DNA from: Hybos culiciformis
Taxonomy: Eukaryota; Arthropoda; Insecta; Diptera; Hybotidae
Reading direction: 5' to 3'
NCBI GenBank assembly: GCA_964007475.1
Contig: CAXFZM010000052.1
Coordinates: forward strand, 372,001-436,000
Length of the DNA stretch: 64,000 bases
Part shown: positions 1-64,000 of the stretch, piece by piece
How the letters are laid out: each line of letters starts with the position of its first letter
How positions within the stretch are numbered: the first letter of the stretch is position 1
The notes under the pieces: generated by a model
Told to the model about the DNA's origin: nothing
What the model saw: only the letters and a program-made list of their open reading frames with translations
Database searches by the model: none
Translations under genes and position numbers: made by a program

Positions 1-1383
1 TTCTGCGCAAAATGGCAGATCATTATGCTTATCGTGAAGTTCTTTCGGATAATGTTAATCTACTTCTAATATATAACCTATTTTTGAATCATCTGCGACT
101 AGTAGGACGTCAAAATTAGAGAACTCTAGCAGCCATTGAAAATTGTTATAAGGTAAATATTGAGTCATTGCCCATCCATATAAATTATTAGCATCGACAT
201 ATATTATATACAAGGGCCTTTCAATTGGGTTAAATTCTTCAGCCATATATTTATTATTTGCTTCTGAATATCTCATACTGCATTGACTTATACCCCCACG
301 AATACCTCGTTGGCACATTTTCACTTTTTCAATATCCGTCAACAACTCTAAATTTGATTTTGTGTATTTTAACATTGCATCCCAACTTAATCCTGGCGCT
401 GTGAAATAATGCGCCGGATCGAGATTATATATTTTTTTGCAAACGCCTCTAAAATTTTCAAAAACATCAGCCAGCAGCAAAACATTTGACTTCAAATATA
501 ATTCCATATAATCTTTAAAAGTTTTGCAATTAAATTTAGACCACACATTTTGAGCGTGTGCATAATCCTCTTGGCTGCATTCTTTTTCATTCAACGAATC
601 TTTAAAACTTTGTATATCCGGCAAAGAAATTTCATCAAGTTTGTCGAATGAATCAAAATAATCATAGGGAAATATCCCTTTACGCTTTATTAACTCGAAC
701 TGCTCAATATCATTACACCAACTTTTCGCTACTTTTAAATCATCATCATCCAAATTTGAAACTAATGTTTCTAATTTTGATGACATAAAACGATATGAGT
801 CGAGAAATCTCAAAAAAAAACTTTCTTTGGCGTCAATTACGATTCTTTTCGATAAACTTATGTATAACTCTTTATTAAGCGGTATAACATGTATATCTCC
901 TGGAACTGTATTCAACTCTTTAAATATTAAATGGCTGTCATATCCAGAAAAATTGTGAAAGAATATTGGAAAATAATTGGGCAGTACATATTCAAGATTG
1001 CATTTTTGATGTGCTGCTCCTCTGTATTTACCCGTAAGATGGCAATGATCTCTCACTTTCACATCAGCGCTCCGAAATTTTTGCTCGCAAATATTACAAT
1101 TTCTAGCATTTTTAAAGTTATATATTTGCATTGACGTCAATGAATCCATTCGTACTGTTTTCTTTATATACTTTTTAAACAAAAATCGGCAATCGTCAAC
1201 TAAAGATTCTATAAATTCTTTAGAACATTTTTCTCCTGTAAAAACTCTATATTTATTCAAATTTACATCGAAAGAGCTCTTTATATAATATGCAAATGCG
1301 GCTGAAACATGAACTTTTGTGTTGATTGTTGATGATATTTCGGGGTTTTGATTGCATGCATCATATGGCTTTAAAATTGACTC
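1..1383 (-). pseudogene. Protein-primed family B DNA polymerase, C-terminal part (broken)
   Basis: This is the exonuclease-to-polymerase part of a family B DNA polymerase like those of Polintons/Mavericks and adintovirus-like elements. The longest open piece is 55-1260. Counting from its first Met, an HNH/endonuclease VII-like zinc patch has Cys55, Cys58, DHCH at 71-74 and Cys87. An Exo II-like motif HNFSGYD lies near 102-108, and polymerase motif A (DANNLYG, D356) lies near the end. The frame is open upstream of that Met to about 1383. At 55-57 a single in-frame stop interrupts it, and the same frame then stays open to the window edge with family-like residues. Motifs B and C would lie beyond position 1. 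The upstream half is in another frame (1371-2441). It is an inactivated relic. Polinton and adintovirus origin cannot be separated without capsid or integrase neighbours. Confidence 0.8.
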
Positions 1384-2441
1384 GGCCCCACTATTTTAGC
1401 ATCCTTGTTTTTCCCACCAAACTCAAACCCATATAAATTAACACTTATGTCTTTATTTGATGCTTCAAACAACTTTATTTGTTTTATTATTAATGGAAAT
1501 TCTAGCTCCCTAAAATCAAGTTGGCTGACCTTGCAGTTTTCTAAATTTATAATGGAGTCTGCGATATTCTGAATTTTATATGAATTAACTCTATCTGGGC
1601 GCGCTATATACACGTTTTGCAATGCTGATATAATGCTCCACTTAAAACAATATTCATCATCATTATGCACATTAATACAGGCATGTTTTCCAGCAATATG
1701 TTTAGGTGTTTCAATATAATTTGACCCTCTTAACGGTTTATATTCGCATATATTCATTTCAAGGTGTAATATTCTTACTAGACTCCAACCACTATCTTTT
1801 TCTTGAAATTCTTCTGTTTGCGTATTGACTTTATCAATCATTTCTTCATAAATATTAGCAGCGTCATCTGCCTCTAATAGGGGCCTCATTTTTGTGTTAA
1901 ATGATTTTACACTAATAATCAATTCATCATCATCATCATCGTTTGATTTTTTCGGTTTTACATACTCACCCATCAATTCAATATTAAATTTTATCGCTCC
2001 GTGATCATATAATTCTCTTTTCAATAAATTAACTGCGTCCTTTTTTATTCTATGCATAAATTCTTTTGGGTCTAACAATGGATCATCTTTATTTTCTATT
2101 AAGTATGTTGCAATTCTAGATTTGAATAATTGCCTAAATTTTTTTATCCCATCAGAAACATCCACAGCAATTTTCCCTTTATGTTCAAATGTTCTTATAT
2201 GGCAATGCCAATTTTTTTTATCTATATATAAATCGCAATCAACACAATATTGCAAATTTGATGGTGCGGGCGCTCTTTCAATATCCGCCCCTCCACTTCT
2301 TGATGCAATTGCCTCTCTTAAAATCTTCTTTGGGGGCTCCGCCACATCATCATCTTTATGTCTTCGATGTATGTGCCGCTGTAAATTTCTAGGCAACATT
2401 TCTACTCCACACTTCCCACATAATGTTTTTGCGTTGATCAT
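1371..2441 (-). pseudogene. Protein-primed family B DNA polymerase, N-terminal zinc-finger part (broken)
   Basis: This 356-residue frame is the N-terminal half of the same polymerase-type protein. Two C2H2-like fingers are visible: C8, C11, H23, H28, and C66, C69, H81, H87. An acidic linker and the block around PLRGSNYIETPKHIA and DDEYCFKWSIISAL follow. That block is characteristic of the large insect genome proteins that carry this polymerase. The frame ends at 1371-1373, where the downstream part continues in a different frame from about 1383. Compared with the usual family layout, the stretch carrying the CxxC knuckle and most of Exo I is absent, so a deletion and a frameshift coincide at this junction. 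Start chosen: the ATG at 2441, just before the first finger. The gene is not functional as it stands. Confidence 0.75.
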
Positions 2442-3213
2442 CTTAATTTTAGAAGGCTTATGTTTTAAAATCGGGTTGTGTCGATCTATTTATATTATAA
2501 TTTTTATGATTCATTGGCGAAATAGTTCTATTAAATGTATATGTATTATTTTTAATGGCAAAAAATTAAAAAATTACTATGATTAATATGTTTATGATGA
2601 ATTGATTTTGTTGCTCCATTTCTTGCTAGAAAAAATATTCATGTACGATGGCTTATTTTGTTTTTTACTATAAAATTCTTATAACCACAACAATAGTGGG
2701 GCGAAATAAAATTCCCCATTCATATTTCAAATAGAAGGTTATAATATTTTTAATAAAGTTTATTGTTTACTTTTTCCTAACTATTTTTTATTATAAAATT
2801 CTTAAAACCACAACAATAGTGGGAAAAAATTATATTGAATTCAACTTCAAGGTCGAGGGAAATAAAATTCATTATAAATAAGAAAAAATATTAAAATATT
2901 ACTAAAATAAATGTCATCCTTTTTCAAAATGTCTTTTTTTGTTAAGATCTTTTCTTGTTTTGTTAAGATCTTTTCTTTTTTCTTAATATCTTTTTATTTT
3001 CAGCACTAAGCTTTTCACCACTTACTTCGAACTTTAACCACTTCGAGCTTTTCACCACTTACTCCAATTTTGTGGGAGGACCCTCACATAATTTTGTGGC
3101 AAAGTCCCTACATCCTACCTACTTATATATATATGTATATATATTTATTTATTTATATATATAATGTAATAATGTGCGCATTAGATATATTTTTTTATTC
3201 AAAAAAATACTGA
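2442..3213. other. Non-coding AT-rich spacer with short repeats
   Basis: No gene seen. A segment around the motif AACCACAACAATAGTGGG occurs twice (about 2665-2705 and 2788-2825), each followed by a run of A. GTTAAGATCTTTTCTT-like units recur at 2940-2985. CACTTACT/CGAGCTTTTCACC units repeat at 3010-3065. TA-rich DNA precedes the transposon. Confidence 0.5.
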
Positions 3214-3215
3214 TA

Positions 3216-3270
3216 TAGTACGATTCAAATCACTTGACCAATCCGTTATGCAAAGTTTTCCCTTTCCATT
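3216..3270 (+). repeat. Left TIR of the DD82E transposon
   Basis: This 55-bp repeat matches the reverse complement of 5288-5342 with one mismatch (T versus C in CAAAGTTTTCCC / CAAAGCTTTCCC). It is preceded by the TA target site. Confidence 0.92.
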
Positions 3271-3739
3271 ACAAAATTTGCATGAGCTTTTTTCTTAAAT
3301 AATTTCTCCTACATTTCGTATACAGTCCATACAAATTATTGCATTAAAAAAAAAAAAAATTGCGACAGAACACACGTCTTTATACTTCTAAAATTAGAAG
3401 GGCACTAAATATTTTTATTTTTTAATCATATCGTTACCGTTCGAATTTTTTTTTTAAATGCACAGTAGGCTAGTACAACGTTATTATTTTTTTTTGTATA
3501 GAAAATCAAAATTAATAAAAAATGTGGCAAAAACTAACAAACAAATTTCTATTCGCAACACTTATTTAATTTTAAATATTTTTTGTTATTGTGGTCCGTA
3601 AAATAGTTTTAATATCACGAAATATCGAAAGCAGACGTTTTTTTCACCCATATTTTTATAATTAATATAATAATTATAATTAATTTTTATAGTTAAAAGT
3701 GATAATAAACTTAAAAAATTTAATTTTGAATTTTGGAAA

Positions 3740-5143
3740 ATGAGTTTCGTTCAAGGAAAACCAATAAAAAGCCAAGCTAGACGATTAATTTATAAAATTT
3801 TTTTAAAATTTTTGAAAGAAGCTGTAGAAGCTAAAGTTCAAGATAGCAGGTCACAAGCTTATAGCAGAACTGTTGAATTGTCAGAGGTCTCGGACAAAAC
3901 TGCCAGGCGAATCGTTCAAGAAGGAGAAGAATGTAAAGGAATATTTAACTCTCCAACTAAACAGGTACAGCACAAAAAATGGAAAACAGAAATTGATAGT
4001 TTTGATCAAGCGGCTATTCGCAGATTAATTTATAATTTCCATCTAGAAGAACAACAAGTAGTAACACTAAAAAAATTATTACCAAAAGTTAACGGAAATT
4101 TAAATTTAACATTAAGTTTAACTTCATTAAATAGAATTTTAAAAAAAATGGGTTTTAAATTTAGAAAAACGGAGAACAACAGAAAATTGCTATGCGAAAG
4201 AGCAGATATTCGGCTTGCACGGATTAAATATATCTCCAAGATACAAGAATACAGAAGAAAAAATTTGAATATTGTGTACTTAGACGAAACATATATACAT
4301 GCCGGTCATACAAAGTCGAGGTGTTGGTCTGATTTAAGCAATAAGGGCTTATTAACTAATATTTCAAAAGGCAACAGACTAATTGTCCTACATGCTGGAG
4401 GTGAAAATGGGTTCATTCCTAATTGTTTCCTTATTTTCAAATCTGGAACTAAGTCTGGAGATTACCATGATGAAATGAATTTTGAAAATTTCTCCAAATG
4501 GTTAGTCGAACAATTGTTGCCAAATTTAGTTACACCTTCAATTATTGTACTAGATAATGCGTCTTACCACAACAAACTTGATGAAAAAGTACCTACAATG
4601 AATTTTCGAAAAGCGGAGATGATAAGTTGGTTACGAGATAAGGGTATAAAAAATTATTTATATTTAACTTAATTTGTATTTATTTATTCTAATTTTTCAG
4701 GTGTGGATTTTTCTGAAAATTTGTTAAAACCAGAACTATACGAAATTATAAAACAAAAAAAGGATAGGAATTTGAAATTTCAAATAGACAAAATTATTAA
4801 AAATGCTGGGCACGAAGTTCTTCGTCTACCACCTTACCATCCTGACTTAAATCCTATTGAAAAAATTTGGGGCATTGCAAAGGGTCGTGTAGCTGCTCGC
4901 AATACCACCTTCAAATTAAATGATGTACTAGAATTTGCAAAAGAGGAATTCGACAAAATAAGTGCCAACGATTGGAAGAGTGTATGTGAGCATATTAAAA
5001 AGGAGGAGCAAAATTATAGAAAAACAGATATTTCATGGGATACATTTACAGACAAATTAATTATAAATTTAAATGATAGCTCCAGCAGCTCAACAGACTT
5101 TGAGACAGATAGTTGGCTGGCTCCTAAAAAACAAAAGAATTAA
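3740..5143 (+). CDS. DD82E (Sailor-like) transposase, one intron
   Basis: This is a transposase that would cut and rejoin the element's ends in the nucleus. Exon 1 is 3740-4643 and exon 2 is 4701-5143. The 57-bp intron 4644-4700 starts GTATAA and ends TTTTTCAG, and splicing gives a 448-residue protein without a stop. Residues 1-150 look like helix-turn-helix DNA-binding domains (TARRIVQEGEE; SLNRILKKMGFKFRK). The catalytic core has D182 (YLDETYIHAG), D272 (VLDNASYHN) and E355 (PPYHPDLNPIEKIWG). There are 82 residues between the last two, against 34-41 in ordinary Tc1/mariner enzymes. The C-terminus is Ser-rich and ends in a basic PKKQKN tail, a plausible nuclear signal. Start: first ATG of the frame, about 470 bp inside the left TIR. 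Unspliced, translation would stop before E355, so splicing is needed for a full catalytic core. Confidence 0.88.
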
Positions 5144-5287
5144 TTTCAAATTTATTGAATATGTATAATTTCATATTATGTATAATTATGTATAATTTCA
5201 TATTACAATATCAAAAGCTCTTTTTTATGTATTGGAAACTAAAATATTATTCCCCTTTGAAAAAAGTTCAGAAATTAATTTTTTTTT

Positions 5288-5342
5288 AATGGAAAGGGAA
5301 AGCTTTGCATAACGGATTGGTCAAGTGATTTGAATCGTACTA
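5288..5342 (-). repeat. Right TIR of the DD82E transposon
   Basis: This is the inverted partner of 3216-3270, followed by TA. Similarity stops sharply inside both TIRs. Confidence 0.92.
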
Positions 5343-5344
5343 TA

Positions 5345-6021
5345 CCTTAAAAACAGGGAATTATATATTTTGTTAGAATACTCATGAACGGTTAATTAAC
5401 AATTAATTATTATCGTTAAAGTAAATAATACCTATTTTATTCAGAGATTTAAGTTATTAATCCATTTATTCAAAAAAATTAAGTTTAATATAAAAAATTT
5501 TTAATAAACTCAGTTGTCGAGGGTTTTGTAAATATACTAATTTTTTACAATTTTTATATTAGTAGTATTAATAAACAAATAAATATTAAATAATTTTTTA
5601 ATAAAACTAACTTGAATGACCAAAAAAAGATTAACTAATATATAATGTTATATGATTTTATTTTTTTTTGTCTAATTTTTTTAGTTTTGCGTAATTGAAG
5701 ATCAAGTTCGTAAAGTTCGAGTCTTTTACGTTCGAGATTGTTCGAAAACCTCATCTCTTCTTTATTTGATTACTTTGTGGCTCTGGGTCTTTGTTTTCGT
5801 CCGACCTGTCGAAATAGTAAAAAGTTAAATTGATTCTCAAAAATTCTTTTTTTAATATTACTTACATTTTTCTTAAATTTTTTTTTAGTTTTTTTTCTAA
5901 TTTTTTTTCTCAAATTTTTTATTTTATCACGGAAAAATTTCAAATAAAAACGATGAATAAAATTTTCTTAAGCCAAAAATACATTAAAGCATTGACGTCG
6001 AACATTTTAGTATAATTTTTT
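5345..6021. other. Non-coding AT-rich spacer
   Basis: No gene or clear repeat structure seen. The open frames here are low-complexity Phe/Ile/Lys runs in T-rich DNA. Confidence 0.4.
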
Positions 6022-6807
6022 TTGTAGGTGTTAAATTTAGACACGATTCCATCTTTTTGGAATCGTGTATCGTTGATTAAATGTGGAGAAAATAAAAGAT
6101 GTTCGTTAATTTTTCTAACATTTACATTTATTTTGACTTAAATAACATTAATTATAAATTTATGATAAAAAATTTTGGATAATTTTTATGTTTTTTCTTT
6201 CAATTAAATTATATGGTTTCGTTTACCAAATTAAAGTTTGAATTTTTTCACAATGATAATTAGTTCGACACAAAGTCACAAATTTTGGATAATGTTTTAT
6301 GTTTTGGCGTTCACTTAAAAGCCTAGCAAATTAAGTTTTGAATTTTTTCACAATGATAATTAGTTGGACCGAACACAAGAAAAATTGACAAGTAGAAAAT
6401 GTTTTGATGAAAAATTTTATATGACATGGATACACAGTGAATTTTTTGTTCTTTACTTAGGTTTAATAGTTTTAAGATTACGACCGAACTGTACTAAGTT
6501 TAAAAATACAATGAGAATTAAAATAACAATTTCTATCAATTATAAGTCCAAAAAATTTGTCAAAACACTAAACTTCAGCAAAAATAAATTTTTATGATTG
6601 CACAATAAACAGAAAAGGTTTTAAGTTTTTATGATTGCAAAATACACAGGAAATTATAAAACGTGTGAGGTATTTTGTACGTAAAAAGAAACTCGAAAAA
6701 TGCTTACGTTTGGATTTATAATTGATAAAAAATATTATCTACAAAGAAAAAGAATTTTAAAACTCTCAAGCAAAATTTTTATGTTGTAAAAGTTTTAAAA
6801 ATTTTGT
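6022..6807 (+). repeat. Dispersed repeat, copy 1 of an inverted pair
   Basis: This copy is diverged but clearly alignable, in reverse complement, with 15390-15990. Shared landmarks are a hairpin-like CACGATTCC...GGAATCGTG at 6040-6066, ATTAAATGTGG, CTAACATTTACA, ATAAAACGTGTGA, and CTTACGTTTGGATTTATA near 6710. Within it, a ~110-bp segment ending CACAATGATAATTAGTT is duplicated in tandem (about 6173-6282 and 6283-6365). The copy is cut at 6807 by the poly-A end of the LINE. The source element is unknown. Confidence 0.65.
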
Positions 6808-7245
6808 CCAATTTTTTTTTATTTTATTTTTTTTTAACTACAAAGTTGGGTTGGGGGTGTATCTTAACACCACTGCACTTCAAGGCAATAAATTGCCATG
6901 AAAACTTTACCATCACTCTCACATACATGCTAATATGAGAGGAGAGCGCTCGCTAAGAAGCATGCAATGGAAAATTAGTATAACCACCAAACGATGCTTA
7001 AATCAAGCATCAGAAAAAAAGGACTTATATAAAAAAAAAACACTAAACACTAAAAACAAGTCTCGTTTCTGATAAATAACGAAATCACTAGTGACATAAC
7101 ACATAACACAAAGAATAGTTTCCCTAGTAAAAAATTTTAAAATAAGAGGGTGAATATTAGAAGAAAAAGTTAATTAAAAAAATATAAATAAGAAGAAATA
7201 TTAATTAAAGTTTTCCAAAGTTATTAGCGCAAAAAGAATTAGTCT

Positions 7246-9990
7246 TTAAACCAGCTTTAAGGGATGCCTTAGAGATATTAAGGTCAAAAACATGATGATT
7301 TTTATTAGCAAAAGCAAGCATTCGAGAAATGGGATCATTGCATTATATTCGGTTCTATGGAAAGCAACTTCCAATAAGTTAGTAGTACGGAGGCTTGTGG
7401 TATTAACTCGAAAGTTGATCTGCTCCAGAATAAAAGAAATAATTTCACCAATAATAATTTGATAAATGAAAACAACATCAGTAAATTCACGTCTGTCTTG
7501 AAGAGATTCAAGCTTAATGAGATTTAAGCGCTCTCTATACGGTGGAAGGATTAAGTATCCTCCCAAGGAAGATGCCTCAATGCAAATCTAAGAAATTTTT
7601 TTTGGACGGATTCGACTCTATTGATGTCGACAGAAAAAAAGGGTGACCATACTTGAGAGGCATATTCTAACAATGGTCTTACAAGAGATGTAAAAAGAAA
7701 TCTAGTTATAAATGGGTCACAGAACTCTCTTGACCAACGTTTAATAAAACCTAGAGTGGAATTTACTTTACTTACAATTGAATTAAAATGTGGTTGAAAT
7801 GTCAATTGGCAATCACATAAAATGCCGAGATCTCTAACTTCATTGACTCTGGGAATACGAATATTATTAAGTGTATATTGAAAATTAATAGGATTTCTTT
7901 TCCTTGAAAATGATATATTTTGACACTTAGACACATTAAGAAGAAGATTATTCTTAATACACCAAAGGCCAAAGCTATTAAGATCAGTTTGTAAGAGATT
8001 GCAGTCTGAAAGACCAGAAATTTTTTTTTAAATTTTCATATCATCGGCATAAATGTTATGATCGCTATCCGAAATGATGAGTGAAACATCATTAATAGCG
8101 ATCATGAAATCAAGTGGACCGAGATGGCTACCTTGAGGCACTCCAGAAGTAGCTGTGTATGTTGTAGATATTGCAGAGCGAAATTTGACCTGATAATCCC
8201 GAGGACGAAGCCAAGATTTTTCCACTCAATAAAAGAAGGTGGGAAACCATACGCAGCCAATTTAAATAAAATAATCTGATGAGGAAGAACATTGAATGCT
8301 TTGCTAAAGTCCGTGTATACGGAATCAGTCTGAAAACCTTTCTCCATCTTATCCCTATAAGGTGAAGTAATTTCTATAAGATTGGTAGTAGTAGACCTAC
8401 CCTTAAGAAACCCATGCTGATTATGAGTAATAAAATTCTTGCAATAAAAATGTATATCTTCAGAAATAACAGCTTCAAAAAGCTTAGGAATTGAAGAAAC
8501 TTTAGCTATTGGACGATAATTTAAAACGTCAGCTTTGCAACCTTTCTTGAAAAGGGGTATGATATATGAATGTTTCCAGATTTTCGGGAAGTAACCGGTT
8601 AATAAAGATCTATTAAAAATAATAGATAGAGGATTACATAAAGTAGAAGCACAATTTTTCAAGATTATCGGTGGGACACCATCAGGTCCAGAAGAACAGT
8701 CATCTTGAAGCTTAGATAAAACTTGAAAAGTTCATTCACTTCAATGCATATTGCGGTCATAGAAGTTTGCGGTTAATTGTTTAAATAACTGAAATAGGCA
8801 GTATCAACACTGAAGTTTGAGTCAGAAAAAGAACTGGAGAAATGGTTAGCAAAAAAATTAGCTACAGTTAGGTCATCATTGGAAGAGGTATTCTTGAAAC
8901 TAAGAGTTTGAGGATAACTATCCCTTTTCCTCTTAGAATTAATAAAACTAAAGAATCTTTTAGGATCCTTTAATATGTCAAGCTTTGTCTTGTTTAAATA
9001 CTCCTCATATTGAGACTCAAACAAGATTCTGAACTCATTGAATAAATATTGAAAAGTCTCATGGTCGGCTTCACTTCCGGTTATTAAGAAATTTTTCCAA
9101 GCCTTATTTTTCCTGTTTCTTAGAGCTTTTAGTTCTCTATTAAACCAGGGAGGCGAACAAGATCTCATGTCCCTTCTAGTAAAAAGTGGACATGATAATG
9201 AAAAACCATTGAAAAGAATTTCATAAAAGGAGTCAGCCATCGAGTCCAAGTCCAAATCCACATCATTAAGGAATGAAAAGTTAGCCTGGCTGAGGTAACT
9301 ATTGAGTTTAATGAAATCAGTTTTCCTATAATTGAACTCAGAAGAGCTTTGCGGAATTATTTCATTGGACTCAAAAACACTAAATATAAAATTCATAGGG
9401 GGGTGAAATCTATTTCTTGAACAGTGCAATTAGCTGGATCGGAAAAGAAAATGAGATCCAACTGTCTATTCGCTTTGAAAATTTGAAAGAGAGGAACTGC
9501 TGAAACAGCATCAAGAAAATCAATCTCCACACATGAGGAGGGTGTAGCAGAAATCAGGTAGTCAACCTCATCAGATTCAATCCATCTCAAATAGGGTAAA
9601 TTGAAATCACCCAGAAGTAAAAATTCATCAGTTTCTGATAGAATGTCAGAAACAAAATTAATAGCATTTAAAACCTCATCGTAACCAGAAGTGTTACCGG
9701 GGCTAATATAAAAAAATGAAGATAGATTTACAAGAAGTCTTCAGTTTAATAGCAACAGCATCAATGAAAGAATAAGAAGGAAGAGAAATCACAGTAACAT
9801 CAAGGTGAGGACGTGTCGCTATTAGAGCTCCAACACCTTTCGGAATATTTGAGCTGTCACCCTCAATATTAGGGTAACGATCTTTACGAAAAATTTGAAA
9901 GCAGGGAGAAAAAAGTTCGTTACTAAGGATGCCTTTATGAAGCCAAGTCTCCGCTAAGGCATAAATGTCAAAATTGAGTGTATCAGATTT
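7246..9990 (-). pseudogene. LINE ORF2: endonuclease-reverse transcriptase (frameshifted)
   Basis: This would nick target DNA and copy the element RNA. Reading from high to low coordinates: endonuclease pieces carry AETWL near 9940 and LLLGDFNLP near 9620, followed by the ANRQLDLIFFSD block in 9393-9590. A linker frame at 8773-9429 has PPWFNRELKALRNRKNKAW. The reverse transcriptase in 8102-8662 has SYIIPLFKKG, LNYRPIAKVSSIPKLFE, HGFLKGRSTTTNL and YTDFSKAFNVL. Then 8028-8225 has ATSGVPQGSHLGPLDF and YADDMKI, and 7551-7934 has the C-terminal block VRPLLEYASQVWSP, with a tail at 7246-7566. At least five frame breaks separate these parts. The catalytic YADD survives although the gene is dead. Confidence 0.8.
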
Positions 9991-10009
9991 TAGGAAAATA
10001 ATCTTACAC

Positions 10010-11020
10010 TTAGAACGAAGTCCCCTTAGATATTGATAGTAAAGGGACAGTTTTTCTAGTTTTTTGGAGGGTGATCTCGTCCAAGTCGTGGTTTACGATT
10101 TTTGACAGTAGAGTTTCGGATTTGGCATTAGAAATATTTAACTTGAAAGAGGAAACTGCACTGGTGGTTTTACTTATTTTGATACATTTGATGCTGTCAA
10201 TGTTAAGGGTAGATTTACCTCTTATGTAACTGATAACATCGTCAGAGGTAGTGTCGGGCGCTAATCTTGAAATAAATATAGGCCTTGGAGGAGGAATTAC
10301 TTGAAGAGATCTATTCGGATTGAGGTTATTAATTATAGGAGCGGGTATAATTTGAGGTTCTGCTAATTTAGCAGGCGAATTAACTTGAGAACAGATACCT
10401 GAGACTAAATTGGGAGGAATAGCTGTGAGTGAAAGAGACTGAGACGGCATTGTGATCTGTTGAAGGGGAGTACCCTGAAATGTTGGTAAAACCTGAACAG
10501 GGTTTTTAGAAATTGAAGTGTTTGTGGAACCCTGAAGAGGTGGTAAGATCTGACTGGGGCGCGATAAAGAGGTATTATTTGAAGGAATGTGAAAACTATT
10601 ATTGCTTGGATCAGTTTGGGCAGAATCAGGTTGATATCTGACGAAAGTCAGAATTAAAGTAGAATTTATTGAAATATGTTGAGGTTTTTCGTTAATAATA
10701 AAAGAGTTGGAAGAATCTTGAGAGTCATCCTGAGCGGTTTTCGGAAAACTTATTAAGTTTCATCACATCCGCTGAAACTAGTTCCAATGAAGTTAATAAA
10801 GAAGCAAAGCACTTTTGAAATTTTTGGAAATCGAGATGAAGCCTTCTCAACTGAGCACACAGGGAAGATACGGAAAGTTTTTTACAATCAACTTATACAA
10901 AATACGGCCGTTTAGGCCAATACAAGTCATGTGAAATGAACTCTTACATGTGCCTCCGCAAGCCCACATAGGTTGCTGAGACACTGCAACGCACTTTCCA
11001 AAATCGCATTTAAAATTCAT
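10010..11020 (-). pseudogene. LINE ORF1: zinc-finger/RNA-binding protein (broken)
   Basis: This is the nucleic-acid-binding first ORF of the LINE, immediately upstream of ORF2. It appears to start at the ATG at 11018-11020. The first residues form a PHD-like Cys/His cluster (CDFGKCVAVSQQ, then WACGGTCKSSFHMTCIGL) and a stop follows at about 10850. A helical segment (FQKFQKCFASLL, about 10740-10840) is in another frame. A Pro/Ser-rich linker leads into 10010-10450, where RPIFISRLAPDTTSDDVISYI marks the RRM-like C-terminal domain common in LINE ORF1 proteins. No CCHC knuckles were seen. The assignment of the PHD-like part is by Cys/His spacing only. Confidence 0.6.
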
Positions 11021-11934
11021 CACTAATAAACAGCAAAAAAAAAAAAAATATAATAAAATTTAGTCCAACGTAAAAGGTTACTACAGAAACAGAAAAAACT
11101 TTGGCATAAACCAAAAAGGCAAACAAATTTACAAACAATGCACTTAAAAAATGGAACAATAATTTTTGTCCCTTTTTTTTCTTTTTTTTTGACAAAAAAA
11201 TATTTTATATTATTATTATTATTATTTATTTTAATAACACAAAACACTATATAAAATTAATTAAAAAAAATGTATTAAAACACAACCGACAGACAACCGG
11301 TACAAATAGAATCAGAAACGATACTGAACAGTAGGGTTACCGGACATTAAATAGAAAATTTAGCCACATTTAAGTTAGATACCACATTGCTTACAGAAAG
11401 ATAATTTTTTTAAACCACACAAAACTGTGACTAAAAAAATTAAAAATGTAGTTTTCAATTTAAAAGTTACAGAATCTGGCCCTAGGGATAAAAATATAAG
11501 CTTCAGAATAGTGATTTTTAATTTCTACCATACAAAATCTCTGTAATTCAGATAAAACTAAGTACTTGTTAAAACTATAAGAAATGAAAGTGGTAAGCAA
11601 AAGTGAAATCAGTTATTTGTAAAAATAATAAACAATGTGTTGAAAAAAACAAAAAAAAAAAAAATATAAACAATACAAATAAATTTTTAATTGTCAAACT
11701 TACACCATAATTTAATTTTTATTTATGACTGAACGATTTATTAACTAAAACTATAAAATTTTCTAGTTTACATTTTATGTTTGAATACGATATAAATATT
11801 TACGTATCTACGCTTAAACACTTTTTTAATTATTTGTGCTCTTTAAACAAATTTATTTGAGCATCTATGATTTTTAGAAGACTATAACAGAAGTTGTCGA
11901 GAGCAAAATAAAAAAAAAATTAAAATAATAGATT
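11021..11934. other. Non-coding, AT-rich; possible LINE 5' UTR then spacer
   Basis: No gene recognised. It contains poly-A/T runs and an ATT microsatellite at about 11206-11226. The first part may be the LINE 5' UTR. Confidence 0.35.
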
Positions 11935-12430
11935 ATTATGAACAGGGCTGGATTTACCCTTGGGCTAAGAAGGCTGCAGCCTAGGACCCCGTTTACTTGC
12001 GTTCCCCCAAATTCAACTGTTTTATTATTTTAATTTAAAAATTTAAATTTTTTAAATTTTTAAAAAGTTATTTTTGAAAGTAAAATTTCCTCGAAAAAAA
12101 TTGTGTTGGCTTTGAAATTTTATTTAACCGTTTTCAAACAAAACATTCAATTCAAATCGTTACTTCAGCTTACCGATTGAAATCAGCAGAAAGTATTCGT
12201 TTAGTTGAGGCGTACCCCGATGATTTCGAAATAGAATTTGTAGACGAATTTTTACAGTTGTGTACTCCATTTGGATAAGTACGTTAGGTTGGGAGCATAT
12301 CCAAACGTTAGAATCATTTTAGGAATACCGAAGAAGATCCTAAAGTTGTGGACTCCATTTGGATAAGTACGTTATGTTGGGAGCATATCCAAACGTTAGA
12401 ATGGTTTTAGGAATATATTTTACTATCCCT

Positions 12431-12624
12431 GCGACCAATTGTGAGGGCGAAAGATCATTTATCACGTGTTAAAGATCATATAAGAAGCTGCACTGGACTA
12501 AATGCACCAACTAAATGCCTTATCGTTAATAATGGCTATAGAATCCGAACTACTACGCGAAATGTATTTTGATTACATTGTTGAAGATTTCGCAGAAAAA
12601 AAATCTAGGAGCAAATGTTTCTAA
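12431..12624 (+). pseudogene. hAT transposase C-terminal dimerisation remnant
   Basis: The remnant begins with ATNCEGERSF, the hAT-dimerisation signature region (usually A-S/N-x-E-R-x-F). After a frame change it ends in the frame from the ATG at 12532, IESELLREMYFDYIVEDFAE, to a stop at 12622-12624. The N-terminal zinc finger and the DDE core are missing. Just upstream, an 88-bp unit is tandemly duplicated (12257-12344 and 12345-12413). Dead. Confidence 0.7.
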
Positions 12625-12718
12625 TCTAAATTATTTTTTTGATATATGAATTGTACTCCATGTTTTTATTTTATATATGAATAAACTTAATATTATTTTC
12701 TCTTATATCAACTATATT

Positions 12719-14514
12719 TAGCAACCTGACAAAAACGCGTTTTTTGCAAAAATTGGATTTTTATTCTTGAAAGTGGTAGAAAGTGGTATTAGAAATTATG
12801 TTTGTTCAAAAAGTTTGCCGCCATTTTGTTTTTTTTAGGTTTTACCGTTACTTTTTGGTTACTTTGAAATTAAGGATTTTTGAGTATGAAAACTTCGAAA
12901 TAGCCTTTCATGATGTTCTAGACTTTGATTCAGGAGGAGTTTACCTTTATTTTTTTAGAAAGTTTTAGTTCCTGAAAATATTGTATAGATGGCGTTTTTA
13001 CCAATTTTGTGTATTAAACTAAAATTACTCCACCTTTTGGGCAACATTTGTACTACAGAAATGAAACCAAAAAAAGACCGTTTCAAGACCTTTCCAACAA
13101 AAAAAAAATTTTAAGAATCGAATAATAAATAAAAGAGGTATGCCAAATTAAAAAAATTACGAAGAAAAAAATGTCCGTTATTATTCAAAAACTCAATTTT
13201 AAAGAACGAATCCATAACAAAAATGACTGAAAAACCAAAATTTATGAGTACATGTTTTTAGGAAATGCATGTTGGAACGTGAATGAACGGATAAAACGTT
13301 CGAATAATTTCAAACAATTATCTACTACTAAAAAACGTAAAAGCGACTCAAAACAACTCGTGAGTGAGATTTTGAATGATTCGGAGACAGAGCTGGACTG
13401 GCCTAACAAGCTAGAAGGAGTTTCCTGGTGGGCGGTACTAAAATCTTATGTCTAAAATTATAATGTTTTCTTTTAATTTTTTTTTTAAGCGTGAGAAAAT
13501 TTTTTTACAAAGATAATTTAAATTTCCCGGTCCTAAATTCATTCCCAGTCCAACCCTGTTCGAGATACTCGATTTTATAGAACTTGCTATGTGCTTTTCA
13601 GAAATTATTCTAAAATCAGATAGGATTAAATACTGAAAAAACAAATTACAATAGCAAAAAGTTTAGGTTATAAGTTTGGAAAAGAAAATTGGAAAGAAAA
13701 TGAAATTGATGTGGAAGAAACATTAAAAAAAAGAATTTCAAAGCTTATATGACAATGTCTATGAAAGTGAAATGGAAAGGGAGTCTGTTTAAAACAGTTC
13801 TCGAAAATATATACAGTAAAAACAACACTAAAACTGAGCAAAAATCGAACCAAAAAACTACAAAACTGGTTTTATATAAAATGCCGCCAATCCGAAAGTA
13901 CTGGACCGATTTCACCTGCGAAAGCGGCTTTGGATGTACTTTTTGACTGCGAAGTTTGAAAAATATCGTACGTAAGATCATGGAGTACAACTTTTTTGAA
14001 AATGGCTAAAAATGGTAATTTTTTTGTATGGGGAAATTCTAAGAAGTCAATTATCTTCTAAAACATTAAAAAATTTCAACCTGCGAAAGCGGCTTTTTCA
14101 AGTGGTCTGGAAGACCTTTCCAAAATGGTATAGAGTGACCAAATCGGTTGAAAATTGAGGGAGTACATTCAAATGAAAAAACCCATTTTTTGTTTTTTCA
14201 GTGCTTTTAGGGTTTCTCTATGGGTTAAACTGGCAACACCGAGTTGCCAGCACCTGCAAAGAAAGCCCGCACGAATACCTACTTAAAATGATATCTGAAA
14301 ATATTCTTGTAAATTTAACAACAGAGAGATGATAGTTTGAAGTTTCAAAATTTTCCAAGCCTTCTGCCACAAGAATCGGCATATCTCCCAAAAACAAATT
14401 TTTTTTTTTAAATCTGAAATGCAAAAACTTAGGTCAAATATCAGCCTATAAAATAAATGTAAAATGAAAGTCTAACGATTAACTTGAAAAAATGAAAAAA
14501 ATGTCAGGTTGCTA
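12719..14514. mobile_element. Nested non-autonomous hAT-type element (TAGCAACCTGACA ends)
   Basis: Perfect 13-bp inverted ends TAGCAACCTGACA lie at 12719-12731 and 14502-14514. They are flanked by an exact 8-bp duplication ACTATATT (12711-12718 and 14515-14522) inside the host hAT. The 1,796 bp carry no recognisable transposase. The 8-bp TSD and TA/CA-type terminus favour hAT. A second, truncated copy lies at 34538-34976. Internal CCTGCGAAAGCGGCTTTTT-like repeats occur near 13913 and 14079. Confidence 0.82.
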
Positions 14515-14646
14515 ACTATATTACAGCAGAAAGCAAATTAACCTTTTTGTTTAATAAAAATTTATGAAAGGGCCCCATAATATTTTAGCCTCGTCCCCTC
14601 ATGAGTAAATCCAGCTCTGATTATGAACTTAAAATTTTTGATTTTA

Positions 14647-14650
14647 GAAA

Positions 14651-14695
<45 letters not shown>

Positions 14696-14737
14696 TAATA
14701 ATAATAATATTAATATTAATAATAATAATGAAAAATT
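14647..14737. repeat. (AAT)n microsatellite
   Basis: About 90 bp of AAT units with occasional GAT/ATT interruptions. The Ile-rich frame over it is an artefact. Confidence 0.9.
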
Positions 14738-14739
14738 TT

Positions 14740-15389
14740 CTGTTGAATCAGAATTTTAAGTGGCGAAATAAATATATGCGAATCAATATAAAAAAGATAT
14801 TTTAAAACATTGTAATAAACACTATAATAAAGTTAGTTGAGAATTTAAGCATTTTTCTCGTACTTTTCTTGTTTCTTTAATTTTTTTTTTTAAACATGAT
14901 CGAAAAATTTTCAACATTTTTATTTTCTATTTTATTTTATAATAATGTGTTAAGAAATTTTTACTGCATTTTATTTAAGTTTTGAAAACATTTGTGCTAT
15001 ATTTTTTAAGAAAACATTTTTATAAAGATTGGAAATAATAAAAAAAAAAATCAACATTTAGAAGTTGATAAAAAGAAAAAGAAATGTTAGAACAGTTTCA
15101 GAATTTTTTTTTTTGTTTTTTTCTTGTATTTTATCATGTTTAACTATGTATTTTATGTGAATGTATTATGTATAAGAAATGGAAATTTTTCGCTGGTCAA
15201 GCTTAAATTTATATTGCATTGAAAAAAAAACTTAAAGACTTCATAATGGTTTTTTAACAAAAAAATTTATTTCTTTTATATATACGAGAATATGAAGTAA
15301 CGTCAAATTTTAGAATATATATGACTAGAGGTCTAGTCCTATACAAATTAGAACAAAATCATTGTTAAAATTCAACAAAATTTTGAAAT
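14740..15389. other. Non-coding AT-rich spacer
   Basis: No gene or clear element seen. The right part may belong to the repeat that follows. Confidence 0.35.
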
Positions 15390-15990
15390 TTCCAACATAA
15401 AAATTTTGTATGTAATTTTAAAGTTATTTTTCTTTGTACATAAAAATTTCTATCAAGTATAAATCCAAACGTAAGTAGTTTCGAATTTCCTTTTATTCAC
15501 ACGTTTTATAGTTTCCGGTGTAATTTGCAATCATAAAAACTTACATTTTTTGCTGAAGTTTACAATTTGACGAATAAAAATTTGGATTTATAATTATTAG
15601 AAATTTTTATTTTTATTGCCATAGTATTTTTAAACCTTGTACAGTTTGGTCGCATTATTAAACTAGAGTTAAAATCTAATTAAATCTAAAGTCGGTCTCA
15701 TCTAAAAATTAACGAAAACATTCTAAAATCAAACTTATTGTGAAAAACTTTGAAATTTTACATGAAACTCAACTCAAAACTCAATTTACAAAAGACTAAA
15801 TCAATCAAGTTGTATATATATTAATTTTATTCTAAGAATTACTATAATATTTAATTATTTGCATACATATTTTTTATAATAAAAATTGTAAATGTTGGAA
15901 AAATCAAATAGTGGTTTTATTTAACTGCCCACATTTAATCATCGATATACGATTCCAAAAAGCTGAAATCGTGTCTAAATTAACAATCAT
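15390..15990 (-). repeat. Dispersed repeat, copy 2 of an inverted pair
   Basis: Reverse complement of the 6022-6807 repeat, with the same order of landmarks. Examples are ATAAATCCAAACGTAAG near 15460, CACACGTTTTATAGTTTCC near 15500, and ATACGATTCC...AATCGTGTCTAAATT at 15950-15985. The copies have drifted with many substitutions and small indels. Confidence 0.65.
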
Positions 15991-17602
15991 AAATAAAATA
16001 GAATATTAGTTATACACCTTAAAATGTATATAGTTATACATAGAACAAAAGATGAATATTTTCAGAATTTTCATTCCATTAAAGTTTGGTTTTTTGCTCT
16101 TCACTTCAAGGACTATGTAGTATATTTTTAGTAAAATAATAAATTTTTTATGAGAACGAAAGAAAATTAATTGTTTTTATTATATTATTTTTTGGCTTTT
16201 TGCTGTAAATTTATTATTTTATGGAACATAAGTCAAAAATTTTGAATTCCTAACGCTAACGTTGTATTTTGGTTTTTGGATGAAACCTAATTGTTTAATA
16301 AATGATTAAAATTATATATTGAATAAATAGCAAAAATTATTAAAAATTTTTTCGTATAAAATCTTGTTATTTTAAATTTAAATAATGATACAAAATCGAA
16401 TTTGACAAAAAATTTACATTCATTTTAAAAGATATTACATAACTTTGATAACACAAATTTTAAACAAAAATCCAAATAAAAGTTAATACTTCTTTTATCT
16501 AATTTTCAAAATGTACATTGTTTTAGTACTATGAATTATTACCAAAACATATATGTTGAAAATTCTTTATAACAGAATAATGTTCAAAAGCATATTATTA
16601 TTATTATTACAATATTTATAGTAATGTTAAAGGACATTAGTTTTTTTGGTCGCAAAAAATAAAATTAAATAGTTATTTTATAAATGTTATATCGGTATAC
16701 ACATTTATTAATTTGATTAAATAATTTTTCTTATAAATTGGGCTAATTTTAATAGTAGTTGAATCAAGAAATTTACAAATAAAATGAAATCAGTTATATA
16801 GGAAAATGGTATTTTTTTATTATACAACTTAATTAAAAATCAAATAAAAGAATTTACAAATTCACAATGTTGTAGAATTTAAATAAAATGCCCACAAATA
16901 AAAATCCAACAGAATTGTACATAATTTTGGAATCAAGTGATGAAATGAAAATGTAAGGGTTCGAGAGCTGTGATACTAACAGCAAACATGGTCATGCTTT
17001 TTAATAATGCGTAGCGATAACGCAGCTTTGATAATCAGCGATAAGGGATGTGATAAAAGATCTAGAATCTTTGATAAATTATTATAGAGCAATGATATGA
17101 GCTTTGATAGCAAATGTAATCAGCGATAACAGCTTTGATAAGAGCTGAGTTGTTTTTTGCTAGTATCGTTAATAAATTATCACAGAGCAGCAATAAAGAC
17201 TCTGATAAAAGCTGTGATCAACGATAAGAGCATGATAAAAGATAAGTTAATTTTGTTTGCTAGTTTCGTTAATAAATTATTGAATTTAAGAATTTTAAAA
17301 TTTTGGATTTATTAAAATTGGATCGTATTGGATCGTACTTTGCCTAACATATAAATTAGTTTTGCTCCAAAAATATATACATATTTAATAGATATGTTGA
17401 TAATTATAATACTAAGTATATAACTTGAGATTAATAACAAATCGATATTTGTAAAGTTATAAATGGCTATTTAATAAAGATTATAATTTGCATAGCAATA
17501 TTAAACTAAATAATATTTAATAAAATTATTTACCTTGTAATTTTGTAAGATTTTTACAATTTCGCATTTTAAAGATTTAGTAGACTATTAACTTCAAATA
17601 TA
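15991..17602. other. Non-coding AT-rich spacer with GATAA-dense segment
   Basis: No gene seen. At about 17010-17265 at least eleven GATAA motifs occur in ~250 bp within loosely repeated AGCGATAA / CTTTGATAA units. The phrases TAGTATCGTTAATAAATTAT and TAGTTTCGTTAATAAATTAT recur ~105 bp apart, which points to an old tandem repeat. Confidence 0.4.
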
Positions 17603-17610
17603 GTTTCTGT

Positions 17611-18195
17611 CAGGCCTGTCGAGAGGGGGGTATAATTCCCTGGGTCCACAGAGCTAAGGGGCCCGCTTGCTTAATTTTGTTTACGACAAACACAATATAC
17701 ATTATACATATGTGATATTAAGTTTCATGCTTATACATTATGCATATGTGATATTAAGTTTCATGCTTATCACAGTCATTATTGGAAAAAATTTACATAA
17801 AAAGTTATGGAAAAAAAGTGTATGAAAATTATCATTAGTAAGTATAATTTTAAGGTGTTGATTTTTCAGCTTTTTAATTTTCTATTTCTACTATTACTAG
17901 ACATCCAAACTGTTTATATTTGTTGGACTGTTTGGACCGCGGTCCGAATTTAAATAATCTAGGAGAGATTCTCGTTACTAATTATTTGTGATTTTTTAAA
18001 GTAGAATCTACAAGTTTTTATATAAAGCGAAAAAAATTTACATTCTCAAACAAATGTACAAAGTGTGACTATTAATGATAAAATTATGTGTTTAGGAGGC
18101 TCAAATAGTATTATTTTCATAATGTTAAAACCTATAAAAAACCTATAAAAATTTTATTTTTTTTTTCCCGGGCCAGGTGTTGGCTATCGACGCCC
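17611..18195. mobile_element. Short hAT-derived element (TSD GTTTCTGT)
   Basis: It starts CAGGCCTGTCGAGAGGGGG and ends GGCTATCGACGCCC. An exact 8-bp repeat GTTTCTGT lies on both sides (17603-17610 and 18196-18203). GGGCCCGC/CCCGGGCC-type sequence inside both ends is typical of ZMYM-class hAT elements. The ends match only partly (GTCGA-AG core). No coding capacity. A ~45-bp unit with CATATGTGATATTAAGTTTC is duplicated at about 17695-17765. Confidence 0.72.
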
Positions 18196-18584
18196 GTTTC
18201 TGTATCATCTATATAACTTTAGAGCATTTAATCTATATAAATTTAGAACATTTGTTCCATATAACTATAGAACATTTAAAATTAAAATATACAAACACAT
18301 TTTAAGCGTAAATTAATAATATAAATTATAAATTTAATTTGATACAAAACATTAAAGTTTATAAATTATATCTGATAAATTATTTAGAAATTATATTTCG
18401 AATATAACAAAGACAAATTCGAACCATTTTCATTTTAACTATATTATAGCTTATAGCCAACATTGACAATTGTTTATTTTTTAATGTTATGATTAGAATT
18501 CAATATCTCTATATTACTTTGTATAGCATTTATTACATATTTAAATTTAAATTAATAAAGAACAATTCGGGAGTGATAAGAAAA

Positions 18585-18735
18585 CTCGAAAAAAAAAAAT
18601 ATCGAATAAAAAAATCTCGAAAAAAAAAAACCTCGAAAAAAAAACCTCGAAAAAAAAAAAACCTCGAAAAAAAAAACTCGAAAAAAAAAAACCTCGAAAG
18701 AAATAAAAAAAACCTCGAAAAAAAACCTCGAAAAT
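18585..18735. repeat. CCTCGAAAAAAAAAA minisatellite
   Basis: About ten irregular copies of CTCG followed by 8-12 A. The Lys-rich and Phe-rich frames over it are repeat artefacts. Flanking 18204-18584 is non-coding, with three TATATAA(C)TTTAGAACATTT-like units at 18205-18275. Confidence 0.85.
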
Positions 18736-18898
18736 CCAGTGAGCCGTCAAGCTAAAGTTTCAAAGCTTGAGTTATGTAAAAAAATCAATTTTATGATTTC
18801 AATATTTATTTTACAAACAACACAACATAAAAATTCCTTCTGTTGCAAAAAAAATTATATTTTTATTCAAATTTAATGGAAAATTAACAAAAAAGAAA

Positions 18899-19740
18899 TT
18901 AAAGATTAATATTATAGGCAATGCCTTGCAAAAAATTTAAATGAGAACGATCTTCTCTCTCTCCAAAAATTTGCAAAAGACGTTTCTCCTTTTTAATGTA
19001 TTGTAGTCTAATTTTCGAGCTTTGTCCCGCATCCAGCCTCAACAACTTGCACTTAACCATCACCTGCTCTTTTCCGAGCAACGTTATGAGTCTGTATACC
19101 CCCAGGTGTGGCTTGCCAGCTAAAGTTTTAAGTCGCCGGTGCCATGCTTCTACGCTATTTTGCGTCCTAGGCAAATTATGCTGAAGCAGGTCTGTTACAC
19201 TCCAAAAATTAGGGGGATACGGCGGGTTTTTTATTTTGAAAACATTATGTTTTCTTTTCCTCGAATTGCCTGAAAAATTAAAAAAAAATCAGATTAAAGT
19301 AATAATAAAAAATATTAGAATCCTACCAGATACATAATTCGATTCAAAAAATTTAAAAATTCTTTTTGAATCGTTATCTGAAGACTTTGATTTTAATGCC
19401 CTGAAATAAGTTGGCACTTCATCAGGAGGCACGAATGCTAAACTTTTTAACATTCGCATTTGAATACTGAAATCTGAAACGATTAAAATTATAAAAAAAA
19501 AATCAGAATTAGTTCAATAATAATGCAGATACATATACACGCAATATAATAATCACTTTCGTCATTGCCGTATTTCCTTTTCAAACCACTGCTTTGAATT
19601 TTCCTCCACAAAATTTGTCCGAAATGGAATAAACATCCTTTACAGATGGCGGAGGGAAACTCCTGGACCGCTGCTCGGACTATTGCCTTTTCAAAATCAG
19701 ATATTATGAACCTTGGACTGAGTTCTAAATCTTTTTTTTA
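18899..19740 (-). pseudogene. MULE-type transposase fragment, spliced
   Basis: The C-terminal half of a Mutator-like transposase is carried in three exons, read high to low. Exon 19541-19740 has PRFIISDFEKA (second catalytic Asp region) and GCLFHFGQILWRKIQ. Exon 19327-19466 has MRMLKSLAFVPPDEVPTYF. Exon 18899-19269 has FWSVTDLLQHNLPRTQNSVE then AWHRRLK, ending NINL. Introns 19467-19540 (74 bp) and 19270-19326 (57 bp) have GT-AG ends. The part carrying the first Asp and the DNA-binding domain is not present upstream, and no TIRs were found. It is therefore a truncated relic, although the exons present are open. Confidence 0.75.
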
Positions 19741-20394
19741 ATTTTTATGAAATATATTTTTTATAAAATTATCCTGGAATTAATTTTTTTGGCTTTTTTA
19801 TATATTTTTTAAATGTTTTCCATATTATTTTTTTTATTTAAAAACCGTCCGTGCCACACACAATCATTTTGGTTTAAAAATCATAACCTCAACCTAATCA
19901 ACATGAAAATAGTGCTCTAGCCTTAATTTAAATGAAGAAAACAAATTACCATTAAAAGTTCATAAAAAAATATTAAAATGTTTTTTAATTTAAAAAATTT
20001 TAATTACACTTTTTGGATAGGTATTTATATAAATTTTATATATATTATATTTCTATTAGTAAACAATAAAAAAAAACCCCTTTGAATGCAGATGAAGTTT
20101 AATATTATATAAATATATAAATTATATAAATATTTTAGGAGTATAACTTTCTTAAAAGTATATAAATGCATAGAAATATAAATAAAACAAAATTATATTT
20201 TGATATAACCGCAGTGTTTTTCAGTTGATAGTTACCAACACATAATTGAAAGATCCCAACTAGCAGATTATTATTGTAAATAAGTGTTATACCACTTATA
20301 AGCTGTATAATATTCTAGTAAGATGATTCGTGATACTGAATCATAGTGATCTTGTTATGCAACATTTATAAGAATTCTGTTTCATCAAAAACTC
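19741..20394. other. Non-coding AT-rich spacer
   Basis: No gene seen. GATCCCAACTAGCAGATTA near 20251 resembles AATCCCAACTAACAAATTA near 35575, possibly a shared minor repeat. Confidence 0.35.
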
Positions 20395-20500
20395 TTTAAT
20401 GCCGGTTTCAGTCTTCCTATTAGAATTTATCTTATCCCAAAATTCTTCTTCTCTTTTACTTTTTACACATGAGTAAAAAGGGAAAAAAAATGTTCTTTAA
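20395..20500. repeat. Left remnant of the ~104-bp tandem repeat
   Basis: One unit begins CTCTTTAATGCCGG and ends TTCTTTAA, where the Harbinger element entered. The other units lie at 32149-32500. The TAA at 20498-20500 is the left TSD. Confidence 0.75.
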
Positions 20501-20870
20501 AGCTTGATTTACACAATGGCTAAAAATGGGGAAAAAATAAGATCCCAAAACAAAACAGGACAGAAGATACAAAAACTAATAAGTTAGAGCAGTACGAACA
20601 GAGTCATCTTTTTTTTTTTTGTGTCTTTTTTTGTAATCTATTTTTATAGCAAAAGACACCAAATAAAAAAAAGATGAACTAGTTCATCTTTTTTTATAGT
20701 TCACGTCTTTTTTTTTCAAGGCGCGTAAATAAAATTTATGGCATAATTTGAATTTTATAGTTTTTGACAATTATTATTTAATTGTATAAAAATAATAAAA
20801 AAAAAATAGTAATAAAAAAAATATTGAATTTAGTAAATTGAAAAAATTTTATTGAAAAAAAAGGTAAGAT

Positions 20871-21486
20871 TGTAAAGGAAAATGTTTTCATTTAAAGGAA
20901 AGTTTTTATTTACTTTCATATTTATAGTTAATTATTTGTTATCATGGATCATGGGTTGGACATCTATGTTGTCCAAGACATCTGAGGCCTATGAATTCCC
21001 TAATCTATAATGACCACAAGCATGTCATTATAGAGATCCTATTGTCTAGGCTGTATTCAGCCGGTTTGTCCTATTAGAGCGGGACGCGCTTTCGTTTTGG
21101 CTGTATTCAGCCGGTTATCCGTATTATATTGCTCGGAAAGCTATCTTACCTGTATTATATAGCTCAGGGAAGCCGTTTATTAAAAGATGAGATTTGGTAT
21201 GAATCTGATTTAATTTTCCAATTTCAATCTTATTTATACAAAATCTTATGTACTAAATTTCTTATATTCTATATATAAATATTATATACAATTTAGTTTA
21301 TATAATTAAATTTCTTATGTAATATGAAATAGTTTACTATATCCTAATATGATTGGTTGCCCAATCAAATTAATTATAATTTACAGTAATTCTTATTTAA
21401 AAATATAAATTTTTGGGTTCAAAAAATAATTAAAATTTTTATAAATTTAGTTTGATTTTATCGTTAGTGATAACAATATCACTACA
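20871..21486 (-). repeat. 3' LTR of the gypsy element
   Basis: 616 bp. It contains the inverted motif TTGGACA...TGTCCAA (about 20957-20977), two copies of GGCTGTATTCAGCCGGTT (about 21050 and 21099), and a small palindrome TTATCGTTAGTGATAA next to the element's outer end. It is identical to the other LTR except for one base. Confidence 0.95.
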
Positions 21487-21501
21487 TCCTTTCCCTTTGG
21501 G
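21487..21501 (-). other. Polypurine tract of the gypsy element
   Basis: Read on the minus strand, CCCAAAGGGAAAGGA lies directly before the TG of the 3' LTR. This is the expected place for plus-strand priming. Confidence 0.75.
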
Positions 21502-21570
21502 AGAAAAAAAAATTTTATAAATTTTTTGTAAAAAGGAAGAAAATTTTTTTTTTTTTTTTTATTTTAAATT

Positions 21571-24500
21571 CTATATCTTTTTTAAGTTATTATTATGAAT
21601 TTTCTTTAATTTATTATTTATTTCTATTATTGAATTTACTCCGTCTCTTTCGACGATTCTGTAAGGTCCTTGAAAAGGATAATCTAATTTCTTTCTATTA
21701 AAATTTTTTATCATTACCCTATCATTTACTTTCAAATTCGCAGGATTAATATTAAGATTGTATTTTTCATTTCTAGCTATTTTATATTTAATTAGTTCTT
21801 CTCTAGCTGATTTTAGTGCACAAGATAATTTTAAATTTAATTCGTTTAAATAGTTATCATAGTTTATGAAATTTAGTGGTTCATTATTTTTAAGTGTAAT
21901 ATTTGTCGGTAATTCAGGTGTGTTTCCAAAAATTAATTCAAATGGCGCATAATGAGTGTCTGAATGAGGTGTAGTATTATAGGAAAATAAGAAAAATGGG
22001 ATTAATTCAACCCAATTGTTGCTATGATTGCATGTTAAAAAATATTCGTTTAGTACTCTGTGATTTCTTTCTACTGAACCTAATGTTTGATGGTGATAAG
22101 GTGTTGATTTTTGGTGATTAATATTAAAAGTTTTACAAATGTTCATAAATAGTTCGTTTACAAATTCTGTACCTAAATCAGTTTTGATATTTTTTATATT
22201 TCCATATCTTAATATGATATTTTCTGTTAAAATTTTTGCTATCGTAATAGCATCTTTAGTTTCTATAGGAAATGCTTCTATGTATTTAGTTAATTCGCAT
22301 TGAACTGTGAGTATATATCTATAATTATTACAAATTCTTAAAGGGCCTACTGTATCGACTTGTATGGTTTCGAAAGGTCTATTTGGAGTGTCAGTAATTT
22401 GTAATGGTTCTTTAATGTTTCTAACTTGTTTTGATTTAATACATTCGTTGCAATTTTTCACGTAACTTTTAATCATTTTATGCATGTTTTTCCATATATA
22501 TTTTTGTCTAAGTTTTATTATCATTTTCCTAACACCGATGTGTCCACTTATATTGTTACTATGATTGTCTTTTATTAATTGTTTTATTAAATTTTGATCT
22601 GTTATTTCGATAGGAGCTTTGAATAAAATTATTTTTAATTTATTTTTCGAATTATCTTTTTCCTGTAGTTGATTAAATATGTTTTTAAATTCTTGAATGT
22701 TAATGTGGTTAAATAAGGTATCATTATTATTTATCGCGACTGTGAAAATTTTATTTTGAGCTAATAAGAGTTTCATTTTATTTAAAATTGATTTTATATT
22801 AATTCTCTTTTTATTAAAATATATTTTATAATTATTATTGAATGTTATTTCTGTTGTACCAGTTGAAGTTTCTATGAAGTTTACTTTCGGAATTCTTTTT
22901 ATATCGTTAATTGAGATACTGTGCCAAATGTGTAGATTTTTATTTATAGGGTTTTTAGCTTGTTCTAGTGACCTAGTTATTTGTCTGGTTATCACGTTAA
23001 TATCTTTTTCTGGCGTTATTGGGATCATAGATTTTAAAATGTTGGAGTTTAAATGTATTCTTGATAAAGCGTCTGCGTTTGTATTCATTTTTCCTTGTTT
23101 GTATACTATATCAAAATCGTAATCACTGAGATCTAGTCTAATACGCGTCATTTTAGATGAAGGGTTGTTGTGCGTAAATAATCCTACTAAAGGTCTGTGA
23201 TCTGTTACGACGATGAATTTTCTGCCATATACATAGGGTCTAAAAAAATTGATTGTCCAGTGAATAGAAAGCAATTCTTTTTCTATTATTGGTTTGTTTA
23301 GTTCTGCAGAATTTAATGTTTTACTGGCATAGCTTATTGGTAAATCTTGGCCAATTTCTCCTTGAGATAAGACTGCTCCGAAGGCGGATTGTGAAGCGTC
23401 TGTTGTGATTATAAAAGGTTTGGAATAATCTGGATATTGTAAAATGGGAGGGTTAATTAATTTATTTTTTAAATTTAAAAATGCATTTGTACAATTTTCA
23501 TTCCAATTAAATATTGATTTCTTTTTTGTTAGATCGTTTAAAGGTTTTGCTATGGCTGCAAAGTTTGGTATAAATTTTCTGTAATAATTGAAGAATGCTA
23601 CAAAACGTTTTATTTCATCAGCATTTTGGGGTTGTGGATAATTTTTTACTGCAAAAAGTTTAGTTGGGTCTGTTTTTATGCCTTTATTAGTTATTAAATG
23701 GCCTAAATAAATTACTTCTTTCTGTAAGAAACTACATTTTTCTGGATTTAGCTTTAAATTATATTTTCTTAATCGTTCAAATACTTTTATTAAATTTTCG
23801 TTGTGGTGTTTAATAGAACATCCAAATATTATTATATCATCAACATAAATAAATGATTCTGAATTTAAACCTGATAAGGCAATTGTTAACATTCGCTGAA
23901 AACTATTTGAAGAGATTTTTAAACCAAATGGGAGTCTTTTAAATTGAAAATGTCCATTATTAGATGAAAATGCTGTACAAGGTCTTGAATTTTTCTCTAA
24001 TTCGATTTGGTGAAAATAACTGACCATATCTAATGTGGTAAAGTATTTTGCTCTTCCTAAATTATCTAGCACGTCTTCTAATTTGGTCAAAGGAAATTTG
24101 TCATTTTGAATTTTTTTGTTTAGTTGACGGAAATCTACTACTAGTCTCCATTTTTTGGTGTCATTAGAGGATTTCTTTGGTACTAAGAGTAAAGGTGAGT
24201 TATATGGACTGTAAGAGTGTTCAATAATATCTTCTTTCAATAATTTATTTACTTGATCATTAATTTCTGTTAATTGCGAATTTGGTAATCTATAATTTTT
24301 AATATAAATAGGGTTTTTATTTTCTAAGGCAATATTTTGTTTATAAAAATTATTAGTCGTTAATGAATCACCTGGTACGTAAAATATGTCGTGGAATTGT
24401 TTGCAAATTTTAAGTGTTTCATTTTGAGCTTTTGGGTCGTCTGGGTTAATGCTTAATATTTGTTCTAAATGTAATAATCGATCGTGATCGTTATTTTCAA

Positions 24501-25101
24501 TATTCACTATGTTATAATTGTTTAGAGGTACTGTTTTAGGCTTATAATTTTTTATGATCATTGTTTTATCATTCGTATTTAAAATTTTAACATTCGATAT
24601 GCCATTTTTGGCTATAATCGTGTTGGCTATGAATATTCCTGGTGTTATTTCTTCACTCAGGACAAGTGTCTCTTCTGTTCTCTGAACATGTAAAGGACAT
24701 ATAATTTCAGTTCTGGCTGGTATCACCAGTTGACTGATACAATTAGAATTAATGGGTATATTTATTACCTCATCACTTATCGTAAGTGATAATTCATTTG
24801 TTTCAAAATTAATTAATGCGGAGTATTTCATTAAGAAATCTCGGCCTAAGATTCCATCCGTTTTGATTGGAAATTTATCTTCTACACAGTGTAGATTTAT
24901 AAAACATTTTTTGTTTTCAATAATAAAATGTGTTTGTAGTGTGCCTAAAGATTCGTGTACGTTATTGCCTATTCCTGTAATTTTGCAAGTACTATTATTA
25001 TTAATGTCAATTGAATTTGTGAATTGTTCTTTGATGACAGATATGTCTGCACCAGTATCAATCATGAATTTAATTGGATTATAATAATTGGGTCTTTGCA
25101 T
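21571..25101 (-). CDS. pol: Pol polyprotein of Ty3/gypsy element (PR-RT-RH-IN)
   Basis: One 1,176-residue frame without a stop. Aspartic protease: D15-T-G-A. Reverse transcriptase: LPFGLKISSNSFQ, LDMVSYFHQ (D358) and YVDD at 419-422. RNase H: D568 (ITTDAS), the EKELL helix near 607-611, and D634 (VVTDHRPL). Integrase: zinc module H847/H854/C884/C887, then D916, D975 and E1011 with exactly 35 residues between the last two (DD35E). No chromodomain. The frame is -1 relative to gag and is open upstream of this Met across gag's end, so Gag-Pol is probably made by -1 frameshifting and the Met is only a frame marker. All catalytic residues are present, so it looks functional. Confidence 0.95.
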   Translation of the reverse strand: MQRPNYYNPIKFMIDTGADISVIKEQFTNSIDINNNSTCKITGIGNNVHESLGTLQTHFIIENKKCFINLHCVEDKFPIKTDGILGRDFLMKYSALINFETNELSLTISDEVINIPINSNCISQLVIPARTEIICPLHVQRTEETLVLSEEITPGIFIANTIIAKNGISNVKILNTNDKTMIIKNYKPKTVPLNNYNIVNIENNDHDRLLHLEQILSINPDDPKAQNETLKICKQFHDIFYVPGDSLTTNNFYKQNIALENKNPIYIKNYRLPNSQLTEINDQVNKLLKEDIIEHSYSPYNSPLLLVPKKSSNDTKKWRLVVDFRQLNKKIQNDKFPLTKLEDVLDNLGRAKYFTTLDMVSYFHQIELEKNSRPCTAFSSNNGHFQFKRLPFGLKISSNSFQRMLTIALSGLNSESFIYVDDIIIFGCSIKHHNENLIKVFERLRKYNLKLNPEKCSFLQKEVIYLGHLITNKGIKTDPTKLFAVKNYPQPQNADEIKRFVAFFNYYRKFIPNFAAIAKPLNDLTKKKSIFNWNENCTNAFLNLKNKLINPPILQYPDYSKPFIITTDASQSAFGAVLSQGEIGQDLPISYASKTLNSAELNKPIIEKELLSIHWTINFFRPYVYGRKFIVVTDHRPLVGLFTHNNPSSKMTRIRLDLSDYDFDIVYKQGKMNTNADALSRIHLNSNILKSMIPITPEKDINVITRQITRSLEQAKNPINKNLHIWHSISINDIKRIPKVNFIETSTGTTEITFNNNYKIYFNKKRINIKSILNKMKLLLAQNKIFTVAINNNDTLFNHINIQEFKNIFNQLQEKDNSKNKLKIILFKAPIEITDQNLIKQLIKDNHSNNISGHIGVRKMIIKLRQKYIWKNMHKMIKSYVKNCNECIKSKQVRNIKEPLQITDTPNRPFETIQVDTVGPLRICNNYRYILTVQCELTKYIEAFPIETKDAITIAKILTENIILRYGNIKNIKTDLGTEFVNELFMNICKTFNINHQKSTPYHHQTLGSVERNHRVLNEYFLTCNHSNNWVELIPFFLFSYNTTPHSDTHYAPFELIFGNTPELPTNITLKNNEPLNFINYDNYLNELNLKLSCALKSAREELIKYKIARNEKYNLNINPANLKVNDRVMIKNFNRKKLDYPFQGPYRIVERDGVNSIIEINNKLKKIHNNNLKKI

Positions 25102-25139
25102 TAGGATAAAAAATGTTGGTGAATTGTTTTTAAAATTAT

Positions 25140-26438
25140 TTATTGTATATCTAAAGCATTCATTTCCCCGATTACCGTTTGACCCGAATCGGGGGTCCGT
25201 CCGTTTCCCGATTCTAATGCGTTAACGTTCCTATTATTAAAATTTTGGTCATCGTTTCTACGATTGTTATTATATCTGTTATTATAGGAATTATTATTCC
25301 TGTTATTATTAATTGGTTGAGAGTTATTGTAGTCTCTATTTCTATAATAGTCAGTGGAATTCGTATGTTGCTGATTTCTATTATAGTTACGATTATCATT
25401 AGTATTTGATCTATGATTACTATTATTCATATTATTATTACTAGTACGATTATTATGATTATTTTGATTATTTTGATTATTATGATTATTATGTCCATTC
25501 CTTGGTCTATTATTATTATTAAAATTATTGCTAGTATTTCTATTATTATTATAATTTCTTCTACCATTATTTCTATTATTATTGTTGTTATTATTCCTAC
25601 TATTACTTCGATTTGAGTAGGTATTTATTTTATTACTATTATTATTAGTATTATTACTATCTATTTCCAAAATAAGTTTTATTGCTTCTGTAAAAGTTTT
25701 TGGTTGTGCCGCCATAATGACTGATTGTATGGGTTCTACTAAGTTTGTCTTAAGGCATTGCAGAGCAAATTTATCATTAACTTTTATTATTACAGCTTTT
25801 GCGTCAGCTGTTTCATTTTTAGACTGTATCATATTTAATTCATTTATTAGTATTTCTAATTTCTCAGCATATTTTGTGGCTGATATTGACCTATTCTTTC
25901 CTAATTGGTCGATTTCGTTGTGTATCTTAGTATAGGTTCTAGTGCTCATGAAATTATTATTTAAAATTTTTTTTAAAGTTTCAATTGTTGTAGGTTCTGT
26001 CTCATTTATAATTCTATTTTTCACCTTTTGTGATAATTTTATGTTATAAATGAATTTTATTAATTTTTCCCTATCTGCTACTTTAGTATTATCGTGAATG
26101 TATTCCGTTATGCTTATGAATTCTTGCAATTTAGCATAGGAACCTTCAAATAATGGGATTATCTTATTTAAATTTGCTATGTCAAAATCCATCTTATTAT
26201 TTATGATTTCTATCAAATAAGATTTAATTAATGTCACGTATTTCGAATACTCTGTTCTTAAACCTGTCTTCCCTGTTCTCAAATTTGATTCTCTAACAGA
26301 GCTTATAAATAGCGATTTGTTGTAAATTACTTTAGTTAATTCAGCCTTTGCTGCAGAGATATTAAATTTTGTTTTTATTATATTATTGTAGAGTTTTTCT
26401 AATTGTTCAATTTCTTTTTGGAATTTCTCAAGGGTCAT
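25140..26438 (-). CDS. gag: Gag-like protein of Ty3/gypsy element, Asn/Arg-rich tail
   Basis: A 432-residue structural protein that would form the particle and bind RNA. Residues 1-270 are helical and charged, as in gypsy capsids. Residues ~270-400 are almost pure Asn/Arg/Tyr/Ser repeats in place of CCHC zinc knuckles, none of which is visible. Asn/Arg tails substituting for knuckles are known in some insect gypsy elements. The stop at 25140-25142 lies 38 bp before the pol Met, with pol in the -1 frame. Start: first ATG (26438). The AAT-rich DNA gives many spurious Ile/Leu frames on both strands. Confidence 0.9.
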   Translation of the reverse strand: MTLEKFQKEIEQLEKLYNNIIKTKFNISAAKAELTKVIYNKSLFISSVRESNLRTGKTGLRTEYSKYVTLIKSYLIEIINNKMDFDIANLNKIIPLFEGSYAKLQEFISITEYIHDNTKVADREKLIKFIYNIKLSQKVKNRIINETEPTTIETLKKILNNNFMSTRTYTKIHNEIDQLGKNRSISATKYAEKLEILINELNMIQSKNETADAKAVIIKVNDKFALQCLKTNLVEPIQSVIMAAQPKTFTEAIKLILEIDSNNTNNNSNKINTYSNRSNSRNNNNNNNRNNGRRNYNNNRNTSNNFNNNNRPRNGHNNHNNQNNQNNHNNRTSNNNMNNSNHRSNTNDNRNYNRNQQHTNSTDYYRNRDYNNSQPINNNRNNNSYNNRYNNNRRNDDQNFNNRNVNALESGNGRTPDSGQTVIGEMNALDIQ

Positions 26439-26688
26439 GCTATGAAAAAATTCTTGTGTGCAAAATTTGAATTAAACTGAAAAATATTTTTAATTGAAAA
26501 TTTAATCATAGAGGGACAGAAAAAAAATTTTTTAGGTTTTATTAATTTCTTAATAGGGTATTAATTTTGTTGTTTCCTATGATAATTATTTAAAATCATT
26601 AAAATATATTTGGGTCATTTATTAATTTGTTAATAGGGTATTGAAAAATATTTTTAGGGTCTTTGCTAAATTTTAATGCAATCTTAAT

Positions 26689-27260
26689 GCTAGAGATAGA
26701 GTCGACGTAATTCACGCGCGTATGCGTGCGTAAAAAAAATAAAAAAAACCTGTTTATTTTACCTGTTATGCTCAACGCCGTTCACATGCGAAAAACAAAA
26801 GAGAAAAAGAGAAAAATTAAATTAGAAAAATAAAATGGATTCAGTTTGTAATATTTTTATAATGCTTTTTAATTTATTTATAACTTAATAAAACATAAAA
26901 AATTTTAATAAATTTGCAATAAATAATTATTTAATTTTTATTTTTGAATATAATTATATTTATGAACTTTTTTATTTTATTAATTAAATAATTATTTGTT
27001 TGTAAAATTTTTTTTTTCTAAATACAACAAAATAAACAACACAATTTTTTTTCTAATTACAACAAAATAAACAACACAATTATAAACAAATGATTTCCAC
27101 AATGTACGGCGTAAAATACTGGGAAAGTTAAAATATTTCAAATTTTACGCGCGTAAGCTACGTTTTACGTCGTTGCGTATAGCCGGTCTCATACATTTTC
27201 ATACAATTTGATTTTTTACGTGCGTACACGCGCGTGAATTACGTCGACTCTATCTCTAGC
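26689..27260. mobile_element. MITE inside the gypsy leader
   Basis: It has ~45-bp inverted ends. The left starts GCTAGAGATAGAGTCGACGT and the right (27260, inverted) starts with the same 20 bases, continuing AATTCACGCGCGT. The interior is AT-rich and non-coding, with CGCG/ACGT-rich subterminal blocks. TAAT stands before the left end (26685-26688) and, after one extra A, behind the right end (27262-27265), so the TSD is uncertain. No transposase. The superfamily is unknown. Confidence 0.75.
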
Positions 27261-27688
27261 ATAATATTAAAATCTTTTTCTTTTTTTGAAATGTATTGGT
27301 ACGGTATGCAAAAAAAATTTATCTCTTTTTTTTTTTTGTAAAATATCTAGGTAGAATTATTTTGATAGACAAGTGTTCTTTTTTTTTTTGTATAATAAAT
27401 TTTATTTGAATATCGGGGTATTCATGATATAGTTTTATATTCGTGATAATTCCTAGAATTCTTTGGGGTATTCTTAAGTAATATTCTTAATTTTTATAAG
27501 GTTTGACATTTGGAAATTTTTCTTTTTTTTTTTTTTTGATTCTTATGGTAATTTATAATACTAATAAGTAAGTAAAATTTTTGTATTTATTCATTATTTT
27601 AATGTTTTACAATTCAATATAAATCAATATAAATTTTTTATTCATTAACAAAATTTTTTTTTTTTTTTTTTTTATATTTCGAACAATT

Positions 27689-28009
27689 TTATTTTTTATT
27701 TTTTGTGTTTTCTATGTGATTAAAGTTTTTGTTAAACATTTTGGTCATTTTTGTCGAAGTTTTGTGTAAATGTCGGTTTTGTTTAATTTTTCTAATTTCG
27801 TCTAGTATTGTTTTGCGTTGTGTCTTGTTTGTTTTAGTTTGTAAAATTTCTTGTAGTTTCCCTAATTCTTTTCGGAATTTAACAAGCTTCCCGGCACGTT
27901 GCCTTTTCTTTGGTTGCTGTTGTTCTTGCTGTTGTTGTTGTTGATTTTGTTGTTGTCGTTTTGTATACTCCTCAATTGTTATTTTCTTCTTCTCTTGTTT
28001 CTGTTCCAT
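27689..28009 (-). CDS. Small basic Gln-rich ORF upstream of gag (function unknown)
   Basis: A 106-residue ORF that begins 51 bp after the 5' LTR, the first ORF of the retroelement transcript. It opens MEQKQEKKKITIEEYTKRQ, then has a poly-Gln stretch (~20-33), then a basic helical part with PKKRQRAGKLVKFRKEL and a Lys/Asn tail. The Lys/Arg content suggests nucleic-acid binding or nuclear targeting, as inference only. I recognise no domain. It is separated from gag by 1.25 kb that includes the 572-bp MITE. Because a T-rich/CTT-GTT tract underlies it, part of the composition could be low-complexity, but an open 5'-proximal frame in a young element argues that it is real. Confidence 0.6.
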   Translation of the reverse strand: MEQKQEKKKITIEEYTKRQQQNQQQQQQEQQQPKKRQRAGKLVKFRKELGKLQEILQTKTNKTQRKTILDEIRKIKQNRHLHKTSTKMTKMFNKNFNHIENTKNKK

Positions 28010-28040
28010 ATTTTGAACTTCTGTATTATATTATAAGATT

Positions 28041-28060
28041 TGCGGTTTGCAGGATCGCCA
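28041..28060 (-). other. Primer-binding site of the gypsy element
   Basis: On the minus strand the sequence immediately after the 5' LTR is TGGCGATCCTGCAAACCGCA. It starts with the TGG expected for pairing with a tRNA 3' CCA. I could not assign the tRNA. Confidence 0.7.
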
Positions 28061-28676
28061 TGTAAAGGAAAATGTTTTAATTTAAAGGAAAGTTTTTATT
28101 TACTTTCATATTTATAGTTAATTATTTGTTATCATGGATCATGGGTTGGACATCTATGTTGTCCAAGACATCTGAGGCCTATGAATTCCCTAATCTATAA
28201 TGACCACAAGCATGTCATTATAGAGATCCTATTGTCTAGGCTGTATTCAGCCGGTTTGTCCTATTAGAGCGGGACGCGCTTTCGTTTTGGCTGTATTCAG
28301 CCGGTTATCCGTATTATATTGCTCGGAAAGCTATCTTACCTGTATTATATAGCTCAGGGAAGCCGTTTATTAAAAGATGAGATTTGGTATGAATCTGATT
28401 TAATTTTCCAATTTCAATCTTATTTATACAAAATCTTATGTACTAAATTTCTTATATTCTATATATAAATATTATATACAATTTAGTTTATATAATTAAA
28501 TTTCTTATGTAATATGAAATAGTTTACTATATCCTAATATGATTGGTTGCCCAATCAAATTAATTATAATTTACAGTAATTCTTATTTAAAAATATAAAT
28601 TTTTGGGTTCAAAAAATAATTAAAATTTTTATAAATTTAGTTTGATTTTATCGTTAGTGATAACAATATCACTACA
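28061..28676 (-). repeat. 5' LTR of the gypsy element (promoter end)
   Basis: This is the copy next to the primer-binding site, so it would carry the promoter for minus-strand transcription. No TATA box or initiator was assigned with confidence. Confidence 0.95.
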
Positions 28677-28785
28677 AGATATATTTATTTGTTTGTCATT
28701 AAATTTATTTTAATTTATTTATATTTATATGTATATTTATTTATTTTATTATGATTCTAAATTTTTTAAAATCAATAATTGTAGT

Positions 28786-30247
28786 ATGGATTTATCGCAA
28801 CAAGAACTTTTGGCTGTTCAGCATATATTTTTGTCTGATAGCAGCAGCAACGGTAGTAGTAGTGAAGATGAAGATAAAAATAAAATTCAAAAAAAAAAAG
28901 AAAAGATTTTGGGTACGACCATATTATAAAGATAGGCTCAATACTGGTGCTCATAAGAGCGTTGTTGGGTTTTTGAAGGATTTGAATGATGACCATTTGT
29001 TTAGTAAGTATTTCAGAATGAATCGATCCCTTTTTGAAGATTTGCTGTTACTTACTGGTCCTGAAATAACAAAACAAACAGTATTAAGAGAACCAATAAG
29101 TGCTGATATGCGTTTGTGTATAACACTGAGGTAAAAACCAATCAGATTTTTAGATTTCCTCTAAACATTAAAAAAAAAACTCTTTGCAGATATCTTGCGA
29201 CGGGAGAGTCTCAACAAAGTTTATCTTTGGCTTACAAATGTGCTCCATCAACGGTGCATAACATTATTGTTGAAACCACATTCGCAATAACAAATGCTCT
29301 TAAAGAAAAGGTCTTTCCGAAAATAAACAAAGATTATTTCAGGAAAATTGCAGAAGGATTTAACAACAGATGGCAATTTCCACATTGTTTGGGTGCAATA
29401 GATGGGAAGCATGTTACAATTCAAGTATGAATATAATATTATTTTCTATTTTATTTTATCTAACAATAAATTGTTTTTTAGACACCTCCAAACTCTGGAT
29501 CAGAGTTTTATAATTACAAGAAGACCCATTCAATTGTAGTTTTAGCAATTTGTGATCATAATTATGAATTTTTTATGTGCGACGTTGGTGCTGCAGGTAG
29601 ACAAAGTGACGGTGGTATATTTCGACATAGTCCTTTTGGGAAAAAATTTTATTCGAATGATCTACAGTAATAAAATGATTTTTACTTAATTTTATAATTT
29701 TTAGAGATTTGAATTAATTTATTTACATTTCAATTGTAGGATTCCAGATGCAGCTGACATTGCTGAGGATTTTGTTGATGCGCCATATGTTTTTGTTGCT
29801 GATGATGCCTTTTCACTGTCGGAAAATATGCTAAAGCCATATGCAAAAAAAAATCTTAATGAAGAAGAAAGGATTTTTAATTATAGGCTAAGCAGAGCTC
29901 GACGTATGATCGAAAACTGTTTTGGAATTTTAAGCTGTAAATGGCGAATTTTTTTAACCACAATAAATGCCAAAGTCAGTACGGTTGAACAAATAATATT
30001 GTCTTCCATTTGTTTACACAATTGGGTTCGACAAAATGATCCAAATAATTATATCACAAAGGAATTAGTTGATCATGAAGAAAATGGTATATTTGTTGAA
30101 GGTAGCTGGAGGAAAGAAACGCAAATGCTCTTACCGTTACAAAAATGCAACAAAAATGCTTCAATGGCAGCAAAGGTTATTCGCAACAAATTTGCGCAGT
30201 ATTTTGTCGGTAGGCGAAGAGTCCATTGGCAAGATAAAATAAAATAA
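28786..30247 (+). pseudogene. PIF/Harbinger transposase, four exons, one frameshift
   Basis: A HARBI1-like DDE transposase. Exons are 28786-29130, 29190-29424, 29482-29666 and 29740-30247. Introns of 59, 57 and 73 bp have GT-AG ends. Blocks seen: RPYYKDRLNTGAHKSVV and FRMNRSLFEDLLLL (N-terminal), LATGESQQSLSLAYKCAPST (HTH), HCLGAIDGKHV (first Asp), GAAGRQSDGGIF (second Asp) and ARRMIENCFGILSCKWR (Glu). All three catalytic positions are kept. The exons sum to 1,273 bp, one base too many: the frame from ATG 28786 is lost in the A-run at about 28889-28898 and the protein continues in the next frame. It is a near-intact but disabled gene unless the run length is a sequencing error. It lies 76 bp downstream of the gypsy TSD copy at the insertion site. 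Confidence 0.85.
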
Positions 30248-30752
30248 AATAAGTTAAATTTAGTATATGAGTTAATATTTTCCTTTTATTCTTTTTTCTT
30301 TATTAATAAAAAACACTTTTAATTTTTTGTTACGAAATTTATGTGTTTAATTATTTCCTCTTTTTATGTACTAAATTTGAATGAAATCAAACAAACTTTT
30401 GGTTGTGATAATTTGATTGCAAAATTTCGTGGTCAGACAAGAAAGTGACTTAAAAAAGTTGTAAAAAGAGATATTAGAATTATAAAATTACGTTACAATT
30501 TTATTTTTCTTATCTATGTAAAAATTTTATTCTCAAGTTAACTTTGTGGTTAACTTATGTATCTATTTAAAAAAAAACAAATAAAATACAAACACAATAT
30601 AGTTTATGTTAACGAAAATATAATTCAACAGTTTTTTAATTTAAATAAAATAATAACAGCAATATTCACATGCTGAAGAAATAACTAATGAAATAACTAA
30701 TGGAGAAAAAAAAGGAAATTTTCAATAAAATAAAATAAAACTTAAATATGTA
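30248..30752. other. Intergenic spacer of the Harbinger element
   Basis: The 3' ends of two convergent genes face each other here, with AT-rich DNA and AATAAA-like signals. The stretch 30340-30410 (ATTTCCTCTTTTTATGTACT followed by an AATGAAATC motif) resembles segments at 41570-41610 and 61050-61095. Confidence 0.5.
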
Positions 30753-31901
30753 TTAATCTAAATCTGCTATTTCATTTTCAATTTTTTGTAACATTTCTAT
30801 TCTAAGCTTCCTTTGTCTAGCTTCTGGTAATAATCGCATGCTTTCAACAAGCATAACCGTAAAAGATTGCTCGATTTTAGTGAAGTCATCCTCTGGCTGC
30901 TGTTTTGATTTTGTTTTAATAACATCCACCAACCTTTTTGTTAAATCGAGCTTTTCTTTTTTCATATCAATATTTGGGTTTCCTACAAATTAAAATTTAC
31001 TTAAATAATATTTCTAGTACAAAATTTTATAATTTATTTATACTTATAGATTTTAATTTTCTTTTAAATTCCTACGGTCGACGCTCTCAGCTTGGGACTC
31101 ATCAATGCTCCCACCTTGGGACTCGTCAATGCTCCCACCTTGGGTTTCATCAATGCTCCCACCTTCTTGAGCGTCATCAAATCTAAAAATTGATGTAGTT
31201 CTAGAATATAAAAAATTATAAATAATAAAAATAATAAAGATATGGAATTTAATTTTACATCCTAGGCTTGCTGGCATCATCTAAAAATCTCATCAGTCTT
31301 TCATATTTGAATGGTTTTTTGGTGCTGCTTCCTGAACCACTTGGACCTATTGTTTTACTTTTAGAATAAGCAGTTCTCAAGTAATCCCATTTTTTCTAAC
31401 TTTTAACACGTTAGCTTGGGTGTCTTTAATATCTTGAAATAAATTAAAAAAATAAATATAAAAAACAAAAAAGAAACAAGTAAATTTACCAAGTTCAGCT
31501 AGCACTTCATTCCACAGTCGTGGACGGATAGTTCTATTTTTATACTCTTTGTGCTGGATGTCCCAAATCGGTTGTCTTGGTTCTACACCTTCTATCAACG
31601 ATTCTGAAAAAAAATTAAATTATAAATAGTGAATCCATTTGTAAAATTTGTAAAATAAACTTACCGTCTTTTATAAAACACTTATTTTTGATTTTTTTCG
31701 CGTTTTCATTTTCTGAAATATTTAAACAAAAAAATTATTATATGTGCAGAAAATTCAGCTTGAGATAAAATAGAATTACCTTCGTCCTGTAAAGTGCTAG
31801 TAGAAAATTGGGTGGTGTCATCCGCAAAATCTATATTACTTATATTTGTATTATTCAACAAAATCAAGGTATTGAATAACCATACTGTTATCCATATCCA
31901 T
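30753..31901 (-). pseudogene. Harbinger accessory protein, MADF/SANT-like, six exons
   Basis: The second gene of the Harbinger element, convergent with the transposase. In this family such a protein helps transposase DNA binding and nuclear import. Exons read high to low: 31780-31901, 31665-31712, 31491-31603, 31259-31432, 31076-31200 and 30753-30982, with 58-93 bp GT-AG introns. The MADF signature spans exons 3-4 (EPRQPIWDIQHKEYKNRT, LWNEVLAELG, WDYLRTAYSKSKT). Exon 5 carries a GGSIDES(T)Q tandem. Exon 6 is a helical C-terminus (KKEKLDLTKRLVDVI, ARQRKLRIEMLQKIENEIA), the BESS-like position. A base is missing in the A-run before WDYLRT (about 31390), and the first exon also changes frame near 31870. 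Probably inactive. Confidence 0.78.
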
Positions 31902-32148
31902 TTCGTGATAATTTTGATTTAAAAAAAATATTTTTTTTTTAATATTTTGAAAATTTAAAGCAGTCTAAATTTGCTATAAAATTTGTTTATGTTTTGTGTT
32001 CAATTTTACTATAAAAAGAAAAAAATAATAAAATTTCTGTCTACTTCTTTCACATGTTTGTTGTTGTTGTTTATTTATCGCTTTCTCGTTCTATTTTGAC
32101 TAGAAAAAATTAAAAGATTACAAATTTAGCCATTGTGTAAATCACGCT

Positions 32149-32500
32149 TAATGCGGAACGTGATCCTGCTATTAGCTTTTATTTTCATGACAAAACTATT
32201 TTTTCTCCCTTTTACTTCGTACAAATGAGTAAAAAGGAAAAAAAAAGTTCTTTAATGCCGGCCGTGATCCTGCTATTAGTTTTTATTTATATAACAAAAC
32301 TATTTTTTTTCTCTTTTACTTCGTTCTATGAGAAAAGAGGAAAAAAAAAAGCTCTTTAATGCCGGCCGTGATCCTGCTATTAGCTTTTATTTTTATAACA
32401 AAACTATTTTTTTTCTCTTTTACTTCGTTCTATGAGAAAAGAGGAAAAAAAAAAGCTCTTTAATGCCGGCCGTGATCCTGCTATTAGCTTTTATGAGGAA
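32149..32500. repeat. ~104-bp tandem repeat, about 3.4 units
   Basis: Units start at about 32149, 32254, 32358 and 32462, each with TTAATGCCGGCCGTGATCC, CTGCTATTAGCTTTTAT, and a hairpin-like CTCTTTTACTTCGTTC...GAAAAGAGG. One more unit lies left of the Harbinger insertion (20395-20500), so the transposon split the array. Confidence 0.85.
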
Positions 32501-33769
32501 AAAAGACAAAAATAGTTTGATGCGTATTAGCCGTATGCTTTTAAAAATAAAAACAAAAATGATTTAAATTCCGTGTTACCAGGTTATTGCACTAATCCCC
32601 TAACAATAAAATATAACAAGAAGAGAGAGTTTATTGTTTGCGGAAATATTACTTTGACCTCCTTAACGTTGATTTTTTAATTATATTTTTGCGCTAATTC
32701 TTTGCAGACTCATGATTTTAAAATGATGAAATAGAAAATTATTGTGTAGACGATGTTGACAAGAATACATTTCAATATTTGCCTCCGAAAGGGTTGGAAG
32801 GGTCAAATGGTCCGAAAAAAGAAAAGAGTATAATGATCGGAAAATCAACCTAAAGGATTTTTTAGTTAGACTTATACTTGGGTGAAATATGTGAGAAGTT
32901 TTGCCCGGATAATTATTATTTTCTAAATTTTTGCGTTGTTAACAAAATAATATTCAATTCAATTCAATTCAATTTTTATTATATTAATATTCATTTTACA
33001 ATACATACATTTTACAAATTTAATTAATTTTTTCAGAGTTTTAGATCCATTTCTTATCTTTACAACTTTAAAATTTTTTTTTTAATATTTTATACTAGCA
33101 TATTTATGTATTTGACATTTTATTTTAAGGAGAAAATTTTTATTTTTAAAAACCTTATTTGTAATTTCTTAACCTAGTAAATAACAAAATATAAAATAAA
33201 ATAAAATAAAAAATAAATAAAAAAGAGAAAAAACTATGACTATAAAGCTAAGCCTAATTTATCTAAATAGGTCATTTATTAGCAGATTGCTAGAAATTTT
33301 ACATTTTTCTGTGAATTTTAATGCATTTTTTTATATTTTTTCGTATAAAAGTTTTGAATTTTCTAATTCATGCAAAAAATAATATTTATTTCGAGAAATA
33401 AAATCAAACTACTGACTGAGAATTTAATATCATTCTTTATTGTAAGGTTGACTTTTAAATACCTTCCGTTTTGTCTAAAAATCTGCAGTTTTATCCTTGC
33501 TAATTGCATAATACCTATAGAGCTCCAAAATGTTCCTTTAAATTATCTATAAACATGGCAATACAGACAGGTTGTTAACCATTTTAGTTTTTTTTGTTCG
33601 TGTGATAAAAAAGTTATAGTGAATGATACCAGTGAATAGTTTTACTTCACTAGATTAAAAAAAATTCCAATCAAATAAAGAAAATTCATTTTTGATTAAT
33701 TTTTGCTTCAAAAATGAAAAACCGACTATTTCATTTTTTTATTTGTTATTTTATAGCGATTTGTTTTTG
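32501..33769. other. Non-coding; possible LINE 3' tail
   Basis: No gene seen. At 32951-32975 ATTCAATTCAATTCAATTTT, read in reverse, looks like the short-unit tail of a minus-strand LINE, but no LINE protein was found above it. Confidence 0.35.
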
Positions 33770-34420
33770 TATCGCGGACATAAAAATGACATTTGTCCGC
33801 AATTCGAAATGTCTTTTGTCCGCCACGGACAAACGACATTTTCCAAAATGTCATTTCTCCGCAATAAAAATGACATTTGTCCGCTAAAAATCTGAAAAAT
33901 CAATCGCGGAATTTGTCCGCTAAAAATTTAAAAAATCAATCGCGGACAAAGACATCTTCCGGTGGGGGCGGCGAGCGGGCGGGTGGACCAGTTCAACCGC
34001 CCGCTCGCCGCCCCCCCACCACCCTATCTTTAAGGGGCAAATCGGGCAAAAAAAAAAATTGCACATACAAAATTTATGAACAATTTGGTGGGCCTCTACC
34101 CCTCTTCCTTTTCCAAGCTTCAGACGATTCTGAGTTGTTCACGTAATCTACAGTATCTCCAAAATTGAAAACTCAATCGCGGACAAATGATATTTGTCCA
34201 AAATGACATTTGTCCGCTAAAAAAACTGAAAAATCAATCGCGGACAAATGTCATTTTGCAAAATGTCATTTGTCCGCTAATTTTGAGACATTTGTCCGCG
34301 GCGGACAAATGTCATTTTACAATCGCGGAAAATGACATTTTGCAAAATGACATTTGTCCGCGAAGTTTCCCATACAAATTTCATCGTGGACAAATATCCC
34401 GCGGACAAATGTCACGGCGC
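33770..34420. repeat. Cluster of palindromic GCGGACAAATGTCATTT modules
   Basis: More than a dozen direct and inverted copies of GCGGACAAATG(T/A)CATTT(TG) / CATTTGTCCGC occur, often paired head-to-head to make local palindromes. Examples are CGCGGCGGACAAATGTC around 34298 and AATCGCGGACAAATG near 34180 and 34235. They surround a GC-rich hairpin and a unique stretch at 34040-34160. Frames over it are artefacts. Confidence 0.8.
33961..34020. repeat. GC-rich hairpin, ~23-bp stem
   Basis: GGTGGGGGCGGCGAGCGGGC... pairs with ...CCGCTCGCCGCCCCCCCACC across a ~13-base loop (33984-33996). One to two extra C in the right arm bulge. It is extreme GC content for this AT-rich window. Confidence 0.85.
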
Positions 34421-34537
34421 CTTTTTTTTGGTGTTTTATAACAATTGAAAAAATTAAAAATAATACTTATCCCTAAAAATAAAAATCAATAAACAAAACT
34501 TAAGTCACTTCGAAACAGGAAATAATTTAAAATTTGC

Positions 34538-34976
34538 TAAAAATGGTAATTTTTTTGTAACCTGCGAAAGCGGCTTTTTAAAGTGGTCTGGAAGACCTTT
34601 GCAAAATGGTATAGAGTGACCAAATCGGTTGAAAATTGAGGGAGTACATTCAAATGAAAAAACCCATTTTTTGTTTTTTCAGTGTTTTTAGGGTTTCTCT
34701 ATGGGTTAAACTGGCAACACCGAGTTGCCAACACCTGCAAAGAAAGCCCGCACGAATACCTACTTAAAATGATATATGAAAATATTCTTGTAAATTTAAC
34801 AACAGAGAGATGATAGTTTGAAGTTTCAAAATTTTCCAAGCCTCCTGCCGCAAGAATCGTCATATCTCCCAAAATCTGAAATGCAAAAACTTAGGTCAAA
34901 TATCAGCCTATAAAATAAATGTAAAATGAAAGTCTAACGATTAACTTGAAAAAATGAAAAAAATGTAAGGTTGCTA
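34538..34976. repeat. Truncated second copy of the TAGCAACCTGACA element
   Basis: Matches about 14006-14514 at high identity, including GGGTTTCTCTATGGGTTAAA and the right end TGTAAGGTTGCTA. It lacks an internal segment (14030-14075 of the other copy) and the left ~1.3 kb. The right end is followed by TACCTAAT. Non-coding. Confidence 0.8.
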
Positions 34977-35921
34977 TACCTAATTATACTTTGTAACTAC
35001 ATTCATATATGATTTTTGGTATTTATTCATATATGACAATGGTGTTTTGTACATAATAATTGTTATTTTATGACCATTTTTGGTAGTCTCCTATGAAAAA
35101 CATTTTTTTTTTTAATTTTTATTGTTAGAAATTTTTTGAAGTTAACTAATATATTTTAACAATTTGATATTTGTGGATTTTAAATGTCATCAATGAACAA
35201 ATTTTATTTCTTTATTTTCGGACTAGGTAAATAAAAAACTATCAAACATCAAGACCAGTTTCTTTTAACTTTTCAACATTGCTACTGTTCATGATAATAC
35301 ATTTTTTCATGTGATAATTTTTTTCTATGAAATTTTTTTTTTTTTTCTATTTTCGTCATCTTGTTTTCTTATTTTTCTAACAGACTATCTTGGAGCATTT
35401 TTGGATGAAAATAAAAATAAAAATATTACATAAATAAACGAGCAGTATCCATTTCCAAAATCTACATATTTAATTTAGTCTTAACATTCAAAATTACGTT
35501 CGAAAGTCTGCAATAAATTTCATAAACGATTCCCAAAGATATTTCGCAACCTTCAATTATCAAAAGTTCTAGAATCCCAACTAACAAATTAGCTCTATAA
35601 GAGAATTCGATTCTTTTAGTAGAAAGCTTATGTATTCTAGTAACTATCTATTAAGTAGCAAGAATTCTGTTATTACCTCAAAAGTGGCGAAAATTAAATG
35701 TATAATTTGTTATATAAGTATTTACAAACGGGTTAGTAGGTGGCTAAGAACATTCTCGAATCCTGTAACTATTCCCATTATTAGCCTGTATAACACTTTT
35801 TTTCATGAAAGAAAAGAGAAGGACAGCGATAAAAAAGAAGTGCATAAATATATATAAAAAAAAAAATAGTGAAAAGAAAAGGAAAACAAATAAAATATAA
35901 TAAATAAATATTACGATGGGT
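34977..35921. other. Non-coding AT-rich spacer
   Basis: No gene recognised. Small frames here lack any family signature. Confidence 0.35.
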
Positions 35922-36670
35922 CAGCGATGAGCGGTCTAAGGTGCTCCAGGTGCAGAGCACACTCTCTTAAAAAATACCTTATCAAAATAAAATTATAAAA
36001 AAAAATTATAACTAGCTAGAGTTTTTAAATCAATATGTTTTTTTTTTTCAATACGTACTGGCAAACAAAAGTACTCTGAATATTTTTAAAAATCGCGTTA
36101 GAATCTGAAAAAACTAAAAACTAAAAATTTACCATTATCGCACAGCAATTATAGTTATAACAAATTTTTTGGTGCTAATCAGGTGCTAACTTGCTTGAAC
36201 AAAAGTAATAAAGCTTTTTATTTTTCATATAAAAAATTTCCAGCATTGCGCATGCGTAATCATTTTACACAAGCAAAATAACAAAAAATAAATCCTTTTG
36301 TGTGCTACAAATTTTTGCACCTCTCTATCAAGAAACGAACATTATAAATAAGTTCTGATCCTACACAAAAAACTATAGTGGAAAACTGTGAAGGTGTAAG
36401 CTTTTTATATTGTTTTGTGCTTTTGATTTTTTGCCGCTCAAGGGAATTTTTCTCTCTCTGAACATAGGAACTCTAGTGGAAAACTGTGAAGGTGTGTTTT
36501 GTTCTGTTTTGTTTTGTGCTTTTGATTTTTTGCCGCTCAAGGGAATTTTTCTCTCTCTGAACATAAAACTCTAGTGGAAAACTGTGAAGGTGTGTTGTTT
36601 TGTTTTGCGAACATAAGAATCGTAAGATTCTGAAAAGTAAACGGTTGTAAGTGACAATAATGTTGTCTTT
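35922..36670 (-). repeat. hAT MITE copy C, inverted and truncated
   Basis: It begins CAGCGATGAGCGGTCTAAGG, the right end of the element at 36735-37806, in opposite orientation. It runs through the same CTCTAGTGGAAAACTGTGAA units and stops in poly-A at about 36665. With copy A it forms a ~740-bp-arm inverted repeat. Confidence 0.78.
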
Positions 36671-36673
36671 AAA

Positions 36674-36707
<34 letters not shown>

Positions 36708-36734
36708 TATCAGCGGATATATATATATATATAT
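36671..36734. repeat. A-run and (AT)n around CAGCGG
   Basis: Poly-A, then two (AT)n blocks separated by CAGCGG. It is the axis between the inverted copies C and A. Confidence 0.85.
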
Positions 36735-37806
36735 CAGCGGCGTGCGGTGACTTTTATTTGAAGGTGTGCAGAATTGTCCCACTCTTGGATTGACCCAGAA
36801 CCAATGACGAGGACGTGGAGGGTTCCATTTTTTTTTTTTTTTTTTTTAATTAATCTAGATTGTAGTTAATTATAATTTTTAAAGTTTTGAAAGAAATTTA
36901 ATTTTACAATAGTGCTTCTCCTGAAAAAAAATTTAAAATAAAAATATTCTATATAAAAAAATTTTCCTGAGATGCATTAAACTTAATTTTAACAAAAACA
37001 TTTCAATATACATTTTTTTTTTAAAGACAACATTATTGTCACTTACAATCGTTTACTTTTCAGAACCTTAAGAATCGTAGAGAGAAAAATTCCCTTGAGC
37101 GGCAAAACATCAAAAGCACAAAACAAAACAAAACACACCTTCACAGTTTTCCACTAGAGTTCTTATGTTCAGAAAGAGAAAAATTTCCTTGAGCGGCAAA
37201 ACATCAAAAGCACAAAACAAAACAAAACAAAACACACCTTCACAGTTTTCCACTAGAGTTCTTATGTTCAGAAAGAGAAAAATTTCCTTGAGCGGCAAAA
37301 CATCAAAAGCACAAAACAATATAAAAAACTTACACTAGAGTTTTCCACTAGAGCTTTTTGTGTAGGATCAGAAATTGTTAAAATGTTCGTTTATGATAGA
37401 AAGGTGCAGAAATTTTGTAGCACCCAAAAGGATTTATTTTTTGTTATTTTGCTTGTGTAAAATGATTACGCATGCGCAATGCTGGAAATTTTTTGTATGA
37501 AAAATAAAAAGCTTTATTATTTTTGTTCAAGCAAATTGTGCTAGCACCTGATTAGCACCAAAAAATTTGTAATAACTATAATTGCGGTGCGATAATGGTA
37601 AATATTTAGTTTTTAATTTTTGTCAGATTCTAAAGCAATTTTTGAAAATATTCAGAGTACTTTTGTTTGCCAGTATATATTGAAAAAAAAACATATTGAT
37701 TTAAAAACTCCAGCTAGTTATAATTTTTTTTTTATAATTTTATTTTGATAAGGTATTTTAAGAGAGTGTGCTCTGCACCTGGAGCACCTTAGACCGCTCG
37801 CCACTG
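36735..37806 (+). mobile_element. hAT MITE copy A
   Basis: It starts CAGCGGCGTGCGGTGACTTT and ends GACCGCTCGCCACTG, so the ends are imperfect inverted repeats of the CAGTGGCG type. 1,072 bp, non-coding. It has internal ~100-bp direct repeats built on CACCTTCACAGTTTTCCACT and GAGCGGCAAAACATCAAAAG. The next copy follows after a single base. Confidence 0.8.
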
Positions 37807-37807
37807 A

Positions 37808-38993
37808 CAGTGGCGTGCGGTGACTTTTATATGAAGGTGTGCAGAGTTGTCCCACCCTTGGAGTGACCCAGAACCAATGACGAGGACGTAGAGGGATAAT
37901 GGTTCCATTTTTTATTTTTTTTTTATTTTTTATTTTTTTTTTATTAATCTAGATTGTAGTTAATTATAATTTATAATGTTCTTATAATGTTTTGAAACAA
38001 TAGTGCTTCTGCTCAAAAAAATTTCTAAATAAAAATATTCTGTGTAAAAAAATTCAACATGCATTTTGTTACTGTAATTTCCTTTTGAGATTTAATTACA
38101 CCAACCAAACGCAACTAGACTATTTTACGTTCAGAATATTTTTATTCCAAAATTTTCATTAAACTAAATTTTAACAAAAACATTTCAATAAACATTTTTT
38201 TTTAAAGACAACATTATTGTCACTTACAACAGTTTACTTTTCAGAATTTAACCATTCTTATGTTCATAGGAGAAAAATTCCCTTGAGCGGCAAAATATCA
38301 AAAGCACAAAACAAAACAACACATCTTCACAGTTTTCCACTAGAGTTCTTATGTTCAGAGAGAGAAAAATTCCCTTGAGCGGCAAAACATCAAAAGCACA
38401 AATCAAAACAAAACACACCTTCACAGTTTTCCACTAGAGTTCTTATGTTCAGAGAGAGAAAAATTCCTTTGAGCGGCAAAATATCAAAAGCACAAAACAA
38501 TATAAAAAGCTTACACCTTCACAGTTTTCCACTAGAGTTTTTTGTGTAGGATCAGAAATTGTTTATAATGTTCGTTTGTTGATAGAGAGGTGCAGAAATT
38601 TTGTAGCACACAAAAGGATTTATTTTTTGTTATTTTGCTTGTGTAAAATGATTACGCATGCGCAATGCTGGAAATTTTTTATATGAAAAATAAAAAGTTT
38701 TATTATTTTTGTTCAAGCAAGTTGTGCTAGCACCTGATTAGCACCAAAAAATTTGTTATAACTTTAATTGCAGTGCGATAATGGTAAATTTTTATTTTTT
38801 ACTTTTTTCAGATTCTAACGCGAATTTTGTAAATATTCAGAGTACTTTTGTTTGCCAGTATGTATTGAAAAACAAAAACATATTGATTTAAAAACTCTAG
38901 CTAGTTATAATTTTTTTTATAAATTTATTTTGATAAGGTATTTTTTAAGAGAGTGTGCTCTGCACCTGGAGCACCTTAGACCGCTCGCCACTG
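37808..38993 (+). mobile_element. hAT MITE copy B, tandem to copy A
   Basis: It starts CAGTGGCGTGCGGTGACTTT and ends GACCGCTCGCCACTG; 1,186 bp. It has three internal CACCTTCACAGTTTTCCACT units. ATATATAC follows the end, and ATATATAT precedes copy A, which suits one 8-bp TSD around the A+B dimer rather than two separate insertions. Confidence 0.8.
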
Positions 38994-40329
38994 ATATATA
39001 CATAATACATATTTCAAAAATGTTATGTGGACTTCATTTGTACCAATTTAATAAAAAAAAAAAATACTTCCTAAATATTTTCCACTTTAAAGGTAATTAA
39101 AGATAATTATTTTATTTTATTTTTAGTTTTCTATAAATTTAAAATATTTGTTATCTAAAAGTTTTTTTTTACATCCTTAATAATAAAAATAATAATATCC
39201 TTAAAGTTTTTAGAGAACTATTTCAACCAAAAAAATGTTTCATATGCTTTTTTTTTTAATTTTTTATTTCAAATTGAAAACATTAAGAAATTTTTTAAAA
39301 CTATTTATACTTACACATATAACATACATATATAGTGTTAATATTGAAGCTTTACATTTTAGTTGAACAATTGTTGTAATTAAAGAGAATATAAAAAGTA
39401 TTTTACCTTTTTATATGTTAATAGTTTTAATATGAAAAACAAGAGAGTAAATAATGAGTTATTTACCTTCAAGAAATAAAAAAATTACTCTTTCTGGGAC
39501 TACAGCAGTTAAGACCAAAGTTTTAAGATTTTAATTATAATTTAATTATAATAAAATCCATTAATAATAATTAATAATAATACTCTTACAGTACCGATTT
39601 TTTTGTGTCAAAGTATTATTTAATAATATGAAATTGAGACAATCTCAATTTGAGCTATATTTGTAAGTAATCGAGATTTTACATTTAAGAAAGTTTGGAA
39701 AATATTTCTTTTCTAGTGAAGAAAAAAAAAAAAAAAATAGGGACATTATTTTTTTTCTATATAAGCGCCTAATTGTAGAAGTTTAATATGTTTCACATTT
39801 TATATTAAACCCGAAAAAGAAAATATATAAAAAAAATCTAAAGTGAATGTAAAACTTACAATTAGCATCTTAATCCCCTTCTTTCTAGAGAATTAGGTAA
39901 ACAACTTTTTAAACTTTTTGAATAATTATAACTCAGAAACGGTGACTCTTACAAAAAAAATTGTACAGATCTTTTTTATAGATAATTGTACGATCTACAA
40001 TTTTTGTCTGAGATATTTTACGATAAAACTTACCATTTGATTAAAAAAAACTCAAAAAAACCCATTTTTGCCACCTTTGACCTTGAATAAATTTTTTTGC
40101 AAACACCGGACCAATTCGGACTTTCACATTTTATTTATAATGATATTCTGAACATTCATACCAATTTTTAGCTTGCTGTGAGTTAATGTAACTTTGTCTA
40201 TTTTTTGGGCTAAGTTGACCGGAGTAAATAATTTATTTAATTTTTAAAAATAATTTTACATAAACATAAAATCTAAGGTTTCTTATAAAATCAAGAATAT
40301 GAATAATATAAAGTATTATCATTGAAATC
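38994..40329. other. Non-coding AT-rich spacer
   Basis: No gene or recognisable element seen. Confidence 0.35.
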
Positions 40330-40563
40330 CAACAATTGACAATCTGACATTTGACAATCTGACATTTGATAATCTGACATTTGACAATCTGATATTTGAC
40401 AATCTGACATTTGGCAATCTGACATTTGACAATCTAACATTTGACAATCTGACATTTGCCAACGGACATTTGTCAAGAGAAATTTACCCATGAAAATCGG
40501 ACATTTGACAATTCGACATTTGCCAATTCTACATTTGCCAACGGACATTTGCCAATTCTACAT
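40330..40563. repeat. 15-bp minisatellite (GACATTTGACAATCT), locus 1
   Basis: About eight diverged copies of GACATTTGACAATCT, then variants CGGACATTTGCCAA and TTCTACATTTGCCAA. The array resumes at 41220-41250 after the 656-bp insertion. The MSDCQ-type frames are artefacts of a 15-bp period. Confidence 0.9.
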
Positions 40564-41219
40564 ATCGTCGGCCCAAAATTATAATGTCGTATCTGCATTT
40601 TTTGCGAAAATGAGTTAAGAATTGATCTTTATATTTTTCGAGATGATCTTTCGATTTGTCTTATCCACGTTGCTGTATCTTTAATAGTTATATTCAGTGT
40701 CGATTATGTCGTAAGTGACCTAAAAAAGATTTAATAAAATATTATAATGTCGTAACCAACAAAATGATGTCATTTACGACAGAATTGTATGTAAAATAGC
40801 GATAAACAAAATTCAATATTATAATGTCGCAACTGCTATTTCTAAATTTGGCTTTAAAATAAATAATTGTCTCTTAATTCTTAAAAGTTGTAAAAGATCA
40901 TTTTATGTAATTAAATTGCTAAAATATACTTGAAAAAATATATATTTGAATAAAATTTTTCAGTATTATAATATCATATCTGTATGAAATTTCAATTTTT
41001 CTCGGACCTTAAGGTAAAGAAGTTAAAAAAACTGTTATTACTTGGTAGCATAAAATATGCTTTTAAGACACAAATCTAGGAAGATTATTGAGGCGAAATA
41101 CGAAAAAAAATTTAAAAGTTTTTCGGCTCAATTTTTTTTCCGAGTGTTCCAAACTTTAAAGTCGATTTTCTCGAAACTTAGTTTTTGCAGATACGACATT
41201 AGAATTTTGGGACGACGAT
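40564..41219. mobile_element. Non-autonomous element with ATCGTCG ends
   Basis: Inverted ends ATCGTCGGCCCAAAATTATA (40564) and, inverted, ATCGTCGTCCCAAAATTCTA (41219) continue to TGTCGTATCTGCA, giving ~34-bp TIRs with a few mismatches. The motif TATTATAATGTCG recurs inside (near 40739 and 40818, with a weaker copy near 40965). Non-coding. The neighbouring minisatellite monomers give the empty site TTCTACAT/TTGCCAACGG, which implies no TSD, or at most a 2-bp AT. Confidence 0.78.
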
Positions 41220-41815
41220 TTGCCAACGGACATTTGACAATCCAACATTGGACCAGTTTTTCGTTTTACAAAACTAATTTTTTTATTAAGCATTTTTTCG
41301 GTTGAATATTGCAGAAAAATCGTAATGTTCGAAATAAGCCCCACAACATGCAGTTCGCAGCGTTTTTATTCACTATGATTTATAAATATACTAGCTACGA
41401 CTCTGACTGTTTTACTTTTGCAAGTGGAATTTTTGTTATTAGGTTGATAGAGAATTATGAAAGCCAGTTATTTTATAAATTTGGAGAAAACTATCTACGG
41501 GGAAACATTTATCATATTTACTTATTCACCGAATGAACAGGTTTCCAAACCAAGCCAAATTTGTGTTTTTAATCATTTCCTCTTTTTATGTACAAAACTT
41601 AATTTAAATCAGACGCCAATCAAATTTTAAAATAGCTTATAATAACCCACGACCCGAGGCAAAGACATGGTGTAAGTTTGATGGATTGAGCGGTTAAGGA
41701 GCCTATTCTTAACATATAAACAGACAGGCAAACATCCTTTGAGTTTTATATATATATATATATAGAAGAAGATATTTATCATAAAAAAATACGTAAATGT
41801 GTGTATATGTTACGG
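41220..41815. repeat. Dispersed repeat downstream of minisatellite, locus 1
   Basis: After the last minisatellite unit, ~560 bp is homologous to 60701-61275. Shared phrases are GGTTGATAGAGAATTATGAA, GGAGAAAACTATCTACGGGG, GAATGAACAGGTTTCCAAAC and CCCACGACCCGAGG, ending in (TA)n then GAAGATATTTAT. It contains no conserved frame. Confidence 0.8.
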
Positions 41816-43018
41816 TAAATATACGAATTCCGGTAAATGTGAGTTTAAAAACCCGTATTTTAATATTACATTATATTTACCGGTCCGATTGGCCCCATTT
41901 TTGTGTAGGGCGTAGAGGACGCGCCGCAAATCCCACTAACTAAAAAAAAAAACAAAGAATAATTTCATTTTCTTATTTATTTTTTGCTTTGTTTTTTTTT
42001 TTTTTTAATCTAATGAAAATGAAAGGTGAAAAAATATTTTCCAACTGATTTTACAGATTGTATATTTTTTTTTTTAACATTTTTTGATGTGAAAACTTAA
42101 AACCCAAAATAAATTTTATATTAAATATTGAGTGAGAGGGCATTCAAGCAATAATAATTCAAAAACATCTCTATCTGAACCGAAATAAGGAGCTTTGGGT
42201 TGGTTGGATGTACAAGATATTTTTTAAGATTACCATTAATTAATATCAGGGTATGTAAAATATCCCTCCTGAATTTTGCAATTTAATTCTTTTTCCTTCC
42301 CTAAAATTTAATTTCGAGGATTTATTTTTTTCATCTTTTTCAAAAATAGTTCTCCTGAAATTTAATTCCTTTTAAAAATACTTTTCAGGAGTTCCATTTT
42401 TTTCTCTCAGAGTAAAAAAAAATATTCAGAATTCTATAAATAATTCTTTTCGGAAAAAAAAGAAACAATCAGAAAAATATTTTTTCTTCTTTTTCTGAAA
42501 AGAAGGACAAAAATGTTTTCTTTTATGAGCAGCATAGTATACAGAAAAAAAATTGTATGTGTGCACCGTTCTAATTTTTTTTTTGAATTTTTGTTTACTT
42601 TATCTACTACGTGTTTTTTTTTATTTTTTTAGAGAAGGAAAAAAATCAAAAAGACAATAGTCTTCTTTGAAGGAAAAAGAAGAATATTATTTCTCTCCTA
42701 AATATATTCCTTTTTGAAAGTTTCTTTTAATGAGAGATTTATAAATTATTTAGGCAAATGTATGTGAAGTTTTACATTTTTTTTCACGAACCCTATACAT
42801 TAAATTGCATGCGACAAAATTTAAAATCGAATGCGACAAATTTAAAATCGCATGCGACAACATTAAAAAATTTGTTTTTTTTTTAAATTTTTAATTAAAA
42901 ACGGCTTTTAAAGGCTTAAAATCAATTAAATTAACTAAATTAATGTTATTTTAATTGTTCTGCACCAAAAAAATTAATAACTTACTGGAAAAAAGCTTTT
43001 TTTTTGTAAGAAAATCTT
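41816..43018. other. Non-coding spacer
   Basis: No gene. 42200-42760 is T/A-rich with AGGAGTT/CTTTTTCTGAAAA-like low-complexity repeats. A CGCATGCGACAAAATTTAAAAT-type short repeat occurs three times at 42805-42865 (core CATGCGACAA). Confidence 0.4.
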
Positions 43019-44757
43019 CGAACCGAAACCTTCAATGTAAACTAACTTCCAGTTGCCGGCCACTGCTGGCACTTTGTTCAAAGTTGGTCTTACGTCCACT
43101 TAACATTCCCCAATCCCTGGTATTTCCCAAAGTGCGGGCTTTCGGATTCATTTAATCAAGCAAAACTTCAAATTACGTACATTTTCATACAAAACGAACC
43201 GAAACCTTCAATGTAAACTAACTTCCAGTTGCCGGCCATTGCTGGCACTTTGTTCAAAGTTGGTCTTACGTCCACTTAACATTCTCCAATCACTGGTATT
43301 TCCCAAAGTGCGGGCTTTCGGATTCATTTAATCAAGCAAAACTTCAAATTACGTACATTTTCATACAAAACGAACCGAAACCTTCAATGTAAACTAACTT
43401 CCAGTTGCCGGCCACTGCTGGCACTTTGTTCAAAGTTGGTCTTACGTCCACTTAACATTCTCCAATCACTGGTATTTCCCAAAGTGCGGGCTTTCGGATT
43501 CATTTAATCAAGCAAAACTTCAAATTACGTACATTTTCATACAAAACGAACCGAAACCTTCAATGTAAACTAACTTCCAGTTGCCGGCCACTGCTGGCAC
43601 TTTGTTCAAAGTTGGTCTTACGTCCACTTAACATTCTCCAATCACTGGTATTTCCCAAAGTGCGGGCTTTCGGATTCATTTAATCAAGCAAAACTTCAAA
43701 TTACGTACATTTTCATACAAAACGAACCGAAACCTTCAATGTAAAAACTAACTTCCAGTTGCCGGCCACTGCTGGCACTTTGTTCAAAGTTGGTCTTACG
43801 TCCACTTAACATTCTCCAATCACTGGTATTTCCCAAAGTGCGGGCTTTCGGATTCATTTAATCAAGCAAAACTTCAAATTACGTACATTTTCATACAAAA
43901 CGAACCGAAACCTTCAATGTAAAAACTAACTTCCAGTTGCCGGCCACTGCTGGCACTTTGTTCAAAGTTGGTCTTACGTCCACTTAACATTCTCCAATCA
44001 CTGGTATTTCCCAAAGTGCGGGCTTTCGGATTCATTTAATCAAGCAAAACTTCAAATTACGTACATTTTCATACAAAACGAACCGAAACCTTCAATGTAA
44101 ACTAACTTCCAGTTGCCGGCCATTGCTGGCACTTTGTTCAAAGTTGGTCTTACGTCCACTTAACATTCTCCAATCACTGGTATTTCCCAAAGTGCGGGCT
44201 TTCGGATTCATTTAATCAAGCAAAACTTCAAATTACGTACATTTTCATACAAAACGAACCGAAACCTTCAATGTAAACTAACTTCCAGTTGCCGGCCATT
44301 GCTGGCACTTTGTTCAAAGTTGGTCTTACGTCCACTTAACATTCTCCAATCACTGGTATTTCCCAAAGTGCGGGCTTTCGGATTCATTTAATCAAGCAAA
44401 ACTTCAAATTACGTACATTTTCATACAAAACGAACCGAAACCTTCAATGTAAACTAACTTCCAGTTGCCGGCCACTGCTGGCACTTTGTTCAAAGTTGGT
44501 CTTACGTCCACTTAACATTCTCCAATCACTGGTATTTCCCAAAGTGCGGGCTTTCGGATTCATTTAATCAAGCAAAACTTCAAATTACGTACATTTTCAT
44601 ACAAAACGAACCGAAACCTTCAATGTAAACTAACTTCCAGTTGCCGGCCACTGCTGGCACTTTGTTCAAAGTTGGTCTTACGTCCACTTAACATTCTCCA
44701 ATCACTGGTATTTCCCAAAGTGCGGGTTTTCGGATTCTTTTAATCAAGCAAAATTTC
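43019..44757. repeat. 176-bp satellite array, ten units
   Basis: Units start with CGAACCGAAACCTTCAATGT at 43019, 43195, 43371, 43547, 43723, 43901, 44079, 44255, 44431 and 44607. Two units are 178 bp (extra AA in GTAAAAACTAAC). Units differ by only a few bases. The last unit degenerates at about 44735. The GC-richer core GTTGCCGGCCACTGCTGGCA contains an inverted repeat. No conserved protein frame. Confidence 0.95.
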
Positions 44758-46072
44758 GATTTTCCCAAAGTGCGAACAAAATATGGCATCAACCGAGACA
44801 AACTACTGACATTAAAATAATTTTCTTTGTGAAAATTAAATAATTTCTTACTAAACTATTACTAAATTTTGTTGGTATATGTGAGGAAAATTTTTTAATG
44901 ACTGAGCGAATAAACAAATAAAAAAAAATATTTATTTGCAAATTGCAAAATAAGTAATGTCATAAATACTAAAAAATACTTAATAAATAAATAAATAAAA
45001 TTGATTTTTGAAAAAAAAAAATAATAATAATCGCTATGTTAATTTTAAATTAGTCAAGTAAAAATTTTTTTTTTTAAGTAAATCTGAAATACCTGTAATA
45101 TGTCATAAGTTTTTAGTAAGCTTTTGTTTACAGATTTATAATTCCAGATTTCTAATTCCAGTTCATTGCTGGGTATGTTGCACGACACAAAAAAGATTTT
45201 CAACTTTTCTGTTGGGATTTTTTGCTGTGCAGCATTTTAGAGTAGGAATAATAATAATATTTATCAAATACAAATGTCAAATTAATCTTTTGTTTTGTTT
45301 TTATAATTTTTTTTTTTTATTATTAATTTTAAAATTTAAAATTAATAATAATTCGTATTTAATAAAAAACTTTCTCTTTTCCTATTTTTGTAAGCTATAT
45401 TATGTAAGCTAGTTATATAATTATGCTTTCTTAGTAATTTTTGTTGATTATTATAATTATAATTTTATTTTTTCTGTTAATTTTTTTCTTTAAATCTTTT
45501 TCTAAACAGAACAAAAAATTCAAGCGCAAATAATTTTCTTATAAAATTTCAAATTACTAGTTCGATAAATAATGTTTGTTGAATGTAAAATTTAGATAAA
45601 TATTTTTATAGATTTTATATGATATTTTTTTTTATGGTATCAAGATATTTTTTTTTTATAACTTGCTTCATAAAATAATACGGTAATGGTAAATGAATAT
45701 TCATTGTACTTAGAATTAAAACTAACACCTTCCTCAAAACAAACATTTTCAGATCAAGATAAATATAAAGAAAACCTTTTCCATATAATAAGTACAAAGT
45801 TAGTATTTGACACTCATTGCTATGAAGTACAGAGTATAAGGTAATTACTTATTCAAAACCAAGTTTTAATTTTTTCTTATTTAAAACTTATTGTAAAAAA
45901 GTTAATATCCATTATTTGATATATTAGATTAAAGTGTCCTTTAATACCGATATTAATTACATATTAATTACAAATTTCTTACATTTATTTCAATAACTAT
46001 ATTATTATTGCAGTAATTTACTTTTAAATCAAATGTTTTTGTCTAACATTTCATTGTTTGTTTTGATTTTAG
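44758..46072. other. Non-coding AT-rich spacer
   Basis: No gene seen. It could be intron or upstream region of the ERLEC1-like remnant that follows. Confidence 0.35.
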
Positions 46073-46897
46073 GATAGTTATGTCAGAATAGATTTTATTG
46101 ATACTCTTAATTTTGATGAACAAATCAGCAAGCTTGAGAAATTGGAAGTCGAAATAAATGAACTAGAAAATGCATAAAGGCAATCATTGGATTCAACTGA
46201 AAGTTATTCAAAAAGCCAGCAACATTCTTAAGTAAAAGCCAACAGATAATATACCAATCAAAGAGTTTTTAGCGCGAAAAAATTGTTTAACAGGAGTGAG
46301 TTATAACTTTGCTTACATAACTTTACGTTACTCAGTCCCGGTATTACCCCTTTTTACCTAAATTAAGGATTAAAAGTCAAATGATAAAATTTTAACATTT
46401 CAATATAATAAAAAATTTCAATCACAGAAATGTAATTAACCCTCTTGTACATTTAATGGCGGTATATTACCATTATTTTTTACCTTAATTACAAAAAAAT
46501 TATTTATTTTTAGGGTAATTCATGGTGGAGATATGAATTTTGGTATGGTCGCTATGTTAGACAGTTTCATATGGAAAAAAATAGTGAAACTTCTTCTTTG
46601 CTATTGGGGAGATTTAATGAAGAACTTCACAAACAATGGTTAATTAATAATCCAGAAAAACGTCCCAAAGAGAAATCAAATAGAAATCAAATTTCACATT
46701 TTTATCAAATCGGATCTGTTTGTGATAAAACTGGTGAAAAACGTCAAACTGAAATTATACTGAAGTGTGTTCAAAATAGTTCTGGATTGTCACAAGTCTC
46801 AATCTATTTATTGGAGCCGAAAATTTGTCAATATATTTTAGTGCTGGAATCAATATTTTTACACTTTACACTCAAATGCAATGTAACTTCAATATAA
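46073..46897 (+). pseudogene. ERLEC1: ERLEC1-like (ER lectin) second MRH domain, degraded
   Basis: ERLEC1/XTP3-B is an ER-lumen lectin in glycoprotein quality control. The exon from 46514 reads GNSWWRYEFWYGRYVRQFH, KNSETSSLLLGRF, then ISHFYQIGSVCDKTGEKRQT, then VSIYLLEPKICQYILVLES. This is the order of ERLEC1's second MRH domain. The preceding exon ends PIKEFLARKNCLTG at 46295, and a 218-bp GTGAGT...TTTTAG intron separates the two. The exon upstream (46073-46295) contains stops and a frame change. A family Cys is Trp in YEFWYG, and the final Cys after VLES is replaced by unrelated residues before a stop. Loss of disulphide cysteines plus broken frames argues for a pseudogene. First MRH domain and signal peptide were not seen. 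Confidence 0.72.
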
Positions 46898-47662
46898 TAT
46901 TATGTGGTATTAAAGAAAAACAAAAATACCCAAAAGTTTTGTTAATTTTTTATAATAATAATAATGTAAATTTTTATGTTAACTTTAAAAAAAGCCTTTT
47001 AGACATATTTATTTAATTCATTTAATTTGCACTTATATGGGATTTAAAAAAAATTATAAAATTACAAGAAAGAGGGAAAATTGACATGAAAAGTTATGAA
47101 AATGTTGCGAAAAATGTTTCATGAATATAATATAAGTACACGTACTTTATAAATTTATCTTGTTTTTGTTCTTGTTTCTTTATTTAATGTATACTATCAG
47201 TGATAATGTTAGTGCTTATTTTGACTTATCTTTCATAAAATAAGTAGGTAACACCTAGTTACACCAAATAAAAAAAAAAGAATCAATATTATTTCTATAA
47301 TGCGGAACTAGTGGTAAATTAATATTTTCAAACCAAAGTACAAAAGATTGTTGTTTTTTTTTGTTTGTTTTTGTTTTATTTTAACTTAGAAGATCACAAT
47401 AGTTTATTTTTTCCTCAACATAATTTTCCCAAATTTTTTTTAATTAATTTTCTTGCTCATCGGTTACATCAATATTTTAAAATTTCTTTCCTTTTCTGAC
47501 ATTATTTTTTGTATTTTGTGGTATGTATTTTGATACGAATTACCTATTTCAGAGCGTTTAACATGAAAATAATATTTTTCAATTATTTATTTATTTATTT
47601 ATATTACTAAATATAAAAATTGTGAAAAATTTATCATTAAAAAATATAACATAGAAAAATAA
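46898..47662. other. Non-coding AT-rich spacer
   Basis: No gene seen. Confidence 0.35.
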
Positions 47663-48525
47663 TCAGTTTTTTGACTGTTTCTTCTCAATACCCAACATTC
47701 GGTTCAAGTTTTTTATCAAATACTGATTATACTCTTTGTAATTAACTGGAGAAGCACTAACAACGGTCATTTTATTTCGATGGACTTCACCAAAAACTTC
47801 CATTTTAGTACGTTGTTTGAAAATAAAACTTCTGAAATGAAAAGAGAAATTTAAGTTACAAAAAAATATTTTTTAAATTTATTGAAATATGTTTTCTGGT
47901 AAATAAAGTATATGGTAAATAACATAACAATGAAAGAATTATACTTACTTATTGATAATAATCTTGGCCATCATATCCACCTTGCCCACGATCATATTCA
48001 CCTTGTGCTCGATATCGACCTCCATCATATTCACCTTGTGCTCGATATCGACCTCCATCATATCCACCTTGTCCTTGACCATATTCTTGTTCTTGTCTAT
48101 TATTATTACTTGCAGGTACGAAGTTTTTCTTGTACCTGCGTCGACGCGGGGGGGCTGAAGATGTCGCTTCAGTTGCAGCTACTGTAGGGGCCGGGGCGGG
48201 ATGCCCATAATATGGTGGCATAAAAGGATAGGGGTACGGTGGATACGGATATGGTTGATATTGATGAACTGCTGGGTGAGGTTGCACAACTTGCTGTGGT
48301 TGAATAATTGGTTCCTAAGGTTCTACAGCAGGCTGAGGTTCTCGAACAGGATGATTGTTTTATTTGTTCTATATCTTTCTTGGGATTTGCAGCAAGTATT
48401 TTTAATTCTTTTACTTCGGTTTTTAACGAAACAACCTGCTCATTTAAAACTACCACAGTTTGTTTCACTCCATCGAGTTGTTTTTGAAAATTGTTCGTTT
48501 TGTTTTGGGGCTTTGATGGCGGCAT
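47663..48525 (-). pseudogene. Coiled-coil, Pro/Tyr- and Gly-rich protein gene, unknown function (frameshifted)
   Basis: Exon 1 (47949-48525) starts MPPSKPQNKTNNFQKQLDGV and has a heptad-like coiled coil to about residue 50. It then shifts frame near 48350, with an in-frame TAG near 48315. It continues with a Pro/Tyr repeat (YQPYPYPPYPYPF), a basic PRRRRYKKNF block, and a tandem Gly/Arg/Tyr tail (EYDGGRYRAQG units). A stop falls exactly at the exon edge before GTAAGT. After a 117-bp intron (47832-47948), 47663-47831 is open with KMEVFGEVHRNKMTVVSASP and ends at a TGA. The coiled coil plus RGG-like tail suggests RNA or self-association, as inference. I do not recognise the family. It may be a dead gene, or the breaks may be sequence errors. 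Confidence 0.5.
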
Positions 48526-48799
48526 AGCTCAATGGCTATAAAAATTTCTAAAATAAAAAAAAAATGTATGTTAGCTCCAAATATTATTACCAATTTATTC
48601 GACTATTCCCAAATTTTTTCCCAAATTTTTCCCCCAATCTTCTGCTAAGACAACTGTGTACTCCTTCACAAAAATTAGCCAAACAATTTTCGATTTTGGT
48701 GGTTTGGTAATATCTTCTACCCCTGGACAAGTTTCAGCTAAATCGGTAGGGTTCAAGATCACGTGATCTGCACTGTCCACCAAAAAAAAATGTGGATGT
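48526..48799. other. Flank of the 194-bp satellite, similar to its far flank
   Basis: The stretch 48670-48790 (AATTTTCGATTTTGGTGGTT, AAATCGGTAGGGTTCA, GTCCACCAAAAAAAA) resembles 53362-53475 in the same orientation. A diverged repeat therefore brackets the array. Confidence 0.55.
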
Positions 48800-51700
48800 T
48801 ACTTATCCAGACTGATTATAAAACAATTCGAAGACTCTAGGCTAATCGTAGATATAATTGAACCCCTTTTCGTGTTTATAAAAATAAAAAAGTTGTAAGT
48901 TCCAAATATTATTTCCAATATAGTTTGACCATAGCTAAAATTTTTCCTCATAAAAAATTAAAAAGAACTCGTTCAGTGCCAGCTAGATTATACTTATCCA
49001 GACTGATTATAAAACAATTCGAAGACTCTAGGTTAATCATAGCTATAATTGAACCCCTTTTCGTATTTATAAAAATAAAAAAAAAATATAAGTTCCAAAT
49101 ATTATTTCCAATATAGTTTGACCATAGCTAAAATTTTTCCTCATAAAAAATTTAAAAAAACTCGTTCAGTGCCAGCTAGATTATACTTATCCAGACTGAT
49201 TATAAAACAATTCGAAGACTCTGGGTTAATCATAGCTATAATTGAACCCCTTTTCTAATTTCTAAAAATAAAAAAATTATAAGTTCCAAATATTATTTCC
49301 AATATAGTTTGACCATAACTAGAATTTTTCCTCATAAAAAATTCTAAAAAACTTGTTCAGTGCCAGCTAGATGATGCTTTGCCAGACTGATTATACAAAA
49401 ACTCGAAGACGCTAGGTTAACCATAGCTATAATTCGACCCCGTTTTCATTTTCTAAAAATCCAAAAAAAAATATAAATTTCAAATATTATTTCCAATATA
49501 GTTCGACTAATGCCAAATATTTTTTTCTTCAAAAATTCTAAAAAACTTGTTCAGTGCCAGCTAGATGATGCTTTGCCAGACTGATTATACGAAAACTTGA
49601 AGACGCTAGGTTAACAATAGCTATAATTCGACCCCGTTTTCATTTCCTAAAAATCCAAAAAAAAATATAAATTTCAAATATTATTTCCAATATAGTTCGA
49701 CCAATGCCAAATATTTTTTTCTTCAAAAATTCTAAAAAACTTGTTCAGTGCCAGCTAGATGATGCTTTGCCAGACTGATTATACGAAAACTTGAAGACGC
49801 TAGGTTAACAATAGCTATAATTCGACCCCGTTTTCATTTCCTAAAAATCCAAAAAAAAAATATAAATTTCAAATATTATTTCCAATATAGTTCGACCAAT
49901 GCCAAATATTTTTTTCTTCAAAAATTCTAAAAAACTTGTTCAGTGCCAGCTAGATGATGCTTTGCCAGACTGATTATACGAAAACTTGAAGACGCTAGGT
50001 TAACCATAGCTATAATTCGACCCCGTTTTCATTTTCTAAAAATCCAAAAAAAAATATAAATTTCAAATATTATTTCCAATATAGTTCGACCAATGCCAAA
50101 TATTTTTTTCTTCAAAAATTCTAAAAAACTTGTTCAGTGCCAGCTAGATGATGCTTTGCCAGACTGATTATACGAAAACTTGAAGACGCTAGGTTAACCA
50201 TAGCTATAATTCGACCCCGTTTTCATTTCCTAAAAATCCAAAAAAAAATATAAATTTCAAATATTATTTCCAATATAGTTCGACCAATGCCAAATATTTT
50301 TATCTTCAAAAATTCTAAAAAACTTGTTCAGTGCCAGCTAGATGATGCTTTGCCAGACTGATTATACAAAAACTCGAAGACGCTAGGTTAACCATAGCTA
50401 TAATTCGACCCCGTTTTCATTTTCTAAAAATCCAAAAAAAAATATAAATTTCAAATATTATTTCCAATATAGTTCGACCAATGCCAAATATTTTTTTCTT
50501 CAAAAATTCTAAAAAACTTGTTCAGTGCCAGCTAGATGATGCTTTGCCAGACTGATTATACGAAAACTTGAAGACGCTAGGTTAACCATAGCTATAATTC
50601 GACCCCGTTTTCATTTTCTAAAAATCCAAAAAAAAATATAAATTTCAAATATTATTTCCAATATAGTTCGACCAATGCCAAATATTTTTTTCTTCAAAAA
50701 TTCTAAAAAACTTGTTCAGTGCCAGCTAGATGATGCTTTGCCAGACTGATTATACAAAAACTCGAAGACGCTAGGTTAACCATATCTATAATTCGATCCC
50801 GTTTTCATTTCCTAAAAATCCAAAAAAAAATATAAATTTCAAATATTATTTCCAATATAGTTCGACCAATGCCAAATATTTTTTTCTTCAAAAATTCTAA
50901 AAAACTTGTTCAGTGCCAGCTAGATGATGCTTTGCCAGACTGATTATACAAAAACTCGAAGACGCTAGGTTAACCATATCTATAATTCGACCCCGTTTTC
51001 ATTTCCTAAAAATCCAAAAAAAAATATAAATTTCAAATATTATTTCCAATATAGTTCGACCAATGCCAAATATTTTTTTCTTCAAAAATTCTAAAAAACT
51101 TGTTCAGTGCCAGCTAGATGATGCTTTGCCAGACTGATTATACGAAAACTTGAAGACGCTAGGTTAACCATATCTATAATTCGACCCCGTTTTCATTTCC
51201 TAAAAATCCAAAAAAAAATATAAATTTCAAATATTATTTCCAATATAGTTCGACCAATGCCAAATATTTTTTTCTTCAAAAATTCTAAAAAACTTGTTCA
51301 GTGCCAGCTAGATGATGCTTTGCCAGACTGATTATACGAAAACTTGAAGACGCTAGGTTAACAATAGCTATAATTCGACCCCGTTTTCATTTCCTAAAAA
51401 TCCGAAAAAAAATATAAATTTCAAATATTATTTCCAATATAGTTTGACCAATGCCAAATATTATTTTCTTCAAAAATTCTAAAAAACTTGTTCAGTGCCA
51501 GCTAGATGATGCTTTGCCAGACTGATTATACGAAAACTTGAAGACGCTAGGTTAACCATAGCTATAATTCGACCCCGTTTTCATTTCCTAAAAATCAAAA
51601 AAAAAATATAAATTTCAAATATTATTTCCAATATAGTTCGACCAATGCCAAATATTTTTTTCTTCAAAAATTCTAAAAAACTTGTTCAGTGCCAGCTAGA

Positions 51701-53235
51701 TGATGCTTTGCCAGACTGATTATACAAAAACTCGAAGACGCTAGGTTAACCATATCTATAATTCGACCCCGTTTTCATTTCCTAAAAATCCAAAAAAAAA
51801 TATAAATTTCAAATATTATTTCCAATATAGTTCGACCAATGCCAAATATTTTTTTCTTCAAAAATTCTAAAAAACTTGTTCAGTGCCAGCTAGATGATGC
51901 TTTGCCAGACTGATTATACGAAAACTTGAAGACGCTAGGTTAACAATAGCTATAATTCGACCCCGTTTTCATTTCCTAAAAATCCAAAAAAAAATATAAA
52001 TTTCAAATATTATTTCCAATATAGTTCGACCAATGCCAAATATTATTTTCTTCAAAAATTCTAAAAAACTTGTTCAGTGCCAGCTAGATGATGCTTTGCC
52101 AGACTGATTATACAAAAACTCGAAGACGCTAGGTTAACCATAGCTATAATTCGACCCCGTTTTCATTTCCTAAAAATCCAAAAAAAAATATAAATTTCAA
52201 ATATTATTTCCAATATAGTTTGACCAATGCCAAATATTATTTTCTTCAAAAATTCAAAAAAACTTGTTCAGTGCCAGCTAGATGATGCTTTGCCAGACTA
52301 ATTATACAAAAACTCGAAGACGCTAGGTTAACCATAGCTATAATTCGACCCCGTTTTCATTTCCTAAAAATCCGAAAAAAAATATAAATTTCAAATATTA
52401 TTTCCAATATAGTTTGACCAATGCCAAATATTATTTTCTTCAAAAATTCTAAAAAACTTGTTCAGTGCCAGCTAGATGATGCTTTGCCAGACTGATTATA
52501 CGAAAACTTGAAGACGCTAGGTTAACCATAGCTATAATTCGACCCCGTTTTCATTTCCTAAAAATCCAAAAAAAAATATAAATTTCAAATATTATATCCA
52601 ATATAGTTTGACCAATGCCAAATATTATTTTCTTCAAAAATTCAAAAAAACTTGTTCAGTGCCAGCTAGATGATGTTTTGCCAGACTGATTATACAAAAA
52701 CTCGAAGACGCTAGGTTAACCATAGATATAATTCGACCCCGTTTTCATTTCCTAAAAATCCGAAAAAAAATATAAATTTCAAATATTATTTCCAATATAG
52801 TTTGACCAATGCCAAATATTATTTTCTTCAAAAATTCTAAAAAACTTGTTCAGTGCCAGCTAGATGATGCTTTGCCAGACTGATTATACGAAAACTTGAA
52901 GACGCTAGGTTAACCATAGCTATAATTCGACCCCGTTTTCATTTCCTAAAAATCCAAAAAAAAATATAAATTTCAAATATTATATCCAATATAGTTTGAC
53001 CAATGCCAAATATTATTTTCTTCAAAAATTCAAAAAAACTTGTTCAGTGCCAGCTAGATGATGTTTTGCCAGACTGATTATACAAAAACTCGAAGACGCT
53101 AGGTTAACCATAGATATAATTCGACCCCGTTTTCATTTCCTAAAAATCCGAAAAAAAATATAAATTTCAAATATTATTTCCAATATACCTAGTTCGACCA
53201 ATGCCAAATATTTTTTTCTTCAAAAATTTGAAAAT
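48800..53235. repeat. 194-bp satellite array, about 22-23 units
   Basis: The phrase GTTCAGTGCCAGCTAG recurs from 48970 to 53042 with spacing of almost always 194 bp (191-196). Units carry TTTGCCAGACTGATTATAC, GACGCTAGGTTAAC and ATAATTCGACCCCGTTTTCA. The first three units are more diverged and the interior ones near-identical. Near the right end two units alternate as a 388-bp pair present twice. Confidence 0.95.
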
Positions 53236-55036
53236 TTTTTGAGCTGAAGTGTAGATGACGTGAACCCTATGATTTACCTGAAACTTGGTGGGTGAGTAGA
53301 GGTGGTGCCCAACCCCAAAATCGATGTTTTTTGGAAAAGCCTCGTTTTGAACATATGGACTCCCAAACAGTTTTCGATTTTGCGGGTTTGGGTGCCGCCT
53401 CTACCACGACCGCCCTCCCTCAATGTTCCGTATAAATCGGTCGGTCGGGTTCATGTCATCATCCACCAAAAAAAAAAAAAATTTGTACTTACTTCCGACT
53501 GATGAAAAAATTCCAATTAATTAACGTAGAACGTAGGTATTAATTTATTAATTAAAAAAATTTTTTTTTTTAATTTATTTACGATTTACGAAAATTTTGA
53601 TGTGACGATGACGACGCTACAAAATCTGAAACTAAAAGAACGGTTTATTTAAAACAAAAGAACAACACCGTGGGAAAATGCTTAAAACAAAATTATTATT
53701 ATTTTTCACCACTGTTGACTATGCATATAGACATAATAGGCTTTCCAACTCAGAATTTTATTCATGAATTAAATCAGGTTATCCCTCAATTGAAAATTGC
53801 TGTTCACACCATGATTTTTTTTAACCCGGGTTAATTTTGTTGTTTTTATTTTTATTTTTTTTCTTAATTTTCTAAATAAAAATTAGTGAATAAAATTTAA
53901 TCAAAAATAATTAAAAAATTCTATAAAAAAATTCAATAAGTGTATTAATTAATTTAACATTAAAATTCGAAAAATAAAAATTACAAAAAAAAAAAAATTA
54001 TTTTATTTTTAAGTTTTTTTTTAGCCATTTTGTTTTTTCTTTTTTTATTTATTCAAACGTACATGCCCAACCGATAATTTTTTTACGTAGTCAGAATATA
54101 TTCATTTAATTTATCAGGTGAACCTGATTTAACTCACATTTAACTCAAATTTAAAACAAGTAATTTTTTTCTATGATAAACCTCCTTTAATTCAACAACT
54201 ATTTATAAACATTTGCGAATCCTTATTTAATCCCGAAGTTTGGAAAGGCTATAAGTGTGCTACATCTATTAGCGACATCTATTGGTAACATCTATTGGCG
54301 ACATCTAGAGTCTGGCATTTGTATTTCAACGGAAAAAAAGTTTTGTTTCGTGGAATTTGAAATATATTTTTTTAGTTTTTTAAGCTATACTGAGTTCATA
54401 AAGCTCGTTTGACGCTTCCTTTATTTCTGATAAAAAAAATAATATATGGGATCGTTAGGTTTATGTGATTGGGAAACATTTTTGACTTTTGAATCAATCA
54501 ATCTTTGAAAGAATTCTCAAATTTATTTGTATTGAAATATTTATATAAATAAAATTTTTTCAATAATTATTTATTCTACAAAAATTTTTCTTTTATTTTA
54601 ATGTTATATTTAACTTAAAATTTTGGTGCTAATAATTGTGATAGCTGAAAACATGCATACACTGCTGAAAAATTGTATTAAAAAAAAGGATTTTTACTAT
54701 GGAAATTTTCAAACTCTTTTTTCTCGAATTTATTAATATTTTTTTTATTTCAATTTCTAATATGTAATTATAAAAATCAACTCCGAAATATTAATTATGG
54801 ATTTTGACTTTAATTTTTTTCTGAAAATTTTAATACTTTTGAATATTTTTGTATTTTGATACTATTTGTTTAATAATTAATACACTAGAGGCCGCACTTT
54901 ACACTGCATTTTTGACGTTTAAATTTGTTGAAATTTTATTTACATTCAAATATCAAAGTACAAATCCATCAAGTAAGTGGAAATAAATAAGTGGAAGTAA
55001 GTGGAAAAATCGAAAAAAAAATATTTTCTTTTATAG
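53236..55036. other. Non-coding AT-rich spacer
   Basis: 53236-53480 is the right flank repeat of the satellite, with GC-richer sequence. A GCGACATCTATTGGTAACAT-type unit repeats three times at 54270-54306. No gene seen. Confidence 0.4.
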
Positions 55037-55600
55037 AAATTGCATCATATTGGCCAAATGCAGGTCAATTTTGATCACCAATGTGCCCTCCTGCTGGATA
55101 CAGCCTTTTATCAGCAACGCCATACCCTTTACCTATATACTCGACTGGTAATCCAGTAGGAGTATTTGAACAAAAGTAAGATATGAGAATTTTATAAAAT
55201 TAAAAATTATCTTAAATAAAAATATAATTTAAAAAAATAAACGTTTTACCCATTTGGCTAATATGATTACATATTATAGATGCATAATATTTAAAGTTCA
55301 TGGTAAGAACATATTCATGAATGTTATTTTTTACTAATAAAAGTCCACAAGTCGACAACTGAAATAATTTAATTTTAATTCCAGTCAAATGCTAGGTCAA
55401 CAATCGTCTAGTCCTATTACCAATCCAGGTCGAAATGAAGGTAATGGGAACATGTGCATTCAAATTGGGGTAAATGTTTCAATCAAAACAGTGCCATCAA
55501 TTTATCATCTGTCAATGATTTACCAAATTCTATGGCCAAAACAAATACTGCTACAGCTTCATCCAATCCAGACCAAGTACTATTAAGTATTAGGTTTTAG
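55037..55600 (+). pseudogene. Two possible exons of an unknown Pro/Ser/Asn-rich gene
   Basis: Exon 55037-55175 follows TTTTATAG and precedes GTAAGAT. It reads PMCPPAGYSLLSATPYPLPI and STGNPVGVFEQ after an in-frame TGA. A 209-bp intron leads to 55385, where QMLGQQSSSPITNPGRNEG is read. After a frame change, NSAINLSSVNDLPNSMAKTN continues to a stop at 55598-55600. Codon use and splice sites look gene-like, but the stop and shift suggest decay. No family recognised. Confidence 0.3.
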
Positions 55601-56298
55601 TTTATACGTATATTAAATTGAAGCTTTTCATTGGTTACGTTATGAAACAGAGAGTTCGTAGTAGCTCTAGCCCCCGCAGGCAAAGCGGTTTTGCTTCATA
55701 GTGATAATTTACGCTGCGATAAAAACTTTTGATCCCTTAAAACCTGACAGGATCACGCGAAGGGCTTTTGCTCGGACAGCCTCAGATTGTTGTGCGAAAA
55801 AGGTGGTTGCAATTTTTTGGAACAGCCTAAATACCATTTCTATCTTTTAGGTTCTAATTCATTCTTTTAGGCCTGCGTTAATTTTATTTTAGATCCTTGT
55901 TGATTTTATTTAGATTACAATTTTGTTTTTAGATTCTAGTTCATTTTTTAATTTTGACCATCTTTAAAAACTTTTACTCAGATTCTTAAACACGATAAGA
56001 CTTCGAGTTTGATCCGTTCACACTTTTGTTGTGACTTTATCGAAGTTGAGTCAATTTTTATGAGTTTTGTAAGCCATCATTTTTGTATGTATTTATGAAT
56101 ATAACTTCTTTTTTTTGGAATTAAAATATTTCACTTGTATTTTGTTAGTGTTATTTAATGTTCAAAATAAATGACACTAATAAAATATGTGATAGCCAAA
56201 AAAAACTTTTTTTTTACGAAATAAGCCTTTGTATCTTACAATTTTTTTATTTGATTTTTTTTTTTAAGATAAGTCAAAATCAAAAAACACCAACAAAA
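55601..56298. other. Spacer; 55650-55830 relatively GC-rich
   Basis: No gene recognised. 55670-55810 contains GCAGGCAAAGCGGTTTTGCT and nearby GC-richer DNA that folds partly, but it is not a tRNA or known RNA. Confidence 0.35.
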
Positions 56299-56648
56299 AT
56301 GGAAACAAAACAGTCTAGTACTCCAATTAAAACCACTAATACTTCGGATTATCCTAATTTATTTGATGAATCATTGAATTTTCGAAATTTATCTGCGGAT
56401 TTTCCAACAAATGCAATTCCCAAGGAAATGGCAACAACTGCTAATTCAAAATCTTATTATTCAACATTGGTAGAGGATTCCGAAGAAAGTCAACGAAAAG
56501 CAACAGAAAACGGTACATATATGAAAACCAGTGTTTATAATCCAATTTTAAAAGATTCAATCAGTGATTTAGATCCAATTTATTTTAATAAAAAAGAAAT
56601 CATCGAATCACCTCCACCTTTTGATTCTGAAAAAAATGATTTGACTAA

Positions 56649-56790
56649 TACTAATAATAATAATAATATTAGTAATAATAATAATATTAGTAATAATAAT
56701 AATATTAATAACAATAATAATAATAACAATAATAATAACAATAATAATAATAATAACAATAATAATAATAACAATAATAATAATAATCAA
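56649..56790 (+). repeat. (AAT)n tract encoding poly-Asn
   Basis: AAT/AAC units with AGT interruptions, in the Asn frame of the unknown gene. Leu-, Ile- and Met-rich frames on the other strand are artefacts. Confidence 0.9.
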
Positions 56791-57133
56791 AATTATTGTT
56801 CAGAACTTGGTTGGACGACTAATCCAACGACTGTATTAGAATGGAGAGATAATTTATCTAAAGTTCCAAATTAATGGCGACGGTGATGCAAAACTTAAGT
56901 ACAATGATGGAGAGCAAGAAAAAATTGAATTAAATAATAACTGTTGCGATTATGATTTCAAAATTTTAGAAAAAAATTCATCAAAATTAATATTTGATGC
57001 ATCACAAATTATCAGTTCTGACAATGTCGATCGATTGGAGTATTTAATGAATAAAATGAGAACCTTATCAATTGGAAACTTATTTTTCTCCAAACAATTT
57101 ATGAGAAATTATTTAAGTAAAATACGAGAATGA

Positions 57134-57793
57134 TCCACAATTTTTTTTAATTAGTTTTCAGAGACTAACTCACCGTAAGTTCGTATTTGGCGACTAATTA
57201 ATTACTGACTGAGCTACGAATTCACCAAAAATTGTTCGCACTTTAAAGTGTTAAGTGGATAATGATGCGATTCTACTCGTTGTATCATCCTACCCTTTTA
57301 TTCCTTATCAAGCCATCCCACCCATTTTACAAACCTAATTATTTCTCCCAAGTTATGTCTTTCTAATTCCTCGGAACCTTGTACATTCTTACCTTTCTCG
57401 TCCGTATCGTTGGGCACTGACAGCAAGCGAAGAACCGTTTGTTAGTAAGTTACTAAACTTCCCGGCTAAAATGTTCTTCAGACACGTTTAATTACACACT
57501 CGACTAAATTACTTGACCAAATGCGAACATGTCTTTATGTCAAATTCCACTAAAGCTGAAAAATAACGAAACTTTTTTTAATTTTTTTTTAAATGTAATG
57601 ACATAAAAAAACAATTAAAAAATATAAATTTTGTAACATTTAGATTCATAATTAATTGTTACTAGTAACTTCCTAAGCTTTGCTTTGGAGCTTTGATGTC
57701 TGAAGCATGATACTAGTATTGGTTGTTATACATTTGAGTATATTGTTTGATGAATGACTTCTTATCTTTTTTCTATTTTAATTATATTTTTAG
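57134..57793. other. Spacer or intron with a GC-richer 350-bp block
   Basis: 57160-57540 is richer in C than its surroundings (ATCCCACCCATTTTAC, CTCCCAAGTTATG), possibly an old insertion. No frame or ends recognised. Confidence 0.35.
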
Positions 57794-58202
57794 TTTTCTG
57801 ATTTTTCCGAAAAATTTCTTAATTTGATGGATTTACGTTCAATTTTTTTAAAAGCGCAAATTGGTAGTTAAAGAGATTGTAATGAATTTGTGCACGATTT
57901 GAAATTGATTATTTATTATGGACGGCTGTATTTAAAGGTAATTAATGTTTTATTAATTTTTTTTAACACATCAACTCAAATGAGATACTAAAAAATTTAT
58001 CGTCATTTTTTTTTAATTGAAAAATTATTAACTTTCATATTTCGAATTTTGTTTTTCCCAATTTTAGAATAAAAAAGATGAATTACTCGAATCATCAATC
58101 AATAAATACGAGGATGACCTCAATAAAATATTAAAGGATGATATACTTTCGGATTGTTTATTTGAAATAAAGACTAATTCTGCACCAAGTAATTTAATTT
58201 AA

Positions 58203-60009
58203 CCGGATAACAAAAAAAAAAGCATAATAATAGAAGACAAAATATAGAATAAAAAAACTGTTTATTTTCGAATTTCTAATATTTGATTAAATAAAGTTTA
58301 AAAATTGTATTATTTTATAAATTTTAAGTATTTTACAATTAAATAAGTGTATGATTTTTTGAATGTATATTATAGTCAAAAAACAATTGTACTGCAAAAT
58401 TCAAATATTTATGAAGTAAATATAAGAAAAATTTATTTGCGATTTGTTACAATTTTTATAAATTGTCTATGTATCTCCTCGTCATTTTTATTTTATTAAA
58501 TTTTCTAATTAATCGGCATTTATAAATTGAAAATAATTGTAACTGAAAGTAAAGTATTTGGACAGAAATCCAAAGTTCGCATCGTTAAGAAAAAATTTAG
58601 TTCGTAAATAGGCTTTTAAAAATAAAAAAACTTAGAATATGAAGAATTGAGATTTTTTAAGAATGCACTTATGGAATTTATTTAATAAATTTGAATATTT
58701 TGCACAAAAAAAAAGTATATATTTCTGCTTTTTTATATCAATGTAATAATGTAAGTTTAGAATTTAATAAAATTTTGACGTGAAATCGTCTATATAGAAG
58801 AATTTTGTATAATGTAATAGAAATTATTTCATTCATATTATTCAAATTTTTATGCTTAATAAACTAGTTGTTTAATTTTGAATTATGCTTTTGATATTCA
58901 TATGATTTAATCCATCACATTTTCGAACCAGCTAGGAATTGATATTTATTTGATTAGAGGACATCGAGAAAAGAATAAATTTCATCGAAATTTAATGATA
59001 AGCAATATTTAGATTAGGATTTTCGAGCAAATATTACTTCACATTAAGTTCAATAATATGTGTGTGAATTTAATTTTTTTTTTTAGATGAAAGCGATATT
59101 CCAACTCGGTCCTATTTATGATAAGGATTGGAAAATTAGATATAAGAAATTTTTTTTTATTTAAAAAGCTAAAAACTTGAAACATTATATTCAACAGTTT
59201 CAACATTTGATTGTGATGCAAATTATTTTCATATAATTTCTTTAAATTATAATTAATCCATGTTATAAAAACGAAATAATGGAAATTCTTAAGCAAAACA
59301 AAATAATTTTTTTCAACAAGAATATATTGATGTGTCAAAAAAATTTAATTCTTAAAATTATTTGCACATTGAACATTTCAGCTTACCTGTGGTTCTAGGA
59401 ATAAAAAAATAAAATCTAAATGATTTGTTAACTAGTTCTTATTTAGAAAACTTATTTTGCAACATCTTGAATAAAAATTCGGATTCGTTACTTTACTTTA
59501 AGGTTAATAAGTGAAAGTGACAAATTATATTATACCATATAAGTTATGTTATTAAAACAGTAGTTATTTTTTTTTATTATATTAATATTCTTATTAGGAG
59601 AATGAAAAAAATTTTAAACTTTATTTTCCATTTTTTTTTTTCAATTTGAGAAAACTAGATAAATTTTACTTTAAGATTTTATAATTTAAACGGAAAAAAT
59701 ATTTAGATCTTTTATCATTAAAAAATCAGTCATAACGATGCAAAAAAGGATTTTCTATTATTTTTATAATATAAATGGAAATATAAATTAAATGGAAAAT
59801 CACATAAACGGAATAAACATTAATGAATTTTTAATATGTCTGCATTATCTTTAATTTACATAAATACTTTTTAATTTTAAGTATTTTACATAAAAAAAAA
59901 ATTAGGTAACTGAAGTCCATAATATTTAAGATTTTTTTCTGCTTAATTTAATTATTATAGAAATAGGAAATTTTTTGTATAGAATAGCAACATTATATTA
60001 AAGATTCCC
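58203..60009. other. Non-coding AT-rich spacer
   Basis: No gene or clear element seen. The 99-residue minus frame at 59039-59338 is low-complexity and without signature. Confidence 0.4.
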
Positions 60010-60700
60010 GGACAGTTGCCCAAATGACATTTGCCAATCTGACATTTGCCCACGGACATTTGACAATCTGACATTTGACAATCTGACATTTGACAATCTG
60101 ACATTTGACAATCTGACATTTGACAATCTGACATTTGACAATCTGACATTTGACAATCTGACATTTGACAATATGACATTTGACAATCTGACATTTGACA
60201 ATCTGACATTTGACAATCTGACATTTGACAATCTGACATTTGACAATCTGACATTTGACAATCTGACATTTGACAATCTGACATTTGGCAATATGACATT
60301 TGACAATCTGACATTTGACAATCTGACATTTGACAATCTGACATTTGACAATGTGACATTTGACAATCTTACATTTGACAATATGACATTTGACAATCTG
60401 ACATTTGACAATATGACATTTGACAATCTGACATTTGACAATCTTACATTTGACAATCTGACATTTGCCAACGGACATTTGCCAACGGACATTTGCCAAA
60501 CGGACATTTGACAATCCGACATTAGCCAACGGACATTTGCCAATTCTACATTTGCCAACGGACATTTGCCAATTCTACATTTGCCAACAGACATTTGCCA
60601 ATCCTACATTTGCCAATGGACATTTGACAATCCGACATTTGACAACGGACATTTGACAATCTGACATTTGACAATCTGACATTTGACAATCTGACATTTG
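60010..60700. repeat. 15-bp minisatellite (GACATTTGACAATCT), locus 2
   Basis: About 27 consecutive copies at an exact 15-bp period lie between 60054 and 60470, with rare point variants (AATATG, AATGTG, AATCTTAC). Then come ~14-15-bp variants CGGACATTTGCCAA and TTCTACATTTGCCAA, then three more standard copies. The period of five codons keeps frames open on both strands and explains the long repetitive ORFs. Confidence 0.97.
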
Positions 60701-61275
60701 ACGAATTTTTTTGCCGTTTTACAAAAATTTTCTTTTTTTTTGGAAAAATTAGCTTTTTTTGAAAAAATTTAGCATGTTTTCGGTTAAATGTTGCAGAAAA
60801 ATCCTAATAAGTTGGAAATAAACCGCAGAACACGAAGTTCGCAGTGTATTTTTTATTCACTGTGATTTATTAATAAACTACGACTCTGACTATTTTACTT
60901 TTGCAAGTGGAATTTTTGTTATAAGGTTGATAGAGAATTATAAAAGCCAGTTATTTTATTAATTTGGAGAAAACTATCTACGGGGAAAAATTTATCATAT
61001 TTACTTATTCATCGAATGAACAGGTTTCCAAACCAAGCCAAGTTTGTGTTTTTAATCATTTCTTCTTTTTATGTACAAAACTTGAATGAAATCGGACGCC
61101 AAACAGGTTTTAAAATAGCCTCTAATAACCCACGACCCGAGGTAAAGACATGGTGTAAGTTTGATCGATTGAGCGGTAACATATAAGCAGACAGACAAAC
61201 ATACTTTAAGTTTTATATATATAAAAGAAGATAGAAGATATTTATAGTAAAAAAAATATGTAAATGTGTGTATAT
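60701..61275. repeat. Dispersed repeat downstream of minisatellite, locus 2
   Basis: Homologous to 41251-41815 in the same orientation and same position relative to the minisatellite. It ends in TTTTATATATATAAAAGAAG and AGATATTTATAGTAAAA. Confidence 0.8.
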
Positions 61276-61537
61276 AAAACCATAAAGTTAGTACTCTTTA
61301 TAAGATTTTACTAGATGAATTAATCTAAAAATATAGGTAAATTATTGAAAATGCAGAATTACAAATTTTTTTAAAGGTTTTTAAAAAATAAATATCATTT
61401 CGCTAAAATCGTTGCGAGTCAAATCCTTTAAATTTAGGAATATTCGGCGTTGTTGTTGAAATTTAGTAAATTTATAAGTTTAGTGTTGCGAATTTACACA
61501 AATTTTTGATTTAGTTTTAACACATGTATATAAATTA
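61276..61537. other. Non-coding AT-rich spacer
   Basis: No feature seen. Confidence 0.35.
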
Positions 61538-61824
61538 AATTCTTAATTTGAGTAATATTTATTTTAAGATGGTCAATCTTAAACGACATAATGAGTAACT
61601 TTACGCGGCTGCTAACCAGAACGCAACGCCCTTTGTTTTCGTTTGAATGTACAGTAGGTTGAGCCAATTATTAAGTAAATTTAAATTGGCTCAAGTCTAC
61701 TGTAGGTTCAAACAAAAATAAAAGGCATTGGCGTTGTGGTTACCAGCAGCGTAAAAGTTATTCATTATGTTACCATATTTAAGAATTACCATCTTAAAAC
61801 AAATATTATTCGAATTAAACAATA
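61538..61824. repeat. Long foldback (inverted-repeat) element
   Basis: The two arms, about 61538-61675 and 61685-61824, are imperfect reverse complements (roughly 85% by eye). Landmarks are TTTTAAGATGGT / ACCATCTTAAAA, TTTACGCGGCTGCTAACCA / GGTTACCAGCAGCGTAAAAG, and ACAGTAGGTTGAGCCAATT / AATTGGCTCAAGTCTACTGT, with a loop of about 10 bases. It suits a foldback MITE. A TSD could not be fixed because similarity fades gradually. Confidence 0.8.
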
Positions 61825-62380
61825 AGCTATTTTTAAAATATCTTACATTTTTCAATGAAATTAGCAACACTGAAATTAGCTTAGGACTAAATTACTAAAT
61901 TTGATCAACAACGCTCAACATTTCAATATTATCTGCACTTGGACCTTAAAACTGACCTTAGAGCGGAACTGACCTGTATACTGACCTGTGAACAGGCCTT
62001 ACTCATACAAAAAAAAGGAAAAAAAATAACTAACCTTTGTGTAAAAGGCCACTTGCAGACAAAAAAAGTTAGTTTGCAGACAAAAAATGTCAGTTTGCCA
62101 ACTTTAATGCTTTTTCCTTGCTTTTTCCTGCCTTTTTTCTATAAATTTGAAAATAAACAAGATGGAAAGAGTTTGTTTACACATCTTTTTTTTTTTAAGT
62201 TTCAAAAAATAGAGTGTGTACGGGTTTCGTTAAGGTGACCTTAGGAATAAACCTTTGCAGACAAGTGCAGAAACGGTATTAGGCTCTTTTAAATTGTGTA
62301 TTAATTTTTCTTTCTACGGGTTGTTTTGTTTTTCGCAAACCATTTCCTGCTCTTTTTATCGACTCCATGAATTCTGACCG
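61825..62380. other. Non-coding spacer
   Basis: No gene recognised. ACTGACCT-type units repeat at 61945-61990 and AGTTTGCAGACAAAAAA-type units at 62055-62095. Confidence 0.35.
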
Positions 62381-62389
62381 CATGAATTA

Positions 62390-62575
62390 TGACTGCGACT
62401 GGCGGTCAAAATTAATTTTCAAAATGAATTTTGACCTCGCCTCAATTTAGAAAAAAAAAAATTAATTTTGACCACGGCAAAATGTGCGGACAAAATTCAT
62501 TTTCAAAATGAATTTTGGCCGCGACTCTATTTAGAAAAAAAAATGAATTTTGACCGCGACAAAATTTGCGGCTGT
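62390..62575. repeat. Tandem palindromic repeat
   Basis: The palindrome AAAATTCATTTTCAAAATGA (continuing ATTTTG) and its variant lie at about 62416 and 62494. Each is followed by ACC/GCCGCGACTC..ATTTAGAAAAAAAA. The unit is ~80 bp, about two and a half copies. Confidence 0.7.
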
Positions 62576-62826
62576 ATTATGCAGAAATAGTTTCATCAAA
62601 AATATTGCTTAACAAGTATTGAAAATAAAAACAGCTTTTTCATACATTTTGTACGGCCAATTTTCTTTTTTAAAGAAGCGAATGGAACGCAGTAGGGGGC
62701 TGTCCTTTCGCGATGACTTCATCACCAAGAGGTACTATCGGCCATGGGGACTCAGGATATATATGTCATTGAAAAACGTAACTGAAATGTTTTTGAAAAA
62801 ACGGTTTTTTGCAATTTTCTCGGTAA

Positions 62827-63260
62827 AGCCGGGATCACGTTAAAACAGAATTTAGCAACAGAAACAGAATCCCATACATTTGAACAGAATTTATTGTGCG
62901 ACAGAATTTTACAACAGAATTTAGCGACAGAAAAATTCATTCTGTCCACAGAATTTGAATAACCTCAAACGAGGTTATTTTCTGTTTCTGTTGCCAGAAT
63001 GTCAATTGAATTTAATTTAATTTTTTTTTGTATTTGTTTATTTACGTTTTTTCTAGTTTTATTTTGTCGGAAAATGGGGAAAACAATTAAATAATAATAA
63101 TAAAATAATTTTTAAAATCGTAATGACAAGTAAATCGTTCTGTTTCTGTTTTAAAGGCAGCAATCTCATGAGATTCTGACCAGAATTTCAGTAGCAGAAT
63201 AAATTTTTCTGTCGCTGATTCTGTTCTGTTGCTAAATTCTGTTTTAACGACACCCGGGCT
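62827..63260. mobile_element. PIF/Harbinger-type MITE
   Basis: 434 bp with inverted ends. The left reads AGCCGGGATCACGTTAAAAC, the right (inverted) AGCCCGGGTGTCGTTAAAAC, and both continue AGAATTTAGCAACAGAA. The TSD is TAA (62824-62826 and 63261-63263). The interior repeats AGAATTTAGC(A/G)ACAGAA. No coding capacity. The TIR differs from the large Harbinger element at 20501-32148, so it is another family. Confidence 0.8.
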
Positions 63261-63263
63261 TAA

Positions 63264-63616
63264 CGGTACATTCTAGAATTATAATTTAATAAAATTACTT
63301 ATGTTTTAAAAAAAAAAATCCAAAAATCTCCAAAAACTTCGGAGTAAATTGCATTTATAACTTTTTCACGCATTTGAACTTTTCATCTTATATTTTTGAA
63401 ACGGTAAATGAAATCAACCCAATTCTTTGGATTTTTCTAGAGGTGACAGTTGTACGAAACTTTTAAAAAAAAGTTGTTTGAACAACATCCTTTTGGAAAA
63501 GGCCTAAAATCCACAGGCGGTTCTAACGGGCGTCGCACACGGCGCTCGCGATAGAAAATTGTAGCTTCTATTCTATTCACAATGCCATGAAAACGTGAAT
63601 TTTACAAAATGTTTCC
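63264..63616. other. Non-coding spacer
   Basis: No gene seen. Confidence 0.35.
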
Positions 63617-63618
63617 TA

Positions 63619-63998
63619 TACTGCAGTCATAGTGGAAAACACAGTATCTACTAAAATCTGAAAAATTTAAGTATTGATGGCATTTGATAGTAAAAATCAC
63701 AAATTTTTGAATACAAAAAATTTGCTAAATTATTTTTGAAAATCGATCCAAAATTTCAAAAAAGTTTTTTGATTGTAAAATGCTTTGTATATTTTGTTAA
63801 AATTATAAAATTTGGCGGCATGTATTTTTAATAATGAAAAAATGTAGCATAACTATACGGAAATACCGTACTATAAAATATACTGAATGAAGAATATTAA
63901 AAAAAAGAATAATACAGTACGACTAATAAACTTTAAACCTATTATTCTCATATTCAGTTTTTATGTAGATACTGTTTTTTTCCCCTATGACTGCAGTA
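63619..63998. mobile_element. Mariner-like MITE (TA target) at window edge
   Basis: 380 bp. Inverted ends TACTGCAGTCATAGTGGAAA (63619) and, inverted, TACTGCAGTCATAGGGGAAA (63998) both extend to CAGTATCTAC. TA duplications lie outside (63617-63618 and 63999-64000). The interior is AT-rich and non-coding. Confidence 0.78.
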
Positions 63999-64000
63999 TA

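What the first reader, a model, noticed from the sequence alone, without database searches (positions are those of the whole stretch)
3216..5342. Apparently intact DD82E (Sailor-type) transposon with an intron splitting its catalytic core
The triad is D182, D272, E355, with 82 residues between the last two, the spacing reported for the Sailor superfamily. TIRs match 54/55, the TSD is TA, and no stop interrupts the spliced frame. The 57-bp intron lies between the second Asp and the Glu, so unspliced transcripts give an enzyme without its Glu. Tissue-specific splicing could gate activity, as the P element's retained intron does.
Basis: partly seen in the sequence, partly recalled or inferred. 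Interest (0 to 1): 0.75.

Follow-up and report, generated by a model that had tools for sequence, protein, structure and literature searches.

The report
Intact Sailor jumping gene with intron
This is a complete and apparently intact DNA transposon of the known Sailor group with a small intron in its enzyme gene, and its many short relatives in the same genome show that it duplicates only the two letters TA on insertion, not the four letters TATA reported for the group.

Summary
In 118 of 121 aligned proteins (window plus 120 homologues) the D-E spacer is exactly 82. The intron is real by sequence evidence: 1 of 22 stop-free GT-AG pairs restores 82 residues; sister copies 77-79% identical carry an intron at the same point, and dN/dS is about 0.1 on both sides. 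The one near-identical copy is broken, and no second intact gene was found. New here: 1,213 copies of the terminal 19-mer (reversed-pattern control 1) mark a family of miniature elements, and seven insertions with empty sites each show one TA. So the duplication is TA; the TATA printed for Sailor (PMC8533490) is, here at least, TA plus the element's own first two bases. Splicing as a tissue switch is untested: no RNA data. Ordinary as a transposon; the duplication point corrects a published description.

The parts
3214..3215 (.). left TA target-site duplication
   Evidence: sequence; TA rather than TATA from empty sites of related miniature elements
3216..3276 (+). left terminal inverted repeat (61 nt, 59 matching the right one; first 55 nt match 54)
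3740..4643 (+). transposase exon 1 (start to the first base of codon 302; D182 at 4283-4285, D272 at 4553-4555)
   Evidence: homologues; constraint
4644..4700 (+). 57-bp phase-1 intron, GTATAA...TTTTTCAG, 10.5% G+C; in-frame stop at 4670-4672 if retained
   Evidence: same position in sister copies L018, L019, L020
4701..5143 (+). transposase exon 2 with E355 at 4859-4861 and the stop codon
5282..5342 (-). right terminal inverted repeat
5343..5344 (.). right TA target-site duplication

Best explanation
A young, structurally intact cut-and-paste transposon of the Sailor (DD82E) group. Its transposase is made from a two-exon mRNA. The enzyme is expected to bind the 61-bp terminal repeats, cut the element out with an RNase H-like DDE active site and insert it at TA, duplicating TA. 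Shown: structure, conservation, the shared intron position, TA duplication in related miniature elements, and about 1,200 related ends in the genome. Inferred: that the mRNA is spliced as drawn, that the enzyme is active, and that this copy or near-identical lost ones moved the miniature elements that share its ends.
For: Homologues to E 5.4e-156; 118 of 121 with an 82-residue spacer; DDE_3 at 4.4e-13; the model of homologue P0001 gives Mos1, Sleeping Beauty and SETMAR chains as its 17 best PDB matches; intron position shared with three 77-79% copies and dN/dS 0.07-0.12 in the five exon comparisons of those copies that are not saturated; second copy at 99%; 597 + 616 ends, control 0 + 1; seven insertions with a TA empty site.
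Against: No RNA or activity data. Only one intact copy was found, and the DNA search scored only 40 of 641 candidates. No empty site was found for the window element itself. The dN/dS comparisons use broken copies at dS above 1, so they are rough; one exon comparison is saturated, and two decayed fragments give 0.51 and 0.34. Outgroup trees did not recover Sailor as one group.
Confidence: 0.9

Rival explanations
1. The intron is a regulatory switch: when it is retained, a 310-aa protein with the N-terminal part and both Asp residues but no Glu is made and represses transposition, as in the P element (recalled).
For: The retained-intron frame is open to 4672 and would keep residues 1-301. The intron has been kept in one place over a divergence of dS above 1.
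Against: No RNA data. Intron length differs widely (57 against 472 and 493 bp), and one sister copy carries several kb of insertion in it. Homologues called on contigs of up to 284 and 222 kb from the source 'jgi' (P0044, P0116) read straight through this point; I assume these are plain open-frame calls on genomic DNA, in which case the group does not generally need the intron.
Confidence: 0.06
2. Target duplication is the 4-bp TATA, as published for Sailor, and the element starts at GTACG (3218-5340).
For: The window element is flanked by TATA on both sides, and PMC8533490 reports TATA as predominant and GT as a usual start of the TIR.
Against: 32 of 55 end pairs are TAGA...TCTA, which is not a direct repeat; 53 of 55 have the outer TA on both sides. 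Four TATA-flanked and three TAGA/TCTA insertions have empty sites with one TA. These are miniature elements, not full-length copies.
Confidence: 0.04
3. The 57 bp is a random insertion into a dead copy, not an intron.
For: No RNA evidence; the window is 72% A+T and stop-free GT-AG pairs are common (22 in the stretch tested).
Against: Same position in three sister copies, exact restoration of 82 residues, constraint on both sides, very low G+C (10.5% against 32-33% in the exons).
Confidence: 0.03

Closest known systems
Sailor (DD82E) superfamily, IS630-Tc1-mariner group (Shi et al. 2021, PMC8533490; parts 1-3 of 6 and word searches seen)
   Same: DD82E catalytic spacing, TIR length near the reported 23-57 bp, TATA next to GT at both ends of the window element, motifs IVYLDET and NPIE, relatives in insects
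   Different: Target duplication is TA by empty sites, so the TIR starts [T/G/C]AGTACG; the gene has an intron, which word searches of the paper's main text do not find for Sailor; a family of miniature elements shares the ends (the word 'miniature' is not in the paper)
Tc1/mariner (Tc1, Sleeping Beauty, Mos1)
   Same: TA duplication (recalled and stated); RNase H-like DDE fold; the left end of copy 2 reads TA-CAGT, like Tc1's TA-CAGT (recalled)
   Different: 34 residues between the last two catalytic residues in SB100X, Tc1A (recalled letters) and Mos1; only the 3' part matches by profile, E 5.8e-8 to SB100X
Tc1-like elements with spliceosomal introns in molluscs (Puzakov 2020; seen only as a reference and one sentence of another paper)
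   Same: Introns in a transposase gene of this large group
   Different: A different family, said to have 3-5 introns; I did not read that paper
P element of Drosophila (recalled)
   Same: Intron retention could in principle give a truncated product
   Different: Unrelated transposase; no evidence of regulated splicing here

Membership tests
Sailor (DD82E) | DD82E (range DD78-111E) catalytic triad | tested here: met
   D182, D272, E355; 82 residues; 118 of 121 aligned proteins have 82
Sailor (DD82E) | Monophyletic clade apart from Tc1/mariner, Gambol and pogo | tested here: inconclusive
   Trees with 23 of the 120 listed homologues were saturated (end branches up to 10); AU p 0.356 for Sailor held as one clade, 0.123 for the window held with Tc1/mariner, so neither is rejected; Gambol and pogo not included
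Sailor (DD82E) | TIRs, mostly 23-57 bp, usually starting GT or CC after TATA | tested here: met
   TATA|GTACG at both ends of the window element as that paper would read it; TIR 54/55 and 59/61
Sailor (DD82E) | 4-bp TATA target-site duplication (reported as predominant, not universal) | tested here: not met
   One TA in the empty site of 7 of 7 informative miniature-element insertions; not tested on a full-length copy. The paper gives it as predominant only, so I keep membership on triad and sequence
Tc1/mariner proper | DD34-41E/D spacing | tested here: not met
   82 residues; the Glu chosen aligns with the segment holding Sleeping Beauty's Glu
P-element-like splicing control | Tissue-specific intron retention giving a repressor | not testable with these tools
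   No RNA data

The most novel reading that the evidence does not exclude
The 4-bp TATA target duplication, given as one of Sailor's main differences from Tc1/mariner, is a reading error across the whole group: Sailor inserts at TA and duplicates TA like the rest of the IS630-Tc1-mariner elements, and the extra TA is the first two bases of its own inverted repeat (TA-[T/G/C]AGT..., comparable to Tc1's TA-CAGT).
Probability: 0.55. Interest if true: 0.5.

Novelty: new member of a known kind. Interest (0 to 1): 0.4.

Why it matters
It gives an intact Sailor that can be tested directly, with defined ends, a defined intron and many short non-autonomous relatives in the same genome. It corrects the end coordinates to be used when building a Sailor donor: ends placed at GTACG instead of TAGTACG would lack the element's two terminal bases. 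It also removes, for this lineage, a reported exception to the rule that this transposon group duplicates TA.

Tried and rejected
TATA as target duplication: taken from the paper first, then rejected on end tables and empty sites. Deep tree with SB100X, Mos1, Tc1A and IS630-like proteins: built twice, the second time without three rows (L003, L004, L005), uninformative because of long branches. Scan of genome contigs with homologue P0001: nothing; with alignment A1: 6 loci of distant relatives, of which L007 was not looked at and L008 not used; viral contigs: 2 short matches, not looked at further; plasmids: none. Rfam and tRNA scans of the window found nothing, and Pfam on nine other window frames found only mobile-element domains and one endonuclease VII domain. 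Homologues of the second frame of the degenerate relative at C3:13081500: none. One empty-site candidate (L036 against L020) was set aside because it has a deletion at the junction; weak matches (L060/L022, L068/window) were asked for, which failed, and not shown again. One dN/dS script failed and was rerun. A first divergence estimate for the miniature elements mixed orientations and was replaced. only waited.

Full report
What was checked. The window holds an element at 3216-5342, flanked by TA on each side. Its first and last 55 bases match 54 of 55 as inverted repeats, and 59 of 61 over the longer stretch (repeat finder gives 63 nt at 97% with the flanking TA included). A 22-base piece of the end occurs only at these two places in the window, with none in 100 shuffles. 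Exons 3740-4643 and 4701-5143 give 448 residues without a stop, with D182, D272 and E355. The structural statements of the finding are correct.

Which family. A search of about 5.8 billion proteins gave 913 relatives; the best 120 were listed, E down to 5.4e-156, identity 40-56%. The few with names are uncharacterised proteins of insects (Pieris, Amyelois, Neodiprion, Diabrotica, Ostrinia, Homalodisca, Zerene, Parnassius) or plain 'transposase' or 'hypothetical protein'. In the alignment of the window protein with these 120, the second Asp and the Glu are invariant in 121 of 121, the first Asp is present in 120 (N in P0111), and the spacer is exactly 82 in 118; P0001, P0097 and P0118 have 83, 84 and 81. 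The Sailor paper (PMC8533490; I read parts 1-3 of 6 of its text, plus word searches) describes DD82E with a range of DD78-111E, TIRs of 23-57 bp in most species, and TATA duplications in the majority. A profile of 24 sequences (the window and 23 of the 120) aligns the Glu segment with that of Sleeping Beauty. A model of the best-scoring homologue, P0001 (mean pLDDT 80.8, pTM 0.58), has Mos1, Sleeping Beauty and SETMAR chains as its 17 best PDB matches. The spacer of that model holds helices 316-325 and 336-347 beyond the second Asp (P0001 D297), and the window's intron maps to the loop between them (window residue 302 is P0001 residue 327 by the shared Trp). Trees with Tc1, mariner and IS630-like proteins were saturated and did not settle the deep placement.

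The intron. Of 22 stop-free, frame-keeping GT-AG pairs with a donor between about 4561 and 4830, only 4644/4700 restores 82 residues. In the same genome three sister copies, 77-79% identical to the window in exon 1, have an intron at the same place: 493 bp (L018, whose donor GT is changed), 472 bp (L019) and 7,116 bp (L020, by my reading a nested insertion). Synonymous divergence from them is above 1 where it can be computed, and dN/dS is 0.113 and 0.108 (exons 1 and 2 of C402), 0.073 and 0.116 (C1:72.7M) and 0.091 (exon 1 of C1:84.6M). Exon 2 of C1:84.6M is saturated, and two further decayed fragments give 0.51 (42 codons) and 0.34 (119 codons, 12 stops). These copies are broken and dS is high, so the ratios are rough. 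Constraint on both sides means that exon 2 was translated in the lineage, and hence (inference) that the intron was removed. Homologues P0044 and P0116, from source 'jgi' with contigs of up to 284 and 222 kb, read straight through this point; if they are plain open-frame calls on genomic DNA, as I assume, the intron is a feature of this lineage and not of the group. The Sailor paper's main text reports no intron by word search; the only matches for intron and splic are in a cited title. One sentence in PMC10379824 (passages seen) says that some Tc1-like elements have 3-5 introns. A regulatory role remains a guess.

Copies. The genome (342 Mb, 509 contigs, unnamed) has one other near-full copy at 99%, C1:88961121-88963225 (that DNA search scored 40 of 641 candidates). 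It differs by 9 substitutions and deletions of 1, 9 and 11 bp. Five substitutions are coding: none synonymous, four missense and one stop at Trp297. The 11-bp deletion shifts the frame. The protein searches gave 14 exon-1 segments (22 of 22 first-look candidates scored) and 16 exon-2 segments (64 of 64), and no second intact gene among them. By contrast the terminal 19-mer, with up to 2 mismatches, occurs 597 times forward and 616 times reverse, against 0 and 1 for the reversed control: roughly 600 elements if each has two ends. Only the first 100 places, on the first 50 Mb of C1, were listed; among them I count 41 facing pairs, 40 of them spaced under 180 bp and one about 1 kb, and 18 ends without a listed partner. 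I fetched 40 of the 41 pairs and used 12 further loci picked. In 42 elements of 175-180 bp between the outer GTACG motifs the median pairwise difference is 3.9%, and 77 of 861 pairs differ by 1% or less, so part of the spread is recent. A typical one (L027) consists of the left 108 or so bases of this element and an inverted copy of its first 65.

Target duplication. From these 52 loci I could pair 55 sets of ends (two pairs in L033 overlap, and five loci share one surrounding repeat, so about 50 are independent; the loci were chosen for well-kept ends). 32 read TAGA...TCTA, 14 TATA...TATA, 4 TATA...TCTA, 3 TAGA...TATA and 2 other; the outer TA is on both sides in 53. TAGA and TCTA are inverted copies, not direct repeats, so the inner two bases belong to the element. 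Empty sites decide it. A repeat carrying one such element has an unoccupied copy with one TA (a pattern that allowed 0-2 further bases, one hit; aligned to L073, L086 and L094). L034 against L025 and L029 against L021 show the same. For the TATA-flanked kind I searched 15 joined flanks (14 miniature elements and the window); only 40 of 3,515 candidates were scored, and 4 of the 15 gave empty sites (L027, L084, L087, L095), each with one TA and no gap at the junction in the 7 stretches that I took. That is 7 of 7 informative insertions; one more candidate (L036/L020) was uninformative. The window element itself gave none, and no full-length copy was tested. The paper built TSD logos, and the words empty and paralogous are not in its main text. 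My literature searches listed no paper that by title or abstract questions the TATA reading; I looked inside only PMC8533490 and PMC10379824, and subscription papers are mostly not held.

How it works. Shown: structure, conserved active site, TA duplication in the related miniature elements, shared intron position. Inferred: splicing yields the active 448-residue enzyme; the N-terminal helical part binds the 61-bp ends; the DDE domain cuts and joins at TA; and the same enzyme, from this or lost copies, moved the short elements. Rated as a new member of a known kind with a useful correction to the description of its group.

Noticed in passing
G000:C3:13081500-13082398 (L048:1231-3305): A degenerate Sailor-like gene: two long open frames matching the transposase at about 30-34%, by eye without the first Asp motif and with a long tail rich in Ser and Thr; possibly a host-adopted transposase or an old decayed one. 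No homologue of its second frame was found.
   Followed up: partly
genome-wide, e.g. L025-L036, L059-L098: 1,213 copies of this element's terminal 19-mer in the host genome; those examined are mostly near-palindromic elements of about 180 bp that end TAGA/TCTA or TATA/TATA.
   Followed up: yes
L003 (CAILVZ010000202.1, filed as an Akkermansiaceae bin): A contig in a bacterial bin encodes a distant Sailor-like protein with a much longer spacer (141 residues in my alignment); it may be a eukaryotic contaminant of the bin.
   Followed up: no
window 55-2489 (-): Two overlapping open frames; the first has an endonuclease VII domain (Pfam) and looks like the DNA polymerase of a Polinton or virus-like element (recalled resemblance only).
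   Followed up: no
window 21571-26471 (-): A gypsy-type retrotransposon with a 1,216-residue open frame (protease, reverse transcriptase, RNase H, integrase) and an overlapping gag-like frame without a Pfam match.
   Followed up: no
window 8102-8731 (-) and 29705-30247 (+): Pieces of a retrotransposon reverse transcriptase (RVT_1) and of a DDE_Tnp_4 (Harbinger-type, recalled) transposase.
   Followed up: no
window 43019-44757, 48807-53228, 60025-60702: Long tandem arrays of 176 bp (9.9 copies, 99% matches), 194 bp (22.8 copies, 96%) and 15 bp (45.7 copies, 90%) units; the 15-bp array leaves long open frames in several frames.
   Followed up: no
G000:C402:323924-324112 and 335099-336719; L020: One sister copy appears to be split by about 11 kb near residue 63 of its transposase, and another (L020) carries roughly 6.6 kb inside its intron.
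   Followed up: partly
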